From Moritella viscosa (GTDB lineage Bacteria; Pseudomonadota; Gammaproteobacteria; Enterobacterales; Moritellaceae): a stretch of DNA of 64,000 bases. This document shows positions 1-64,000 of the stretch, one piece after another. The notes under the pieces were generated by a model. That model was not told the origin of the DNA. It made no database searches and saw only the letters and a list, made by a program, of their open reading frames with translations. Each line of letters opens with the position of its first letter. The first letter of the stretch is position 1. The stretch is taken from assembly GCA_000953735.1 (NCBI GenBank), contig LN554852.1, forward strand, positions 1,871,846 through 1,935,845, written 5' to 3'. Made by a program: the position numbers and the translations under genes.

Positions 1-395
1 TCTGGTTCAATGTAACTAAGTGTGGCATTAAGTGCGCGTTGCAAGTCGACAAATTTAAATGGCTTGGGCAAAATTGCGATCGCACCCGCTTGTTTCACTT
101 GATCTAAGACTGAAAATCGTTGCTCGCTAGAAATGAGCATAAAGGCAATATTTTCAGTAAGCACATTAGATTTAACGTATTCAGCCAATTCAGCCCCAGA
201 TCCATCTTCAAAGTACATCGCGCTGATGATCAAATCTGGAATAAATCCGGTTAAGCTTTCCTTTGCCTGCTCGATTGAAACAAGGCATTCGATATTATCA
301 ACACCAGCATCATGTAATTGTGTTGTAATAAATTTACGTTGTGTACTAGAAGGCTCAATTAATAAAATGGACAGATCACGAACTTCAAGACTCAT
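1..395 (-). CDS. response regulator with degenerate receiver domain (partial, runs off left edge)
   Basis: The minus strand encodes the N-terminal 131 residues of a protein opening with a CheY-like receiver domain. The start ATG at 393-395 has AAGGA five bases upstream. The fold landmarks are visible: a hydrophobic first strand (ILLIEPS), the DLIIS strand, the conserved Ser (LISSEQ) and the conserved Lys in LPKPF. The usual phosphoacceptor Asp is replaced: the motif reads PDLIISAMYFEDG, with Ala where Asp is expected, and the first acidic pair is reduced to one Glu. This is therefore probably a pseudo-receiver that does not accept phosphate in the normal way. The output part lies beyond the window, so its role (second receiver, diguanylate cyclase, other) cannot be told. 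Confidence 0.8.
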   Translation of the reverse strand, partial: MSLEVRDLSILLIEPSSTQRKFITTQLHDAGVDNIECLVSIEQAKESLTGFIPDLIISAMYFEDGSGAELAEYVKSNVLTENIAFMLISSEQRFSVLDQVKQAGAIAILPKPFKFVDLQRALNATLSYIEP

Positions 396-1322
396 ATGAT
401 TCCTTGTTATATAAGTTGATATTACAGCTGAATGGTCAACAGTATGACTAATGTATTATAGTCGCTATAAATTACCGTGACTTAATAAGATAGTCTAGTT
501 TTAGCTCGATAAATAGTGACATTGATTGCCCATATTATTTTATTCTTGTAAATAATATACTGAACTGATTAATTTGTAGTTACTTAATTTACCCCCGAGT
601 TGAAGATGAAGAGGGTTTTATAGTAAACGATAGCCGATAGTAATTTTAATTCCTACCATGATTTTATCTCGAAATGAGTTAGCACTTTTAATTCAATCAT
701 CATAAGTGAATATAAATTCCCCATTCATTTGTGTATGTTTAAACTTTAGCCACTTTAATTTAACTGGCTATAATCTGTGCTTAATGAAAACAGTACGATA
801 GATTAATTTATACATATATTGTTATTGTTATTGGTATTTAGGTAAAACTATCACGGATTTTTAAAAGATAGTCAGGTTTCTCTATAGCCAAAAATTAAAA
901 TACCCAGTCAGGTAGCTCGTCTTGTATATAAGTCTAAATTAATGATTATAGAATGACTCCTTCTTGAATGTGATGATGATTTAATCATATTAAATTTCAA
1001 TCGATTACCTGTTTTTATTCGTAGGTTAATTTGATTTTATAGACGTAACATTGTGTAAATTCTATAAATTTAAAAGGAGTCATTGGGGGGGGGGGAGGAA
1101 CCATTTACAATGACTATCCGCTTTATATTTTTTGATGCTTTAAGTAACGGAGTTACGAGTCATTCGCAACGTGTAATATTTTTAGAAACAGTTGAGTATT
1201 GAATAAACGAGGGGTTTACAACTATACAGATGCAGAGGACTAACATTTATTACCGCAGCCCTTGAGCCTTAGGTCTATATTGTCTACAATAGCGCACTTT
1301 TTGTTTACTACAGGTCACGAAC
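396..1322. other. long intergenic region
   Basis: About 930 AT-rich bases between a minus-strand regulator and the plus-strand DUF3297 gene. I see no convincing gene or RNA. It holds an 11-base G homopolymer (1085-1095), directly followed by a GGAGG-like sequence and a 30-codon ORF starting ATG at 1110 (ends 1202). That ORF has no recognisable similarity and is weakly supported. Confidence 0.5.
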
Positions 1323-1571
1323 ATGAACGATATTAAATCGAAACCAGCTTTACCGGATCGCCTTTCGGGCAATCCCCGCAGCCCACATCATATAGAAGAA
1401 GTTTTCCAGCACGACATTGGTATTATGCTTAATGGTAAAGAGCGTTTCGATGTTGAAGAATATTGTATCAGTGAAGGTTGGGTAAAAGTACCGTCACATA
1501 AAGCGTTGGACCGTCGCGGTCAACCGCTTATGATGACGATAAAAGGAACTGTTGAATCGTTTTATCGTTAA
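1323..1571 (+). CDS. DUF3297 family protein
   Basis: An 82-residue protein that matches, from memory, the small conserved DUF3297 family along its whole length. The family signature is seen in LPDRLSGNPRSPHH, the central LNGKER and VEEYCISEGW segments, and the closing RRGQPL and KGTVE segments. Length is normal for the family. The function is not established. It stands alone, with no close plus-strand neighbour, and is followed by a convergent hairpin at 1684-1712. Confidence 0.9.
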   Translation: MNDIKSKPALPDRLSGNPRSPHHIEEVFQHDIGIMLNGKERFDVEEYCISEGWVKVPSHKALDRRGQPLMMTIKGTVESFYR

Positions 1572-1683
1572 GACGTGCCATTGAAAAATAGATAACTTAG
1601 TTAAGGGTAATCCCTCTTAGTGAGTTGGCGATATTGTGACGTATTTTTGCAATGCCACTTATTATTTGAATCTAAGTCATCGC

Positions 1684-1712
1684 AAAAGGGCCTGGAGAAA
1701 TTTAGGCCCATT
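1684..1712 (-). terminator. hairpin terminator between convergent genes
   Basis: Inverted repeat GGGCCT (1688-1693) and AGGCCC (1704-1709) with a 10-base loop. Read on the minus strand it is followed by TTTTG, which suits termination of the lipoprotein gene ending at 1725. Confidence 0.55.
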
Positions 1713-1724
1713 TAGCTGTAAAGG

Positions 1725-2753
1725 CTAATTATCAAGGTCGCTTAACATATGTTGCTTATAAGCCGTATCAGCATCTGTTGTTTCAAACTTTGCTAACTTA
1801 GCAGTAAGCGCGAGTTCAAACGTTTGTACTTGAGCCTTGTATGACAAGTTTGATAGGTCTTGACCGATAAACTTAGTGCCTAACCCTTCGAGTGTGGTGC
1901 GATAGTGTAAAACAATCTGTTCACGTTGTTTTATATCAAGTCCATTGATCCAGCTTACATCTGTCGTTATATGCTCTGCACGTTGAATCCCATTTGTGAT
2001 TAAGTTCGCTGTTGTTGTCAGCAACGCTGTATCCCGAGGGCTGGTAATGATAATGGTATTAAGCTGTTGTAAGCCCTGCGATACATTATTGTAGCTTAGT
2101 GGAATTAATTGCTGATTTAATAGGTTAAATTGATCTTCTAATGGAAAGTAATAGTCTGCTGTAACAATATTTATTTCGAGTTCACTGATTTTTTTCTGTA
2201 ACTTATCTCGTTCAAACTCTTGTCTTGAAACTAAATAATCTTCCTCAATCATATTTATGATGTGGCTTAAATCTTGATTAATAATCACGAAGTCTCTTTG
2301 CCATACAGTGTCTATTTTGGGCGCTAGATATTCAATATCAGCTAAGGGCTGAGCTAAAAATACAGTAACCTGAGTTTTTGTTTTTTGTGCTTTAATTAAT
2401 TCATTACTGACCTCTGCAATATCTTCTAAAACAGTACTCTCTGATGGACCGCCAAAAAAACCTTGATCATTGGGATCAAACCTATTCACTAGCTTACGCA
2501 TACTGATTAAGTTTTTTTGAATAGATTTCCAAGTATTGGGTGCATAGGTAGCAAAATTTTCATCTTTCGCCCTTAGGTAATTTTGCTCAACTTTCGTTAC
2601 CGCATCATTTACGCGTTGATTGAGGCGTGAGTTACTGATTTTAGTTTGTTGGAGTTCTACTGCTGTCGATGATTTTTTTTCAAAGCTAGCACAACCTGTG
2701 ACAAGTGTTATAAATACAAGCGTATGAGTGAGTTTAAATAAGTGCATATTCAT
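1725..2753 (-). CDS. predicted lipoprotein, unknown function
   Basis: A 342-residue protein with a typical lipoprotein signal: a short hydrophobic stretch ending in the lipobox LVTGC (Cys at residue 21). The mature part is rich in predicted helices, with many Lys, Glu and Gln and no recognisable enzyme motif. Residues about 185-195 (DKLQKKISELE) could form a short coiled coil. Residue +2 after the Cys is Ala, which by the usual Lol rule favours the outer membrane. It is a single gene, separated by 225 bases from the sensor kinase, and is not obviously part of that operon. I do not recognise the family. Confidence 0.75.
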   Translation of the reverse strand: MNMHLFKLTHTLVFITLVTGCASFEKKSSTAVELQQTKISNSRLNQRVNDAVTKVEQNYLRAKDENFATYAPNTWKSIQKNLISMRKLVNRFDPNDQGFFGGPSESTVLEDIAEVSNELIKAQKTKTQVTVFLAQPLADIEYLAPKIDTVWQRDFVIINQDLSHIINMIEEDYLVSRQEFERDKLQKKISELEINIVTADYYFPLEDQFNLLNQQLIPLSYNNVSQGLQQLNTIIITSPRDTALLTTTANLITNGIQRAEHITTDVSWINGLDIKQREQIVLHYRTTLEGLGTKFIGQDLSNLSYKAQVQTFELALTAKLAKFETTDADTAYKQHMLSDLDN

Positions 2754-2978
2754 CCATCCTAAAGGGGGGGTGAGAGTGGAATAACCGTAATTTAATGGTT
2801 TGTATAAGACTAGTGTGAGTTAATATATTTGTTGTTAAAATAAGGATAAGTAGTGATAACTATTAGAAAAGTTTGATCTAGAGTGAATAAAATGATTGAG
2901 AGATAAGAGTTTGAGTTGTTCTGAATAATTTTAAAGGAAATCTACAGCCTAGCTGGTTGAACTAAGCTGCAGTCAAAC

Positions 2979-4445
2979 CTATATGTTCCCACTTGTCGGT
3001 AAACTAAAGCTGAACGTTGTACCTTGGCTTAGCACGCTAGATACTGAGATCTTGGCATGGTGCAATGAAAGTAGTTTTGCAACAATAGCAAGTCCTAACC
3101 CCGAGTTACCTTGTTGACCATTGACGGTATTTTTAGCCCTAAAATGAGCATCAAAAATCCGCTCAACATCTTCCTTCGGAATACCCACGCCAGAATCGGC
3201 AACACTAATGATTAGCTGGTTATCTTTAGGCTGTAAATGGATCTTAATACTGTCACCAGATTGACAGTGTCTTAGGGCATTATCAACGAGGTTGGTTAGT
3301 ACTCGCTCCAATTTAGCAATGTCGGCAATGGCTTGTAGACTTGGGTCTTTAGGCTCAATGGAAAGGGTAATCTTCTTTTGTTGTGCTTGTAGCTGGAATT
3401 TGCTTAATACGTCTTGTGCTAACTCAGCAACAGCGACAGGTTCTTGGTATAGGCTTACTGTATTGCTGTCGAGTTGAGCTAGTTCGATGATCTGCTCGAC
3501 AAGACGCTGTAATTGATTAGCGTTCTTTTGTGCCACTTGAATAAAGTCACTCCCAGCGGCTTCAGGATATTGTAACAACCAAGTTTCAAGATAACCTTTT
3601 AAGGATGCTAGCGGGGTTTTGAGATCGTGTGAGATATGTGAAAGCATTTCTCGGCGTAGTTGTTCTGTCGATTTAATTTGCGTTAATTGATTGTGTATCT
3701 TATTTTCTAATGACGAAAAGTTATTATGCAGGTTAATAATTTCATTCGCGGCATATTGATTCGGTGTTGACGTTGAAACAGTCGTGAAGTCATTTTTGAC
3801 AAAATTAGTTATATCTTGATCTAGTTGACTAATAGGTCTGACGAGCCGTGCAAAAATGAACACCAGTAGTATAAAGGCTAATGCGAAGAAAATAATCAAC
3901 ACAGCAAGGATCTTATATATATCACTGTCGAATGCTAGGTTCTTTACAATACTATCGTATTTATCACCGCCGAGGATAACAAAGACATAGCCAATTTGTT
4001 GGTTGTTTTGGAATATAGGCGCAGCTGAGAACAGTTTTTGCTGATTAGGACTTCTAGGGTTATCTGCATAAATAGGGTAGCCCGCCCCCTTAATAAACCG
4101 TTCGAGTGGTTTAATGTCAATAGAATTACGTTTGATCTTACTTGGTTCAGCGGCATATACTAATAGCTTACCTTGGCTATCGGTGATGTATATTTCATAG
4201 CTGGGACCAAGTAGCATTAAGCTATGGAAGGCGGGTTTTAGTGCTGTTCGACTAATATCGCCTTGTTGTAAATCCTCTGAATAGTGGATTATTTGCTGAG
4301 CTAAGTTTTTGTGTAGTGTTTGTTCTACGCGGGCTGAGTTCGTATCGGTAATTACACAATAAATAAAAAACAATCCCGTTGCCATAGTGACAAACAAAAT
4401 AATCAACGGAAATGTTATCTGTCCTAGCAAGGATCTATGTGACAT
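2979..4445 (-). CDS. membrane sensor histidine kinase (two-component)
   Basis: An inner-membrane sensor kinase of 488 residues. Start ATG at 4443-4445 is chosen over an upstream ATG because GGAGG lies six bases before it and it overlaps the regulator gene by only 11 bases. Layout: TM1 near residues 6-33, a periplasmic sensor domain of about 140 residues, TM2 with the string LAVLIIFFALAFILLVFIF, a HAMP linker (RPISQLDQD), the HisKA box HISHDLKTPL with the phosphorylated His, the N box NLVDNALRH, and ATP-lid motifs DSGVGIP and GNSGLGLAI. It surely pairs with the OmpR-type regulator just upstream. The signal is unknown. Confidence 0.93.
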   Translation of the reverse strand: MSHRSLLGQITFPLIILFVTMATGLFFIYCVITDTNSARVEQTLHKNLAQQIIHYSEDLQQGDISRTALKPAFHSLMLLGPSYEIYITDSQGKLLVYAAEPSKIKRNSIDIKPLERFIKGAGYPIYADNPRSPNQQKLFSAAPIFQNNQQIGYVFVILGGDKYDSIVKNLAFDSDIYKILAVLIIFFALAFILLVFIFARLVRPISQLDQDITNFVKNDFTTVSTSTPNQYAANEIINLHNNFSSLENKIHNQLTQIKSTEQLRREMLSHISHDLKTPLASLKGYLETWLLQYPEAAGSDFIQVAQKNANQLQRLVEQIIELAQLDSNTVSLYQEPVAVAELAQDVLSKFQLQAQQKKITLSIEPKDPSLQAIADIAKLERVLTNLVDNALRHCQSGDSIKIHLQPKDNQLIISVADSGVGIPKEDVERIFDAHFRAKNTVNGQQGNSGLGLAIVAKLLSLHHAKISVSSVLSQGTTFSFSLPTSGNI

Positions 4446-5139
4446 CGGAGACCTCCAGCTTATAACCAACGCCCCATACTGTTTTGATGTAAGTGGGTTT
4501 TGCTGGATTTGGCTCAATTTTATTTCTTAATCTATTCATGTGTGAGTTGACGGTATGTTCATAACAGTCGTTATGATAATCCCATACTTCAGCAAGCAAT
4601 TGTTCTCTGCTATACACGCGGCCAGGAGATTTGGCTAAAAAGAATAATAAAGAAAATTCAGTACTCGTCAGCGTTATTAATTCTTTATTTCGATACACAC
4701 AATGCGTTGCTTGGTCTATGATTAAATCTGCAATCTTAATTTGTTCTGGCACTATGTTATTTGCTGCTTGTGCATTACTACGACGAAGTAGGGCTTTTAC
4801 GCGCGCTTGTAATTCTAATACGCTAAATGGTTTAGCAAGGTAATCATCCGCACCAGCTTCTAGACCTTGAACACGGTCTAACTCTTCTGTGCGAGCGGTT
4901 AACATCATGATTGGAATAATAGCGTCATGGCTTCTTATTGTTTTACATATGTCTAATCCATCCATATCGGGCAGATTGAGGTCTAACAAAATAAGCTGGA
5001 ACTCGTTGTCGTGTAATAGTTGAAATGCATCTTTAGCGTTGTGGCAGCAAGTCACTTTGTTACCAATTATCTCTAGATTGATGCGAATTAAATTTGCGAT
5101 ATCCTGTTGATCTTCTACCACCAATACGTGTGTATTCAT
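4435..5139 (-). CDS. OmpR/PhoB-family response regulator
   Basis: A 234-residue DNA-binding response regulator. The start used is ATG 5137-5139 (MNTHVLVVED), preceded by GAGG; a longer frame reaching 5190 would add 17 residues before the first receiver strand and is unlikely. The receiver shows VVEDQ, the phosphoacceptor Asp in LLDLNLPDMDG, Thr in MMLTA and Lys in LAKPF. The C-terminal winged helix has the usual ending, HMNRLRNKIE and VWGVGYKLE. It is the first gene of a two-gene operon with the kinase, whose start codon overlaps its stop. The target genes are not evident. Confidence 0.95.
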   Translation of the reverse strand: MNTHVLVVEDQQDIANLIRINLEIIGNKVTCCHNAKDAFQLLHDNEFQLILLDLNLPDMDGLDICKTIRSHDAIIPIMMLTARTEELDRVQGLEAGADDYLAKPFSVLELQARVKALLRRSNAQAANNIVPEQIKIADLIIDQATHCVYRNKELITLTSTEFSLLFFLAKSPGRVYSREQLLAEVWDYHNDCYEHTVNSHMNRLRNKIEPNPAKPTYIKTVWGVGYKLEVSDVT

Positions 5140-5369
5140 TGTATTTTTACCTCTTATCGCATTTCGACATATGTTTATTAATCTTATCACTGTGTATTGA
5201 TATTAATCGCAACTCTAGACATAGAGCATATCAGCCTTAGTTAGTGCGATCTACGTTGGATTTTTTTATAAGCGGTTGTATTGATATCATACATATGCAC
5301 ATTTATTTATGCATTTTTATTTATCTTCACTACCGTTAAATTATACCCTAAATATAAGAGTGTAACAGC

Positions 5370-5825
5370 ATGCTTGGCCAGATAACCGAAACTGATAAAT
5401 TAATCTTGTTATACAAATATGAAACTCAGGGGACGTTAGAGGCTGAATCTGTACTTGATATTTCTGATGAAGAAGCGCGTTTTATCCGTACTTCGGGTGA
5501 ATATATTTTGTGGGAGGCGGGTAAACGTGACTTTGATTATCCTGAAGTGGCGAATTCACATTGGTTAGAAACCACTTATCGTGGACAAGCGGCTAAATTA
5601 GATTGTTTACAAACTCGGGATGCGATCTTATGTCCTTTATTTATGAGAGATCAGTTCTATGGTGAGTGGCATATACATAATGGCTTTTTACGGATGAATA
5701 TAGAGTCATCACATCATCATATCGAATTGTTCTCGGTAGCGAGTGATGACTGTAATATTCATCCGATATTATTGTTTAAGGACAAGGAGCTAGTAGGTTC
5801 GGCGAATATAACGTTAATGGTGTAG
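5370..5825 (+). CDS. conserved hypothetical protein
   Basis: A 151-residue soluble protein without signal peptide or membrane segment. It is acidic and has no motif I can assign; notable are a His-rich stretch (SSHHHIELF) near residue 115 and several Trp/Tyr residues. It starts at ATG 5370 with a weak AGAGTG upstream and stands alone, divergent from the two-component operon. The coding character is plausible from length and codon use, but function is unknown. Confidence 0.65.
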   Translation: MLGQITETDKLILLYKYETQGTLEAESVLDISDEEARFIRTSGEYILWEAGKRDFDYPEVANSHWLETTYRGQAAKLDCLQTRDAILCPLFMRDQFYGEWHIHNGFLRMNIESSHHHIELFSVASDDCNIHPILLFKDKELVGSANITLMV

Positions 5826-6462
5826 AAATAGTGGAGAATAACAGATAGTTTTCACTGTTTGATATGTAAAACCATTTAATTTGATAGTTATAGCTGATTA
5901 ATCATCATCAAACGCACGTTTAAATTATGGAATCGTTAGTTTTAGTTTATTATATTTTAACCTTTGCTGCTGTAAAATTAGCCATGAATAACCCATGATA
6001 AGTATAAAATGTAAAAAAATTACACTTTATAATAAAAAGTAACAACATATGTCTATTTGTTTCATAGTGTCATTTGTAGACATTATACCATTTTGATATC
6101 CCACTTCATTTCAAACGAAACCCTTTCATGTTAGTCATGTAAATCATTGAAGATTAAAATAATTTAATCTTGTCAACTGTACTTCAAAGATGCTTTAATC
6201 TTAGCTAGATAATTATTTATTTTACGTTTAATCCACATTTTAGATTCTAATTTCCATTTGAAATGAGGTAAGTTAATATAAATTGTTGTTGCGTTAAGTC
6301 ACATTTTTGTGAACAATCGTTAGTGACAAATAACTCTCTTCATTTTGAATATGAAGGGGTTAAATCCGATATTTTGTACTGATGCTTCTCCGTACCTCAT
6401 GCTATATGGGATACACATGGAACGTAGTATTTTATCTTTGATGTTGAAACAGACAGGAACAG
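5826..6462. other. intergenic region upstream of pntAB
   Basis: About 640 very AT-rich bases with many stops in all frames. It must hold the pntAB promoter, but I cannot place it with confidence. No RNA gene seen. Confidence 0.5.
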
Positions 6463-8007
6463 ATGATGCAAATAGGTATACCAAGAGAGAGCCTCAAAGG
6501 TGAAACTCGAGTTGCTGCAACACCAGCAACGGTTGAGCAGTTACAAAAATTAGGCTTTTCAGTATTGGTTGAAAGCAATGCGGGTCAATTAGCTAATTTT
6601 AGTGACGCTACTTTTGAAGCGGCTGGAGCAACGATATCGGAAGATACCAAACAAGTTTGGGCTTCTGACATTGTACTAAAAGTTAATGCGCCAGCGAATG
6701 ACAAAGAAATTAAGTTATTACAAAAAGGCACTTCATTAATCAGCTTTATTTGGCCAGCCCAAAATGAAGCACTTTTAGAGAAACTTGCAAAACGTGAAAT
6801 TAATGTTTTAGCAATGGATTCTGTGCCACGTATTTCACGTTCACAGTCACTTGATGCATTGAGCTCAATGGCTAATATCGCCGGTTACCGTGCAGTAATC
6901 GAATCTGCGAATGAATTTGGCCGTTTCTTTACTGGTCAAATTACCGCTGCTGGCAAAGTACCACCTGCCAAGGTACTGATCATTGGTGCTGGTGTTGCTG
7001 GTCTTGCTGCCGTAGGCGCTGCGGGTAGCTTAGGTGCGATTGTTCGTGCGTACGATACGCGTCCTGAAGTTAAAGAACAGATCACCAGTTTGGGTGCTGA
7101 ATTCTTAACGGTAGACTTTGACGAGTCTGCGGGTTCTGGTGACGGTTACGCGAAAGTCATGAGTGACGACTATAAAGTTCAAGAGCAGAAAATGCTTGCT
7201 GAGCAAGTTGCTGATGCTGATATCATCATTACCACTGCATTAATTCCTGGTCGTCCAGCACCACGCCTAATTAGCCAAGAAATGGTTGATGCAATGAAAG
7301 CGGGTAGTGTGATTGTCGATTTAGCTGCAGTGAACGGCGGTAACGTTGAACCAAGTGTGGTTGATAAAGTTATTACGACTGACGGTGGTGTTAAAGTCAT
7401 CGGTTATAACGAAATGGCTCGTCGCCTACCAGCACAAGCATCACAGCTTTACGGTACCAATTTAGTTAACTTACTTAAATTACTCACACCAGAAAAAGAC
7501 GGTGAAATGACCATCAACTTTGACGATGTTGTTCAACGTGGTGTGACGGTAATTAAAGACGGTGAAATTACTTGGCCTGCGCCACCGATTCAAGTTTCAG
7601 CAGCGCCTCAAGCAGCGAAACAAGAAGAAGTGAAAGAAGCGCCAGCTAAACCTGAAAAGAAAAAAACAGGTATCTATAAGGCATTATTAGCGGGTGGCGG
7701 TATCTGGGCATATTCAGCGCTAGCAAATTATGTTCCTGCTGAATTTTTAAATCACTTAATGGTATTCGCACTGGCTTGTGTGATTGGTTATTACTTGATT
7801 TGGGATGTGGCTGCATCATTACATACGCCGCTGATGAGTGTAACGAATGCGATTTCAGGTATTGTTATTCTTGGTGCTTTCTTCCAAATGGGCGCAGAGA
7901 GTGGTCTTGTAACCTTACTCGCATTCCTCGGCACATTTATTGCCACTATCAACATCGCCGGTGGTTTTGCCGTTACTGAGCGTATGCTGAAAATGTTCCG
8001 TAAATAA
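6463..8007 (+). CDS. pntA: NAD(P) transhydrogenase subunit alpha
   Basis: The alpha subunit of the membrane proton-translocating transhydrogenase, which transfers hydride between NADH and NADP+ driven by the proton gradient. The 514-residue length matches the family. The N-terminal NAD-binding domain I opens with IGIPRE and holds [10 protein letters not shown], the Rossmann motif [11 protein letters not shown] and [17 protein letters not shown] charged Ala/Glu/Lys/Pro linker near residues 385-402 leads to about four C-terminal membrane helices. Two adjacent ATGs (6463, 6466) are possible; AGGA upstream suits either, and homologs often begin with one Met. It forms an operon with pntB, 11 bases downstream. 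Confidence 0.97.
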
Positions 8008-8018
8008 GGATTTTTATA

Positions 8019-9554
8019 ATGTCTCAAGAATCAATTGAAGCTGCACAACATGCTATCAATGCTGCGCAAGTAGCGGTAGATGCAGCAACACAAGCCGCGC
8101 AATTGGCACAGGTTGCAGTTGCAGAACAAGCACCTGTTGCTGTTGGCGTGGTACAGGAAGTTACAGTCGCAACGGGTGGTAAAAGTATTTTAGAAGCGGC
8201 ATATATCGCTGCAGCGGTACTGTTTGTACTTGCTCTTGCTGCGTTATCAAAGCAAGAAACGGCTCAGAAAGGTATTTATGTCGGTATTCTGGGCATGATT
8301 GTAGCGGTTGTTGCAACATTATTTAGTAGTGACGTAACAAATATCGGTTATATCATTGCCGCTATGCTTGCTGGTGGTGCATTTGGTGTACGCTGGGCAA
8401 ACAAAGTCGGAATGACTGAAATGCCAGAAATGGTTGCGATCCTAAACAGCTTCGGCGGTTTGGCGGCTGTATTTATCGGTTACAACAGTTATATCGAATA
8501 CAATATTACAGATCCAGTTATGTTAAGTATTCACTTAACGTTAATCTTCCTGGGCGTATTCATCGGTATCGTTACATTTGTTGGTTCATTAATTGCTTGG
8601 GGTAAATTAAACGGTCGTGTTAAATCGAGCGCGTTAATGTTACCACACCGCCATAAAATGAACTTAGTTGCATTACTTGCTACTATTTACCTGATGTTCT
8701 CGTTTGTTGGTGCTGGTTTTGAAGGCAACACGACTGCATTAGTATTAATGAGTCTTATCGCAATCGTATTTGGTGCGCATTTGGTGCTATCAATTGGTGG
8801 TGCGGATATGCCAGTTGTTGTATCTATGCTTAACTCTTATTCTGGTTGGGCTGGTGCAGCTACAGGTCTTATCTTAGGTAATGATTTGTTAATCGTAACA
8901 GGTGCGCTCGTTGGTTCTTCAGGTGCAATTTTAAGTTATGTAATGTGTAAAGCGATGAACCGTTCGTTTATCTCTGTTATTGCAGGCGGCTTCGGTAACG
9001 ATGTTGTTGCACCAACAGGCGATGAAGATCAAGGTGTTCACGTTGAAACATCTGCTGCTGAAGTTGCTGAAATGCTAATGGGTTCTAAGCGTGTAATCAT
9101 CACTCCAGGTTATGGTATGGCTGTAGCGCAAGCGCAGTATCCTGTATTTGCAATCACGAAGAAACTGCGTGACGCGGGTGTTGATGTGCGCTTTGGTATT
9201 CACCCTGTAGCGGGTCGTTTACCTGGACACATGAACGTGTTACTTGCTGAAGCAAAAGTACCTTACGATATCGTATTAGAGATGGATGAGATCAACGGCG
9301 ATTTCAACGATACTGATACAGTACTTGTAATTGGTGCAAATGATACGGTTAACCCAGCAGCGAAAGAAGAAAACTCGCCAATCTCAGGTATGCCAGTACT
9401 AGAAGTATGGAATGCAACGAACGTTGTTGTATTCAAACGTAGTATGGCAACTGGTTATGCTGGTGTTCAAAACCCATTATTCTTCAAAGAAAATACAACT
9501 ATGTTATTTGGCGATGCTAAAGAAAGCGTAGAAGAAATCTTCAAAGCAATGTAA
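8019..9554 (+). CDS. pntB: NAD(P) transhydrogenase subunit beta, with N-terminal extension
   Basis: The beta subunit, carrying most membrane helices (domain II) and the NADP-binding domain III. The membrane part contains [22 protein letters not shown], here noted only in part ([14 protein letters not shown]). Domain III shows [13 protein letters not shown], the [16 protein letters not shown] segment and the GANDTVNP loop. At 511 residues it is about 50 longer than the E. coli type: an Ala/Gln/Val-rich helix-forming segment precedes the usual first helix ([10 protein letters not shown] near residue 61). AAGGA sits at the right distance before ATG 8019, so the extension seems real. A strong terminator follows. 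Confidence 0.97.
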
Positions 9555-9600
9555 TTGCGATGTCAGTATCGGTTAAATGATACAAGATTTTTTGAAGATA

Positions 9601-9630
9601 GAAGGAGCCGAAAGGCTCCTTCTTTTGTTT
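9601..9630 (+). terminator. rho-independent terminator of pntAB
   Basis: Perfect 9-bp stem GAAGGAGCC / GGCTCCTTC with a GAAA tetraloop, followed by TTTTGTTT. Confidence 0.93.
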
Positions 9631-9780
9631 TATAATGAGTGACAATTTGTCTATTTAATTATTTTTTATATCTCAGCCATTTTTTTGCCACATCGCTATG
9701 AATTTAGAGATTGTGATGGTATAAATAAGTGAAATGTTAGGTTTAATACGTAGTTTAATTACAAGCAGATAGGGAATACC

Positions 9781-10971
9781 ATGTTTGAGAAAATCGTTAC
9801 AGCAGCAGCAGATCCAATTTTAGGTTTAACTGAAGCATTTGCTAAAGATCCACGCGCCGAAAAAATCAATTTAGGTGTAGGTATTTATAAAGATGAAACC
9901 GGTCAAACGCCTATCTTAAAATCAGTTAAATTAGCAGAGCAAAAGTTAATTGATGAAGAAAAAAGTAAAAGTTATTTAAGTATTGAAGGCCATAAAGCGT
10001 ATGCGTCTGCAGTACAAAGACTATTATTTGGTGCTGATAGCGAGGTTGTAACAAAGCAACGTGCAATTACAGCACAAGCACCGGGTGGTACTGGTGCACT
10101 ACGTACAGCTGCCGATTTTATCAAAAATCATTTAACAAGTAATCGCATTTGGGTAAGTAATCCAACATGGGCAAATCACGGTAATGTTTTCAATACTGCG
10201 GGTTTAGAAGTTAAGCAGTATGCATATTATAATGCTGAAACGCGTGGTTTAGATTTCAACGTAATGCTCGCATCTCTAGCAGAAGCGGAAGCGGGTGATG
10301 TTGTACTTTTCCACGGTTGCTGCCATAACCCAACGGGTATTGATCCAACGCTTGAGCAGTGGACTACACTTGCGCAATTATGTGCGAACAAAAAACTATT
10401 ACCTTTGTTTGATTTTGCATACCAAGGTTTTGCAACAGGTGTTGAAGAAGATGCTGCAGGTCTACGTGTATTTACAGCGCATTGTGAAGAACTATTAGTT
10501 GCGAATTCTTTCTCTAAAAACTTTGGTTTGTACAATGAACGTGTTGGCGGTCTAACGTTAGTAGCGAAAGATCAAGATGTTGCGGCTGCAGCATTTAGTC
10601 AAATTAAATCTGGTATTCGTGCAAACTACTCAAATCCACCTGCACATGGTGCAGCGGTTGTTGCGATTATTCTTGATGATGAAACATTACGTAATCAATG
10701 GATTGCTGAAGTAGCTGAAATGCGTGTTCGTATCCACGAAATGCGTGAGCTATTTGTAGCAACACTTGCTGAAATGGGTGTGACAGGTGACTATAGCTTC
10801 ATTACTCGTCAGAACGGAATGTTCTCATTCTCAGGTCTTACTAAAGAACAAGTTGCTACATTAAAAGATGAGCATGCTGTTTACATTGTCGGTTCTGGCC
10901 GTATCAGTGTTGCAGGTATGACTAAAGATAATATGCAGCCTTTATGTAAAGCGATTGCTGCTGTACTTTAA
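9781..10971 (+). CDS. aspC: aromatic/aspartate aminotransferase (class I, PLP)
   Basis: A 396-residue cytoplasmic PLP enzyme that interconverts aspartate and 2-oxoglutarate with oxaloacetate and glutamate. It matches the AspC/TyrB family end to end: opening [21 protein letters not shown], the cofactor residues in CHNPTG (Asn183) and FDFAYQG (Asp211, Tyr214), the Schiff-base Lys246 in [15 protein letters not shown], and a C-terminal SGRISVAGM with the substrate-binding Arg. AspC and TyrB are hard to tell apart by eye; the position next to no aromatic-pathway gene leaves aspC as the likelier name. It is monocistronic, with a terminator right behind. Confidence 0.93.
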
Positions 10972-11002
10972 TCAGTAATCAGTAATAAATGATTAATGAC
11001 TA

Positions 11003-11028
11003 AATGGGTGCTTCGGCGCCCATTTTTT
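11003..11028 (+). terminator. rho-independent terminator of aspC
   Basis: Stem AATGGGTGC / GCGCCCATT (one G-T pair) closed by a TTCG loop, followed by a T run. The rest of the gap up to 11321 is AT-rich and shows nothing I can name. Confidence 0.93.
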
Positions 11029-11321
11029 ATACATATTTTAGTTTGTAATTATACAATTTTGACCTTTTATATAAAGACTCATATGCTGATGTTTATTATG
11101 CTGATAAGTCTATTTTTTGGTTTATAGTGCTAAAAATATTACTGAAAGGCTTATAATTAAACGATTAATCTTTAATTTGTTGTTATTTATATATATTTAA
11201 ATTGCCTTTCCCTTTTCTAGCAATACTTTATATCAACAAAAATAATATATTTTGAATTAAAAGTTGTACCTAGATCACAAAACGTGTAAATTGCCGCAAT
11301 CTTTGTAATTTTGAGGCAATA

Positions 11322-12548
11322 ATGAGTAATAAACCACTGCAAATCCTATTAGCTGGCATCGGCATTAACTTAACTATCGGTATTCTATACGCATGGGGTG
11401 TTTTCACAGTCCCCCTAGCTGAAGCGTTGAACGTTGATGCATCAGATGTAAAAGCACCGTATAAAATTGCTGTTTTCACATTTGCTACTTGTTTACTTAT
11501 TGCTGGTATTTTACAAGACAAGATTGGTCCTCAAAAAGTGGCCATGCTTGGTGTGACTCTCGTTGGTCTTGGTCTTATTACTTCAGGTTACACTACGACT
11601 TTAGTAGAACTTGAATTTACCTTTGGCGGCATTGTAGGTGCCGGTATCGGTTTCTCATACGCATGTATTAGCCCAAGTGCGATGAAATGGTGGCCAAAAG
11701 GTAAAAAAGGTTTAGTGAGTGGTTTAACTGCAGGTGGTTTCGGACTTGCTTCTGTATACCTAGCACCATTATCTACAAGCCTTATCGAAAACTACGGTAT
11801 CTACGATACATTCAAAATTTTAGGTGCAGGCCTATTAGTAATCGCTATTCCACTGGCGTCTCTACTTGTTGCGCCTCCTGCAGGTTATGTTGCTGACGCA
11901 TCTGAAGCGAAAGCGGTTGCATCAAGTGATGATATCAATCTTAGCTGGCAACAAATGCTGAAAACGCCTCAATTTTACCAGTTATGGGTAATGTTCATGG
12001 TTTCGGCTGCTGCAGGTATCATGTTAATTGGTAGTATTGGTAATATCAGTAAATCAATTGGTCTGACATCAGAGCAAATTGCATTCAGTGTTGTTTTACT
12101 TGCTATCTTTAATACAGGTGGTCGTGTAGTTGGTGGTTTAATTTCTGATAAAATTGGCCGTGTAAATACACTTGCTTTAGTATTCATGCTTCAAGCGGGT
12201 AACATGGCATTCTTCACTACAATTACAACGCAAATGCCACTGATGGTTGCGATTGCAATTGGTGCGATGTCATACGGTGCACTATTAAGTGTATTCCCAA
12301 CAATTACTGCTGATAACTATGGCCTAAAAACCTACGGTACTAACTTCGGTATCCTTTATTCTTCATGGGGTGTATCTGGTTTCTTCGGTGGTTTCTTAGC
12401 AACTGTTGCTGGTTCAACTAACAATACTTATTTTGCTTTCGCTGCACTATTAGTAGCTGTTACTATAATTGCTTTCTTCACTAAACCAGTTGATAAAGCA
12501 GCTGTATTAGCGAAAGAAGGAAATAAATTAACAGCAGCTAAAGCTTAA
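11322..12548 (+). CDS. MFS transporter, oxalate:formate antiporter (OFA) type
   Basis: A 408-residue inner-membrane carrier with about 12 hydrophobic segments. The opening (GIGINLTIGILYAWGVF) and the motif-A-like loops (DKIGPQK near residue 67, and SDKIGRVN near residue 268) are typical of the OFA branch of the major facilitator superfamily. Substrates in this branch include oxalate, formate, lactate and pyruvate-like monocarboxylates; which applies here cannot be told. The start ATG has GAGG upstream. It stands alone and ends in a bidirectional terminator shared with the convergent gene. Confidence 0.9.
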   Translation: MSNKPLQILLAGIGINLTIGILYAWGVFTVPLAEALNVDASDVKAPYKIAVFTFATCLLIAGILQDKIGPQKVAMLGVTLVGLGLITSGYTTTLVELEFTFGGIVGAGIGFSYACISPSAMKWWPKGKKGLVSGLTAGGFGLASVYLAPLSTSLIENYGIYDTFKILGAGLLVIAIPLASLLVAPPAGYVADASEAKAVASSDDINLSWQQMLKTPQFYQLWVMFMVSAAAGIMLIGSIGNISKSIGLTSEQIAFSVVLLAIFNTGGRVVGGLISDKIGRVNTLALVFMLQAGNMAFFTTITTQMPLMVAIAIGAMSYGALLSVFPTITADNYGLKTYGTNFGILYSSWGVSGFFGGFLATVAGSTNNTYFAFAALLVAVTIIAFFTKPVDKAAVLAKEGNKLTAAKA

Positions 12549-12573
12549 TCATTAGCGCTTATTAATTTGTGTC

Positions 12574-12606
12574 AAAGGGATAGTTCAAGAAATTGACTAT
12601 CCCTTC
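12574..12606. terminator. bidirectional terminator between convergent genes
   Basis: Inverted repeat AAGGGATAGT... / ...ACTATCCCTT of about 12 bp at 12575-12605 lies between the OFA carrier and the outer-membrane protein gene. It has T-rich sequence on the plus strand side and could serve both genes. Confidence 0.8.
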
Positions 12607-12609
12607 TTG

Positions 12610-13092
12610 TTAAAAATGAACATTACCGCCTAAACTAAAATATTTCAGGTCTGCTTGAATAACGGTATAACCCGCTTCGATCGTGAATGCATCACCAAAC
12701 TCAATACCAAATAATATACCGCCAGAAAAACCATATTCTTCCCATTTTTTTGTGTCTGATTTCAGTGTCTCTTCTAAATAGCCAGCCCTTAATTTTGCAT
12801 AGTATGTACCAGGTGTGCGGTATGTCCCATAGATAGCGTATGACTCATATTCCAAATCAACACTGTTTTTATCCATATCGACAAAAGTACCTTCAAACTC
12901 TAAACCAAAGCCACTCTTTTGAATACCTACAAGAAAAGTAGCAGGTAACTTAGGATCGAGTTTGTCAAACGCAGTATATATATAACCTGTTTTAGCACCG
13001 AGGTAAAAGTCGACATCACCAGATGTTTTATCTTCAGCTGAGGCTGTTGCTATTGTTGCGAGTGATAAAATGAGAGGGGTTAATTTTTTCAT
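12610..13092 (-). CDS. small outer-membrane beta-barrel protein
   Basis: A 160-residue protein with a clear Sec signal peptide (residues 1-19, cleavage after ASA). The mature part alternates polar and aromatic residues in short strands (YLGAKTGYIYTAF, YYAKLRAGYLEE, AFTIEAGYTVIQA) and ends in Phe (GGNVHF), the usual barrel-assembly signal. Size suggests an 8-stranded OmpW/OmpA-transmembrane-like or porin-family barrel. Function unknown. AAGGA-like SD (ATCCTTG on the plus strand) precedes the start. Confidence 0.85.
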   Translation of the reverse strand: MKKLTPLILSLATIATASAEDKTSGDVDFYLGAKTGYIYTAFDKLDPKLPATFLVGIQKSGFGLEFEGTFVDMDKNSVDLEYESYAIYGTYRTPGTYYAKLRAGYLEETLKSDTKKWEEYGFSGGILFGIEFGDAFTIEAGYTVIQADLKYFSLGGNVHF

Positions 13093-13530
13093 CGTTTATC
13101 CTTGTTTTATATGAACTATGCCGTGTTTTTTTAATCATAGTTACAAGAATCAATTTCGCTATAATATAAGTTGTATATCAGTCTATTATCTAATAAATCA
13201 AACTATGTTAGTGATATTGATCCACTGCTTTGGGTGTTATTAAAGTTGATTTAGTAAGGAGAAAAGGTTGTTTTCCAATACAATCATTGGTGGTTTCACT
13301 TGAAGGTGGTTGAGGTGGGGCTAATCATCGTTTTATAACAAATTTTGTAGTAAAGGTTATGATTTTAATGTGGTTTTAAAATGCTTATTTAAGTCTGACT
13401 TAGTATTTAAAGTAGTGATTATTACTTTAAATACAATATCGATTAGAGTGTATTTACTATGTTATTATTCGAATATAGTAACGGATTTAATGAGTTGTCA
13501 TTAACGGTGAAATGATAACGGGAGGTGCTT
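13093..13530. other. intergenic region between divergent OMP gene and mrcB
   Basis: About 440 AT-rich bases that must hold two divergent promoters. I see no ORF, RNA or clear operator. Confidence 0.5.
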
Positions 13531-15792
13531 GTGAGTAAGAATGTAAAAGGTAGTGGTTTATGGTGGAAGTTATTACTAATCCCCGTATTTATCGGGTTAG
13601 CTGTAATGATTTATTTAGATATTATTATTCGTTCAACATTTGATGAAAATAAGTGGGCTGTACCATCGACTGTTTACGCACGTCCGCTCGAATTATACGA
13701 AGGCGCTGCTTTAACTGCGGCTGATTTAAAAACGGAACTCGGTTTATTAGGTTATAAATTTGTTGCTCGTCCGACTAAACTTGGGCAAGCAAATATACGA
13801 GGTAATCAGGTTCACATTTATACGCCCGGATTTCAATTTAGTGATGGCTTAGAGCCCCCACGTAATATTTCGTTGCTATTGAATGATGGCATGGTTGCTA
13901 AACTGGATACTGACGATGGTGTCGGTCTTTTACGATTAGAGCCAGTTGTTATTGGTGGCATTTATCCTGCGCATAATGAAGATAGACTGCTAGTACAGCT
14001 ATCTGAAGTACCAGAGTCGCTACAAGCAATGTTAGTGGCGGTTGAAGATGATAGCTTCTACGAACATTTTGGTATTTCTGTTCGTGGTATCGCCCGTGCA
14101 TTAGTGGCGAATATTAAACAAGGTGGTATTTCCCAAGGCGCGTCAACACTGACTCAGCAACTGGTTAAAAATTATTACCTGAGTTCTGAACGCACTTTTA
14201 GCCGAAAAGCACAAGAAGCATTGATGGCAATCTTACTTGAATTCCACTTTTCGAAGGAAAAGATTTTAGAAGGGTATATTAACGAAATTTATCTTGGTCA
14301 AGATGGTCCTCGTGCTATTCATGGCTTTGGTTTAGCGAGCCAGTATTACTTTAAAACACCACTTGCAGATTTACCTATCGATAAGCAAGCCTTATTGGTC
14401 GCATTAGTGCGTGGCGCAAGTTATTACAATCCTTGGCGAAACCCTGAACGTGCACTTAACCGTCGTGATTTAGTGCTAGATATTGCGGTTCGAGAAGGTC
14501 GTTTAGACAGTGAATTAGCGGCGACAGCTAAAGCGAAACCGTTAGGCATGGGTGAGCAAACTGCGAGTAGCACCAAGCGATTTCCTGCTTATCTTGATTT
14601 AGTTCGCCGCCAACTACAGCGAGACTATAAAGTTGAAGATTTAAGTGAGAATGGTTTATCTATTTTTACGCATTTTGATCCATTGGTACAGAGTAGTGCA
14701 GAGTCAAGTCTCACTAAATCCATTGCACGACATAAACGTAATGGCTTGAGTGCTAAACTTGAAGGTGCTGTGGTGATCACACGACCAAATACAGGCGCTG
14801 TTATTGCTATTGTTGGTGGTGCGAATGCGCGTTATGCTGGTTTTAATCGCGCCATAGATGCTAAGCGTCAAGTGGGCTCATTGATTAAACCTGCTGTGTA
14901 CCTGACAGCATTAGAACAGCCTGAAAAGTATAATCTGTCTACCTTGATCAGTGATGATGAATATAACCTAAACTTACCCAATGGGGATATTTGGTCACCT
15001 AAAAACTACGATAAGAAAGATCATGGTGATGTACTGTTATATAAAGCGCTTGCTAAGTCTTATAATCAAGCTACAGCACGCTTAGGCAATGAGATTGGCT
15101 TAGATAAGGTCATTAATACGATCCATGGTCTTGGTGTCGAACAACGTATAGCGGCTTTGCCATCGGTCACCTTAGGCGCAGTCGATATGACGCCATTAAC
15201 CGTTGCTCAAATGTATCAAACATTATCTGCGGATGGTTTCTATACACCTTTATTAGCTATTAATGCCGTTGTCGATCCAAAGGGTAATGTGTTGAAGCGT
15301 TATCCGTTAGCCGTTGATAAGCGCTTTGATGCTGGTTCTGTGTACATGCTGCGTCATGCGATGCAAGCTGTTACGCATGAAGGCTCGGGGAGAGCCCTCG
15401 AATGGTTGTTACCAAACTTTGAAGTCGCAGGTAAAACGGGAACAACGAATGATCTAAGAGACAGTTGGTTCGCAGGATTTTCTGGTGACATGATGGCCGT
15501 TGTATGGATGGGACGTGATGATAATGTGACGACTGGTTTAACAGGTTCTAGTGGGGCTTTGCGTGTTTGGGCTGACATTTTCCGCCAACGTTCAGCATTG
15601 CCGATTCAGAACTTGCCACCACAGAATATTACAGTCGGTTGGGTTGATCGTGATACTGGTCAAGGTAGCCAAGGTAGTTGTCTTAACTCGATCCCGCTGC
15701 CTTTTATGAGTGGTTATGAACCTGAAATTGAATTACGTTGTAATCAAGGGGTTAAGCGAGTGATTGAGTGGTTCCGTGATCTTGTCGAATAA
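13531..15792 (+). CDS. mrcB: penicillin-binding protein 1B, bifunctional peptidoglycan synthase
   Basis: A class A PBP of 753 residues that polymerises lipid II and cross-links peptides in the periplasm. Start: GTG 13531 with GGGAGG at 13519-13525; the upstream GTG at 13525 lies inside that SD and is rejected. Layout: one N-terminal membrane anchor, a UB2H-like region, glycosyltransferase family 51 with catalytic Glu172 in EDDSFYEHFG and the GASTLTQQLVKN motif, then the transpeptidase with nucleophile Ser450 (SLIK), SYN at 510 and KTGT at 635. The UB2H region implies use of an LpoB-like activator, and the adjacent TPR lipoprotein is a candidate partner by position only. Confidence 0.95.
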   Translation: MSKNVKGSGLWWKLLLIPVFIGLAVMIYLDIIIRSTFDENKWAVPSTVYARPLELYEGAALTAADLKTELGLLGYKFVARPTKLGQANIRGNQVHIYTPGFQFSDGLEPPRNISLLLNDGMVAKLDTDDGVGLLRLEPVVIGGIYPAHNEDRLLVQLSEVPESLQAMLVAVEDDSFYEHFGISVRGIARALVANIKQGGISQGASTLTQQLVKNYYLSSERTFSRKAQEALMAILLEFHFSKEKILEGYINEIYLGQDGPRAIHGFGLASQYYFKTPLADLPIDKQALLVALVRGASYYNPWRNPERALNRRDLVLDIAVREGRLDSELAATAKAKPLGMGEQTASSTKRFPAYLDLVRRQLQRDYKVEDLSENGLSIFTHFDPLVQSSAESSLTKSIARHKRNGLSAKLEGAVVITRPNTGAVIAIVGGANARYAGFNRAIDAKRQVGSLIKPAVYLTALEQPEKYNLSTLISDDEYNLNLPNGDIWSPKNYDKKDHGDVLLYKALAKSYNQATARLGNEIGLDKVINTIHGLGVEQRIAALPSVTLGAVDMTPLTVAQMYQTLSADGFYTPLLAINAVVDPKGNVLKRYPLAVDKRFDAGSVYMLRHAMQAVTHEGSGRALEWLLPNFEVAGKTGTTNDLRDSWFAGFSGDMMAVVWMGRDDNVTTGLTGSSGALRVWADIFRQRSALPIQNLPPQNITVGWVDRDTGQGSQGSCLNSIPLPFMSGYEPEIELRCNQGVKRVIEWFRDLVE

Positions 15793-15828
15793 TGCGATTT
15801 GTCATTAAACATTAATTTTGGAAGTAAC

Positions 15829-16290
15829 ATGAAAATAATAAAACGCGCGTGTCTGTTCGCACTGCCATTACTTTTAACGGCCTGCGGGACAATACCTACG
15901 TACAATTCCAATGGTACGCAAGTACAAGAGACGAATAATACTGTTCCAGTTTCGGGCGAACAAAGCAAACCGGAACCAAAAGCTAAGCCCAAACCAGCAT
16001 TGGTAGATGATACGGCTCAAGCACCTGCTGCGGTATTATCACTAATGAAACGTGCTGAAAAACAGGTAAATAGTGGTGATAATCGAGCTGCGATTGCATC
16101 ATTAGAGCGGGCTATCCGAATCGCGCCACGTTATCCTGAAACTTATTTCCGTTTAGGTGAGCGTTATTTTTATCAAGGTAATTATAAGCAAGCCCGCTCA
16201 TTGGCTGAAAAATCGATAACATTGGGTGCAGATTGGCTGTTACGTCGACAAGCAGAATCTTTAATTGAACGTGCTGCGGCATATTTATAA
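15829..16290 (+). CDS. TPR-containing lipoprotein downstream of mrcB
   Basis: A 153-residue lipoprotein: signal with lipobox LLLTAC (Cys at residue 19), a Pro/Lys/Glu-rich linker (residues about 45-65), and at least two tetratricopeptide repeats (AEKQVNSGDNRAAIASLERA and the following YPETYFRLGERYFYQGNY, each cited in part). Start ATG 15829 follows TTGGAAG; a frame beginning at 15799 would delay the signal peptide. Only 36 bases separate it from mrcB, so it is probably cotranscribed and may act with PBP1B. That link is inference. Confidence 0.85.
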   Translation: MKIIKRACLFALPLLLTACGTIPTYNSNGTQVQETNNTVPVSGEQSKPEPKAKPKPALVDDTAQAPAAVLSLMKRAEKQVNSGDNRAAIASLERAIRIAPRYPETYFRLGERYFYQGNYKQARSLAEKSITLGADWLLRRQAESLIERAAAYL

Positions 16291-16309
16291 TTTATAAATA
16301 GAGTAAAGA

Positions 16310-18187
16310 ATGGAAATCGAACTACTAGAAATTAAAAACTTTATTAGCCAGTATCAACCTTTTGATCAACTTCCTGAAGAAGCGTTAGAAGAAGTGGTTA
16401 AAAGTATTGAGATCTCATACTTCCGTGCAGATTCGATGATTATTGAGTATGGCGATAAGATCCATGACCTGTATTTTATTCGCAGTGGTGTGGTGGAAAT
16501 ATACCGCCGCAAAGGTGAATTATATAACCGCCTCGATCAAGGCGAAATATTTGGTCAGATGGGTTTATTAGCCAATAATAAAGTTCGACTTCCAGCAAAA
16601 GCGGTTAAAGACACGCTTGTTTATTGTATTCCTGAAGCGCTCTTCCATGATTTTTGTGAACGTTATGAAGCGTTTTCTGATTTCTCGGAAGTGGAAGGTA
16701 CGATTCGATTAAAGCAAGCTGTTGAAGATAATAACGATGATGCGAACTCATTAACTACCTCAAAAGTTAAAACATTATTGAGTCGAGACTTAGTAATGTT
16801 AAAAAATACGACATCAATTCAAGATGTTGCGAAGGTGATGGCGGAAGAGAGTGTGTCTGCAGCCTTGATTAATGATCCGACTATTGTTAATGAAGATGGC
16901 AGCAACTTTGTCGGTATTATCACTCAGCATGATTTATGTGCAAAAGTTATAGCGACGGGTCTGAGCGTTGATAACCCTGTTTCAGATGTAATGTCGACAG
17001 AGTTGATGTCACTCGATCATAATGCTTATGTCTCAGAAGCGATGTTGATGATGTTACGCTATAACGTCCATCATTTACCTATCTTAAAGAACAAGCAGCC
17101 TATTGGTCTTATTGAAGTCGCGGATATTATTCGTTATGAGTCACAAAATAGTTTGTTGTTGTCGGGCAGTATTTTCCAGCAACAAAATATTGAAGATCTT
17201 GTTTTACTCTCTAAACAGCTCAAAGATTGTTTTGTACGTATGGTCAATGAAGATGCGAATTCACATATGATTGGTAGCGCGATGTCCGAGATCGGTCGCA
17301 GTTTTAAACAGCGATTACTCGAACTTGCCGAAGAAGAATTAGGTCAGCCTCCAGTTCCTTATTGCTTTCTAGCTTTGGGCTCAATGGCACGTGATGAGCA
17401 ATTGATTGTAACAGACCAAGACAACGGTATTATTTTAGATAATAGTTATGATAATGAGAAGCACTGCGCATATTTTGAAAAATTATCTAAGTTTGTATGT
17501 GATGGATTAGCCGCTTGCGGCTATACCTATTGTACAGGCGATATTATGGCAACTAATCCTGAGTTTCGTAAAACTCAAGCTGAATGGGAAGATTGTTTTG
17601 CTGACTGGATTGATAACCCGAATCCACAAGCATTATTAAACTGTTCTATCTTCTTTGACTTAACAGGCGTGTATGGTCGGGTTAAATGGGCTGAGCAGCT
17701 AAATGCCTTTATTTTACGTCGCGCTAAGAAAAATAACCGATTCTTAGCTTGTTTAGCACGTAATGCATTAAACCGTACGCCGCCACTGGGTTTCTTCAAA
17801 AATTTTGTGATGGAGAAGGACGGGCGTCATAACAATTCAATTAACTTAAAACGTCGTGGTACAGCACCGCTGGCAGATTTAATTCGCGTACATGGACTGG
17901 CAATTGGCTCTCAATCGCAAAATTCATTTGAACGTTTGGAAGATATAATTGAAGCGGGCATTTTACCAGCATCAAAAGGACAGGACTTACAGCATGCGAT
18001 GGAGTTGATTTCCTTGGTTCGCTTACGTCACCAAGCGTTAGATGTGGAGTCGGAAATTGAACCGGATAATAATATTGAACCAGAAAATATGTCGGAGTTT
18101 GAGCGACGTAATCTTAAAGATGCCTTTTTAGTTTTAAGCAATGCGCAGAACTTTTTAAAATATCGTTATACCGCCAATAAAATGTAG
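16310..18187 (+). CDS. cNMP-binding / CBS / DUF294 putative nucleotidyltransferase
   Basis: A 625-residue cytoplasmic protein built of a cyclic-nucleotide-binding-like domain (about 20-130; the loop GEIFGQMGLL resembles the phosphate-binding cassette), two CBS motifs (about 150-275), a DUF294 GlnD-like nucleotidyltransferase domain with GSMARDEQ and DQDNG (about 355-380), and the DUF294 C-terminal helical domain. The family is conserved in marine gammaproteobacteria, usually next to a DnaQ-like exonuclease, as here. It probably senses an adenine nucleotide and modifies a partner protein, but no target is proven. Confidence 0.92.
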   Translation: MEIELLEIKNFISQYQPFDQLPEEALEEVVKSIEISYFRADSMIIEYGDKIHDLYFIRSGVVEIYRRKGELYNRLDQGEIFGQMGLLANNKVRLPAKAVKDTLVYCIPEALFHDFCERYEAFSDFSEVEGTIRLKQAVEDNNDDANSLTTSKVKTLLSRDLVMLKNTTSIQDVAKVMAEESVSAALINDPTIVNEDGSNFVGIITQHDLCAKVIATGLSVDNPVSDVMSTELMSLDHNAYVSEAMLMMLRYNVHHLPILKNKQPIGLIEVADIIRYESQNSLLLSGSIFQQQNIEDLVLLSKQLKDCFVRMVNEDANSHMIGSAMSEIGRSFKQRLLELAEEELGQPPVPYCFLALGSMARDEQLIVTDQDNGIILDNSYDNEKHCAYFEKLSKFVCDGLAACGYTYCTGDIMATNPEFRKTQAEWEDCFADWIDNPNPQALLNCSIFFDLTGVYGRVKWAEQLNAFILRRAKKNNRFLACLARNALNRTPPLGFFKNFVMEKDGRHNNSINLKRRGTAPLADLIRVHGLAIGSQSQNSFERLEDIIEAGILPASKGQDLQHAMELISLVRLRHQALDVESEIEPDNNIEPENMSEFERRNLKDAFLVLSNAQNFLKYRYTANKM

Positions 18188-18196
18188 GGGTTATTA

Positions 18197-18913
18197 ATGC
18201 ATAACTTTATCAATAAAGAGATTTTAAACTGGGGTGCGTTTTATAAAGTAAAGGTAGCCCAGAGTAAGGATGAACGTTTAAAGTCTTTTTACCGGACTGG
18301 CATGTATCATGATGAAACGAAGTTAAGTGATATTGATTTTGTCGCGTTAGATTTTGAAACGACAGGGCTGGATTCACAACAAAATAGCATTATTAGCATT
18401 GGCTTAGTGCCGTTTAATTTGAAACGTATTTTTTGTCGGCAAGCGCAGCATTGGTATATTGATCCAGAGGATAAATTACAAGAAAATTCCATTATTATTC
18501 ACGGTATTACCCATACAGATCTAAAAGGTGCGCCCGATTTGTTACGGATACTAGAGCCCGTATTAGAGGCATTAGCGGGAAAGGTTGTTGTGGTTCATTA
18601 CCGCCGTATTGAACGTGATTTTTTTGATAGTAATTTACGTAGTTTAATTAATGAAGGTATTGTGTTCCCTGTTGTTGATACTATGCAGATAGAAGCAGAT
18701 GTGCAAGATGCGCAAGCCAAGGGCTTTTTCAGTTTATTTAAACGTAAACGTCAGGACTCTATTCGTCTTGCAAATAGCCGATCTCGTTATCATTTACCTG
18801 TGTATCCACCACATGATGCGTTAACAGATGCGATTGCGACAGCTGAGTTATTACAAGCCCAGATTCATTATCACTTTTCGCCAGACACTCCGATTAAAAA
18901 TCTTTGGTTGTAA
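18197..18913 (+). CDS. DnaQ-like 3'-5' exonuclease (DEDDh)
   Basis: A 238-residue RNase-T/DnaQ-fold exonuclease. The Exo I motif VALDFETTGLD supplies the first Asp and Glu; IHGITHTDL and HYRRIERDF form Exo II; and PPHDALTDA is the DEDDh Exo III motif with catalytic His and Asp. It is shorter and different in context from chromosomal DnaQ, so it is not the replicative proofreading subunit. It starts nine bases after the DUF294 gene, with AGGGG upstream, so the two form an operon. Confidence 0.93.
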   Translation: MHNFINKEILNWGAFYKVKVAQSKDERLKSFYRTGMYHDETKLSDIDFVALDFETTGLDSQQNSIISIGLVPFNLKRIFCRQAQHWYIDPEDKLQENSIIIHGITHTDLKGAPDLLRILEPVLEALAGKVVVVHYRRIERDFFDSNLRSLINEGIVFPVVDTMQIEADVQDAQAKGFFSLFKRKRQDSIRLANSRSRYHLPVYPPHDALTDAIATAELLQAQIHYHFSPDTPIKNLWL

Positions 18914-18948
18914 ATAGTAGATAGTAGTTGTAACCAGTAAGCATTTAA

Positions 18949-18995
18949 AAAATAGTGCGTTAATATTTCATTATATTAACGCGCTATTTTGTTTT
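18949..18995. terminator. bidirectional terminator, exonuclease / tenA
   Basis: An 18-bp stem (18949-18966 with 18973-18990, one G-T pair) and a TTCATT loop, with T-rich sequence on both sides when read from either strand. It can end both the plus-strand operon and the thi operon. Confidence 0.93.
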
Positions 18996-19025
18996 ATTAG
19001 GCTCTGTTTTTATTTCTTATTTTAA

Positions 19026-19688
19026 CTAGGATACATCAAGTCCTTGCTGCCAAAATGCAATTTCCATACGAGTAGCCGTTCTAAATACATGTATTAGGTT
19101 ACGACCGCGTTGGCTATTTAGGTCGATTTCAGCCAGTAATTCATCAATATGCGATGTACCTTGTGCGACACCTTGTTGAAATTCATCACCACTATAGAGT
19201 TCAATCCAGCTTGCGAATGGATTATCGATTAGCTTGGTGTTTACATCTGCGGCTAGATTTCGGCCTATTTCGGCGTATCCGATTGAGCAAGGGGCAAGTG
19301 CAGCATAAAGGTCGACGATATCGCCAGCCATACCGGCATCAAGTACATAGCGTGTATAAGCAACGGTACCAAAATCTTCTGGCTCTGCTTCTAAATCTGA
19401 TTCAGTTAATCCCCAATTGCTACAGTAAGTAACGTGGTGACCAATTTCAGAATCGAGTAATGCATGCACACTTGGTAGTGCTTTACGCATATTCGCTAAG
19501 GTACGTGCTTTGTAAATCGCTAACGCGTAAGCACGGGCATATTGCTTAAGAAACAAGAAGTCCTGCTTAAGGTAATGTAAGTAACTCGGCTGTGCTAATG
19601 TTCCTTGCGCTAATTGTTGTACAAACGCATGTTGGGTATAGGCATTCCAATCTTCACGGCAGGCATTAATTAGATCTTGATGATTCAT
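19026..19688 (-). CDS. tenA: aminopyrimidine aminohydrolase / thiaminase II
   Basis: A 220-residue TenA-family enzyme that hydrolyses degraded thiamine pyrimidines (formylaminopyrimidine-derived aminopyrimidine) to hydroxymethylpyrimidine for salvage. Family marks: the opening W-x-AYTQHAFVQQLAQGTL, YLKQDFLFLKQYARAYA, and the catalytic Cys in APCSIGYAEIG, with the late Glu in YSGDEFQQGV. It is the last gene of the TPP-controlled operon, 31 bases after the binding-protein gene, which fits uptake of the pyrimidine followed by deamination and phosphorylation by ThiD. Confidence 0.95.
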   Translation of the reverse strand: MNHQDLINACREDWNAYTQHAFVQQLAQGTLAQPSYLHYLKQDFLFLKQYARAYALAIYKARTLANMRKALPSVHALLDSEIGHHVTYCSNWGLTESDLEAEPEDFGTVAYTRYVLDAGMAGDIVDLYAALAPCSIGYAEIGRNLAADVNTKLIDNPFASWIELYSGDEFQQGVAQGTSHIDELLAEIDLNSQRGRNLIHVFRTATRMEIAFWQQGLDVS

Positions 19689-19719
19689 TGTTTATGTATC
19701 CTAGTTTCTCGGCTATCTT

Positions 19720-20667
19720 CTACAGAGTTGGTACGTAATTTTGTGCTTTAGGTATTGTTTTGATGATCTTTTGTGAATACATGAATTCGGCATAATAGTC
19801 ATAACGTTTTAAATCAACCGCAGAAGGGCGTAGCGCGAAACGGGTTAGGGTATCGTTCCAGGCACGTTTATTTAGCTCGTTATTTAACGTGTCTGGTGCA
19901 TACGCGACAAACTCTTTCCATGATGCTTGTGGGTGATTAACAATGTAGGTCGTTGCTTGCTCTAGTGCTTTATTGAAGGCCTGGATAGCTGCTTTGTCGT
20001 AGGTATTGGCATTAGCAACAAATACTAGCTCGTCATAGGCTGGTATGCCGTGCTCTTCTGGGAAGAAGGCTTTTGCTTTAAAACCTTCAAGTTCAAGCTG
20101 GTTGGTTTCAAAATTGCGCAGACCACCCCAAATTGCATCTACTTTACCTGATGCAAGTGACGATGATAGTGCCCAGCCTACGTTAATGATCTGTACGTCA
20201 TCGTAGTTAACGCCGCCTGTTTTTAGCATAGTGCCGACAGTTGCTTCTTCGTTACCTGCAATCGCGATACCAATCTTTTTACCTTTTAAATCAGACATAT
20301 TATTAATTTTGTTATTGTCGAGTACCATCAAGGTATTGAGTGGTGTTGCAATCAAGGTCGCAGAACGGATTAGGGGTAAACCAGCCGCGACATCAATGGT
20401 TAAATTTGGTTGATATGTGATAGCTAGATCAATTTTATTTGCGGCGACAAGTTTTGGTGGCATGCTTGGGTCAGCAGGTTCTTGAATCACCACATTCACC
20501 CCTTGTTCTGCAAAGTAACCACGCTCTTTGGCAATAATAATAGGACCGTGATTCGGATTAACAAACCAATCTAGCATCAGTGTTAGGGTCTTCGTTTCAG
20601 CATGTGCATTTACCGATAACATAGCTGCTGTAAATACTGCGGCCTTGAATAAGATGTTGTTTTTCAT
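19720..20667 (-). CDS. thiY: ABC transporter substrate-binding protein for thiamine pyrimidine precursor
   Basis: A 315-residue periplasmic protein of the NMT1/THI5-like family, with a Sec signal peptide (residues 1-23, ending AHA). The opening motif LDWFVNPNHGPIIIAKERGYF and the later GKKIGIAIAGNEE are typical of ThiY, which binds formylaminopyrimidine; the first is cited here to mark the family. Upstream of its SD (AAAGGAC on the minus strand) is a run of heptanucleotide repeats. It works with the permease and ATPase encoded just upstream. Confidence 0.92.
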   Translation of the reverse strand: MKNNILFKAAVFTAAMLSVNAHAETKTLTLMLDWFVNPNHGPIIIAKERGYFAEQGVNVVIQEPADPSMPPKLVAANKIDLAITYQPNLTIDVAAGLPLIRSATLIATPLNTLMVLDNNKINNMSDLKGKKIGIAIAGNEEATVGTMLKTGGVNYDDVQIINVGWALSSSLASGKVDAIWGGLRNFETNQLELEGFKAKAFFPEEHGIPAYDELVFVANANTYDKAAIQAFNKALEQATTYIVNHPQASWKEFVAYAPDTLNNELNKRAWNDTLTRFALRPSAVDLKRYDYYAEFMYSQKIIKTIPKAQNYVPTL

Positions 20668-20676
20668 TAAATGTCC

Positions 20677-20710
20677 TTTTTGTTTTTTGTTTTTTGTTTT
20701 TTGTTTTTTC
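20677..20710 (-). repeat. heptanucleotide tandem repeat before thiY
   Basis: Five near-perfect copies of TTTTTTG on the plus strand (CAAAAAA on the coding strand) lie between the permease stop (20767) and the thiY start, ending directly at the thiY SD. Such repeats can change copy number by slippage, here altering only untranslated spacing. Confidence 0.85.
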
Positions 20711-20766
20711 GTTTTTATCGTGAGTTGCCATATGGGGATTAAGTTATTGTGATTAGCCGTAGCTAG

Positions 20767-21573
20767 TTAAAAGTCCCAAGGAATGAGCTTCTTCAATGCT
20801 TTATCAGTGATAAAATAAAGTAAGACTGACAGAGTTGATAAGATCAGTAATGCTGCAAACATTTCATCAATCATCATACGGGCATTGGCTTGGAGCATGA
20901 GATAACCCAAGCCTGCACTTGAGCCGACCCATTCACCTGCAACAGCACCAATAGGTGCAATCACCACTGCCACACGGATACCCGATGCTAATGTCGGTAA
21001 CGAAGCTGGTAGTTGAATATGACGTAGCATTTGCCATTTGGTTGCGCCCATGGTTTTAGCCAAATCTAAATAGCCAGTTGGCGTATTACGCAAACCGTCA
21101 TAACAACAGGTCGTCACGGGGAAAAAGATGATTAATGCTGCCATTACTATTTTAGAGGTCATACCGTAACCTAACCAAAGCATCAGTACTGGTGCAATGG
21201 CGAATACGGGGATGGCTTGGCTAGCAATCAAAATCGGTAATAGCCAATGCTTAATAGGCTTAAACAATAGCATCAGCAGCGCAAAAAATAGCCCCATGAA
21301 TAAACCGAGTAACAAGCCAAATACAATTTCTTGTGCGGTCACCAATGTGTGCTTAAGCAAGACTTCATGGCGCTCGATTAAGCGTTCAAAGACAGCTAAT
21401 GGTGTGGGAAGAATGAAAGAGGGCATTTCAAAAATGACCACAATGCTTTGCCATAACCCGATAATAACAAGTGCACTAATGATAATGCGCAGTACCGGGC
21501 TAATATGGATTATTTGTTTCTTGTTTTTACTCTTCTGCTGATGTGTCAGGTTTGCACTAATGATATTACTCAT
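20767..21573 (-). CDS. thiX: ABC transporter permease for thiamine pyrimidine precursor
   Basis: A 268-residue inner-membrane permease (BPD_transp_1 fold) with about six membrane helices. The EAA loop, which contacts the ATPase, reads AKTMGATKWQMLRHIQLP near residue 175. The start is ATG 21571-21573, with GGAG six bases upstream; it overlaps the stop of the ATPase gene. An ATG four codons earlier is possible. By operon context it imports formylaminopyrimidine-type precursors. Confidence 0.9.
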   Translation of the reverse strand: MSNIISANLTHQQKSKNKKQIIHISPVLRIIISALVIIGLWQSIVVIFEMPSFILPTPLAVFERLIERHEVLLKHTLVTAQEIVFGLLLGLFMGLFFALLMLLFKPIKHWLLPILIASQAIPVFAIAPVLMLWLGYGMTSKIVMAALIIFFPVTTCCYDGLRNTPTGYLDLAKTMGATKWQMLRHIQLPASLPTLASGIRVAVVIAPIGAVAGEWVGSSAGLGYLMLQANARMMIDEMFAALLILSTLSVLLYFITDKALKKLIPWDF

Positions 21574-22381
21574 GCTCAGCTCCATATTCCTGTGCTAAAC
21601 AAGTCATGATTTGTTGCTGTAGTTGTGCACATTCAGCATCGAATTGACGCGGTTTCGCCGATGTCGGTACTTGTAAGTATTCTGCCTCAGCAGGCTTGCC
21701 TTGCATAATATAGATATGATCAGCGAGGCGGATCGCTTCTTGGGGCTCGTGTGTGATTAAAACGACGGTTTTATCTTTTAACAATTCACAAGCGAGGTCT
21801 TGTAATCGATAACGAGTCACGGCATCTAAGGCTGAAAAGGGCTCGTCCATTAATACAACGGGTTTGTCTTGCATTAATGTTCTTGCCAGTGCCACGCGTT
21901 GACGCATGCCTCCAGACAGTTGTTGCGGAAAACGATTGGCATTATCAGCAAGACCGACCTTAGCCAGTAGATCGAGTGCTTTGTCAGTTTTTGGTGCTGA
22001 TTTTTCAGTGCCGAATTTACTGCTTAACATGACATTGTCGAGCACGGACAACCAAGGTAGCAATAAATCTTGCTGTGCCATGTAAGCAATTTGATTGGTT
22101 AAGTCTGGTTGAACTAAGTTATTCGCGTTAACTGATAGTTCTCCTGACCACATTATTTTATGATCTAACAGCCCTGCAAGGTAACGCAGTAGTGAGGTTT
22201 TACCACTGCCGCTACGCCCTAAAATACAGGTCCACTGCCGAGCTGGCACCGTCATGTTCAGCTTGTTTAATACGGGGTCAATACTGTCGTTATAATGTAA
22301 ATAACCGTTCTTAATCGCGATGTTTACCGCAAGGCTATCTTCCGATTTTAGCTTTGTCTGCGAGGTGCTAGACATCAGCAT
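21566..22381 (-). CDS. thiZ: ABC transporter ATP-binding protein for thiamine precursor
   Basis: A 271-residue ABC ATPase with all motifs intact: Walker A GRSGSGKTS, Q loop (MAQQDLLLPW), signature LSGGMRQRVALAR, Walker B VVLMDEPFSALD and the switch His in ITHEPQEA. It overlaps thiD by 14 bases and the permease by eight, showing translational coupling. No strong SD is seen before ATG 22381 or the second ATG at 22375. Confidence 0.93.
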   Translation of the reverse strand: MLMSSTSQTKLKSEDSLAVNIAIKNGYLHYNDSIDPVLNKLNMTVPARQWTCILGRSGSGKTSLLRYLAGLLDHKIMWSGELSVNANNLVQPDLTNQIAYMAQQDLLLPWLSVLDNVMLSSKFGTEKSAPKTDKALDLLAKVGLADNANRFPQQLSGGMRQRVALARTLMQDKPVVLMDEPFSALDAVTRYRLQDLACELLKDKTVVLITHEPQEAIRLADHIYIMQGKPAEAEYLQVPTSAKPRQFDAECAQLQQQIMTCLAQEYGAEHE

Positions 22382-23201
22382 GACCAGTAAAGAAGTGATT
22401 AACCGGACCGTGGCCGCTACCTATATCTAATTCATCCGCGTGAGCAATGGCGTTGGAGATGTATTGCTTAGCTAACTTCACAGCTTGCAGTAGATCATAG
22501 CCTTGGGCTAAGTAGGATGCGATTGCTGAGGATAGCGTACAGCCAGTGCCGTGCGTATTGTGGGTATTAATGCGTTTTGCGGTTAACTGTTCCACATGGT
22601 CTTGGAAGATGAGTAAATCGTTACTGTTGTCATCTTGCTCTAAGTGACCGCCTTTTAATAGTACTGCATTGACATTAAGCTGACGCAATTCGCTAATCAT
22701 GCTGCCCATTTCATCTTCATTGGTAGGCACATCTGAACCAATTAAAGCAGCTCCTTCGGGTAGGTTAGGGGTGATTAAGTCAGCAAGTGGTAGTAGCTCT
22801 GATTTAAGCGTACTGATCGCTGATTCTTTAAGCAGTAAGTCGCCGCTAGTAGCAATCATAACTGGGTCAACAACTAAAAATGCTGGCTTAAATTGCTTAA
22901 TTTTAGCGGCGACGACGTTGATAATATCGCAGTCAGCAAGCATTCCAACTTTCACTGCCACGACGTTTAAATCGCTAAATACGGCATCGAGTTGTTTTTC
23001 GATATGTTCAAGTGGGATGGGAAAAATTGCGGATACACCGAGAGTGTTTTGCGCAGTGATTGCGGTGATTGCAGAACAAGCATAACTGCCAGTTGCTGAT
23101 ATTGCTTTGATATCTGCTTGAATACCAGCACCGCCACCGCTATCTGACCCTGCAATGGTTAATACAATTGGTGTTGATATGTTTGTTATAACCTTTAGCA
23201 T
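22368..23201 (-). CDS. thiD: hydroxymethylpyrimidine / phosphomethylpyrimidine kinase
   Basis: A 277-residue ribokinase-family enzyme that phosphorylates hydroxymethylpyrimidine twice for thiamine synthesis. Diagnostic parts are TIAGSDSGGGAGIQADIK, the central KVGMLAD and VVDPVMIATSG, and the C-terminal anion-hole motif NTHGTGCTLSSAIA with catalytic Asp-equivalent context. First gene of the operon, directly under the TPP riboswitch. Confidence 0.96.
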   Translation of the reverse strand: MLKVITNISTPIVLTIAGSDSGGGAGIQADIKAISATGSYACSAITAITAQNTLGVSAIFPIPLEHIEKQLDAVFSDLNVVAVKVGMLADCDIINVVAAKIKQFKPAFLVVDPVMIATSGDLLLKESAISTLKSELLPLADLITPNLPEGAALIGSDVPTNEDEMGSMISELRQLNVNAVLLKGGHLEQDDNSNDLLIFQDHVEQLTAKRINTHNTHGTGCTLSSAIASYLAQGYDLLQAVKLAKQYISNAIAHADELDIGSGHGPVNHFFTGHADV

Positions 23202-23289
23202 AAATATTCCTAGGGCTGGCGCACAGGAACTTTATCAAGCCAAAGATTGAGAGACGCAGAAGGTCAAATCATGAGAAGCAAGATCGATA

Positions 23290-23372
23290 GTTCTCTACGT
23301 CAGTGTTAACTGAATCAGGTTCAACGGGTCTCGCAATAAATATGCGATCTCAGCCTATTAGGCCCCCCGACT
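23290..23372 (-). promoter_or_regulatory. TPP riboswitch (THI element)
   Basis: Read on the minus strand, the segment holds the conserved blocks of the thiamine-pyrophosphate riboswitch in order: TCGGGGGGCC, GGCTGAGA, ACCCGTTGAACCTGAT, and a closing ACGTAGAGAA. It lies about 90 bases before thiD and should repress the thi salvage operon when TPP is plentiful. Confidence 0.95.
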
Positions 23373-23384
23373 ATATGTGTTGCA

Positions 23385-23412
23385 ATAGTAACAAGTTTTG
23401 TTGAAATCGCAA
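23385..23412 (-). promoter_or_regulatory. candidate promoter of the thi operon
   Basis: On the minus strand a -35-like TTGCGA and a -10-like TACTAT are separated by 16 bases, ending 12 bases before the riboswitch. The fit is moderate and the call rests on position. Confidence 0.4.
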
Positions 23413-23665
23413 TCAAACAATTAAGCTATTGATATGATTGTTCGAATTTTAGTGTCTTTTATAATGGATAATGTTGTTTTTGATTAATATATTATTATTT
23501 GTAGGCACTGTCACAATTACCTAAAAAGGAGCATGGAATATGCTTGCTATAAAGGCTAATACGAATAAAATCAACGTGATAATATTTTATCTCTTACGGT
23601 TTGTAAGGGGTAAATAAATTGTAGGTACGACTCTTGATTATTATAAAAACAAAGGAATGATGAAA

Positions 23666-24214
23666 ATGAACGTAGTTAAAAAGACATTGGCAATTGCAAC
23701 GTGTTTATACTTAGTTGGTTGCGCATCGGGTGCACAGGTTGAGAATATGGTGTATCAAGGCGAACAAAAAGTATATCCAGCTGCAGTACAAAATAACTTG
23801 GCCTTGTCGTCAGTTTCGGGTGGTGAGGATACAAATGCTGCTTGGACATCTGAAATTAGTGATGTTGCTTTTTCTGGTGCAATTAAAGAGAGCCTATTAG
23901 AGCAAGGACTTTTCTCTGAAAAGGGAAAATATCAACTATCAGCTAAAATTGTGGACGTTGAACAGCCATTGTTTGGCCTTGATATGACAGTCACGACAAA
24001 AGTTAACTACACGTTGACAGATACTTTAAGCGGTAAAGTGATACTTGATGAAGTAGTGAAGGCCCCACATACAGCTACTTTTGGTGATGCATTCTCTGGT
24101 GTTGCGCGCCTCCAAATGGCCAATGAAGGTTCAGGGAAGAAAAATATAGAAGCACTACTTAATAAGCTTGCAGAATTAAACATTGAAGCAAATGAAGTTC
24201 GTTTAGCGCAATAA
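23666..24214 (+). CDS. predicted lipoprotein, unknown function
   Basis: A lipoprotein of about 182 residues with lipobox LVGC; the mature part is predicted to be mixed alpha/beta with a C-terminal helix. Several ATGs occur (23657, 23660, 23666); AAGGA at 23652-23656 is best spaced for 23666. I recognise no domain. It is monocistronic, with a long hairpin after it (24244-24279). Confidence 0.72.
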   Translation: MNVVKKTLAIATCLYLVGCASGAQVENMVYQGEQKVYPAAVQNNLALSSVSGGEDTNAAWTSEISDVAFSGAIKESLLEQGLFSEKGKYQLSAKIVDVEQPLFGLDMTVTTKVNYTLTDTLSGKVILDEVVKAPHTATFGDAFSGVARLQMANEGSGKKNIEALLNKLAELNIEANEVRLAQ

Positions 24215-24243
24215 TATTGCGGCTAGATTTATTTTTTATATAT

Positions 24244-24279
24244 TATTGGTGTTGTTACTTGATACAAACAACACCAATA
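24244..24279 (+). terminator. hairpin after lipoprotein gene
   Basis: A 13-bp perfect stem (24244-24256 with 24267-24279) and a 10-base loop, without a clear T tract. It may end transcription or protect the 3' end. The remaining bases to 24620 show nothing further. Confidence 0.5.
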
Positions 24280-24620
24280 TGAGTAGGCCATGATTTGCTA
24301 TATATCGAAGGCAAATCATGCATAAGTTTTAGTAAATCCTTTTAAGTTCATTCCCGTTGTTCCCATCCCCCATGAAATTTCATCGCAGAGGTAATACTGT
24401 TATCACGTTTTACTGTGCTTAATTTTATTTTTACAGCCCTTACAAAACAGGTTGTTACGTTATATTTGTGAGGTTATATCCAGTCAATGTGATAACCTAA
24501 AATAGATAAGTCATTGTTCGTATTAATGAATCGCTTGATAACTTTGAACGTATCATTTTAGTTTGTCTTGTCGACCAAAAGGGGCTCAGATAAGTGTTGG
24601 GAAAAATAAAGGGAATTATT

Positions 24621-25421
24621 ATGTTGGATAAAAAATATACCGCAGGTGTCTTAGCTATCTCTGTGTTTATGACAAGCGGTTTTATTACTGCTCAAGCTCA
24701 AACGTCAGAAGAAAAAGGTTTTGCTATCGCAAAAGAGCGTAAGGTAAGGGATTCTGGGTGGAATGATAGTATCCAGCAAACCACTATGGTACTGCGTAAT
24801 GCAAAAGGGAAGGAAAGTATTCGAGAAATACGAATAAAAAGTCTAGAGGTTGTTGATGATGGTGATAAAGGTTTGACTATTTTTGATAAACCCGCAGACC
24901 TTAAAGGTACTGCTTTTCTTTCTTTTTCACATATCAATAAAGCGGATGATCAATGGCTTTATTTACCGTCATTAAAACGAGTTAAGCGCATTTCCTCTCG
25001 TAATAAAGCGGGCCCTTTTATGGGGAGCGAATTTTCATATGAAGATCTATCTTCATTCGAGCTAGAAAAATTCAAATTTAATTATCTAAAAGATGACATG
25101 TTTAACGGTAGCCAAATGTTCGTGATTGAAAGTTTTCCTACCGATGAAGACTCTGGATATACCAAACTGATTAGTTGGGTGGATCAAGACAAATATCTTG
25201 TACACAAAGTCGATTTTTATGATCGTAAATCGACAAAATTTAAGACGCTTACTGCAAATAACTACAAGCTATATCTTAATAAATTTTGGCGAGCCGAATC
25301 GATGACCATGATTAATCACCAAACTGGGAAAAGTACGACAATGACTTACCATGATGTGAAGTTTAATCAAGGGTTAACAGTACGCGATTTTAATAAAAAT
25401 TCATTAAAGCGTGCGAGATAA
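24621..25421 (+). CDS. outer-membrane lipoprotein-sorting (LolA-like) periplasmic protein
   Basis: A 266-residue exported protein (signal peptide ending QAQ, about residue 27). It matches the LolA-like family annotated as outer membrane lipoprotein-sorting protein, with the typical IREIRIKSLE, PADLKGTAFLSFSH, WLYLPSLKRVKRISS and MGSEFSYED segments. Such proteins usually accompany MMPL/RND exporters and are thought to carry a lipid across the periplasm. Start ATG 24621 has AAGGGA upstream; the earlier GTG at 24594 would precede the signal peptide and is rejected. The stop overlaps a possible start of the next gene, so both are one operon, a short distance before the MMPL gene. Confidence 0.88.
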   Translation: MLDKKYTAGVLAISVFMTSGFITAQAQTSEEKGFAIAKERKVRDSGWNDSIQQTTMVLRNAKGKESIREIRIKSLEVVDDGDKGLTIFDKPADLKGTAFLSFSHINKADDQWLYLPSLKRVKRISSRNKAGPFMGSEFSYEDLSSFELEKFKFNYLKDDMFNGSQMFVIESFPTDEDSGYTKLISWVDQDKYLVHKVDFYDRKSTKFKTLTANNYKLYLNKFWRAESMTMINHQTGKSTTMTYHDVKFNQGLTVRDFNKNSLKRAR

Positions 25422-25431
25422 GTTTAATCCT

Positions 25432-26784
25432 ATGGGATATTTAGAGACTTCGTTGAAATACAATAATAAGTCCTTAGTTGCTGTATTAAGTTTAATTATC
25501 TCCACGAGTTCATTCGCTGCGATAGACTTAAGTGGCTTGGTGGGCCTAGAAACTCGATATTTTATACAAACACCAGTTGACTCGGAACAAACTGATGAGC
25601 AGTTATCACTAAATTTTAGCCCTGAACTTTATTGGGAAGGGGACGATCAAAGCGTTCTTTTCAAACCTTATGTTCGTTTAGACAGTGTGGACTTTAACCG
25701 TTCCCATTTTGATATTCGAGAAGCTATCTATTCTACATATCACGATACTTTTGAATTGAAAGTGGGTATCGGTAAGGTTTTTTGGGGGGTAACAGAAACG
25801 CTTAATTTAGTTGATGTAGTTAATCAAAATGATGCAATAGATCGATTTGATGAAAACGAAAAGTTAGGTCAGCCTATGTTTCATTTTTCAACCTTTAGTG
25901 ATTGGGGAAATGTAGAACTACTGATATTACCTTTTTTTCGACCTGTTATTTTTCCTGGTGATAAAACACGTTTTCGCCCAACCCCTATCGTATTAAGAGC
26001 ACTTAATTCAGGGCGCTCTAATGGTATAGGACCTACATATATAGATATAAGAATAGATAATAGTGATCCTACATATGAAGCGAAGAATGGTGAATCACAT
26101 ATAGATCTAGCAAGCCGTTGGACAAACAGTATTGATAACTGGGATCTTGGGGTAAGTTGGTTTAATGGTACATCAAGAGAGCCTAATTTTAACGTATCGA
26201 TTGATTCCGATGTATTATCGACTGGACAGGTAACATTGAAGCCATTTTATCCATTGATTAATCAGTTTGGCATTGATACTCAGTACATTTATGATGATTG
26301 GATACTTAAGCTAGAGAGTATTAATCGAAGTGGCGATAAAATCAAAAATTACACTGCATTTGTTACGGGGTTTGAATATAATTTTTATGCTATTCAAGAC
26401 TCAATGGTCGATATAGGGATGATCGTTGAATATGCATGGGACTCACGTGACAAGATCAAAAATTTAAATGAAAATATGAGTAATCTAGAAGACATTAAGC
26501 GTCAAATTGAGAGTAATAATCTCAGCATTAACCGCAATAACATATCTGTTGCATCAAGGTTTACATTTAATGATGTAGAGTCGAGTGAACTACTGATAGG
26601 AACAAACCAGAACCTTAATTATAAAGGTTCTCGAACAATATTTATTGATATAAGCACCCGAGTAGGTGAGTCCACTAAAATATCTGCAAACGCGACGTTT
26701 ATTTGGAGTGACGATCCATTTGATCCTGGCTATATGTTCCGACAAGACGACTATATTCAAGTCACGGCCGAGTATTACTTTTAA
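25432..26784 (+). CDS. outer-membrane beta-barrel protein linked to lipid export locus
   Basis: About 450 residues with a signal peptide ending SSFA. The mature chain is rich in amphipathic strands with Tyr/Phe/Trp and ends YIQVTAEYYF, a C-terminal Phe signature of barrels. It resembles proteins usually found between a LolA-like protein and an RND/MMPL exporter (DUF1302-like), but I cannot name the family with certainty. ATG 25432 is preferred to GTG 25411, as it puts the signal peptide closer to the start; no SD is strong. A terminator follows at 26788-26814. Confidence 0.8.
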   Translation: MGYLETSLKYNNKSLVAVLSLIISTSSFAAIDLSGLVGLETRYFIQTPVDSEQTDEQLSLNFSPELYWEGDDQSVLFKPYVRLDSVDFNRSHFDIREAIYSTYHDTFELKVGIGKVFWGVTETLNLVDVVNQNDAIDRFDENEKLGQPMFHFSTFSDWGNVELLILPFFRPVIFPGDKTRFRPTPIVLRALNSGRSNGIGPTYIDIRIDNSDPTYEAKNGESHIDLASRWTNSIDNWDLGVSWFNGTSREPNFNVSIDSDVLSTGQVTLKPFYPLINQFGIDTQYIYDDWILKLESINRSGDKIKNYTAFVTGFEYNFYAIQDSMVDIGMIVEYAWDSRDKIKNLNENMSNLEDIKRQIESNNLSINRNNISVASRFTFNDVESSELLIGTNQNLNYKGSRTIFIDISTRVGESTKISANATFIWSDDPFDPGYMFRQDDYIQVTAEYYF

Positions 26785-26787
26785 TTA

Positions 26788-26814
26788 AATGAGCCCTTCA
26801 AGGGCTTATTTTAG
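26788..26814 (+). terminator. terminator after outer-membrane protein gene
   Basis: Stem AGCCCT / AGGGCT with a TCA loop (26792-26806) followed by TATTTT. It separates the LolA-like/OMP pair from the operon starting at 27470. Confidence 0.75.
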
Positions 26815-27469
26815 CTGTGTTAGTCACTTAATTTAATTCCCCATATTCATACAGTTAAATCTCTCCTTTATTATTTTTACTTGAACTCCTGCACTTTTTA
26901 TCGACTCTTTCGTTATTGAAACTACTCACGTTTAACTGTTCGTTATCGACCTCTTGTAACAGTGGAAGCGGATATTAAATTTTATAGATATGTTAATAAA
27001 AAAAAGCATTTAAATACTCCTATTTGGATACCCTGTTTATGCTGATTATAATGAATCATGTTACCCAATATAGGTGAATTCTTTTATTAACAATGATTTA
27101 TGCTCAATTTGCAGGCTAATTCTTTTATTTACAACAATTTAACATATCCACTCTATTTTACTGGTCTTAGCGTTTTAAACTAGGGTTCAACCCCTGAGAG
27201 GTATAGTGTGGTGGTAGTTTCATATTTAGCAGGAGATATGGCTATAAAGTGGTTGTATATGACACCTTGTCACTCACGATTTATTTTTATATCTTCTAAA
27301 TCAATAGCTTACACGTTGAAGCTGGCCATTCTAAATGTTATCTTTTTAAATGTTAACGAAAAGTAATGTATCAAACGTATCAGAAAGTAAATTTAAAAAA
27401 ACCACTCTGTAATGTTCGTTCGCTCACTGCTGTGGTTCTTGTACTATATATTTAGGATGGATATTGTAA
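26815..27469. other. intergenic region upstream of lipid operon
   Basis: About 650 AT-rich bases with no supported gene. It should contain the promoter of the operon starting with the MMPL gene. A TATATA near 27440 is a possible -10. An inverted pair AACCAC / GTGGTT (about 27398 and 27433) lies just before the start, which could be an operator or leader structure; evidence is weak. Confidence 0.45.
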
Positions 27470-29764
27470 ATGGAAGTCATAAAAACCTCTTTACTGATTA
27501 ACTTTGTTATTAAAAGACCAAAACTAACAATTTGTTTGTTCACATGTCTGATCTTTGTTTCAATTTTTGGCACCCTGAACCTCAGTTTTACGTCTGATTT
27601 CAGATCTTATTTCAGTTTAGACAATCCCCAGTTAAAAACATTTGAACAACTTGAAACTGACTTTAATAAACAAGACACTCTGACTTTTCTTGTTGAGAGT
27701 TCGAATAATAATCCAAGTATCTACCAGGCTGAAATTATTCATTATCTTGAATTATTAACCGATGAAGCATGGGCTATTCCTTATTCTCGGCGTGTTGATT
27801 CACTGATTAACTTTCAAAAGATGAGCGTAGATGAAGATGATTTACAAATAAATGATTTAGTACCCGGAAACGGTCATTTGACACCGTCTTTTTTACTCGA
27901 ATTAAAGCAGTATGCAGAAACTCAACCTAGGCTACTTAACAATTTAGTCAGTGTAGATGGAACGCTTGCAATCGTTCAGGTTACCCTCACTTTACCTGAA
28001 AGTAATGAGGCTGCGACTCCAGAGCTAATTAGTTATGCTCGAAATAAGCTTGAAGAAATAAGTAATAGTAATGTAAAAGTCCAACTTTTTGGTACTTCAG
28101 TTATTAATATTGCGTTAATGGAAGCGGTTGAGCGTGATATGGCGCTACTTATTCCGAGTAGTTATTTATTAATTTTTGCTGCAATATATTTCTTATCTTG
28201 CTCTATTTCTGGCGCTACTCTGTCTCTTGGTGTGACCTTGATGACTGTATTGTCAGTGTTTGGTATTTTTGGCTGGCAAGCGCATCAACTCACTCCAGTT
28301 GTTGGTGCTGTACCGTCAATGATTATGGTCATTGTAGTTGCTGATTGCATGCATTTACTTGTCTCTTATCAATATTATATACGCCAAGGCCTTAAGCAAG
28401 AATCTGCAATTCGAGAGGCTCTAACAGCCAATATTAAACCTATTGTTATTACTTCAGTCACAACAGCGATAGGGCTTCTTTGTTTAAACTTTAGCGAGTC
28501 ACCACCTTATCGAGATCTTGGTAATCTCGTTGCTTTGGGGGCGATTATCGCCTGTATTTTGAGTTTGACTTGGTTTCCGGCTGTTTTATTACTATTGCCC
28601 GAACCGAAGAAACTGCCGAATATTGATAACGGATGGTTACACTCCATTATTATGAAGTTTAGTCAGCTGCTGACAACACATACAAAGTTATTGTGGCTAT
28701 TCACTTTTGTGCTTCTTTTGGCTGGTGGTTTTGGCGCAACTAAATTAGAACTAAATGATCAATGGCATCAATATTACGATGAGACCTTCGATGTTCGTCA
28801 AGCAATTGAAACTCAAAATGATAAATTAAATGGCGTTAACTTCATTCAATACTCTGTTGCGTCAGGTGGTGAGTTGGGCATATTAACGCCTGAATATCAA
28901 AAAGATTTAGATAAGTTAATTCAATGGGTTCGCACACAAAATAATGTCGGATATGTTGATGGGTTTAGTCTACAAGTTAAGGAGTTAAGCCAAAAACTTA
29001 ATCAAGATAATCCTGATTTTTATCAGGTACCAAATAGTAAAAATGCGATAGCTCAATCTGTGTTGCTTTATGAAATGTCACTCCCTTATGGTATGGGCGT
29101 TGACGAGCAGGTTAATTTTGATAAATCAGCGACACGATTAACAATCAATTTACATAAAATATCCTCTAAAGAATTATCAGCATTTGATCTGAAGTTAACA
29201 ACTTGGGCTGCAGAGAATACACCTACGCTGTTGCTAACAGAGGGGTCGGGTGTTGATATGATTTTTGCAAAAATTTCAGATCGTAATAGTGAGAGCTTGC
29301 TGAAAGGAACTGCGCTTGCGTTGATCTTAATTTCAGTATTACTGAGCTTCTTGCTGCGCTCTTGGAAGCTAGGCCTTATTAGTATCATCCCTAATATTAT
29401 TCCGATCATGATGGCTTATGGTATATGGGGGCTTATGGATGGTCACATTGACCTAGGTCTTAGTATCGTCGCAAGTATGGGGCTAGGGCTTGTTGTTGAC
29501 GATACTGTTCATTTTCTATTTAAATATCGTCACGCGAAACAAAATAATATGGCAACGACAGAAGCGGTTGAGTACGCATTTAATATCGTTGGTATAGCCA
29601 TCATTATTACATCGATAGTACTTACTTTAGGTTTCGGACTGCTGACATTATCACACTTCTCACCGACCTACGGAATGGGAGCATTACTTGCCTTAACAGT
29701 GATGCTTGCTGCCGTTATTGACTTCATTTTATTACCGTTACTTTTACTCAAGTTCGATAAATAA
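27470..29764 (+). CDS. MMPL-family RND transporter, putative lipid exporter
   Basis: A 764-residue inner-membrane protein with two repeated halves, each with one helix, a large periplasmic loop and five further helices. The transmembrane acidic residues of proton-driven RND pumps are present: VADCMHLL (residues 290-297) and GLVVDDTVHF (about 674-681). It belongs with the HpnN/MmpL-like branch that moves lipids such as hopanoids or glycolipids, rather than drug pumps with membrane-fusion partners. First gene of the tight operon 27470-40172. The LolA-like protein and barrel upstream are likely partners. GGATGG serves as SD. Confidence 0.92.
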   Translation: MEVIKTSLLINFVIKRPKLTICLFTCLIFVSIFGTLNLSFTSDFRSYFSLDNPQLKTFEQLETDFNKQDTLTFLVESSNNNPSIYQAEIIHYLELLTDEAWAIPYSRRVDSLINFQKMSVDEDDLQINDLVPGNGHLTPSFLLELKQYAETQPRLLNNLVSVDGTLAIVQVTLTLPESNEAATPELISYARNKLEEISNSNVKVQLFGTSVINIALMEAVERDMALLIPSSYLLIFAAIYFLSCSISGATLSLGVTLMTVLSVFGIFGWQAHQLTPVVGAVPSMIMVIVVADCMHLLVSYQYYIRQGLKQESAIREALTANIKPIVITSVTTAIGLLCLNFSESPPYRDLGNLVALGAIIACILSLTWFPAVLLLLPEPKKLPNIDNGWLHSIIMKFSQLLTTHTKLLWLFTFVLLLAGGFGATKLELNDQWHQYYDETFDVRQAIETQNDKLNGVNFIQYSVASGGELGILTPEYQKDLDKLIQWVRTQNNVGYVDGFSLQVKELSQKLNQDNPDFYQVPNSKNAIAQSVLLYEMSLPYGMGVDEQVNFDKSATRLTINLHKISSKELSAFDLKLTTWAAENTPTLLLTEGSGVDMIFAKISDRNSESLLKGTALALILISVLLSFLLRSWKLGLISIIPNIIPIMMAYGIWGLMDGHIDLGLSIVASMGLGLVVDDTVHFLFKYRHAKQNNMATTEAVEYAFNIVGIAIIITSIVLTLGFGLLTLSHFSPTYGMGALLALTVMLAAVIDFILLPLLLLKFDK

Positions 29765-29821
29765 CTCAATGGATGAGCCCATTAATAAATAGGCTCGAAT
29801 AGTACCAAAAGGACTTTAATC

Positions 29822-30747
29822 ATGACACAAGCTTTAACCCTTAACGACTCTATCCACAAAAGAATACTTGGATGGATTGATGAACGTTTTCCACTTCCTA
29901 ATGCAGTATTATTTTTTATTTTGTATTTGCTTTCTGCCGTCGTTGCGAGAGCGACGCATAATGGTGAATCGAGTCTTGTTCTGTTTGATATTGTAAGCTG
30001 CTTAGTCACTTGGCTATTATTTTTACTTGTTCGTATTTTTGATGAACATAAAGATTACGAGTTAGATGTACTTAATCATCCTAAACGAGTTCTGCAAAGT
30101 GGGCTTGTTACGTTAAATAATTTAAAAGTATTAGGCGTTATTTCTATTGTTTCTCAGGTACTTATTTCACTGTATCTAGATGCATTTAGTTTTGGATCTG
30201 TTACCTTTTCCTGGGCAATTATGTTTGTTTATTTATGCTTAATGGGCGTTGAGTTTTTTTGTGGTGAATGGTTAGAGAAACGTCTTACGCTTTTTCTCAT
30301 ATGCTACTTATGCCTATTACCGTTTATTGGTTGGCTAACTTAGCTGTGCCTGGGATTGAACTAAATACCCCATTAATACTGACTATGCTGTTGTCATTTG
30401 TGAGTGGCTTTTGCTTTGAAATAACACGTAAAACCAGAGGACCTGAAGAGGAGAGAGAGACGGTCGATTCATACTCAAAAATATTTGGTACTAAAGGTTC
30501 GGCATTTGTCATTATTTTACTGCTATCAGGCATGCTTTTTTTGCAAATATTATTACTACTTAGTTTAGACGTTTCAATTGTTTGGATTTATGTTATCGCG
30601 TCATCTGCAATGTTTGTTTATTCCTTGAAATTCATTTTAAGTTTTATTCGTTATCCAACTTTAGCTGCTCGAGAAAAGAATGAAACTGCTATCGGTCTTA
30701 ACCTGCTTGTTGGTTATCTCATTGTCATCATCGCAACGTTTATTTAA
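29822..30747 (+). pseudogene. UbiA-family prenyltransferase, interrupted by a frameshift
   Basis: Two overlapping reading frames (29822-30343 and 30268-30747) together spell one membrane prenyltransferase of about 308 residues, the usual UbiA size. The first part has the Asp-rich motif FDEHKDYELD followed by HPKRVLQSGLV; the second has the second motif region FEITRKTRGPEEERETVDSYS. The change from frame 2 to frame 1 must lie between 30268 and about 30345, because a TGA in the second frame at 30265-30267 blocks an earlier shift. An A run (30278-30280) or T run (30291-30295) that lost one base is likely. It could be a true mutation, a sequencing error, or less likely a -1 recoding site; no classical slippery heptamer is seen. 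Family members join isoprenyl chains to acceptors. Confidence 0.85.
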
Positions 30748-30768
30748 GCCCAAGGGTAGGATTATAGT

Positions 30769-33501
30769 ATGAGAACCAGAAGTGAAAATATCGTTAGTTA
30801 CAGCATGAATGATGTAGCTAATACAAAGAGTACTATGTGTGTCGACAAGAATGTCAGGGCTGTGACATTGCTTAATGTTTCTAAATGTCAGTTAACGCTT
30901 TCCTGTAAAGAGTATCAATTTAGTTGTGTTGGACAGCGTATTGAAAGTATTAAAATATCTATTCTTGGTCATGCCTTCCAGTTAAATAATTTATCTGTTT
31001 ATCAGATTGACCAAAATAATGGTGTTGCACAGGTTGAATTACGAAATGAGACTGATAGCGATACTAAAAAAGTGCTGTGGAAAATATGCGATATCTTGCA
31101 CCTTATACAAGAGCAAGAAAGCAATGGAAGACTGTCTCAATTACCATTACCAAAAGTACCAGGGCGAGGTTTATACACTCAAGAAGCAAGATTAGACCGT
31201 CTCGAATATGTGCGTAGCCATACAGAAGCAAAGCTTGAAATGGTGGCTCAGACGACACTTAATGAATCTTCACTAAAGAGTAATATCGAAGCACTAATCG
31301 GTTCTGTCGAAATACCTTTAGGTGTTGCAGGTCCACTGCTAATTCGGGGGAAACATGCTCGTGGATTATTTAATGCGCCGATGGCGACCTCTGAAGGTGT
31401 ATTGATTGCTTCTGCAACGCGAGGTGCTACGGCATTATCTCAAGCTGGCGGGGTGAACGTTCGTGTATTAGGACAGCGTATGTATCGAGCACCCATTTTT
31501 GTGTTCAGTGATTTATCATCAGCCTTATTTTTTGCCGATTGGGTGAAAGATCATTATCAGGAGCTTGTTAAGCAAACGCGTCAATATTCAAATTATGCCG
31601 ATCTTGTTGAAGTCTCGACTGAATTAATGGGTCGTGCTGTACATGTTCAATTTATTTATGAAACTGGTGACGCAGCCGGACAAAATATGACGACAACCTG
31701 TACTTGGCAGGCTTGTCAGTGGGTTTTAGATCAGCTCAAAGAGTTTGAAAATTTAAAATTACAGAATTTCGTGATTGACGGAAATACTTCGAATGATAAA
31801 AAAGTCACTTATCATTCATTTTTAAAGGGACGAGGAATTAGAGTCGTCGCAGAGTGCGTATTAACTGAAGACATATGTAAAAAAACACTAAAAGTAACAC
31901 CACTGCAATTGATCACGGCCTATCACTACATCCTTAACGGTGCAATTGCATCGGGTACTATCGGTATTAATATTAATATTGCTAATGTGATTGCCGCTAT
32001 GTTTGTTGCTACAGGTCAAGATATTGCGAGTGTTCATGAGTCATCGATAGGTAATCTGCATTTAGAACTGAACGAAAATAATGACATTTACATTACGCTT
32101 CAATTACCTTCACTGGTCGTTGGTACTGTGGGTGGTGGGACCAACCTGACGCAACAAAGAGAGTGCTTAGAAATACTTGGTTGTGCGGGGGCGAACAATT
32201 CACACAAGCTTGCAGAGATCATCACTTCATTCTGTTTGGCATTGGATCTATCCACTTTATCTGCGTTAGCCAGTGACCAATTTGCTAGAGCGCATGAAAA
32301 AATGGGGCGTAATAGGCCGATTGAATGGTTGACGTTGAAAGATCTAGACAAAGATTTCTTCACCAAAGGGATGCAAACGTATACTCAAAACTACGGGATT
32401 ATTGTAGCCAAAGCGGAGCCCTTAGAAATAGAAAAAACGGGTTGCAGTATTATCTGTGATTTAACAGCTGAAAGAGTAAACAAGATTATAGGGCATCATC
32501 CTTATCAGCTCACTCTTGAAGGAGAAATAAATCCTGTAAACGTAATGGTTAAAATAAAGCCATTAGATACCGAAGTTATTTTAATGGTGAATGGCATTAT
32601 GTCGATGGGGCACCCTGGGTTGGCCACATCATATAATAAGTTCAAAAAAAGTATGGGATTCAGAGGTTGCCATATAAGAGAGTTGGCTATTATGTCACAA
32701 ACAGATCCTCGGTTTGTTCGTAATGCGCCTAAAACATATATGACCGTTCAGGATGATAGTCGTGAGTCTTATATATTAGTTCAAGAACTCATGGAAAACA
32801 TGGAACTAATGGATAGCGCCGACGATACTTCTGGTTGGACTCCTGAGCATATTAATGCCGCAATTGAAGGTGTCGCTGAAGTTCATGCAATTTGGTATGG
32901 TCGTGAAGATGAGCTCGCCAAAAAAGAGTGGATCATGGATGTGCCTAACAGCGAAAACATGCAGGAAAAAATTTACCTGTGGGAAATGTTAGGCACGCAT
33001 GCGACAGAAGATTTCCCCGAATGGTTCTGTGAAAAAGACATGGTTCGTTTTATCAATCGTGTTAATACATTAAAAGATTGGTATCGCGAGATAGATGCGA
33101 TGCCAAAAACATTAATTCATAATGATTTTAATCCAAGAAATATCACTTTCCGCCGTGAATACGGTGAATTACGTCTTTGTGCCTATGACTGGGAACTGGC
33201 TACAATTCAAATACCTCAACATGATCTCGCAGAGTTATTAGCCTTCACCCTACAGCCTGACTTCGATCAAAGTGATGTCGAACAATATATCGAAAATCAT
33301 CGTCAAGCATTACAACAGCAAACGAATTCAGAGATAGATCCAATCCAATGGCGTAGAGGGTTTACGTTGTCTTTATTTGATCTCGTGATTAACCGTATAC
33401 CTATGTTCATAGTGAGCCATAGCTTCCGTCACTATGAATTTATGGAACGAGTACAAATGACATTACGTAGACTTTTAGATCATGAAGGAGCAGTAGAATA
33501 A
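30769..33501 (+). CDS. HMG-CoA reductase fused to APH-like kinase
   Basis: A 910-residue three-part protein. Residues about 25-110 look PilZ-like (tentative). Residues about 130-550 are a class I-type HMG-CoA reductase, which makes mevalonate from HMG-CoA with NADPH; the four catalytic positions are kept: Glu209 (PMATSEG), Lys345 (NDKK), Asp418 (GQD) and His509 (ARAHEKM), with the DAAGQNMT dimerisation motif and VGTVGGGTNL. Residues about 560-900 are an aminoglycoside-phosphotransferase/choline-kinase-like domain with HNDFNPRN (His784, Asp786, Asn791) and the metal Asp807 in YDWE. Gammaproteobacteria normally make isoprenoids by the MEP route, so a reductase here is unusual. It follows the UbiA gene by 21 bases and touches the next gene. 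Confidence 0.88.
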   Translation: MRTRSENIVSYSMNDVANTKSTMCVDKNVRAVTLLNVSKCQLTLSCKEYQFSCVGQRIESIKISILGHAFQLNNLSVYQIDQNNGVAQVELRNETDSDTKKVLWKICDILHLIQEQESNGRLSQLPLPKVPGRGLYTQEARLDRLEYVRSHTEAKLEMVAQTTLNESSLKSNIEALIGSVEIPLGVAGPLLIRGKHARGLFNAPMATSEGVLIASATRGATALSQAGGVNVRVLGQRMYRAPIFVFSDLSSALFFADWVKDHYQELVKQTRQYSNYADLVEVSTELMGRAVHVQFIYETGDAAGQNMTTTCTWQACQWVLDQLKEFENLKLQNFVIDGNTSNDKKVTYHSFLKGRGIRVVAECVLTEDICKKTLKVTPLQLITAYHYILNGAIASGTIGININIANVIAAMFVATGQDIASVHESSIGNLHLELNENNDIYITLQLPSLVVGTVGGGTNLTQQRECLEILGCAGANNSHKLAEIITSFCLALDLSTLSALASDQFARAHEKMGRNRPIEWLTLKDLDKDFFTKGMQTYTQNYGIIVAKAEPLEIEKTGCSIICDLTAERVNKIIGHHPYQLTLEGEINPVNVMVKIKPLDTEVILMVNGIMSMGHPGLATSYNKFKKSMGFRGCHIRELAIMSQTDPRFVRNAPKTYMTVQDDSRESYILVQELMENMELMDSADDTSGWTPEHINAAIEGVAEVHAIWYGREDELAKKEWIMDVPNSENMQEKIYLWEMLGTHATEDFPEWFCEKDMVRFINRVNTLKDWYREIDAMPKTLIHNDFNPRNITFRREYGELRLCAYDWELATIQIPQHDLAELLAFTLQPDFDQSDVEQYIENHRQALQQQTNSEIDPIQWRRGFTLSLFDLVINRIPMFIVSHSFRHYEFMERVQMTLRRLLDHEGAVE

Positions 33502-33502
33502 T

Positions 33503-36229
33503 ATGACCACACAATATATTTTAGACGCGGTAGAAGCGGCACAAGTGGATACCGATTTACTCGGTGGTAAAGCTGAAAATTTAGCATTATTAACACGTAA
33601 TGGATTCACTGTTCCTAAGTGGTGGGTACTAACAACGGAAGGTTTTTCAACACAACTTGAGCAGCTTGGTATTAAAGATTGGGTTGAAGATAAAGTTAAA
33701 TTATTAGCGGGTGAAGAAAATAACAAGGTTATTGCAGGCATTGCGCAAGAGATTCAAGCAGAGATCGGCAAGCAGCAATTAAATGATGAAATAATACAGG
33801 GTATCCGTAGTGCAATCTCGGCAGAGGTATTAGCCAGAACATCTTTTGCTGTACGCTCATCTGTTGTGGGTGAGGATGCTGAAGGCGCATCTTTCGCAGG
33901 ACAGATGGATTCATACTTATATCAAAGTGGCGAAAATGCTATTTTCACCTCGATTATTAAAGTGATGCAAAGTGCATTTAATCATCGGGCATTAGCATAT
34001 AGGATCCAAAAAGGGCTCGATCTTAGCGACATTCGGGCTGCTGTGATTATTCAAGAGATGGTAGATGCTGACGTTGCAGGTGTGATGTTTACAGCTCACC
34101 CTATTACAGGTAGTCGCCAGCATGCTTTAATTTCATCAACTTGGGGCTGTGGTGAAGGGATTGTTTCAGGTATCTGTAATACAGATGAAACAACTGTTGC
34201 CCTGTATAACGATGATGTAGATACGAGCATTAATGATAAAGACACAGCTCTAATATTTGATGCGAATGGTACACACGGCACAATAGAAGTGCCTGTTGAA
34301 GAGGTTCGTCGTGAAATAGCTTGCTTGGAAAAAAGTCAGATATTGGTGTTACGTGATATCGGTTTGAAAATTGCTGAAAGTTACCAAATGCCTCAAGACA
34401 TCGAGTGGTGTTTAAAAGATGGCCATTTTTATATCTTACAAACGCGTCCAATTACCTCTTTACCGCCTATTAACGCTGCCACAGATGATGTACAAGTTTG
34501 GGATAATTCAAATATTCAAGAGTCTTATTGTGGCGTAACAACCCCATTAACCTTTAGTTTTGCGAATAGAGCTTACAAACATGTTTACGAGCAAACATTC
34601 AGGTTGCTTGGCATTAGTGAAAAAGTAGTGCAAGAAAATCAGGAGATGCTCAATAACATGCTGGGTTTAATAAATGGCCGAGTCTATTACAACATCAATA
34701 ATTGGTATTTAGGGTTGCAGTTCCTTCCTTCATTTAAAACGAATAAGGCTGACATGGAACGTATGATGGGGTTAACTGATCCTGTCGATATGATCCAAGA
34801 TAAACAGCTCTCTTTCAATGAGAAATTAAAAAAGTTACCACAAATATTTAAAGCATTATTTACCTTGCTCAGTCGATACAGAAAGATGGATACACTAGTA
34901 GCAGAATTTAGATCCCACTTTCAACAAGTCTATAGCGCAATCAATAGAGAGCAGTTACACACGTTGACGATTGGCCAACTTATTAATAAAAGCAAGCAGC
35001 TAGATGCAGAGATATTTTTAAACTGGACGTCACCAATTGTTAATGACTTTTATGTAATGACGATGAACGGAAAGGTGCATCGTTGGTTAGAAAAGGTGAG
35101 TGTAGAATATCCAGATATAGTGCAAAACAATTTACTCTCGGGTGAAGAGGGGATTGAAAGTACTGAACCAACGAAGTTCTTGCTACGTATGTGTGGCTAT
35201 TTACGTCAACATGAAGAGATTAAAAATCTAGTCCTTGAGGGTGAAAACAGTAAATTACTTAGTTTAATACAGACTTGTGACCCTCAATTCTATTCACAGT
35301 GTATGGACTACATCGAACGTTTTGGTGACCGAACTATAGGCGAGTTAAAACTTGAATCTATTACACTACGTCAAGATTCCTCGTTCATGTTTGCAATATT
35401 GAAAAACTTCTTAGCAAACCCTGATTTAAGTCTTGAGTCTTTGGCCAAAAATGAGAGTAAATTTAGAAAAGAAGCGGAAGAATTAGTTTATCCATTAATT
35501 GAAAGTAAATTAGGACGTCGATCATTAAGGAAATTCAAAACAGACCTTGGGAAGCTGAGAGATGCTATTCGTAATAGAGAAAATATGCGTTTGGCACGTA
35601 CACGAGCCTTTGGTTTATTTAGAAGTATTTATTTAGAAATTGGCGAACAGCTTGCGTTTTACGGCAAGATAGATGAACCAAGAGATATATTCTTTCTAAG
35701 TATCGAAGAAATTTATGCTTATAAAGAAGGTCGTTCCATACATACCAAACTCGATACTCTTATTGCCCCACGTAAGCAAGAGTTTGCATCGTACGAAGAT
35801 AATGACTTACCACATCACTTTTGGACTAAAGGTGCGGTTTATTGCAATAACGTCTATGAGTACCCGCATCAAGATGAAGACCTTGATCTAAATTCTGAAC
35901 ATTTAAAAGGAACAGGCTGCTACCCAGGTGTTGTAGAGAAAAACATACGCTTGATTTTCTCTCCTGATGATGAGCTAAGTCTAGATGGTCAAATTCTCTG
36001 TACAGTAAGAACCGATCCCGGCTGGGCACCATTATTCCCAACTGCTGGTGGTATTATCGTCGAGCGGGGGTCAACATTGTCGCATTCTGCAGTTGTCGCT
36101 CGCGAACTTGGAATTCCGGCTATCGTTGGCGTCCCTAATTTAACTAAAATCCTAACCGATCATGAAAAGATCCGCATGGATGGTACGTCTGGAAAAGTTG
36201 AGCGAATTGAGGTATCGGATAATGATTAA
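33503..36229 (+). CDS. PEP-synthase/rifampicin-phosphotransferase-like dikinase
   Basis: A 908-residue protein with an N-terminal ATP-grasp domain of the PPDK type (LGGKAENLALL, FAVRSSVVGEDAEGASFAG, IQEMVDADVAGVMFTAHP, IEWCLKDGHFYILQTRPI), a long middle segment (about 330-780), and a C-terminal swivelling phosphohistidine domain with GSTLSHSAVVARELGIP (His861). The PEP/pyruvate TIM barrel of true PEP synthase is absent, as in rifampicin phosphotransferase, which moves the beta-phosphate of ATP to an alcohol. In this operon I infer it phosphorylates a lipid or isoprenoid alcohol rather than an antibiotic. One base after the reductase gene; overlaps the next gene by eight bases. Confidence 0.85.
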   Translation: MTTQYILDAVEAAQVDTDLLGGKAENLALLTRNGFTVPKWWVLTTEGFSTQLEQLGIKDWVEDKVKLLAGEENNKVIAGIAQEIQAEIGKQQLNDEIIQGIRSAISAEVLARTSFAVRSSVVGEDAEGASFAGQMDSYLYQSGENAIFTSIIKVMQSAFNHRALAYRIQKGLDLSDIRAAVIIQEMVDADVAGVMFTAHPITGSRQHALISSTWGCGEGIVSGICNTDETTVALYNDDVDTSINDKDTALIFDANGTHGTIEVPVEEVRREIACLEKSQILVLRDIGLKIAESYQMPQDIEWCLKDGHFYILQTRPITSLPPINAATDDVQVWDNSNIQESYCGVTTPLTFSFANRAYKHVYEQTFRLLGISEKVVQENQEMLNNMLGLINGRVYYNINNWYLGLQFLPSFKTNKADMERMMGLTDPVDMIQDKQLSFNEKLKKLPQIFKALFTLLSRYRKMDTLVAEFRSHFQQVYSAINREQLHTLTIGQLINKSKQLDAEIFLNWTSPIVNDFYVMTMNGKVHRWLEKVSVEYPDIVQNNLLSGEEGIESTEPTKFLLRMCGYLRQHEEIKNLVLEGENSKLLSLIQTCDPQFYSQCMDYIERFGDRTIGELKLESITLRQDSSFMFAILKNFLANPDLSLESLAKNESKFRKEAEELVYPLIESKLGRRSLRKFKTDLGKLRDAIRNRENMRLARTRAFGLFRSIYLEIGEQLAFYGKIDEPRDIFFLSIEEIYAYKEGRSIHTKLDTLIAPRKQEFASYEDNDLPHHFWTKGAVYCNNVYEYPHQDEDLDLNSEHLKGTGCYPGVVEKNIRLIFSPDDELSLDGQILCTVRTDPGWAPLFPTAGGIIVERGSTLSHSAVVARELGIPAIVGVPNLTKILTDHEKIRMDGTSGKVERIEVSDND

Positions 36230-37340
36230 TCATCAATCATGGATACCTGAAAATACATTGCCGAATGCATTTTTTGATGTCGCAGCAAAGATATATCAGG
36301 ATAAAGCTTACTGGATTAAAGAAAGTGAAGCTCAAATTCGCCAGCAGTTTAGTGCTGAAAACCCTTATTTTAAACACTGCGAAGCAAAGGTTATTGTCTA
36401 TGAAAATGAAGCAAGAGTTGTTGCTTTCTTCAATCCGAATCAGCAAATAGATGGGGAGACCGTCGCCTATTTTGGGTTCTGGGAAACGGTTAATAATGTT
36501 GAGTTGAATCGAGTTCTATTCTCTCAAGTAGAGACATGGGCAAAATCGAAAGGTGCAACTCGATTATATGGACCGATTGACTTCAGTACATATGGTGAAA
36601 ATCGTATACGGATAAATAGTTTTACCAGTCCTGCATTTATTGGTGAACCCTTTAACCCTGATTATTACCCAGAGCTATTATCACAATTAGGGTTCGGGAT
36701 TAAATATAACTATGTTTCTCGTATACACGATAAATTATCAGAGTTCGCATTACAGGTTCGTCCTTTTTATGACGGACTAATGACTAAAATTGGTCACGAA
36801 TTTACTATTACGCAGTTAACACCTGAGATATGGCTGGATAAACTAGACCAGTTTTACCCCATGATTGACCAAAGTTTCAAAGATAATTTTGCATATACGC
36901 CCGTAAGTTGGACTCACTTCAAACATAACTTTGGGCAAAGGTTCGCTGGCAAGTTATGCCCTAAAACATCAGTGCTTGTACTCGATAAACAAGGGGGAAT
37001 AGCCGCATTTTTACTCTGCTTTCCCGATTACGGTGAACTTGTGAATCAACAAGGTGAACAACTGGATGTGGCTGAACTTAATTACAGCACACATTACAAC
37101 GCTTTAAGTAGTCCAAGGCTTTTACTGATGAAAACCGGTGGTGCCGACCCTAAATATCGTTCTAAAGGTTTGTCGACGCTTGTTGCGATGCAAACCTCGA
37201 TTTGGGCTAATGAATATTACGAGCAGCTTTCAGGCGCGATGGTACGAGAAGACAACCGTAGCTTGGCTTTTCTCAAAGATTGGGAAATTGAAAGGAAGTA
37301 CGCTTTATTCAGTAAATCATTGGTTAACACCTCATTCTAA
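36222..37340 (+). CDS. GNAT-like acyltransferase, unknown substrate
   Basis: A 372-residue cytoplasmic protein of the long GNAT-related type marked by GPIDFSTYGENR and NPDYYPELLSQLGF (about residues 130-170), with a second GNAT-like half ending GGADPKYRSKGLSTLV, which resembles the acetyl-CoA-binding loop. The start ATG 36222 overlaps the dikinase stop; an upstream frame from 36162 is rejected since it lies inside that gene. Family members are often next to acyl-CoA ligases and other lipid or peptide genes and may N- or O-acylate a substrate. Exact reaction unknown. Confidence 0.75.
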   Translation: MINHQSWIPENTLPNAFFDVAAKIYQDKAYWIKESEAQIRQQFSAENPYFKHCEAKVIVYENEARVVAFFNPNQQIDGETVAYFGFWETVNNVELNRVLFSQVETWAKSKGATRLYGPIDFSTYGENRIRINSFTSPAFIGEPFNPDYYPELLSQLGFGIKYNYVSRIHDKLSEFALQVRPFYDGLMTKIGHEFTITQLTPEIWLDKLDQFYPMIDQSFKDNFAYTPVSWTHFKHNFGQRFAGKLCPKTSVLVLDKQGGIAAFLLCFPDYGELVNQQGEQLDVAELNYSTHYNALSSPRLLLMKTGGADPKYRSKGLSTLVAMQTSIWANEYYEQLSGAMVREDNRSLAFLKDWEIERKYALFSKSLVNTSF

Positions 37341-37354
37341 AAGGGACGTTTAAG

Positions 37355-38989
37355 ATGAATGAGACTTATCATAATGGAAATATGGCTGCCGATTTTATAT
37401 ATCAAGCGAATCGATTTCCCAACAAATTAGCATTAAAAATTCCTGTGATGGATAAACAAGATTGTTTGTCAGAAGAATCTTGTACGTATGCGGAATTATT
37501 GAATCTTGTTAGCCGTTATAAACAGTTATGGCGAATTAAGGGGTGGAAGGCTACTGATAGGGTGATTATTATTTTAAAACCCAGCCAGCATTTATATGCC
37601 ATTGCGCTGTCTATGACTGCAATTGGCATCATACCTGTATTTATTGATACGGGGATGGGTAGAAAAAAAATACAAATGGCGATCCAAGATGCAAATGCAA
37701 AAGCCATTATTAGCTTATCGGCTTTAGTAAAATTGTTTTGGTTTATCCCCTCACTATGGCGTCTTGAGCGTTTGGCTCTCGATAAACCGGGGATTGGCTA
37801 TGGGGGGATTTTACAACAATTGGTGCTAAAAACGACAGCTGTGCCGATATGCATAGCACGGAATAATACTGACCATGGATTAATCACGTTTACTTCTGGT
37901 AGCACAGGTAGGCCGAAAGGGGCTGACCGTACACACAGCAGTTTAGTTAACCAGCATCGAGCCATCAGCTTGTTAGAAGGGGATAGTGGGAATGCTGTTG
38001 ATAGCCCTTGCTTCCCAATGATTGTCTTACATAACTTAAGTTGTGGTATGAGTACCATTATACCTAAGGTTGACTTTGCTGATCCTGCTGGCGTGAATGC
38101 TGGCATTGTGATTGAACAACTTAAGGAAGCTGACGTAACACAAATATCAGGCGCACCTGCTTATATCTCTAAATTGGTTGATTGGTTATTAAGTCATAAT
38201 CAATCCATGACGGATATTGGGCAAGTCGTTGTTGGTGGTGCAACAGTCTCCGTTGAACTTGCTAAACGAATACTGCAGGTATTTCCAAATGCTCATGGCA
38301 TCATTATTTATGGTTCTACAGAAGCTGAGCCAATTTCAACTATCGATATGAAAACGTATATCACGGATCACAACCAAGCCGATGGCTACTTAGTGGGTAC
38401 GCCACATGAATTTTGTGACGTCTTAATTGCTGATGTGAGTGATGATTGCTGCCATGAGTCATCTCTTGGTTTGGGTATGAAGAAGCAAGGTCAAGTAGGA
38501 GAAATACTCGTCAGTGGTGTGCATGTTCTTCAGCAGTACCTTGATAATCCAAGCGCAAATAGGGAAAACAAAATCCCTCGTAATAATGGGTTGGTTTGGC
38601 ATAGAACAGGTGATACAGGGCTATTCGATACGCAAGGTAGGCTTTGGCTCACAGGACGTGTGAAAGATATTATTTATGTAAATAATGAGACCTTACAAGC
38701 ATATCCAATTGAGCGTGGACTTGATGCATTAAAAGATGTGACACGTACAGCCTTAATTTCACATGAGAATCGTGTGTATCTGTTCTTACAACTTAAGACT
38801 GAAATCAACATTGGGTTACAGGTGCAAATTCAGCAAATATTACGTCAGTCGGGTATTCAGCAGGTATTGCCTTTAGTCTTGTCTAAAATCCCTGTTGATG
38901 GTCGGCATAATAGTAAAATTGATCGTCCAATGTTACGAGTGTACATTTTAAGTAGTAAGACGTCTAACGCTGAAACATGGAGTTGTTAA
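37355..38989 (+). CDS. adenylate-forming acyl-CoA ligase-like enzyme
   Basis: A 544-residue ANL-superfamily enzyme that activates a carboxylate with ATP. Seen: P-loop TFTSGSTGRPKG (178-189), YGSTEAEP (319-326), RTGDTG (417-422) and the C-terminal catalytic Lys521 in NSKIDRP. The wording around GADRTH after the P-loop and the overall length recall OleC-like ligases, which act on beta-hydroxy acids to form beta-lactones, but OleA, OleB and OleD are not nearby. In context it may activate a fatty or hydroxy acid for the GNAT-like protein encoded 14 bases upstream. Operon member. Confidence 0.88.
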   Translation: MNETYHNGNMAADFIYQANRFPNKLALKIPVMDKQDCLSEESCTYAELLNLVSRYKQLWRIKGWKATDRVIIILKPSQHLYAIALSMTAIGIIPVFIDTGMGRKKIQMAIQDANAKAIISLSALVKLFWFIPSLWRLERLALDKPGIGYGGILQQLVLKTTAVPICIARNNTDHGLITFTSGSTGRPKGADRTHSSLVNQHRAISLLEGDSGNAVDSPCFPMIVLHNLSCGMSTIIPKVDFADPAGVNAGIVIEQLKEADVTQISGAPAYISKLVDWLLSHNQSMTDIGQVVVGGATVSVELAKRILQVFPNAHGIIIYGSTEAEPISTIDMKTYITDHNQADGYLVGTPHEFCDVLIADVSDDCCHESSLGLGMKKQGQVGEILVSGVHVLQQYLDNPSANRENKIPRNNGLVWHRTGDTGLFDTQGRLWLTGRVKDIIYVNNETLQAYPIERGLDALKDVTRTALISHENRVYLFLQLKTEINIGLQVQIQQILRQSGIQQVLPLVLSKIPVDGRHNSKIDRPMLRVYILSSKTSNAETWSC

Positions 38990-38990
38990 T

Positions 38991-40172
38991 ATGATTGAAA
39001 AAATAGAATCACCTTATATTATAAAGTTAAATCGCGTTGACTTATTAACGTTAACAAGCGTGTTTACTACTTTTACCGCATTGATTAGTGCGATTGATGA
39101 ACGTCCCTATTTTGCGATGGTACTACTATTTATTGCGATGATAGCAGATGCCTTGGATGGCATTCTGGCGAGAAAGTGGGGGTTAGAACGAGATTTTGGC
39201 CGTTACCTTGATGGTTTTATGGATATGCAAATATACTTAATTACACCTGGAGTCGTTATGTACCAATGGGGTTTTGATGGCTACTGGTCTCTTTTCATTA
39301 TGGCGATGATAACCAGTGGGAGTGTTAGGCTTGCCGCGTTTAATCAAACGGGTAATATAAAAGAAGAAAATGGATTAAGTTATTTAGGGATGCCTGTTTT
39401 TTGGAGTATTTTTATTCTTTCTGCTGCTTTTGTTATTGAAAGGGTTCTGGGATCATTTTCAGCATATATCTCACTTGCAGCTGGTTTATCTTTGTTTAGT
39501 TATTATATGGTCGTAAGGAAGCCTTTCTTTAAGTTTAAATCTATCAGCCAAATTGTAAAAATCACATTAACAGGTATATTATTTTTTACTGTTTTGGAAC
39601 TTTTGAATCATGATAAGAGCTCTCCTATCATGAATATATTACTCGCTTTATATCTTTTGATTCCTGCTGCTTTGGGCGGGGTATTACATATGATTTTTGT
39701 GAGTAAAAATAGACTGAATTTTTTAGTTGTTCCTGTTAGCAAATCATTATTTGGCGCAAACAAAACATGGCGAGGGGTGATACTTGTTCCTTTGTTAACC
39801 ATGGTTAGTGCACTGGTTTTAGTACTCATGGAGTTCGTATTAACAAAAGTATATGGTCAAGGCTTACTACCTGACATCAACGTTTTGTTTTTGGGATTTA
39901 TCACAGGCGTTGGTTATATATTAGGGGAGTTTCCAAACTCTTACTTTAAACGTTGTTTGGGTATCGGGCCTGGAGAACTACCTGAAAAGAACAAATATTT
40001 TTTTATGGCGATAGATCAGTTAGATTCAGCTATTGGTATCGCAATTATGTATAGTTTAGTATTTGGTTTCTCTTTTGAAATATTATGGGTGTACGTACTT
40101 TGTTTCCCAATCACAGCACTTTTAGTAAAAAGATGGCTGTTCAATAACAAGTTGAAATCAAGTGCGGTATAA
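38991..40172 (+). CDS. CDP-alcohol phosphatidyltransferase fused to CarS-like CDP-lipid synthase
   Basis: A 393-residue polytopic membrane protein made of two lipid enzymes. The N-terminal half has the full CDP-alcohol phosphatidyltransferase signature D53-xx-D56-G57-xx-A60-R61-x8-G70-xxx-D74-xxx-D78. The C-terminal half (about 215-390) carries the CarS/DUF46 marks GANKTWRG (255-262), NSYFKRCLGI (316-325) and DQLDSAIG (342-349), seen in CDP-archaeol synthase, a CdsA relative that makes CDP-activated lipid from CTP. One chain could therefore activate a phospholipid precursor with CTP and then exchange CMP for a head-group alcohol. It starts one base after the ligase gene and closes the operon. 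The fusion is unusual to my knowledge. Confidence 0.88.
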   Translation: MIEKIESPYIIKLNRVDLLTLTSVFTTFTALISAIDERPYFAMVLLFIAMIADALDGILARKWGLERDFGRYLDGFMDMQIYLITPGVVMYQWGFDGYWSLFIMAMITSGSVRLAAFNQTGNIKEENGLSYLGMPVFWSIFILSAAFVIERVLGSFSAYISLAAGLSLFSYYMVVRKPFFKFKSISQIVKITLTGILFFTVLELLNHDKSSPIMNILLALYLLIPAALGGVLHMIFVSKNRLNFLVVPVSKSLFGANKTWRGVILVPLLTMVSALVLVLMEFVLTKVYGQGLLPDINVLFLGFITGVGYILGEFPNSYFKRCLGIGPGELPEKNKYFFMAIDQLDSAIGIAIMYSLVFGFSFEILWVYVLCFPITALLVKRWLFNNKLKSSAV

Positions 40173-40177
40173 CTAAA

Positions 40178-40211
40178 ATAATTATGATACGCTTGCGTAT
40201 CATAATTATTC
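40178..40211. promoter_or_regulatory. perfect 16-bp inverted repeat, candidate TetR operator and/or terminator
   Basis: AATAATTATGATACGC (40178-40193), TT, then its exact reverse complement GCGTATCATAATTATT (40196-40211). It sits six bases after the lipid operon stop and just upstream of a TATAAT (40225-40230) in front of the TetR gene. Its core, GATACGC-TT-GCGTATC, has the form of a TetR-family operator. It could also work as the operon terminator. Confidence 0.7.
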
Positions 40212-40224
40212 GTAGTAACTTTGG

Positions 40225-40230
40225 TATAAT
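40225..40230 (+). promoter_or_regulatory. -10 element of the TetR gene
   Basis: Consensus TATAAT (in TTGGTATAATG) 26 bases before the start. A good -35 is not evident; the palindrome covers that position, as expected for autoregulation. Confidence 0.5.
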
Positions 40231-40256
40231 GACAAATCAACAAATGAGTGATAGGA

Positions 40257-40913
40257 ATGTCTGAAACGCTGCAAAGAAGCGCAGGGCGACCTGTTGATAT
40301 ACAAAAAACCCATAAAGTATTCGATGCAATAGACTGTATATTAGCAAGTGAAGGTATTTCAGGGCTCTCTATTGAGCGAATAGCAAGAAATGCCGGAATA
40401 TCAAAGGCCACTCTGTACCGCCGCTTCGGTAATATTCATGGTATTTTGACAGCATATGTTGAAACTTTTACTCAACAAGCTTTAAGGTTGGTAATACCGA
40501 AGAATAAAATTGATTTAACTGAACCTGTTGAAATTGAAGAAATACTTATTGATTTTGGGTTCGATCTTATGTCTTTAATATGCCATCCTCGAATTATAGC
40601 ATTCGATAATGCAATGCTAGCAGCCGGTAAACAGTTCGCTGACTTTAAAACAGAGCTATATCGCAATGGGCCTGAGAAAGCAATAATTCAAATAAGCGTT
40701 ATTCTCGAACAAGCTCATATATCATCCTCATTTTTTGATATTAAAAGCTTGGCAGATATTCTATTTCATATTTGGCGTAGTGGTATTTATGACCAAGCTC
40801 GGATCTCAGGAAAAGTAGATATAAGTCCTGAACAGTTAAAGGCTCATGTTATATCTGGCACTCGATTTTTCTTATCTACTACTCTTCCAAGGAGTTCAAA
40901 TGACAACCACTAA
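40257..40913 (+). CDS. TetR/AcrR-family regulator
   Basis: A 218-residue DNA-binding regulator. The N-terminal helix-turn-helix reads LSIERIARNAGISKATLYRRFGNIHGIL in outline (ISKATLYRRFG is the family core), followed by an all-helical ligand domain of about 150 residues. ATG 40257 is chosen; a GTG at 40248 is possible. Its gene overlaps the next one, so they form a pair. It likely controls itself through the palindrome just upstream and perhaps the adjoining lipid operon. Confidence 0.88.
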   Translation: MSETLQRSAGRPVDIQKTHKVFDAIDCILASEGISGLSIERIARNAGISKATLYRRFGNIHGILTAYVETFTQQALRLVIPKNKIDLTEPVEIEEILIDFGFDLMSLICHPRIIAFDNAMLAAGKQFADFKTELYRNGPEKAIIQISVILEQAHISSSFFDIKSLADILFHIWRSGIYDQARISGKVDISPEQLKAHVISGTRFFLSTTLPRSSNDNH

Positions 40914-41772
40914 CCTTCGTATTTTGATTGCAGGATCAACTGGTTATTTAGGACGTCATCTTGTTCATGAATTACTGATAAAGAACGCTGATTTTAAGGT
41001 TCTGGCTAGAGATTCAGCCAAGCTTGAAGCAATGGGAGTCGCTAAGGAAAAAATTGAGATAGTACAAGTGACAGACGCACAATCCCTAGATGGTTGTTGT
41101 GATGGCGTCGATGTTGTTATTTCCTGCGTTGGTATTACCCGTCAAAAAGACAGAGTTGGCTATATGGATGTCGATTTTCAGGCTAACTTGAACTTATTAT
41201 TGGAGGCTAAAAGAGCGGGAGTTAAAAAATTTATCTATGTTTCAGCATTAAATGCTAAAAAATATTCGGGTGTAAGACTGCTTAAAGCAAAAGAGGCTTT
41301 TGTAACTAAGTTACTGGCTGTTAAGAGCTTGGAGGCTTGTATCATACGTCCGAATGGATTCTACTCTGATATTGAAGAGTTTTATTCAATGGCAAAAGCT
41401 GGTCGAGTTTATCTTTTTGGGAGCGGTAATGTAAGGCTGAATCCAATCCATGGAGAAGATCTTGCTCGTTTCTGTTTAGAGGCTATAGACAAACCTGACA
41501 GAGAGTTAGATATCGGTGGGCCCGAAGTTTTTTCTGTCTCCGAGATTGCAAAAGCCGCTTTTAATGCTCAAGATAAAAGAGTAAAGATTACATACTTACC
41601 TGACTGGATTAGAAAAATAGCCCTGTTTATTGCTACCATGCTGCCAGAGGCGTTAGGTGGACCTGCTGAGTTTTTTCTAACTGCTATGGCTCAAGATATG
41701 ATCGCTCCCAGCTATGGTAACCGAAAGATTGATCCATATTTTAAACATATTTTTCAGTCGGATAGAAAGTAA
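40900..41772 (+). CDS. NAD(P)-binding SDR/NmrA-like reductase or epimerase
   Basis: A 290-residue extended/atypical short-chain dehydrogenase. The nucleotide motif GSTGYLGRHL (Gly12, Gly15, Gly18) opens the chain, and KFIYVSALNAKK and IIRPNGFYSD follow in the family pattern; a canonical YxxxK is not clear, which suits the NmrA-like/complex-I-assembly branch. Start ATG 40900 has AAGGAG at 40889-40894 and overlaps the TetR gene by 14 bases. Substrate unknown; may belong with the lipid operon by regulation. Confidence 0.85.
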   Translation: MTTTNLRILIAGSTGYLGRHLVHELLIKNADFKVLARDSAKLEAMGVAKEKIEIVQVTDAQSLDGCCDGVDVVISCVGITRQKDRVGYMDVDFQANLNLLLEAKRAGVKKFIYVSALNAKKYSGVRLLKAKEAFVTKLLAVKSLEACIIRPNGFYSDIEEFYSMAKAGRVYLFGSGNVRLNPIHGEDLARFCLEAIDKPDRELDIGGPEVFSVSEIAKAAFNAQDKRVKITYLPDWIRKIALFIATMLPEALGGPAEFFLTAMAQDMIAPSYGNRKIDPYFKHIFQSDRK

Positions 41773-41883
41773 ATCATAGCAATAACGCGAGTGATTTTAA
41801 ATAAGCGCTATTTTAAAAGTGAATATGGAATATTATGAAAAAGTATTATTGGCGATATTTAGTGTACTACTCGGGATGTATGA

Positions 41884-41913
41884 AAGCTGTCAATACGAAG
41901 GTACTGACAGCTT
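41884..41913. terminator. hairpin between convergent genes
   Basis: AAGCTGTCA (41884-41892) and TGACAGCTT (41905-41913) form a 9-bp stem with a 12-base loop between the reductase and the BCCT gene. No strong T tract, so only a possible terminator. Confidence 0.5.
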
Positions 41914-41938
41914 ATATTGATTACGCTAGATATTAATC

Positions 41939-43516
41939 TTAGCGATTACGCTGTTCTGTTCTTAAACCCATTATCAAGCTCACACACATAACCAATAGGA
42001 TCACAGTGAATGGCAGTGCAGTAGAGATCGCACCTGCTTGTAATGCCTCAATTGCTTGTGTACCGCCAACCCAAAGTAGAGCGGCTGCGATAGCACCTTC
42101 AATTAATGCCCAGAAAACTCGTTGTGGTACTGGTGCATCAACTTTACCACCAGCAGTGATACTGTCGATAACCAATGAACCTGAGTCAGAAGATGTAATG
42201 AAGAAAACCAATACCAATACAACCGCAAGCATTGATAGCACTTCACCCATAGGCAAAGAATCAAACATTTGGAACATAGCTAAAGGTACTTCTGTCAAAC
42301 CATCACTGCCTAAAGTACCGATGTTGTTCGCTACTTGATCAATGGCTACGCCACCAAATACAGACATCCACAATACCGTCACAGCTGTTGGAACAAGTAG
42401 TACTGCGGTGATGAATTCACGAATTGTACGGCCACGTGAGATTCGTGCGATGAACATACCAACGAATGGTGACCATGAGATCCACCATGCCCAGTAGAAA
42501 ACAGTCCAACCGTGCATCCAAGCCGAGTCTTCACGACCAATTGGATTACTTAATGGAATGATGTTTTCAACATAACCCATGATAGTCGTAGGAACAGTGC
42601 CCATTGAAACTGCAAATGTAACTAAAATAACGAATATTAATAGTACTAATGCAAGTAGCATGTTGATGTTACTAATTACTTTAACACCACCGTCAATACC
42701 ACGAACCACTGATACAACAGCAAGTAAGGTAACGACTACGATAATCGTAATTTGTAAAAATAGGCCGTTTTCAATACCTAATACATGATGGAAACCACTT
42801 GCTGCTTGTTGCGCGCCTAAACCAAGTGATGTCGCTAGACCAAACAGTGTCGCTAGTACCGCTAGGATATCAACAATATGGCCAGCCCAACCCCACGTTC
42901 TGTCACCTAAAATCGGGTAGAATACAGAACGCATTGAAAGTGGAAGACCTTTGTTATAAGCAAAGAAAGCCAGTGATAGTGCAACAACACCGTAAATTGC
43001 CCATGGGTGTAAACCCCAGTGGAACATCGTTGCGCCTAAAGCTAGCTGTGCAGCTTCGGGTGTATTCGGTGTCACGTTAAGTGGGGTTTCGTACCAGCCA
43101 GTGTAATAAGCCACAGGCTCAGCAACACCCCAGAACATCAGGCCAATACCCATACCAGCAGCAAATAGCATGGCTATCCATGACATACGGCTATAATCAG
43201 TTTTAGCGTCATCACCACCTAAACGAATTTTACCGTATGGCGAGACAATTAACGCAAGGCAGAAAATAACGAAGATATTTGCAGACCACATGAATAGGCC
43301 GTCAAAAGCCCCTATGATCCACCATTTTATACCATCTAGGAATGATTTCGATGTTTCAGGTTCTACTAATAAAATAGCGACCAAGAATAGGCCAATTAAC
43401 GATGCACTAATACCAAATACAGGGTTATGTACGTCAAACCCCCATTTTTGGACGTTGTCTTGTCCAACAGTATAATCAGTATTATCAATACTGTATTTAT
43501 CCCTATTAATACTCAT
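41939..43516 (-). CDS. BCCT-family betaine/choline/carnitine transporter
   Basis: A 525-residue inner-membrane carrier with 12 predicted helices. The Trp-rich BCCT signature is seen (YWAWWISWSPFVGMFIARISRGR), cited here in part as WAWWISWSPFVG, together with GMGIGLMFWGVAEP and FITSSDSGSLV. Members take up glycine betaine, choline, carnitine or related osmolytes by sodium or proton symport; this suits a marine bacterium. The long charged C-terminal osmosensing tail of BetP types is missing. Single gene, convergent with the reductase. Confidence 0.95.
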   Translation of the reverse strand: MSINRDKYSIDNTDYTVGQDNVQKWGFDVHNPVFGISASLIGLFLVAILLVEPETSKSFLDGIKWWIIGAFDGLFMWSANIFVIFCLALIVSPYGKIRLGGDDAKTDYSRMSWIAMLFAAGMGIGLMFWGVAEPVAYYTGWYETPLNVTPNTPEAAQLALGATMFHWGLHPWAIYGVVALSLAFFAYNKGLPLSMRSVFYPILGDRTWGWAGHIVDILAVLATLFGLATSLGLGAQQAASGFHHVLGIENGLFLQITIIVVVTLLAVVSVVRGIDGGVKVISNINMLLALVLLIFVILVTFAVSMGTVPTTIMGYVENIIPLSNPIGREDSAWMHGWTVFYWAWWISWSPFVGMFIARISRGRTIREFITAVLLVPTAVTVLWMSVFGGVAIDQVANNIGTLGSDGLTEVPLAMFQMFDSLPMGEVLSMLAVVLVLVFFITSSDSGSLVIDSITAGGKVDAPVPQRVFWALIEGAIAAALLWVGGTQAIEALQAGAISTALPFTVILLVMCVSLIMGLRTEQRNR

Positions 43517-43619
43517 TAGTCCTCAGTTAGAACAGTCCTGTTCTATATTGGTGGATTTATTTGTTATGGGTTAGTTTAGCAAGTTTAGAGCTAAATATCA
43601 GAAGAATAAAAAGTTATAA

Positions 43620-43800
43620 AGTATAAAACCGCCTAATAAGCGGTTTATCTGTGATGAAAAAGTGTGAAAAGCGCGTCGAGAATTAGCTATTACAGGGTTC
43701 TGCTTCTTTCTCGTTGACCACGCTTTAAGCCCAGAAACTGACGTGGTTGCTACATCTACCTCACCTCTAAGGTTTATTGGTAGAAAAAAACGCTCTTCAT
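43620..43800. other. structured intergenic segment, candidate ncRNA or repeat element
   Basis: Within the 400-base gap between BCCT and the methyltransferase gene, several inverted repeats cluster: AAACCGC / GCGGTTT (43626-43646), ACCACG / CGTGGT (43717-43747), and a nested stem CTACC-ACCT / AGGT-GGTAG (43756-43783) next to an A7 run. The base composition is richer in GC than the flanks. A minus-strand frame of about 68 codons without a start also spans it. It may be a small RNA or dispersed element. Confidence 0.4.
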
Positions 43801-43919
43801 TGTTTAGTATAGATCAGGTTGAATTACTGTCCAGTTCACAATATATGATATTGAGTTATTTTCAAGGAGACTAAATAACGTATTCTCTAACAATTATTTA
43901 AGTTGTTTGGAGCGATACG

Positions 43920-44381
43920 ATGTCGATACTTGAAAACAAGATTCCACCACCTGTTATTACTTTATTATTTGCCGTACTTATGTGGGGAATATCATTTATT
44001 ACTCCAAATCTGACATTTAGTTTAGCACTGCGGTTACCCTTATCTCTACTAATCGTTGTGTTGGGGAGTTTCTTTTGCGTTGCAGGTGTAGCGTCTTTTA
44101 AAAAGGCGACGACGACAGTTAATCCATTAAAGCCAGAAGCTGCATCATCATTAGTTAATTCTGGCATTTACAGAATATCTCGAAACCCTATGTATGTAGG
44201 TTTTGCTTTGTTTTTACTTTCCTGGGGCGTTTACTTATCCTCACCTTGGACTATTTTAGTCATAGTGGGTTTTGTTTTTTATATGAATAAGTTCCAAATT
44301 ATTCCAGAGGAGAGAGCGCTAACCACAATATTTGGCTCTGAATTTACATCGTACCTATCACAGGTTCGTCGTTGGTTATAA
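43920..44381 (+). CDS. isoprenylcysteine carboxyl methyltransferase-like membrane protein
   Basis: A 153-residue membrane protein with four to five helices. The C-terminal ICMT/PEMT signature is complete: GIYRISRNPMYVG, then a helix, then IIPEERALTTIFGSEFTSYLSQVRRW, cited in outline (PEER, FG..F..Y...VRRW). The family methylates carboxyls or phospholipid heads with SAM; bacterial members rarely have a proven substrate. It stands alone between the BCCT gene and the prp operon. Confidence 0.9.
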   Translation: MSILENKIPPPVITLLFAVLMWGISFITPNLTFSLALRLPLSLLIVVLGSFFCVAGVASFKKATTTVNPLKPEAASSLVNSGIYRISRNPMYVGFALFLLSWGVYLSSPWTILVIVGFVFYMNKFQIIPEERALTTIFGSEFTSYLSQVRRWL

Positions 44382-44413
44382 ATTTATAAATCGACCATTT
44401 AGTTATGCGAATG

Positions 44414-44441
44414 TTGACAAAATGTAAAAAATCAATAGTAT
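44414..44441 (+). promoter_or_regulatory. candidate promoter of the prp operon
   Basis: A consensus -35 TTGACA (44414-44419) followed after 16 bases by TAGTAT (44436-44441). It lies 32 bases before the GntR start. Confidence 0.45.
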
Positions 44442-44457
44442 TGAATTAAATTCAAAC

Positions 44458-44469
44458 ATTGTCGACAAT
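44458..44469. promoter_or_regulatory. candidate GntR operator
   Basis: Perfect palindrome ATTGTCGACAAT just before the GntR start codon. It has the TTGT-n2-ACAA form bound by FCD-type GntR regulators, so autoregulation and control of the prp genes is likely. Confidence 0.55.
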
Positions 44470-44472
44470 CCT

Positions 44473-45198
44473 ATGCCTTTAGATGATCCAACAAAAATAG
44501 TCGCAGTGACCACTGCCGATAAAGTTTTTGAGCTAATGCAGCGTGCCATTGTTGATGGTGAAATACTTGCTGGCAGTAAGATCAGTGAGCCCGAGCTCGC
44601 AAAACGCTACCAAGTTAGTCGTTCTACCCTTCGTGAAGCATTAAACCGATTAGAAAAATGCCATTTAATTGAGCGTAAAGCGAATGTCGGTTCACGCGTA
44701 GTACAGTGCACAACTCAAGGTCTACTCGATCTTTACTTTGTACGTGAAGCATTAGAAGGCATGGCATGCAGACAAGCGGCAGAAAACATGACTGATGATG
44801 AAATTGTCGACATGAAAGCCATGCTTAATCAACATGCGTCAGTACAAGCATTGAAGGATGGTGTGGCTTATTATCAAGAAGAAGGCGATTTAGATTTTCA
44901 TTATAAAGTAATTTTGGGTAGTCATAATGCTCAACTCATTCATTTAATATGTGGTCAGCTCTATCATTTAGTTCGCATGTACCGCTGCCAGTTTGGTATG
45001 CACAGTCCCAGAGCCAGCCGCGCTTTTTCAGAACACGCCCAAATTATCGATGCTATCAGTGACCGCGATGGTGAATTAGCCGAAATGCTAATGCGTCGTC
45101 ATATCGCGGCTTCACGTAAAAACATTGAAAGTAAAATTGCACGTCAACTAGCCGCAGAGTTAAAGGCAGACACTACACCAGTTCAAGGAGAGAAATAA
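44473..45198 (+). CDS. GntR-family (FCD) regulator of propionate genes
   Basis: A 241-residue regulator with an N-terminal winged helix-turn-helix ([25 protein letters not shown]) and a helical FCD effector domain whose metal/ligand residues lie in [14 protein letters not shown] and [11 protein letters not shown], each cited in part. It starts the prp operon, two bases before prpB. In other gammaproteobacteria this position is held by a GntR regulator that responds to methylcitrate-cycle intermediates. Confidence 0.93.
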
Positions 45199-45199
45199 T

Positions 45200-46108
45200 A
45201 TGTCTACAGAATCAGCTTCGTCTCAACGTTTATCCCCAGGCGCTAAGTTTCGTTTAGCACTGACCAATAATAAACCCCTGCAAGTCGTCGGTACTATTAA
45301 TGCGTATTGCGCAATGATGGCAGAGCAGCTGGGTCATCAGGCTATCTATCTGTCAGGTGGCGGTGTTGCCAATGCGTCTTACGGTTTACCTGACTTAGGT
45401 ATGACCTCATTGAGTGATGTGATCGCTGATGTACAGCGTATTACTGCCGCATCGAGCTTGCCTTTGTTGGTCGACATTGATACGGGCTGGGGCGGTGCAT
45501 TCAACATTGCTAAAACCATTCGTGATATGGAAAAATCCGGTGCGGCAGCTGTACATATTGAAGATCAAGTAGCACAAAAACGTTGTGGTCATCGCCCCAA
45601 TAAAGAAATCGTGTCGACAGAAGAGATGGTTGACCGTATCAAAGCAGCTGTTGATGCGCGTATTGATGCTGATTTTTTCATTATGGCGCGTACCGATTCA
45701 TTTGCACAAGAAGGTTTGGAAGCCGCTATTACCAGAGCGCAAGCGTATGTTGAAGCGGGGGCTGACGGTATTTTTGCTGAAGCGGTGAAAACTGAAGCAC
45801 ATTACCGTGCATTCTCGGAAGCGTTAGATGTCCCTATTTTGGCAAATATCACTGAGTTTGGACAAACCGAATTATGGAATAAAGAGCAACTCGGAGAGTG
45901 GGGTTGTGCCATGGTCCTTTACCCATTATCTGCATTTCGTGCGATGAATAAAGCGGCTGAACAGGTTTATAAAACCTTGCTAGCTGACGGAGACCAAAAA
46001 GCCGTAGTTGATAACATGCAAACGCGTATGGATTTATACGATTATCTCGGTTACCACGATTATGAGCAAAAACTTGATAGCTTATTTTCCGAAGGAAAAA
46101 ATAAATAA
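45200..46108 (+). CDS. prpB: methylisocitrate lyase
   Basis: A 302-residue enzyme of the isocitrate lyase/PEP mutase superfamily that cleaves 2-methylisocitrate to pyruvate and succinate. Marks: VDIDTGWGG (metal site), the catalytic loop QKRCGHRP with Cys129, and [16 protein letters not shown] is the SD. A 14-bp direct repeat (CGAAGGAAAAAATA, 46090 and 46114) lies at the 3' end, without effect on the frame. A 243-base gap precedes prpC. Confidence 0.97.
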
Positions 46109-46351
46109 AAAGTCGAAGGAAAAAATAGTCCGCGTGATAATCGACTAAAATTACTTACATTAGACATAAAACGATATACATAAAATATAGGCATTACAGA
46201 TATAGAAATTAAATCATCAAGCGAATAGTAGTAAACAGGATGTTGCAATGTGAGCCAACTGTAGTTAAGAGCAGTTGAGTATGTAGATTTGCTATTAACC
46301 GTTTGAAATTAACTGCTTACATTAATTCAAATAATAATTAAAGGAATAATT

Positions 46352-47476
46352 ATGACAGATAAAAAATTATCAGGCGCTGGCTTACGTGGCCAAAGCGCTG
46401 GTGAAACAAAATTATGTACGGTTGGTAAATCAGGTAGTGGCTTAACGTATTGTGGCTATGACATAGCAGATTTAGCCGAACACGCTACATTCGAAGAGGT
46501 TGCTTACCTATTGTTTAACGGTGAATTACCGACACTTGATCAGCTTGAAACATACAAAGCTGAATTGAACACTCAGCGTGATTTACCTCAATCATTGAAA
46601 GAAGTATTACAGCACATTCCTGCAGATACGCATCCAATGGACGTTATGCGAACGGGTTGTTCATTCTTGGGTAACATTGAACCTGAAACGGATTTTTCCG
46701 TGCAAAACAAAGCGGTAAACCGTCTACTGGCAGCATTCCCTGCAATCATGTGTTATTGGTATCGTTATTCTCATGATGGTGTAGAAATTGACTGTACTAC
46801 TGATGAAGAATCTCTTGCTGGTCACTTTCTTAAATTATTGCGCGGTGAAACCCCCTCAGAACAGCATCGTCGAGTGATGGATGTATCGCTGATCCTTTAT
46901 TCCGAACATGAATTTAATGCTTCAACCTTTACTGCACGCGTGTGTGCATCAACATTGTCAGATATGTTCTCGTGTGTAACGGGGGCGATTGGCACATTAC
47001 GTGGGCCATTACACGGTGGTGCAAACGAAGCGGCAATGGACATGATCCAGGCGTTTACTTCACCTGCAGACGCAAAAATGCAGATGGCTGGCATGCTTGA
47101 ACGCAAAGAAAAAATTATGGGCTTTGGTCATGCAATTTACCGTACTTCCGATCCGCGTAATGTGATCATCAAAAAATGGTCAGAAAAATTGGCTCACGAA
47201 CACGGTGATACTTCGTTATACGATATTTCGGTGGCATGTGAAGAGTTCATGTGGGATAGCAAAAAATTATTTTGTAATGCCGATTTCTTTCATGCGTCTG
47301 CTTATCATTTTATGGGCATTCCGACTAAATTGTTTACCCCGATTTTTGTCTGCTCGCGTTTAACTGGTTGGGCTGCGCACGTGATGGAACAGCGTAGTAA
47401 CAACCGTATTATTCGCCCTAGTGCAGATTATATTGGTGCAGAACCAAGAGCTGTAACACCAATCACGGAAAGATAA
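46352..47476 (+). CDS. prpC: 2-methylcitrate synthase
   Basis: A 374-residue citrate-synthase-family enzyme that condenses propionyl-CoA with oxaloacetate. The catalytic residues are His221 in HGGANEAAMDM, His260 in GFGHAIYRTSDPR and Asp311 in CNADFFHAS; HEFNASTF (His186) is also typical. Short type II-like length fits PrpC rather than GltA. AAAGGA precedes the start. Confidence 0.96.
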   Translation: MTDKKLSGAGLRGQSAGETKLCTVGKSGSGLTYCGYDIADLAEHATFEEVAYLLFNGELPTLDQLETYKAELNTQRDLPQSLKEVLQHIPADTHPMDVMRTGCSFLGNIEPETDFSVQNKAVNRLLAAFPAIMCYWYRYSHDGVEIDCTTDEESLAGHFLKLLRGETPSEQHRRVMDVSLILYSEHEFNASTFTARVCASTLSDMFSCVTGAIGTLRGPLHGGANEAAMDMIQAFTSPADAKMQMAGMLERKEKIMGFGHAIYRTSDPRNVIIKKWSEKLAHEHGDTSLYDISVACEEFMWDSKKLFCNADFFHASAYHFMGIPTKLFTPIFVCSRLTGWAAHVMEQRSNNRIIRPSADYIGAEPRAVTPITER

Positions 47477-47653
47477 GTGCTCGTTATTAACCATTCATAA
47501 AGAATGAGTAAATAGCACTGTATTGTATGATCGACTTATTTTCATTATCGATGAATAGGAGCAGATCACAATGTTAGTTTTGATTAAAAGAGGGAGGAGT
47601 AAAGGCTATTATTTGTGCTTTACTTCAGCCCCATTTATTTAATGGATTAAGTT

Positions 47654-50257
47654 ATGAACATTAACTATCGTAAACCGTTACCGGGCAGTGAGCTCGATTA
47701 TTTTGATACCCGTTCTGCAGTTGATTCAATCCAACCCGGTGCGTATGCCACTTTGCCTTATACTTCACGCGTATTTGCGGAAAATTTAGTACGTCGCTGT
47801 GATCCTGAAGTATTAGAAGATTCGTTAAAGCAGCTAATTGAACGTAAACGCGACTTGGATTTTCCATGGTTTCCTGCGCGCGTGGTTTGTCATGATATTT
47901 TAGGTCAAACCGCATTAGTTGATTTAGCGGGATTACGTGATGCGATTGCAGAGAAAGGCGGCGATCCATCTAAGGTTAATCCAGTCGTACCAACGCAATT
48001 GATTGTTGACCATTCATTGGCGGTTGAACATGCAGGTTTTGAACCTGATGCATTTGAAAAAAATCGTGCAATTGAAGATCGCCGCAACGATGATCGTTTC
48101 CACTTTATTAACTGGACGAAAACAGCCTTTAAAAACATTGATGTTATTCCTCCAGGTAACGGTATTTTGCATCAGATTAATTTGGAACGCATGTCACCTG
48201 TGATCCAATCACGCAATGGTGTGGCATTTCCTGATACCTTAGTGGGCACAGATAGTCATACGCCTATGGTTGATGCATTAGGTGTAATTGCAATTGGTGT
48301 GGGCGGGCTTGAAGCAGAAAGCGTCATGCTTGGTCGTGCATCATATATGCGCCTACCCGATATCATTGGTGTTGAACTGACTGGTAAGCCACCTGCAGGC
48401 ATGACAGCAACAGATACCGTTTTAGCATTGACCGAGTTCTTACGCGCACAGAAAGTCGTATCAAGTTATTTAGAGTTTTATGGTACGGGTGTTGCGCATC
48501 TGACCTTAGGCGATCGGGCCACCATTTCTAATATGACACCAGAATATGGTGCTACAGCGGCGTTGTTCTCAATCGACGAACAAACTATCGATTACCTTAA
48601 GTTAACTGGTCGTGAAGACGAACAAGTTAAGCTGGTGGAAACTTACGCCAAAGAAACGGGTCTATGGGCCGATGACTTAGTAAACGTTGAATATGAACGT
48701 GTACTTACATTTGATTTATCGACTGTGTGCCGTAACATTGCTGGACCATCTAATCCGCATAATCGTGTTCCTACCTCTGAATTAGCCAAGCGTGGTATCA
48801 GTGGTAAGGTTGAAAATATACCAGGTAAAATGCCTGATGGTTCAGTGATCATTGCCGCTATTACTAGCTGTACCAATACCAGTAATCCGCGCAATATGAT
48901 TGCGGCAGGTTTGATCGCTCGTAACGCCAATAAGCTTGGATTAACCCGTAAACCTTGGGTTAAAACCTCATTAGCGCCGGGTTCAAAAGCGGTGGAACTC
49001 TACCTACAAGAAGCCGATTTATTGCCGGAACTAGAGCAACTTGGGTTTGGTATTGTGGCGTTTGCCTGTACGTCTTGTAATGGCATGAGTGGGGCGCTTG
49101 ATCCTGTTATTCAGCAAGAGATTTTAGATCGTGACTTGTATGCAACAGCCGTGTTATCTGGTAACCGTAACTTTGATGGTCGTATTCATCCACACGCCAA
49201 TGAAGCCTTTATTGCATCGCCACCGTTAGTGGTTGCGTATGCGATTGCTGGTACTATCCGTTTTGATATAGAACGTGACACACTTGGTTTAGATCAAGCT
49301 GGTAATGCAATCACCCTAAAAGACATTTGGCCGAGTGATGAAGAGATTGATGCAGTGCTTAAGGCAAGTGTGAAGCCAGAACAATTCCGTCAAGTCTACA
49401 ACCCGATGTTTGGTAATGATATCGAGTATAGTGTTGATTACGGTGAGAAAAATAACCCGCTGTATGACTGGCGTGAAATGAGTACCTACATTCGCCGACC
49501 GCCTTATTGGGAAGGTGCATTAGCAGGTGAGCGTAGCCTTAAAGGTATGCGTCCTCTAGCGGTATTGGGCGACAATATTACTACCGATCATTTATCACCC
49601 TCTAACGCTATCATGCTTGATAGTGCGGCAGGTGCCTATTTAGGCAAGATGGGTTTACCTGAAGTAGACTTTAACTCATACGCTACCCACCGTGGAGATC
49701 ACTTAACGGCACAACGAGCGACGTTTGCTAACCCGAAATTGAATAATGAAATGGTGTTAGAAAACGGCCAGGTTAAACAAGGTTCATTAGCACGAGTTGA
49801 GCCTGAAGGGAACGTAATGCGCATGTGGGAAGCGATTGAAACCTACATGGGTCGTAAGCAATCTCTGATTATCGTCGCAGGTGCCGATTATGGCCAAGGC
49901 TCTTCACGTGACTGGGCGGCGAAAGGCGTTCGTTTAGCGGGTGTAGAAGCGATTGTTGCAGAAGGGTTTGAACGTATTCACCGTACTAACTTGGTTGGTA
50001 TGGGCGTATTACCGCTGGAGTTTAAAACGGGTGAAAGCCGTAAAACCTACGCGATTGATGGCAGTGAAACTTTTGACGTTATTGGTGAACCGACTCCGGG
50101 TTCGTCATTAACGCTCATCATTACCCGTAAAAATGGCGAAACCCTTGAAGTGCCTGTGACTTGTCGTTTGGATACGGCAGAAGAAGTCTCTATCTACGGC
50201 GCTGGTGGCGTGTTACAACGCTTCGCGCAGGATTTCCTTGAATCAAGCGAGGCTTAA
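47654..50257 (+). CDS. acnD: 2-methylcitrate dehydratase, Fe/S-dependent (AcnD)
   Basis: An 867-residue aconitase-family enzyme that dehydrates 2-methylcitrate. The cluster ligands are Cys406 (AITSCTNTSNP), Cys472 and Cys475 (FACTSCNGMSG); the swivel domain holds YGQGSSRDWAAKG. The prpF gene just downstream is the hallmark of the AcnD/PrpF variant of the cycle, which replaces PrpD. Confidence 0.96.
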   Translation: MNINYRKPLPGSELDYFDTRSAVDSIQPGAYATLPYTSRVFAENLVRRCDPEVLEDSLKQLIERKRDLDFPWFPARVVCHDILGQTALVDLAGLRDAIAEKGGDPSKVNPVVPTQLIVDHSLAVEHAGFEPDAFEKNRAIEDRRNDDRFHFINWTKTAFKNIDVIPPGNGILHQINLERMSPVIQSRNGVAFPDTLVGTDSHTPMVDALGVIAIGVGGLEAESVMLGRASYMRLPDIIGVELTGKPPAGMTATDTVLALTEFLRAQKVVSSYLEFYGTGVAHLTLGDRATISNMTPEYGATAALFSIDEQTIDYLKLTGREDEQVKLVETYAKETGLWADDLVNVEYERVLTFDLSTVCRNIAGPSNPHNRVPTSELAKRGISGKVENIPGKMPDGSVIIAAITSCTNTSNPRNMIAAGLIARNANKLGLTRKPWVKTSLAPGSKAVELYLQEADLLPELEQLGFGIVAFACTSCNGMSGALDPVIQQEILDRDLYATAVLSGNRNFDGRIHPHANEAFIASPPLVVAYAIAGTIRFDIERDTLGLDQAGNAITLKDIWPSDEEIDAVLKASVKPEQFRQVYNPMFGNDIEYSVDYGEKNNPLYDWREMSTYIRRPPYWEGALAGERSLKGMRPLAVLGDNITTDHLSPSNAIMLDSAAGAYLGKMGLPEVDFNSYATHRGDHLTAQRATFANPKLNNEMVLENGQVKQGSLARVEPEGNVMRMWEAIETYMGRKQSLIIVAGADYGQGSSRDWAAKGVRLAGVEAIVAEGFERIHRTNLVGMGVLPLEFKTGESRKTYAIDGSETFDVIGEPTPGSSLTLIITRKNGETLEVPVTCRLDTAEEVSIYGAGGVLQRFAQDFLESSEA

Positions 50258-50263
50258 CTAGCG

Positions 50264-51475
50264 ATGATAAAAACTAACATGGGGTATTTACCACAGCTTA
50301 AGATTCCGGCCACTTATATGCGTGGCGGGACGAGCAAGGGTGTATTTTTTAATCTTCAAGACTTGCCAGAAGCGGCGAAAACACCGGGGGCAGCACGTGA
50401 TGCGCTGTTATTGCGGGTGATAGGTAGCCCCGATCCCTACGGTAAGCAAACAGATGGTATGGGCGGAGCAACATCGAGTACCAGTAAGACAGTGATCGTG
50501 TCTGCAACCGATAAACCCGATCACGATGTTGATTACCTGTTTGGGCAGGTATCGATTGATAAACCGTTTGTGGATTGGAGTGGTAACTGTGGCAATCTAT
50601 CCGCTGCAGTCGGCTCTTTTGCGATTAACAGTGGCTTGGTTGATGCCAGTCGTATTCCACAAAATGGTGTGGCTGTGGCTGTGGTGCGTATTTGGCAGGC
50701 GAATATTGCTAAAACGATTATCGCCCATGTGCCAATTAGCAATGGCCTAGTGCAAGAAACGGGTGATTTTGAACTTGATGGTGTTACCTTTCCTGCTGCA
50801 GAAATACCCGTTGAATTTATGAACCCTGCCGATGGGAAAGGATCTATGTTTCCTACCGGTAATTTGATTGATGATTTGATTGTACCTGAGTCTGTTGTGG
50901 CTGGTGGACAGTTAAAAGCGACAATGATTAATGCGGGTATTCCAACCATCTTTATTAATGCCGAAGATGTTGGTTACGCAGGCACAGAACTGCAAGATGC
51001 CATTAATAATGATGCTGAAGCGTTAACTATGTTTGAAACTATTCGGGCTTACGGTGCGGTGCAGATGGGATTGATATCAAACATTGCAGAAGCCGCGCAG
51101 CGTCAGCATACCCCTAAGATCGCGTTTGTCGCTAAGTCGGCTGATTATGTGTCTTCAAGTGCTAAGTATATCGTTGCGAGTGATATTGATTTGTCGGTGC
51201 GCGCCTTGTCTATGGGCAAACTTCATCACGCGATGATGGGGACGGCAGCAGTTGCAATTGGTGCTGCTGCTGCCGTACCCGGTACATTGGTTAATTTAGC
51301 TGCGGGTGGTGGTATGCGTAACTCGGTGAATTTCGGCCACCCATCGGGAACATTACGCGTTGGTGCACAAGCAACCGAAGTTAATGGTGAGTGGACAGTA
51401 ACTAAAGCCTGTATGAGCCGCAGTGCTCGTACCTTAATGGAAGGTTGGGTGCGTATTCCTGCCGATAATGGTTAA
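50264..51475 (+). CDS. prpF: 2-methylaconitate cis-trans isomerase
   Basis: A 403-residue PrpF-fold isomerase, partner of AcnD: it interconverts 2-methylaconitate isomers. Recognised by PATYMRGGTSKGVFF, the WSGNCGNLSAAVG loop and GGMRNSVNFGHPSGTLRVG, the last two with the diaminopimelate-epimerase-like catalytic region. ATG 50264 or 50279 may be the start; homologs usually begin close to the latter. Six bases after acnD, last gene of the operon; I see no clear terminator. Confidence 0.95.
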   Translation: MIKTNMGYLPQLKIPATYMRGGTSKGVFFNLQDLPEAAKTPGAARDALLLRVIGSPDPYGKQTDGMGGATSSTSKTVIVSATDKPDHDVDYLFGQVSIDKPFVDWSGNCGNLSAAVGSFAINSGLVDASRIPQNGVAVAVVRIWQANIAKTIIAHVPISNGLVQETGDFELDGVTFPAAEIPVEFMNPADGKGSMFPTGNLIDDLIVPESVVAGGQLKATMINAGIPTIFINAEDVGYAGTELQDAINNDAEALTMFETIRAYGAVQMGLISNIAEAAQRQHTPKIAFVAKSADYVSSSAKYIVASDIDLSVRALSMGKLHHAMMGTAAVAIGAAAAVPGTLVNLAAGGGMRNSVNFGHPSGTLRVGAQATEVNGEWTVTKACMSRSARTLMEGWVRIPADNG

Positions 51476-51601
51476 TCAGTACTCTTATGAATAACATTTA
51501 GTCTAGAACGCCAAACTAATCAAACCAGTTAATAGAATAATTGGATTAATGTTAATATACCGTTATATTGTCAGCCTATTCACTCCGAGGCTGGTTTTAT
51601 A

Positions 51602-52024
51602 ATGGTAAAGGTAATTACATTCTTATTGATAAGTGTTTGCAGTTTTGCAGCGATGGCAACGTCAGTGAACTGCGATAAAGCGTTTAATACGTTAGAAATT
51701 AATTACTGCGCTAAAGTACAGTTAGATAAAGCAGAAGCCGAAATGCAGCGATATCTCGATAAAAGTATTGCGCAATATACAGCCGACACTCATATCATTG
51801 AGTCGATCAATATCGCACAATCGGCGTGGCAGTCGTACAGTAAGTCGCAGTGTGATTCGGTATTTACCATGTTCAGAGATGGAGCGATGCGCGTCGTGAT
51901 GACGTTAAGTTGTCGAACTAAGCTTACCCAACAACGCACCCATGAACTTTGGTCACAGTACTTAACGTATATGGACAGTTCAAAGCCAGTATTGCCAGAA
52001 CCAGTCACATCAGATTTAAGTTAA
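51602..52024 (+). CDS. LprI/DUF1311-family secreted protein
   Basis: A 140-residue exported protein (signal peptide ending AMA, residue 19). Four Cys at the usual LprI positions (NCDKAF, NYCAK, SQCDS, LSCRTK) suggest two disulfides; the family includes lysozyme-inhibitor-like proteins, but most members are uncharacterised. The stop overlaps by three bases with that of the convergent dehydrogenase, leaving no room for a terminator between them. Confidence 0.88.
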   Translation: MVKVITFLLISVCSFAAMATSVNCDKAFNTLEINYCAKVQLDKAEAEMQRYLDKSIAQYTADTHIIESINIAQSAWQSYSKSQCDSVFTMFRDGAMRVVMTLSCRTKLTQQRTHELWSQYLTYMDSSKPVLPEPVTSDLS

Positions 52025-53235
52025 AAACTTTTATAATAGGGGTTTAGCATAGCCTTGATGCGTTTTAGTACCACAAGTGCTGTTACGCGTCCCCAGCTGA
52101 ATAGCACGCGTTGGTGTAAGCGAAATATTGTATCGTATAAATGTCGGATTAAACGTCCTTTCAATACGATCTTATTATTCATCAAAGCACCAACCGCATT
52201 ACCGTGCCCGACAGCGACAACCATACCACCATCGTTATAGATAAACGGCTGTAATGGTTTGTCTTTTAGCATTCGATGAAACTGTTTTGCTAAATGTGTT
52301 GCTGCTTGGTTAGCTGCTTGCGCACGCGGTGGCACAACACGACCGTCAGGTTGGGTGCACTGCGCATTATCACCAATCACAAAAATAGCATCATCAAGGC
52401 TCGACTGTAGAGTAGGATTAACGATTAATTGGTTTAAACGGTTTGTTTCTAATCCGTCGAGCTTGGTTAACCATTCCGCACATTTAATACCTGCAGCCCA
52501 TATTTGTAAATCTGCGGGAATAATCTCGTTTTCCGATGTGATTAATTTACCTGTTTCAGCACGTTGGACACGCGTTTCGGTGCGAATTGTAATGCCTTGT
52601 TTCTTAAGTGCCTCCTGCACCTTTTCTGACATGCATTCTGGACTACTGGGTAATACACGATCTGCAGCTTCGACCAAGGTGATCTCAAATTTTGAAGCGT
52701 GTCTGTAGCTTTGTAGTTTACTGCTTACCTTCGCGAGTTCTGCGGCGAGTTCAACACCTGTTGCGCCAGCACCAACAATAGATATACGACGTGTACCTGT
52801 GGCTTTTAGTTGTTGTTTGATTTGTTGCCAAGCCAGTTCAGCTTGTCCAGATGAATCTAAAAACAAACAATGTTCACTCACACCAGGGGTTTTAAAATCA
52901 TTACTGATCGCACCAATTGCCATGACTAAATAGTCGTATTGCAGTGTCGTTGGACCACTATTCATACCACGTAAATGGATGATTTTGCTGTCGCGGTCTA
53001 ATCCTGTCATCGCATCTTGAATGTGGGTATAGCCATTACATTCGGCATGTTGGAAATAACTCACTGCATCCAACTCGGCATCAAAGGTACCCGCCGCGAT
53101 TTCATGTAGACGAGGTTTCCAGAAGTGATGTGAAGACGGCTCAACGAGTATGACTTCGTGGCGTTTATTACGGCCTAATCGAGTCACTAATTCAAGGCCA
53201 GCTGCGCCACCACCTACAACAACAATTCTTAACAT
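52021..53235 (-). CDS. ndh: NAD(P)/FAD-dependent oxidoreductase, NDH-2 type
   Basis: A 404-residue flavoprotein of the type II NADH dehydrogenase family, which passes electrons from NADH to quinone without pumping protons. FAD motif VVVGGGAAGLEL at the N terminus, NAD motif VGAGATGVELAAELA near residue 160, and the FAD-contact FVIGDNAQ. The C-terminal region (about 340-404) is amphipathic, as expected for membrane attachment. ATG 53233-53235 is used; an ATG five codons earlier is less likely. Sulfide:quinone or other FAD reductases are possible alternatives. Confidence 0.88.
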   Translation of the reverse strand: MLRIVVVGGGAAGLELVTRLGRNKRHEVILVEPSSHHFWKPRLHEIAAGTFDAELDAVSYFQHAECNGYTHIQDAMTGLDRDSKIIHLRGMNSGPTTLQYDYLVMAIGAISNDFKTPGVSEHCLFLDSSGQAELAWQQIKQQLKATGTRRISIVGAGATGVELAAELAKVSSKLQSYRHASKFEITLVEAADRVLPSSPECMSEKVQEALKKQGITIRTETRVQRAETGKLITSENEIIPADLQIWAAGIKCAEWLTKLDGLETNRLNQLIVNPTLQSSLDDAIFVIGDNAQCTQPDGRVVPPRAQAANQAATHLAKQFHRMLKDKPLQPFIYNDGGMVVAVGHGNAVGALMNNKIVLKGRLIRHLYDTIFRLHQRVLFSWGRVTALVVLKRIKAMLNPYYKSF

Positions 53236-53605
53236 AATACGCTCTACCATTCTGTGTAACTAAATCTGATGGCAGCATTATATCTACGTCTCAAATATTG
53301 ATAATCCCTATAAATAGTAAATGACTATTACTCAGCTGTAATAGTCTTGGAGATTAATGTTATCTACATTTCACCAGATTAGTAATAACCAATAATCGTA
53401 GTTAAAATGAAAAAACACGGGGTTAATATAAAGAAGGATGTATTCTTTATATTCTTGTATTTATTCAAATGTTATTCGACATAGGGTCGTGATTTTCTCA
53501 TTATCTATTTGTAATTAATATGAAAATTGGTAATGTTGGTGGTAATTAAATATTCGTTATACGTAATTATGTATAATTAACTGTGGTGAGCTTTGAGAAT
53601 AAATA
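53236..53605. other. intergenic region with AT-rich hairpin
   Basis: About 370 bases between divergent genes. An 11-bp perfect inverted repeat AATATAAAGAA / TTCTTTATATT (53425-53453) is seen; role unknown. It also marks the left border of the accessory gene stretch. Confidence 0.5.
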
Positions 53606-54064
53606 ATGAAAATAAGACAAGTATCTAGTGCGGATTGGGAGCATATCTACCAACTGATAGAAGCAAACATGTTCTCAATGCAACAAGAATTGGGACTCGA
53701 TTGGAATAGAGAGTCGATTATTAAGCATTACATGTCTAAGACGGTATTAGTTGCTGAATCTGGAAATCATATTATAGGGTTTATTGCTTATGATGTGTCA
53801 ACAAAAAACCAAACTATTCACTCACTTCAAATATCTCGAGAATATCAAAATGGTTTGTGTGGATTTCGTTTGTTAAAAGCGGTACTTACAACAGAGCTGG
53901 ATTATGTTGACCACGACTCCCAAGTGTCATGCTGTGTCTTCGAAAATAACGTGGCGAAAGATCAGTATTTTTCGCTGGGTTTTAAAGAAGTAGATAAAAA
54001 TAAAGGCGTATTAAGTTTAGAGATTAAACGCCACCGATTACTTGAACGTTTGAGACTTGGATAG
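53606..54064 (+). CDS. GNAT-family N-acetyltransferase
   Basis: A 152-residue acetyltransferase: N-terminal IRQVSSADWEHIYQLIEAN, central VLVAESGNHIIGFIAYDV strand pair, and YFSLGFKEVDKN at the end, in the GNAT order. The Q/R-x-x-G-x-G/A acetyl-CoA loop is weak (ISREYQNGLCGFRLLKA). Substrate unknown. First of a run of small plus-strand genes, four bases before a second acetyltransferase. Confidence 0.85.
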   Translation: MKIRQVSSADWEHIYQLIEANMFSMQQELGLDWNRESIIKHYMSKTVLVAESGNHIIGFIAYDVSTKNQTIHSLQISREYQNGLCGFRLLKAVLTTELDYVDHDSQVSCCVFENNVAKDQYFSLGFKEVDKNKGVLSLEIKRHRLLERLRLG

Positions 54065-54068
54065 CGGC

Positions 54069-54572
54069 ATGATAGAAACAGAACGGCTAATATTAAAACC
54101 CGTCACAATCGCAGATTTTGATATCTATAAAGATATAATGTCTTGTCCGATGATGAGCTTGTATCTTCCAAAAGGTGAAGCCTACAATGATGAAGAAGTT
54201 CTCCAGCATGTGGTTAAAAGAGTCGAGCATTGGAAGCAAGGTTTTGGTTCATTTGTTGTATACCTAAAGCATCATCCAAACGTTAAGCTTGGCTATGCAG
54301 GAATAGAGGTTTCTCCTAATTTTGAATGCAGTGATATTAGATTTGGGTTTAAGCAAGACGCTCAAGGTAAAGGTTATGCGTATGAAGCTGCAAAATCTGT
54401 TTTAGAGCATACTTTTGCTTTAGGCCTGCATACGAAAATATATGGCGTGGCTGTAAAAGAAAATATCCCATCGATTAAAATTCTAGAAAAGCTAGATATG
54501 AATGCTGATTATTCAGTTGTGATCTATAACGACGAAAGATTAGTGACTCTATCTGTGGGTAAATCGGAATAA
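54069..54572 (+). CDS. GNAT-family N-acetyltransferase, RimJ/RimL type
   Basis: A 167-residue acetyltransferase with the RimL-like opening IETERLILKPVTIADF and the acetyl-CoA site QDAQGKGYAYEAAK, followed by VKENIPSIKILEKLDM. Members acetylate N-terminal amines, spermidine, antibiotics or tRNA-linked groups; the target here is unknown. ATG 54069 is preferred to a TTG at 54057. Cotranscribed with the gene before. Confidence 0.9.
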   Translation: MIETERLILKPVTIADFDIYKDIMSCPMMSLYLPKGEAYNDEEVLQHVVKRVEHWKQGFGSFVVYLKHHPNVKLGYAGIEVSPNFECSDIRFGFKQDAQGKGYAYEAAKSVLEHTFALGLHTKIYGVAVKENIPSIKILEKLDMNADYSVVIYNDERLVTLSVGKSE

Positions 54573-54717
54573 TAGACTAAGTTGTCAATAGAGTTGCTAT
54601 CAGTGGTTGCTGACCGTTTACCTTGTTGAATTAAATTGGTAGAGTGTTGTTCATAAAGACAATTAAATTATTGTTGCTGTGAACGATTCTTGTCGTATAT
54701 TTCAATAAGGATAAGTT

Positions 54718-55329
54718 ATGGAAAATTATTTAATGTATGTTGTCGTGGCTGCGCTTACTATTGTCAGCCCCGGTCCTGGTGTTATCTTAACTATAAATAA
54801 CGCAATTCAAAGGCGAGCTTCGAATACCCTTTCTGGCATATTTGGTATTGCTACTGGGGTGTTAACTGTTTCAGTTCTTTCTGCAACAAGTATCGGCGTT
54901 ATTTTGGCAACCTCAGCCGCCGCATTTACCGTAGTGAAATTGATTGGGGCAGCCTATTTAATTTATCTGGGTATTAAGATGTGGGGAGCGCAAGTGCCCT
55001 TAAGTGCCCATATCGAACTGAAAGAGAAATCGAATGCAAAATGTTATATCGAAGGGCTTTCTCTTACTCTTTCAAATCCCAAGCCCATATTATTTTTCAT
55101 GTCCTTATTTCCGCAATTTATAGACTCTCACGGGAGTTATATTGCTCAATTTATTACTTTATCTTTAACATTTTGCTGTTTAGTCATTGCCATCCATAGT
55201 GGTTATGTTTTTTTGGCGCGTTTTGCTAAAAATAAACTATTAGAACCAAAGGGAAGGCGAGCGCTTAATAAAGTGAGCGGCAGTGTTTTCATGTGCTTTG
55301 GCGTAGGCTTGGCAGCCTCAAGTAAATAG
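54718..55329 (+). CDS. LysE-family amino-acid exporter
   Basis: A 203-residue membrane protein with six helices. SPGPGVILTINNAIQRR is the LysE/RhtB signature near the start, and LSNPKPILFFMSLFPQFI the second. Exports amino acids or related compounds. AAGGAT SD. Own promoter possible in the 145-base gap. Confidence 0.92.
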   Translation: MENYLMYVVVAALTIVSPGPGVILTINNAIQRRASNTLSGIFGIATGVLTVSVLSATSIGVILATSAAAFTVVKLIGAAYLIYLGIKMWGAQVPLSAHIELKEKSNAKCYIEGLSLTLSNPKPILFFMSLFPQFIDSHGSYIAQFITLSLTFCCLVIAIHSGYVFLARFAKNKLLEPKGRRALNKVSGSVFMCFGVGLAASSK

Positions 55330-55371
55330 GTGTAATAAACTTATAACCGGACACTACCGGCAGGAGGGGTC

Positions 55372-55842
55372 ATGGAAATTTCGCTGTTAGCAGATCATCC
55401 GCATGAAGCAAAGAACATAGCTCAATGGTATTACAGTGAGTGGGCTCATGTGTTTCCAAATATGACCGTAAATATGGTGCTAGAAAAAGTGGCCGAAAAG
55501 TCGGTTAATCGCACTACCATTCCGTTAGCAATCGTAGCTCATGAGAATCGTGAACTTGTTGGCGTTGTTGAGCTAAAGTACCGTGAAAATGCTAACTATC
55601 CAGAATATGAGTTCTGGTTAGGCGGTGTCTTTGTTGACAGTTTAAGTCGAGGGCGTGGCATTGGAGGCTTATTAATTTCAGAGGCTAAAACCAAAGCCGT
55701 GAGCTTAGGGATTCAGCAATTGTATTTGCAGTGTGAGACTCATAATATAGTGCTTTATAAAAAACATGGTTTTAAAGCGTTACATCAGGCTAACCACCAT
55801 GAAATATTAACAACGGTAATGAGATGGGTAGCTGCCATTTAA
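55372..55842 (+). CDS. GNAT-family N-acetyltransferase
   Basis: A 156-residue acetyltransferase with a clear acetyl-CoA loop, SLSRGRGIGGLLISEAK, and the C-terminal HNIVLYKKHGFKAL. A strong GGAGG SD precedes ATG 55372. Substrate unknown. Lies between the LysE exporter and a methyltransferase in the accessory stretch. Confidence 0.92.
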   Translation: MEISLLADHPHEAKNIAQWYYSEWAHVFPNMTVNMVLEKVAEKSVNRTTIPLAIVAHENRELVGVVELKYRENANYPEYEFWLGGVFVDSLSRGRGIGGLLISEAKTKAVSLGIQQLYLQCETHNIVLYKKHGFKALHQANHHEILTTVMRWVAAI

Positions 55843-55927
55843 TCGAGCCTACAAAGGGTCAATAAGTGATATCTAGCTGACTTTCGGTTGTTGGGTTATG
55901 TCAACGGATCTTGTAAAAGGAATTATC

Positions 55928-56728
55928 ATGCAAGAATTAATAGAGCAATATACAGATAGCAATGAAGATAGTCGTCTTACTCGGCAATTCATTACTCAAA
56001 TGGAATTTGATACCACAATGGATACACTGAAAGCGTATCTTGTTCCAAAGGTGAAAGTTATCGAACTCGGTGCTGCAACTGGCCGGTATTCTCTTAATTT
56101 TTCGAAAATGGGTTGTAATACAACGGCTGTCGAACTGGTACCTGATCAAGTTAACATTTTGAAACGCAAAGCCGAAGAACAAGGTTTAACACTTTTAATT
56201 TATGAAGGTAATGCTTGTTCAGTTCCGTTTATTGAAAGTAATTCACATGACCTTTGCGTTATTCTTGGGCCTCTCTATCATTTACAGACTCAAGAACTGC
56301 GTGACCAAGCAATCTCAGAGGCTTATCGAATCCTAAAGCCTGGTGGTGTGTTAGCGATTGCTTACATTTCGCGTTATTTCGTTGCCGGTATGTTCGCTCA
56401 GCAATCTCCAGAGCTGGTTACACCAGAGGTTCTATCCACGCTTTTTGAATCGGGTTTAGTTCCAAGTCAGCTTGCTGATAGTTTTTTTAATGTGGGTTAC
56501 TTTGCTACTCCAGCTGAAGTGGAAGCGCTGGTAAGCACACATGGTTTTACTACATTACGTCATGTAGCGACAGACGGATTTGGGCGATATATCTCGTCAG
56601 GGGTTAATAACTTTACCCCCGCGCAATATCAAACATGGTTGAGCTATCATCTAAAAACATGTGATGAACCGTCTCTGCTAGGGTCAAGTAACCATGGCTT
56701 AGTCATCGCGAGAAAAATAAGTGAGTAA
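55928..56728 (+). CDS. class I SAM-dependent methyltransferase
   Basis: A 266-residue methyltransferase: motif I VIELGAATGRYSLNFSKMG, VELVPDQ, CVILGPLYHL (motif IV region) and YRILKPGGVLAIAY. ATG 55928 has AAGGA seven bases upstream; a longer frame from 55898 has no SD. The target is not known. Confidence 0.9.
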   Translation: MQELIEQYTDSNEDSRLTRQFITQMEFDTTMDTLKAYLVPKVKVIELGAATGRYSLNFSKMGCNTTAVELVPDQVNILKRKAEEQGLTLLIYEGNACSVPFIESNSHDLCVILGPLYHLQTQELRDQAISEAYRILKPGGVLAIAYISRYFVAGMFAQQSPELVTPEVLSTLFESGLVPSQLADSFFNVGYFATPAEVEALVSTHGFTTLRHVATDGFGRYISSGVNNFTPAQYQTWLSYHLKTCDEPSLLGSSNHGLVIARKISE

Positions 56729-56731
56729 AAC

Positions 56732-57184
56732 ATTAAAAAACGTAAAGCTACGAGCAAAGATGCAAACAGTATTGTCAATATACTTACTATTCAATGGCAA
56801 GAGGCGCTGCCAATACGACATCGTGTATTATGGCCAAATAAGCAACCTTCATTTTGCAAAGTTGACGGAGATGAAAGCGCCATCCATTACGGTGCTTATA
56901 TTGCTGGTGAACTAATATGTGTTGCTTCAATTTACATTGAAGGTCGAACCGCTAGACTTCGAAAATTCGCCACGTTGCCACCTTTTCAAGGGAAGGGCGT
57001 AGGCTCTCTTGTGATAGCTCATGTAGTTAAAGAATTGAAAGTAGCAGGCGTAGATTGTTTTTGGTGTGACGCCCGTAAAACTGCGGTGGGTTTCTATCGA
57101 CGATTTGGTCTGGAAATACAGGGGCATGAGTTTAATAAATCAGGTATTCCATACTATAAAATGGAAATTAAATTAAGAACTTAA
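56732..57184 (+). CDS. GNAT-family acetyltransferase lacking a canonical start codon
   Basis: One open frame from after a TAA at 56726 encodes a complete GNAT domain of about 150 residues: KRKATSKDANSIVNI, WQEALPIRHRVLWP, HYGAYIAGELICVASIYIEG, LRKFATLPPFQGKGVGSLV (acetyl-CoA loop) and FYRRFGLEIQG. No ATG, GTG or TTG occurs in frame before TTG 56975, which falls inside the acetyl-CoA loop and would cut away half of the domain. The only early choices are ATT 56732 (with GTGAG upstream) or an ATA/CTG. So it starts at a rare codon or is inactivated by start loss. Overlaps no real gene. Confidence 0.65.
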   Translation: MKKRKATSKDANSIVNILTIQWQEALPIRHRVLWPNKQPSFCKVDGDESAIHYGAYIAGELICVASIYIEGRTARLRKFATLPPFQGKGVGSLVIAHVVKELKVAGVDCFWCDARKTAVGFYRRFGLEIQGHEFNKSGIPYYKMEIKLRT

Positions 57185-57201
57185 ACTAAAGTTAGATTTA
57201 A

Positions 57202-57606
57202 ATGAGTAAATTTATCGAACAAAGAATCGGAAATGTAGCGTTAGTTGTTGAAAACTACGATGACGCTATTGAATTTTATACTAAAAAGCTGCGATTTGAG
57301 CTTGTTGAAGACACTGATTTAGGTGGTGGGAAGCGTTGGGTTCAGATTTGTCCTCCTAACTCGACTGGAACCAATTTATTATTGGCTCAAGCGAGTAACG
57401 AAGAGCAGCAACAATCTGTTGGTAACCAAGCGGGTGGTCGTGTCTTCTTATTTCTACAAACTAATGATTTTTGGCGTGATTATGAATTCATGAAAAATCA
57501 GGGCGTTGAGTTTACTGAAGAACCCCGTAGCGAAGAATACGGCACTGTTGTGGTATTTAAAGACTTATATGGTACAAAATGGGATTTGTTGCAGTTAATC
57601 AAGTAG
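57202..57606 (+). CDS. VOC-family (glyoxalase/bleomycin-resistance-like) protein
   Basis: A 134-residue protein of the vicinal-oxygen-chelate fold: ALVVENYDDAIEFYTKKL in the first half and VFKDLYGTKWDLLQL with the terminal metal Glu/Asp position in the second. Such proteins act as lyases, dioxygenases or drug-binding proteins; which applies here is unknown. It begins 17 bases after the acetyltransferase. Confidence 0.9.
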   Translation: MSKFIEQRIGNVALVVENYDDAIEFYTKKLRFELVEDTDLGGGKRWVQICPPNSTGTNLLLAQASNEEQQQSVGNQAGGRVFLFLQTNDFWRDYEFMKNQGVEFTEEPRSEEYGTVVVFKDLYGTKWDLLQLIK

Positions 57607-57961
57607 CTAATTAAGTCGACGTATCTTCGAATATATTACATGTCTAGTTTCCTTTCGATATAGAATCCAGGTTTCATTTCAATATACTTCCTTCGTCATT
57701 CATATCAGTGCTATATCAAATGATTAACTTTGTATTTTAACCTTGTAATATTCCTAGGTTTAGGTATTGTTTGTTATTGATATTAAACGAATTTAGCTAT
57801 CATCTGAGTTTTACGTTTGAGCTGATTTTGCGTCTAATATTCGCATCGACTATTGGGTATTTAGTTTTAGAGGCATTTTATGGAAATACAACGACACGGA
57901 ATAATATTAAACGTCGAACAGGGTAAAATTTACAGGTGAAAACACCATAGGAGTAGTATTA
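57607..57961. other. intergenic region with possible VOC gene remnant
   Basis: About 355 bases. A 19-codon ORF (57880-57939) with an AGAGG SD encodes MEIQRHGIILNVEQ and then stops; this is like the beginning of a VOC-family protein and may be a remnant. The rest shows no gene or RNA. Confidence 0.4.
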
Positions 57962-58687
57962 ATGGTTACTGCTGAAGAGCATTACGAAAGCTTATTATCT
58001 GATGTATATACATGGTTAATGGGTGGGTTTGAGCAAGCTAAAAGCAATAATGTGGCGTTTTTTAAAAGTAGAAATATTACTCCCTCATCCTCTGGTATCG
58101 CTGTTGATTTAGGCGCTGGTTCTGGCTTTCAATCGATCCCTTTGGCTGAGCTTGGTTTTAATGTTACAGCAATAGACCTTAGCCAAAAATTATTGAATGA
58201 ACTGAATTCGAATGCTTGTGAACACTCACTTGTCACCATTAATGATGATATTTTGAATTTCAAAGACCATGTCAGTGCTAACTGTGAATTGATCGTTTGC
58301 ATGACGGATACGATTACACACCTAAAATCGAAAGACGATGCTTTAACAATATTTCAAGATTCATTTAGTTTACTTGAAGGTGATGGGAAGTTGATTTTAA
58401 CTTTTCGTGACTTATCGACTGAACTCAAAGATACGGACAGATTTATTCCTGTGAGAAGTGATGAAAATATCATTTTTACCTGTTTTTTAGAATATGAGCC
58501 CGCAACGGTTAAGATCCATGACATTGTTTACATAAAAACAGATGGAAAATGGGAGCTGAATAAAAGCTGTTATCGTAAGATTAGGCTATCTGTAGAGTGG
58601 ACTGAAAATCAGCTTTTAAGCATCGGGTTTAAAATTGAAGAGTCAAGTAACAGTAACGGATTTCAAACAATCGTAGCCGTAAAGTAA
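57962..58687 (+). CDS. class I SAM-dependent methyltransferase
   Basis: A 241-residue methyltransferase: motif I AVDLGAGSGFQSIPLAELG, TAIDLSQ, and LIVCMTDTITHLKS. Related to small-molecule or ubiquinone-type methyltransferases; substrate unknown. TAGGAGTAG SD. Neighbour genes are unrelated accessory genes. Confidence 0.92.
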   Translation: MVTAEEHYESLLSDVYTWLMGGFEQAKSNNVAFFKSRNITPSSSGIAVDLGAGSGFQSIPLAELGFNVTAIDLSQKLLNELNSNACEHSLVTINDDILNFKDHVSANCELIVCMTDTITHLKSKDDALTIFQDSFSLLEGDGKLILTFRDLSTELKDTDRFIPVRSDENIIFTCFLEYEPATVKIHDIVYIKTDGKWELNKSCYRKIRLSVEWTENQLLSIGFKIEESSNSNGFQTIVAVK

Positions 58688-58711
58688 AATTATATTACAA
58701 AGGAGAGAACA

Positions 58712-59098
58712 ACGATTGATCAAGCATGGATAGTTGAAATATTTTCGCATTTGGAAAACGGTAATCCTCAAGGTTTTTTTGAATATGTGAGTGATGATGT
58801 TGTTTGGGAAGTAACGGGCACTCATCCGCTTGCAGGCGTTTATATATCAAAACAAGACTTCATTACTGGCACCATCTCAAAATTAAATGAAGTATTAGAG
58901 TCACCTCTATCGTTAAAATTACTCTCTTGTATAACCGATGGCCGTTCCGCATCCGTTGAATTGGTCGCAAATTCAATAACCAAAAAAGGCGCTGATTTTA
59001 ATAATCGCTATTGCTGGGTTTGTGAATTCGAGAGTAATCAAGTAGTACGGGTTCGAGCATATTTAGATTCTGCGTTAGTCGCAAAAACGCTGGCTTAA
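58712..59098 (+). CDS. NTF2-like (SnoaL-type) protein with ACG at the expected start
   Basis: A 128-residue NTF2-fold protein: AWIVEIFSHLENG, FFEYVSDDVVWEVTGTHPLAG, YCWVCEFESNQVVRVRAYLDS. GGAG at 58702-58705 points to the frame at 58712, where the codon is ACG, followed by ATT GAT CAA. ATG instead of ACG would give the normal start MIDQAW. Later start TTG 58751 lies inside the first helix. So either ACG/ATT starts translation poorly, or a T-to-C change has damaged the start. Confidence 0.75.
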   Translation, partial: TIDQAWIVEIFSHLENGNPQGFFEYVSDDVVWEVTGTHPLAGVYISKQDFITGTISKLNEVLESPLSLKLLSCITDGRSASVELVANSITKKGADFNNRYCWVCEFESNQVVRVRAYLDSALVAKTLA

Positions 59099-59125
59099 CG
59101 ATACCTATATGACTTCAAGTAACCT

Positions 59126-59149
59126 ACTTAATTGCTTACTTAATTGCTT
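59126..59149. repeat. tandem 12-bp repeat
   Basis: Two copies of ACTTAATTGCTT and a partial third (ACTGAATT) in the gap between the NTF2-like and phosphoesterase genes. Confidence 0.8.
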
Positions 59150-59182
59150 ACTGAATTCGGTGTTATATTCTAAGAGGACATC

Positions 59183-59926
59183 ATGAAGATTGCAGTATTA
59201 TCAGACATTCACAGTAATGTGTTTGCATTGGAAGCCGTTATTGCTGATGCAAAAAAGCATTCGGTGGATTTAATGGTCAATCTTGGCGATATTCTTTATG
59301 GGCCTATTGCACCAAAGGCGACTTTTGATCTTTTAATGCAACATGAAATAGTTACTATTTGTGGTAATCAAGATCGCCAAATATTCGAAGCCACAAAAGC
59401 AGAAATTGATTCTAATTCAACAATGAAATTTATCATTGATGAGCTTGGTGCAGAGCCTATTAATTGGATGAAATCCTTACCGTTTGACGTTCAATTAAAT
59501 GATGATGTTTATTTGTGTCATGGTACACCTGAAAATGATTTAGTCTATTTATTAGAAAATGTTGAGTTTGGGTATGCTTGCCTACGAAGTGATAGCGAGA
59601 TTATAACACTGTTAAATGGGCAAGGCTCGAAGCTTATCTGCTGTGGTCATACCCACACCCCTAGAGCCGTGACTTTAACAACGGGGCAAATTATCGTAAA
59701 TCCAGGCAGTGTCGGTTTGCAAGCATATACAGATGATGAACCTATTGTCCATTCAATGGAAAACTTTAACGCTATGGCATCGTATTCGATCGTTGAGAAA
59801 ACGGGAGATAATTGGAGTGTTCTGCATATTAAAGTGCCATATGATGTCGCTTTAGCTGTTAAAGAATGTGAGAAAAGAGACAGAATGGACTGGGTTCATT
59901 TTTTAACAACTGGACGGAAGGTGTAA
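59183..59926 (+). CDS. metallophosphoesterase, YfcE/MJ0936-like
   Basis: A 247-residue calcineurin-fold phosphoesterase with all metal motifs: LSDIHSN, NLGDILYG, CGNQDRQ, CHGTPEND and CCGHTHTPRAV, and VNPGSVGL. Likely acts on a phosphodiester or phosphomonoester; substrate unknown. AGAGGA SD before ATG. Confidence 0.93.
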   Translation: MKIAVLSDIHSNVFALEAVIADAKKHSVDLMVNLGDILYGPIAPKATFDLLMQHEIVTICGNQDRQIFEATKAEIDSNSTMKFIIDELGAEPINWMKSLPFDVQLNDDVYLCHGTPENDLVYLLENVEFGYACLRSDSEIITLLNGQGSKLICCGHTHTPRAVTLTTGQIIVNPGSVGLQAYTDDEPIVHSMENFNAMASYSIVEKTGDNWSVLHIKVPYDVALAVKECEKRDRMDWVHFLTTGRKV

Positions 59927-60231
59927 GCCGTATACCGTATGCTCTCCATAAGGGCGTGGGGGATTATAGTTCGCTACGCTGGCACATATCGGCTAATACT
60001 TTTGCCTTAATCTTGATCTATTTTTAGATTTATTCAGTTTTTAGTTTGCTGATTGAAGAGAAGTCGTGTGATGATGAAAATGTTATTTTTCGACGTTGAA
60101 GTATGTGAAACCAAACTAAAATGATATAACTTTTGTCATCATAAACTGAAGTTTTCCTTTTTAATTTATATTTATGAAAAACAGCTTAGATTAATGCCCG
60201 TTGAATAAATATGAATTATGGAGAACTTTTG
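59927..60231. other. intergenic region
   Basis: About 305 bases, no gene, RNA or clear signal recognised. Confidence 0.5.
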
Positions 60232-60555
60232 ATGAACAAAATTGTGGAATTGAGGGATGACAACTTTGAAGCGGAGTTAATGACTGGCAGCCAACCGGTA
60301 TTAGTTGAATATTGGGCGTCTTGGTGTGCCCCTTGTTTAAGGGTAGGCCCAGTGTTGAAAGAAATCGCTTTTGCGTATAGCGGTAAAGTGAAAATTGGAA
60401 AACTTAATATTGATACTAGTCCCCAAATCGCGGCCAAATATGGTATCCGTGCTCTTCCTGCAATGATGTTGTTTAAAGATGGCGAAGTGTTATCGTCGAC
60501 AGTGGGCGTATTGAGTAAAACTCAGTTAACTACTCTGCTAAGTCAGCATATGTAA
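60232..60555 (+). CDS. thioredoxin-fold protein
   Basis: A 107-residue thioredoxin. The active site reads W31-C32-A33-P34-C35, with Ala in place of the usual Gly, followed by the cis-Pro motif RALPAMMLFKDGE. GGAG lies eight bases before ATG 60232; an upstream ATG at 60211 overlaps that SD and is rejected. Probably a general or accessory disulfide reductase; not the chromosomal trxA by context. Confidence 0.93.
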   Translation: MNKIVELRDDNFEAELMTGSQPVLVEYWASWCAPCLRVGPVLKEIAFAYSGKVKIGKLNIDTSPQIAAKYGIRALPAMMLFKDGEVLSSTVGVLSKTQLTTLLSQHM

Positions 60556-60635
60556 AGTCACTACGAATTACTCATCTTAATATAATTTATAAAGCGGTAT
60601 AGATAATTGAAGTATTAAATAGAACAAGGATAGTT

Positions 60636-60971
60636 ATGAGTAAAAGTACAATAGAGTATTGGAATGTTTTAGCATCAGCGAATAAAAGTAAGTGGGATGT
60701 GATTGCTGATACAAACGAACAGCTTGAACAACTAACGTTATCTATGGATGACGTTACTGGGGATTATACGCGCCTAACTCGGTTTAAAGCGGGTGCTGAT
60801 ACCTCTATGTTCGGTGGGAAATCTCATGATTATCCTGAGGAGATATACATAGTGTCAGGTCGTCTTTTTGACGTGGCTTTTGATGTTTGGCTTGAAGCCG
60901 GTGATTATGCAAGTCGTCCGCCGGGAGAGGTTCATGGCCCATTTGTTTGTGAGCAAGAATGTTTGGTTTGA
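60636..60971 (+). pseudogene. cupin-domain protein, 3' end cut off by IS element
   Basis: A cupin-fold protein; 111 residues remain, with the conserved SHDYPEEIYIVSGRLFD and EAGDYASRPPGEVHGPF motifs carrying metal-binding residues. Its stop TGA (60969-60971) is made by the first bases of the IS. Joining 60969 to 62283 restores 13 further codons ending at TAG 62321-62323, giving 124 residues. The cupin core is nearly complete, so some function may persist. Confidence 0.85.
60962..60969. repeat. IS target-site duplication, left copy
   Basis: TTTGGTTT, identical to 62275-62282 on the other side of the element. Confidence 0.95.
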
Positions 60972-62274
60972 CCCTGTAAATGATTCTGTGTAATTACCAT
61001 TTTAGAGATGATCTTTTAATCGGTCTTCAAATTCAATGATAAAACGATTCATGGCTGCTTTCCAGTTATGGATCGGCATCGACCACTTTTTTGAAGCTGA
61101 ACGGATCGCTAAATACACTACTTTTTTAGCTGAATCATCGCTTGGAAATACCTTCCTATTCTTGATTGCTTTACGTATAACGCTGTTAAGTGATTCAATG
61201 GCGTTCGTTGTGTAAATCGCTTTTCTGATATCCTTAGGATATCTGAAAAACGTATTTAAGTTCTCCCAATTGCTAATCCATGACTTTGATATTTGTGGAT
61301 ATTTATCATCCCAGCGTTCTGAAAACGCATCTCGTTCCATTAACGCTATATCTTCAGTATCTGCTTGGTAAATTCGTTTTAGGTCTGCCGTTACCGCCTT
61401 GTAGTCTTTCCAGGATACAAATCGTAGTGAATTTCTAATCATATGAACGATACAAAGCTGGATATGAGTTTCAGGGTAAACTGTATTAATTGCATCTGGA
61501 AAGCTTTTCAGGCCATCTACACACGCGATTAGGATGTCTTCGACACCTCTATTCTGTAACTCTGTTAATACATTCAGCCAAAATTTAGCACCTTCATTCT
61601 CAGCGAACCACAAGCCTAACAGCTCTTTTTCACCGTCAAGGTTTATGGCTAAAGCAAGAAATACGGCTTTGTTAATTACGTGATTGTCTTGGCGTATTTT
61701 AACGACTATGCAATCTAAATAAACGATAGGATAGATGCTATCTAGCGGCCTATTTTGCCACTCGTTTACTTCTTCAATGACAGCATTGGTTACTTTTGAT
61801 ATGAGGGTTGGAGAGATATCCGCATTGTACATTTCTTTAAATGAATCAACTATATCACGTGTTGTCATTCCTCGAGCATAGAGACTCAGGATCTTATCAT
61901 CCATCGACGTAAAACGAGTTTGGTTTTTCTTGACCAGCTTCGGTTCAAAGCTACCCTCGCGATCTCTGGGTGTATCAAGTTCAAATTGGCCATCTTCAGT
62001 TTTTAGTGTTTTGGAAGAATGTCCATTTCGGTAATTTCGCGAGGTATCTTTCTGGTTTTTTTCATAACCCAGATGGTCATCTAGCTCCGCATTGAGCGCA
62101 GCTTCAACGGTTATTTTAGTTAGCATTTGACTAAAATCGAGGAGGTCTTGTTGAGATTTCAAGCCTTTTGCGGCTTCCTTTGCAAAGGCTTCAAGTTCTT
62201 GCTTTGTCATAATTACCTATCCTTAATATGATTAAGTTAATGATAGGCAATTACACAGATTTCGGGACAGGGTC
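60970..62274 (-). mobile_element. IS256-family insertion sequence (1305 bp)
   Basis: Both ends begin GACCCTGT and share CTGTGTAATT and CC at equal distance (left 60970-60998, right the reverse complement ending 62274), forming imperfect terminal inverted repeats. The 8-bp duplication TTTGGTTT flanks it exactly, as usual for IS256. It carries one intact transposase gene and interrupts the cupin gene. Confidence 0.95.
61002..62210 (-). CDS. IS256-family (Mutator-type) transposase
   Basis: A full-length 402-residue transposase. It has the family DDE pattern, with Asp in IVYLDCIVVKI, Asp in LIACVDGLKSFPDAI and Glu near IESLNSVIRK, plus CIVHMIRNSLRFV between them. The frame is intact, so the element may be active. 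The start follows TAGGTAATT on the minus strand, inside the right end. Confidence 0.96.
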   Translation of the reverse strand: MTKQELEAFAKEAAKGLKSQQDLLDFSQMLTKITVEAALNAELDDHLGYEKNQKDTSRNYRNGHSSKTLKTEDGQFELDTPRDREGSFEPKLVKKNQTRFTSMDDKILSLYARGMTTRDIVDSFKEMYNADISPTLISKVTNAVIEEVNEWQNRPLDSIYPIVYLDCIVVKIRQDNHVINKAVFLALAINLDGEKELLGLWFAENEGAKFWLNVLTELQNRGVEDILIACVDGLKSFPDAINTVYPETHIQLCIVHMIRNSLRFVSWKDYKAVTADLKRIYQADTEDIALMERDAFSERWDDKYPQISKSWISNWENLNTFFRYPKDIRKAIYTTNAIESLNSVIRKAIKNRKVFPSDDSAKKVVYLAIRSASKKWSMPIHNWKAAMNRFIIEFEDRLKDHL

Positions 62275-62323
62275 TTTGGTTTTGGAAATATCATATCCAA
62301 GCCAAGCTATTAGCGGCATTTAG
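62275..62323 (+). pseudogene. 3' fragment of the cupin gene beyond the IS
   Basis: Right copy of the 8-bp target duplication (62275-62282), then the last 13 codons of the cupin (LEISYPSQAISGI) and its original stop TAG at 62321-62323. Seen only when the IS and one duplication are removed. Confidence 0.85.
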
Positions 62324-62384
62324 CAGAACAAGTCAGTTAGTGTTGTAGCATTACAGACCGAAAAAAATCAATCATGGAGATTAT

Positions 62385-62753
62385 ATGTTAGTTACAGGAA
62401 GTTTTTTGGCAATATTTATCGGACTCGTACATTCCTACCTAGGTGAGCGCTTTATTTTGACTCGGTTGTTTAAAAGAGAGCTTCCAACGCTTCTTGGTAG
62501 TGACTGGTTTACAAAATGAATTTTAAGGTTCGCTTGGCATTTAACAACAGTGGCTTGGTGGGGATTTGCAGCGATTCTTTTCATTCTTTCAAGTCCCACT
62601 GTGGATATTCAAAAGCAAATTCTAATGGTGATCAGCGTTGTATTTTTAGTGAGTGGCTTGTTATCTGCTGGGTTCACAAAAGGTAAGCACATATCTTGGA
62701 TATTCTTTTGGTTAATTGCTGGCCTGAGTTTTTATGTTGCACAGAGCAGCTAA
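62385..62753 (+). pseudogene. small membrane protein interrupted by in-frame TGA
   Basis: One frame from ATG 62385 (GGAG upstream in ATGGAGATTAT) runs to 62753 and encodes about 122 residues with three or four hydrophobic segments, but a TGA at 62517-62519 splits it after GSDWFTK. The sequence continues in frame as ILRFAWHLTTVAWWGF. A CGA codon (Arg) at that place would need only one C-to-T change and gives KRILRFAWH, plausible for this conserved small membrane family. Function unknown. Confidence 0.75.
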
Positions 62754-62772
62754 GAAGTTAGGGGGACAACAT

Positions 62773-63195
62773 ATGATGGAAATTAAAACTGAAATTAATA
62801 TAGGCGCCTCTGTTAAAGATGTTTGGAAGGTATTTACGGATTTAAATGGGCATGCTGAATGGAATCCGTTTTTGACCGAAATAAATGGTAGTTTGAACGT
62901 TGGTAAAGCTGTAGATATAACCGTAAAATTGGAAGGTAGAAAGCCTGAAATCGCAAAAGTTATTTTAAAAGAGCTTAAGCATGAAAAGGAGGCTGTGTTT
63001 TTAATGAATAAGTGGCCTCTAATAAAGGGTAGGCATTACTTCCGTTTGGAGAGCACCTCTGATAACGAAACAAAGTTTATACATGGTGAAGTGTTTACGG
63101 GATTAATTCCATTTTTTGCAGGGGCGAAACTGTATCCATTATTTCACTCCGCATTTGAGAGTATGAATTTAGCATTAAAGAATAGAATAGAATAG
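62773..63195 (+). CDS. SRPBCC (START/polyketide-cyclase-like) protein
   Basis: A 140-residue helix-grip protein: INIGASVKDVWKVFTDLNGHAEWNPFLTEI and a closing helix PLFHSAFESMNLALKNRIE, cited in part, mark the SRPBCC fold, which binds hydrophobic ligands. GGGGGA precedes ATG 62773. Its last codons and stop TAG lie in a run of pentanucleotide repeats, so the C-terminus can change by slippage. Confidence 0.88.
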   Translation: MMEIKTEINIGASVKDVWKVFTDLNGHAEWNPFLTEINGSLNVGKAVDITVKLEGRKPEIAKVILKELKHEKEAVFLMNKWPLIKGRHYFRLESTSDNETKFIHGEVFTGLIPFFAGAKLYPLFHSAFESMNLALKNRIE

Positions 63196-63232
63196 AATAG
63201 AATAGAATGGAGTGGAGTGGAGTTGAGTTGAG
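63181..63232. repeat. pentanucleotide repeat across a stop codon
   Basis: About ten pentamers: AATAG five times, then AATGG, AGTGG twice, AGTTG twice. The stop codon of the SRPBCC gene (63193-63195) is inside. Each gain or loss of a unit shifts the frame. Confidence 0.9.
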
Positions 63233-63247
63233 GAGTCATTTATATAT

Positions 63248-63276
63248 GAATAAATAAAGATGTCGTTTGACCGACA
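63248..63276 (-). terminator. possible terminator of the DSD1-like gene
   Basis: On the minus strand, stem TGTCG / CGACA with a six-base loop (63261-63276), followed by TCTTTATTT. A short stem; modest support. Confidence 0.5.
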
Positions 63277-63294
63277 CCTATTTAGGATAAAAAA

Positions 63295-64000
63295 CTAAGC
63301 TAATTTACCACGTAACGCGATATTCCAGATGTCGACAACAATGTCATTCTCGACCACATAGAATTTATCATGTAGGTTAATGGTTGGATCGCAGTGCGGT
63401 ACGATCATTTCAATCACCTCACCGACAGCAGGTAAGTGTTCACCAGATACTTTACCGTGCTCGTCACCAAAGTAATGCCACTCATAGTTAAGGCCTGCAT
63501 GACTGATTATTTGTGGGTGGGTCGCTTCTTTGTAAATCGCCTTGGTGCCTGCATCAACGGTTACATGCGTTGTATGATTGGCACTGATAACACTGGTTAG
63601 TAATGTCATCGCAGGTTGGAAGTGACCTGCACTATATTCAATATCGAAATACTCCTTATCCATTACAGTGTATGAACCCGGTTGTATTTCGGTGACAGAC
63701 GCAATGTCACTGTCTATTTCATAAGTACCTGTGCCAGATCCTGATTGGATCAGATTCACTAAACCTGTCGCGCTTTCAATTTCTTGCTTTAGCTTACCGG
63801 CTTTATTTAATAATGCGGCAGACGCTTGTTTTCTTTCTTCGTTATCAAGAATATGTTGGAAATGCCCGGCATAACACTGAATACCTTTAAGGGTCGTGTT
63901 GGCATGCCTGTGTACCGACAATGCTAAACTAAACGCAGTTTCAAACGATGCGCCAGTTCTACCAATACCTGCATCAATATCAACTAGCAGGTTAATACGT
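63295..64000 (-). CDS. DSD1/D-threonine-aldolase-like PLP enzyme (partial, runs off right edge)
   Basis: The C-terminal 234 residues of an alanine-racemase-fold-III enzyme of the D-serine dehydratase/D-threonine aldolase type. The frame stays open to the window edge (RINLLVDIDAGIGRTGAS just before the region 63921). Marks: YAGHFQHI, SGSGTGTYEID (PLP phosphate loop) and the metal-binding end PHCDPTINLHDKFYVV with His and Cys ligands. It acts on D-hydroxy-amino acids; D-serine or D-threonine cannot be told apart here. The N-terminal PLP-Lys part lies outside the window. Confidence 0.9.
   Translation of the reverse strand, partial: RINLLVDIDAGIGRTGASFETAFSLALSVHRHANTTLKGIQCYAGHFQHILDNEERKQASAALLNKAGKLKQEIESATGLVNLIQSGSGTGTYEIDSDIASVTEIQPGSYTVMDKEYFDIEYSAGHFQPAMTLLTSVISANHTTHVTVDAGTKAIYKEATHPQIISHAGLNYEWHYFGDEHGKVSGEHLPAVGEVIEMIVPHCDPTINLHDKFYVVENDIVVDIWNIALRGKLA

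Follow-up and report, generated by a model that had tools for sequence, protein, structure and literature searches.

What would a gammaproteobacterium make with an operon that joins families known from archaeal membrane-lipid synthesis to a lipid exporter? The question is raised by seven genes at 27470..40172 of a 64,000-nucleotide stretch of the Moritella viscosa genome (hereafter the window), which a sequence-only reading had taken for a single biosynthesis-and-export unit with an isoprenoid- or mevalonate-derived phospholipid as its product.

Organization and conservation of the operon

The genes, their order, their strand and their spacings (57, 21, 1, –8, 14 and 1 bases) were as first read, the –8 spacing holding if the GNAT-like gene starts at 36222; all features described here lie on the + strand. 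Pfam and NCBIfam searches returned the named families (MMPL; UbiA; HMG-CoA_red with an APH/EcKL kinase; PPDK_N with PEP-utilizers; AMP-binding; CDP-OH_P_transf with a CarS-like domain) for all but the GNAT-like protein, which has no Pfam match of its own. Of 32 related loci, all collected via the HMGR/kinase protein, 19 from many genera have the six core genes collinear and on one strand (UbiA, HMGR/kinase, dikinase, GNAT, ANL, CDP-alcohol transferase), and 16 show the full MMPL-to-CDP order. Evolutionary distances were correlated for all 21 gene pairs (r = 0.73-0.92; for each pair, 0 of 500 permutations as high), with locus L021 and the window's UbiA excluded and the CDP gene trimmed to 200 residues; shared species history adds to these correlations. 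The conserved order and the pairwise correlations argue that the arrangement is not due to chance. The operon is real and conserved, and conserved order and families together bear out a single biosynthesis-and-export unit with lipid-type chemistry. Homologues of the HMGR/kinase lie mostly inside the cluster, the firm exceptions being two Streptomyces loci. No match to a characterized cluster with a known product was found, and literature searches aimed at the cluster product found no paper describing it. The gene set appears to move jointly among unrelated bacteria, many of them marine, and appears to make and export a phospholipid.

The first reading needs correcting at UbiA. Six frames are open, and the UbiA gene is split across two: an N-terminal part at 29822..30343 (NF004617, 6.4e-32) and a C-terminal part in another frame at 30268..30747 (NF004617, 2.6e-28). 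The frame shifts somewhere between about 30284 and 30297. In 25 relatives UbiA is one open frame of 306-324 codons. The frameshift may be either a genuine mutation or a sequencing error; if real, it could block or change the last product in this genome, in which a search for a second UbiA of the same family found none. These observations, and a search of the 10 other genomes of the genus in which the HMGR/kinase was found in none, are consistent with a horizontally acquired copy that is now decaying and yields either no product or a truncated one. We regard this as possible though somewhat unlikely, because no other frame of the seven is broken, the one frameshift could have arisen in sequencing, and a metagenome-assembled genome (locus L026) suggests that clusters without UbiA can persist: HMGR/kinase, N-acyltransferase and CDP-CarS are its only cluster genes, and UbiA and the dikinase were sought in that genome and neither was found.

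Export genes and the nature of the product

The first of the seven genes encodes a predicted MMPL/RND-type lipid exporter (27470..29764; Pfam MMPL, 1.1e-38; similarity to NCBIfam HAE3 and HpnN below cut-off). Upstream of it lie a LolA-like protein of the outer-membrane lipoprotein-sorting family, a probable periplasmic lipid carrier (24594..25421; Pfam LolA_like, 2.9e-62), and an outer-membrane-type protein, read by eye and lacking a Pfam match, that is the probable outer-membrane partner of the exporter (25411..26784) and whose relatives adjoin the LolA-like gene in cluster loci. MMPL proteins are paired with a LolA-like protein in hopanoid or aryl-polyene export sets. In the window, 685 bases separate this pair from the MMPL gene; of the 16 full-order loci, 9 have relatives of both genes 5' of MMPL, and the LolA-like gene is a probable upstream part of the operon, which may thus start upstream of MMPL with these two genes. 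MMPL was not found in the Kosakonia locus L046, where an ABC-2 permease and a HlyD-type protein lie 5' of UbiA, so that export seems to be kept by other means.

The cluster is patchily spread, being held by 2 of 369 genomes of the class and 1 of 11 genomes of the genus, this genome counted in both. ANL, dikinase and MMPL families serve natural products too, and open reading frames near locus L050 resemble P450s and hydrolases when read by eye. These features would fit a secreted small specialized metabolite, such as an antibiotic or a signal, on a lipid-phosphate scaffold; however, the LolA-like and outer-membrane partners and the CDP-lipid enzymes favour a membrane lipid, and we consider the metabolite rather unlikely.

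The archaeal-type families give little support to an archaeal pathway

The protein at 30769..33501 combines an N-terminal β-rich domain (residues about 19-118), a class I HMGR-like reductase (143-514; Pfam, 6.1e-115) and an APH/EcKL-type kinase (about 560-910; Pfam, 1.6e-8); the assignment also draws on a fold match and on a structure model with a mean pLDDT of 79.6 and a pTM of 0.49. The kinase motif is intact in 22 of 22 sequences. In the reductase, the catalytic Glu, Lys, Asp and His are kept, Glu in all 29 rows that cover its position and the others in 31 of 31. Residues at the HMG end are likewise retained (human numbering: R590, 29/29; K692, 31/31; K735, 29/31, with R in the other 2). 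At A751, a position of the human pocket, 28 of 31 sequences carry Ile. The pocket is further changed by an acid (D/E) at S684, by H752N and by L853T, each in 31/31; PMC9500038 names these three positions in the human enzyme. Stand-alone HMGRs also carry an acid at 684 (12/18) and Q657 (18/18), so neither is special to the cluster clade. The two Streptomyces HMGRs outside the cluster share H752N and L853T, indicating that these changes are independent of the remaining operon. In a tree with archaeal, plant and stand-alone bacterial HMGRs, the cluster domains form a separate branch, apart from all three. On sequence grounds, then, the domain is a reshaped relative of the HMG-CoA reductase of the cholesterol pathway, with an altered pocket.

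The UbiA-like protein has DGGGP synthase as its nearest solved relative by sequence and tied best among fold matches. D79 and D83, the counterparts of D66/D70 of DGGGP synthase, are kept in 20 of 20 sequences. The third motif is different: cluster proteins have K211 (20/20), G214 (19/20, A in one) and E218 (19/20, D in one), so that Lys and Gly replace two of the three aspartates D180/D183/D187. These positions were matched through two weak but concordant alignments, to 6m31 (domain E-value 160) and to 9sas (0.14). DGGGP synthase requires these aspartates (PMC9385802).

The last gene (38991..40172) encodes a fused CDP-alcohol phosphatidyltransferase domain (Pfam, 6.6e-13) and CarS-like cytidylyltransferase domain (8.6e-8). 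All 8 fused proteins that were aligned have an intact transferase motif; the closest solved relatives of this domain carry serine transferase names, and its archaetidylserine-synthase-like match falls below the NCBIfam cut-off. The CarS-like domain passes Pfam (32.8 bits, cut-off 22) and scores 39.1 bits on NCBIfam PRK04032, below 148. Fusions of CDP with CarS (window), ANL with CDP (L033) and ANL with a CarS-like region (L050) link the ANL ligase to the CDP steps.

An archaeal-type isoprenoid phospholipid pathway, in which the HMGR would make mevalonate, UbiA an archaeal-type ether lipid, and CarS and the CDP-alcohol transferase the head group, draws on these resemblances of UbiA and of the CarS-like and archaetidylserine-synthase-like domains, and on the preference of archaeal CarS for unsaturated prenyl lipids described in PMC9385802. 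It is nevertheless quite improbable. A search of 23 genomes (22 carrying the cluster and one Streptomyces that has only the HMGR), 21 of them lacking a completeness value, returned no HMG-CoA synthase; 4 of 14 control genomes were positive. Among 24 genomes, GGGP synthase (PF01884) gave no full-length match; six had partial matches covering 39-92 of its 226 positions, one of which just reached the cut-off (5 of 14 controls were above it). The third UbiA motif and the HMGR pocket are changed, and the operon's families include neither a G1P dehydrogenase nor a geranylgeranyl reductase. The earlier proposals of four archaeal lipid steps and of a mevalonate-derived product are therefore unsupported, although the family assignments behind them stand for UbiA and for the CarS-like and serine-type transferase domains. 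Of 24 genomes, 20 encode HMG-CoA lyase, this one among them; leucine breakdown may thus supply HMG-CoA, and the HMGR could yet be acting on it.

Activation, acylation and phosphorylation enzymes

The GNAT-like protein (36222..37340) is, by profile comparison, a distant relative of the bacterial ceramide synthase bCerS/YghO: hhalign gave 98.5% to YghO and 99.4% to a copy encoded about 8 kb from an SPT gene, over 293 and 347 of 379 columns, compared with 0.1% for the one unrelated control protein. The YghO/CC_1154 family acts in dihydroceramide synthesis (PMC9386255). At L050, where the contig has no YghO-type gene, the ANL and CDP genes flank a gene for a condensation/PapA-like acyltransferase. 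A branch of sphingolipid metabolism, modifying and exporting ceramide-like lipids from the SPT product, would accord with this relationship and with the 55%-identical SPT relative of one cluster genome (G303), but is very improbable given that this relative is on a separate contig, that the best SPT match in the 22 remaining cluster genomes searched is at most 38% identical or is missing at 1e-40 (control G1007 was detected), and that the ANL ligase is not AasR-like.

That ligase (37355..38989) is an ANL-family acyl-activating enzyme, its best NCBIfam match being PRK09274 at 435.6 bits vs a cut-off of 478. An OleC β-lactone synthetase was rejected (195 and 184 bits vs curated cut-offs of 900 and 850), as was AasR. 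No enzyme for an amine substrate was recognized within the cluster.

The dikinase (33503..36229) is of the rifampin-phosphotransferase type, with ATP-grasp, middle and C-terminal His domains and an intact His column in 14 of 14 sequences. It scores 1319.5 on the PRK06241.2-4 equivalog, above the curated cut-off of 1063, and 368 vs 999 on the rifamycin-inactivating model. Its closest solved relatives by profile, 5fbs and 5hv1 (6e-123), carry the label phosphoenolpyruvate synthase in the PDB data used and are RPH enzymes. A PEP synthase was rejected for the dikinase itself: PF02896, the C-terminal pyruvate/PEP-binding barrel of that enzyme, is absent, and PPDK_N and PEP-utilizers are the only matches at E up to 0.05.

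A proposed pathway

Computation shows which families are present, that their catalytic motifs are intact, that gene order is conserved and that the HMGR pocket is altered; it detected no HMG-CoA synthase and no full-length GGGP synthase. We give an even chance to the reading that this horizontally spread operon encodes a dedicated, non-archaeal route to an amide-containing, CDP-activated phospholipid, together with separate machinery that exports the lipid to the outer membrane; all substrates, the order of steps and the product we infer. The ANL ligase would convert a carboxylic acid to a thioester. Reduction of a thioester by the HMGR-like domain would yield an alcohol for the fused kinase to phosphorylate, and the resulting backbone would take the role that glycerol phosphate has elsewhere. 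The UbiA-like enzyme would attach a prenyl-type chain and the ceramide-synthase-like acyltransferase an amide-linked fatty acyl chain, while the RPH-type dikinase would phosphorylate a hydroxyl, perhaps on the UbiA donor or acceptor; the donors and acceptors of UbiA and dikinase are guesses. The CarS-like domain would produce the CDP-lipid, the CDP-alcohol transferase would attach the head group, and the MMPL, LolA-like and outer-membrane proteins would move the lipid outwards.

More speculatively, and on balance doubtfully, the product could be a new class of bacterial membrane lipid with a backbone that is neither glycerol nor a sphingoid base: the repurposed HMGR/kinase would make a phosphorylated (amino)alcohol from an acyl thioester, to be given one prenyl chain by UbiA and one amide acyl chain by the ceramide-synthase relative. 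A bacterial CarS would then activate the lipid, and MMPL, LolA and outer-membrane proteins would export it to the outer membrane. Several holders belong to groups known for oil degradation (Thalassolituus, Oleispira, Marinobacter and the Alcanivoracaceae), so a surface lipid with a role in it is a plausible guess.

A conserved, transferable lipid pathway in Gammaproteobacteria would be of wide interest. The cluster makes testable the role of an HMGR where no HMG-CoA synthase was found, the acceptor of a ceramide-synthase relative in genomes without SPT, and which bacterial lipid needs a CarS-type cytidylyltransferase.

Comparison with known systems

The cluster resembles the archaeal phospholipid pathway (DGGGP synthase, CarS, archaetidylserine synthase) in the sequence and fold of UbiA and in its CarS-like and serine-type CDP-alcohol transferase domains, but differs in the changed third UbiA motif, in the failure to find full-length GGGP synthase or HMG-CoA synthase, and in the added ANL, N-acyltransferase, dikinase and kinase. 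With bacterial ceramide synthesis (SPT, AcpR, AasR, CerR, bCerS/YghO) it shares the N-acyltransferase family by profile comparison, whereas a close SPT relative occurs in just one of 23 cluster genomes, no ligase is AasR-like and the surrounding chemistry is different. From class I HMG-CoA reductases it is set apart by H752N, L853T, A751I, S684D/E, the fused kinase, the separate clade and genomes in which no HMG-CoA synthase was found (23 searched). RPH supplies the closest solved relatives of the dikinase, with an identical domain set, but the rifamycin-inactivating score is below its cut-off. Finally, although its biosynthetic genes are unrelated to theirs, the cluster resembles the hopanoid and aryl-polyene export sets in combining MMPL, LolA-like and outer-membrane proteins.

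Conservation and distribution of the operon

The seven ORFs of the operon (27470-40172, plus strand) lie at the positions and spacings (57, 21, 1, –8, 14 and 1 bases) that the sequence-only reading had given, and Pfam and NCBIfam bore out its families: MMPL, UbiA, HMG-CoA_red with an APH/EcKL kinase, PPDK_N with PEP-utilizers, AMP-binding (ANL) and CDP-OH_P_transf with a CarS-like region. For UbiA the family stood and the single open gene did not, since the sequence has two ORFs in different frames (29822-30343 and 30268-30747), one matching the N-terminal half of an NCBIfam model and the other its C-terminal half. Searching the host genome with the relatives' UbiA profile (1e-20) returned only these two pieces and no further copy; UbiA is a single open frame in 25 relatives. 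LolA-like and outer-membrane-type genes lie upstream (24594-26784), and in some relatives they are members of the conserved set too.

Scanning named genomes with the HMGR/kinase protein yielded 31 loci; L053, which is an extended locus from the host's own taxonomic order, brought the number compared to 32. The order UbiA-HMGR/kinase-dikinase-GNAT-ANL-CDP is retained in 19 of the 32; MMPL precedes it in 16 loci, and the LolA-like and outer-membrane genes are present as well in 9. A contig border falls inside the cluster in six loci (L021, L022, L034, L038, L045 and L051; one MAG supplies both L038 and L051, as separate contigs), the order is rearranged in L039, and L026 has three of the cluster genes only. 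HMGR stands alone in L041, L042, L044 and L049, of which L042 and L044 are at contig ends; for L044, a dikinase occurs elsewhere in the genome, on a separate contig. The holders, many of them MAGs, include Thalassolituus, Oleispira, Bermanella, Marinobacter, Alcanivoracaceae, Atopomonas, Pseudomonas, Moraxellaceae, Endozoicomonas, Kosakonia sacchari, strain HdN1 and a Hydrogenedens single cell.

The cluster is rare. With the host genome counted each time, a match across HMGR and kinase was found in 2 of 295 genomes sampled from the order (29 more matched the HMGR domain only), the full-length HMGR/kinase profile in 2 of 369 genomes of the class, and the N-acyltransferase profile in 2 of 398 of the phylum; within the genus, the host was the one holder of HMGR/kinase among 11 genomes. 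Plasmid records matched HMGR/kinase 37 times, only one of them, from a Streptomyces, over 80% of the protein. An HMGR/kinase lies at 868582-870891 of Streptomyces plasmid NZ_CP109493.1.

Pairwise distances of the seven genes correlate at r = 0.73-0.92, values reached in 0 of 500 permutations, and to which shared species descent contributes. The window HMGR groups with copies from Bermanella, Oleispira and Thalassolituus (support 88/55), which makes horizontal transfer likely. Elsewhere in the window are a Mutator-family transposase (61002-62210, ~21 kb downstream of the operon), a TPP riboswitch (23275-23379, minus strand, 76 bits), just upstream of a minus-strand ORF run (19026-23201), and aconitase-family and PrpF genes (47654-51475), which we take to be a methylcitrate-pathway set.

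The HMGR domain

By both sequence and fold the HMGR domain is class I. Residues were tabulated for 31 clade rows (27 cluster loci, the window among them, plus L041, L042, L044 and L049, with gaps at some positions in two of the rows), with human numbering transferred via the Arabidopsis chain. All four catalytic residues (Glu, Lys, Asp and His) are retained wherever a row has a letter, and the residues that hold the HMG end are still present (R590, K692 and, in most rows, K735). H752 is replaced by Asn and L853 by Thr in 31/31 rows, S684 by Glu or Asp in 31/31, and A751 by Ile in 28/31. Eighteen stand-alone HMGRs of the order (L003-L020, drawn from the HMGR-only matches) all keep H752 and Leu or Ile at 853, and 12 of the 18 share the acid at 684; thus, H752N and L853T mark the clade. 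The place of S684, H752 and L853 in the pocket is taken from PMC9500038, where they are named among the contacts of statins. Together with the retained residues, these replacements suggest that the substrate of the clade HMGRs has changed with an anionic group still on it, and possibly that an amine faces the new acid.

In the tree, for which the tool flags long branches, the clade HMGRs form one long-stemmed branch (29 rows, 100/100), separate from stand-alone, archaeal and plant references. The N-terminal ~120 residues of the fusion (30769-31149) are poorly conserved and without a Pfam match, and are modelled as six strands and a helix. Two Streptomyces HMGRs of the clade, L041 (9941-12364) and L049 (9944-11305), occur without the cluster; L041 retains the kinase, and an MFS transporter adjoins it.

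An archaeal-type, mevalonate-derived phospholipid, as first read from the sequence, failed at three tested points: HMG-CoA synthase, GGGP synthase and the third UbiA motif, the aspartates of DGGGP synthase. None of 23 genomes (22 that carry the cluster, plus S. mashuensis; the genome of L047 lies outside this set, and a completeness value exists for two only) yielded an HMG-CoA synthase. Of 24 genomes, 20 have HMG-CoA lyase, so HMG-CoA may be supplied by leucine breakdown.

Remaining enzymes and variant loci

The dikinase is nearest to 5fbs/5hv1-type structures (6e-123), then to 8a8e (2e-82), and the PDB copy labels all of them PEP synthase; we take the 5fbs/5hv1-type to be RPH. Pfam gave no PF02896 match in it, and a His column is invariant (14/14). 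The kinase motifs H-[NG]-D-F-N-P-R-N and DWEL are present in 22/22 proteins, and the full CDP-alcohol motif in 8/8 fused proteins, the closest solved relatives of that domain being CDP-diacylglycerol-serine transferases (4e-10). ANL is fused to the CDP domain in L033 and to a CarS-like region in L050; Pfam detects CarS neither there nor in the separate gene of L029.

Other loci vary in content. At the Kosakonia locus, which has no MMPL relative, UbiA is preceded by genes for an ABC-2 permease and for an HlyD-type protein. The Hydrogenedens locus (L039, 6192-15243) adds a DUF3419 gene (BtaA-like), an enolase-like gene and a GH3 amido-synthetase gene, and these may point to the head group or amine. 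L050 (14702-18948) and L058 (1048-4232) carry a variant with a condensation/PapA-like gene, and the L050 contig has no YghO-type gene; P450s and alpha/beta hydrolases were read by eye from ORFs near this variant. The whole MAG of L026 has neither dikinase (1e-60) nor UbiA (1e-20), and this joint absence, thin evidence from one MAG, suggests that the two work as a pair and are dispensable for the core.

Proposed pathway and the N-acyltransferase

The pathway is real, conserved and of lipid type, and apparently undescribed. Each mechanism family is present in the cluster, and because of the chemistry of each family we infer substrates and an order of steps that would run from thioester activation through reduction, phosphorylation, prenylation, N-acylation, CTP activation and head-group transfer to export.

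The N-acyltransferase has no Pfam family of its own. In profile comparison it matched E. coli YghO with 98.5% probability over 293 columns and the copy in genome G1007 with 99.4% over 347 columns, relative to 0.1% for one unrelated control protein. In G1007 an SPT relative (49% identity) lies ~8 kb from that copy. Among the 23 cluster genomes, an SPT relative of >38% identity is found in G303 only (55%, separate contig), so the amine acylated here is probably other than 3-oxo-sphinganine; yghO/CC_1154 itself is listed in PMC9386255 as the acyl-CoA N-acyltransferase for dihydroceramide.
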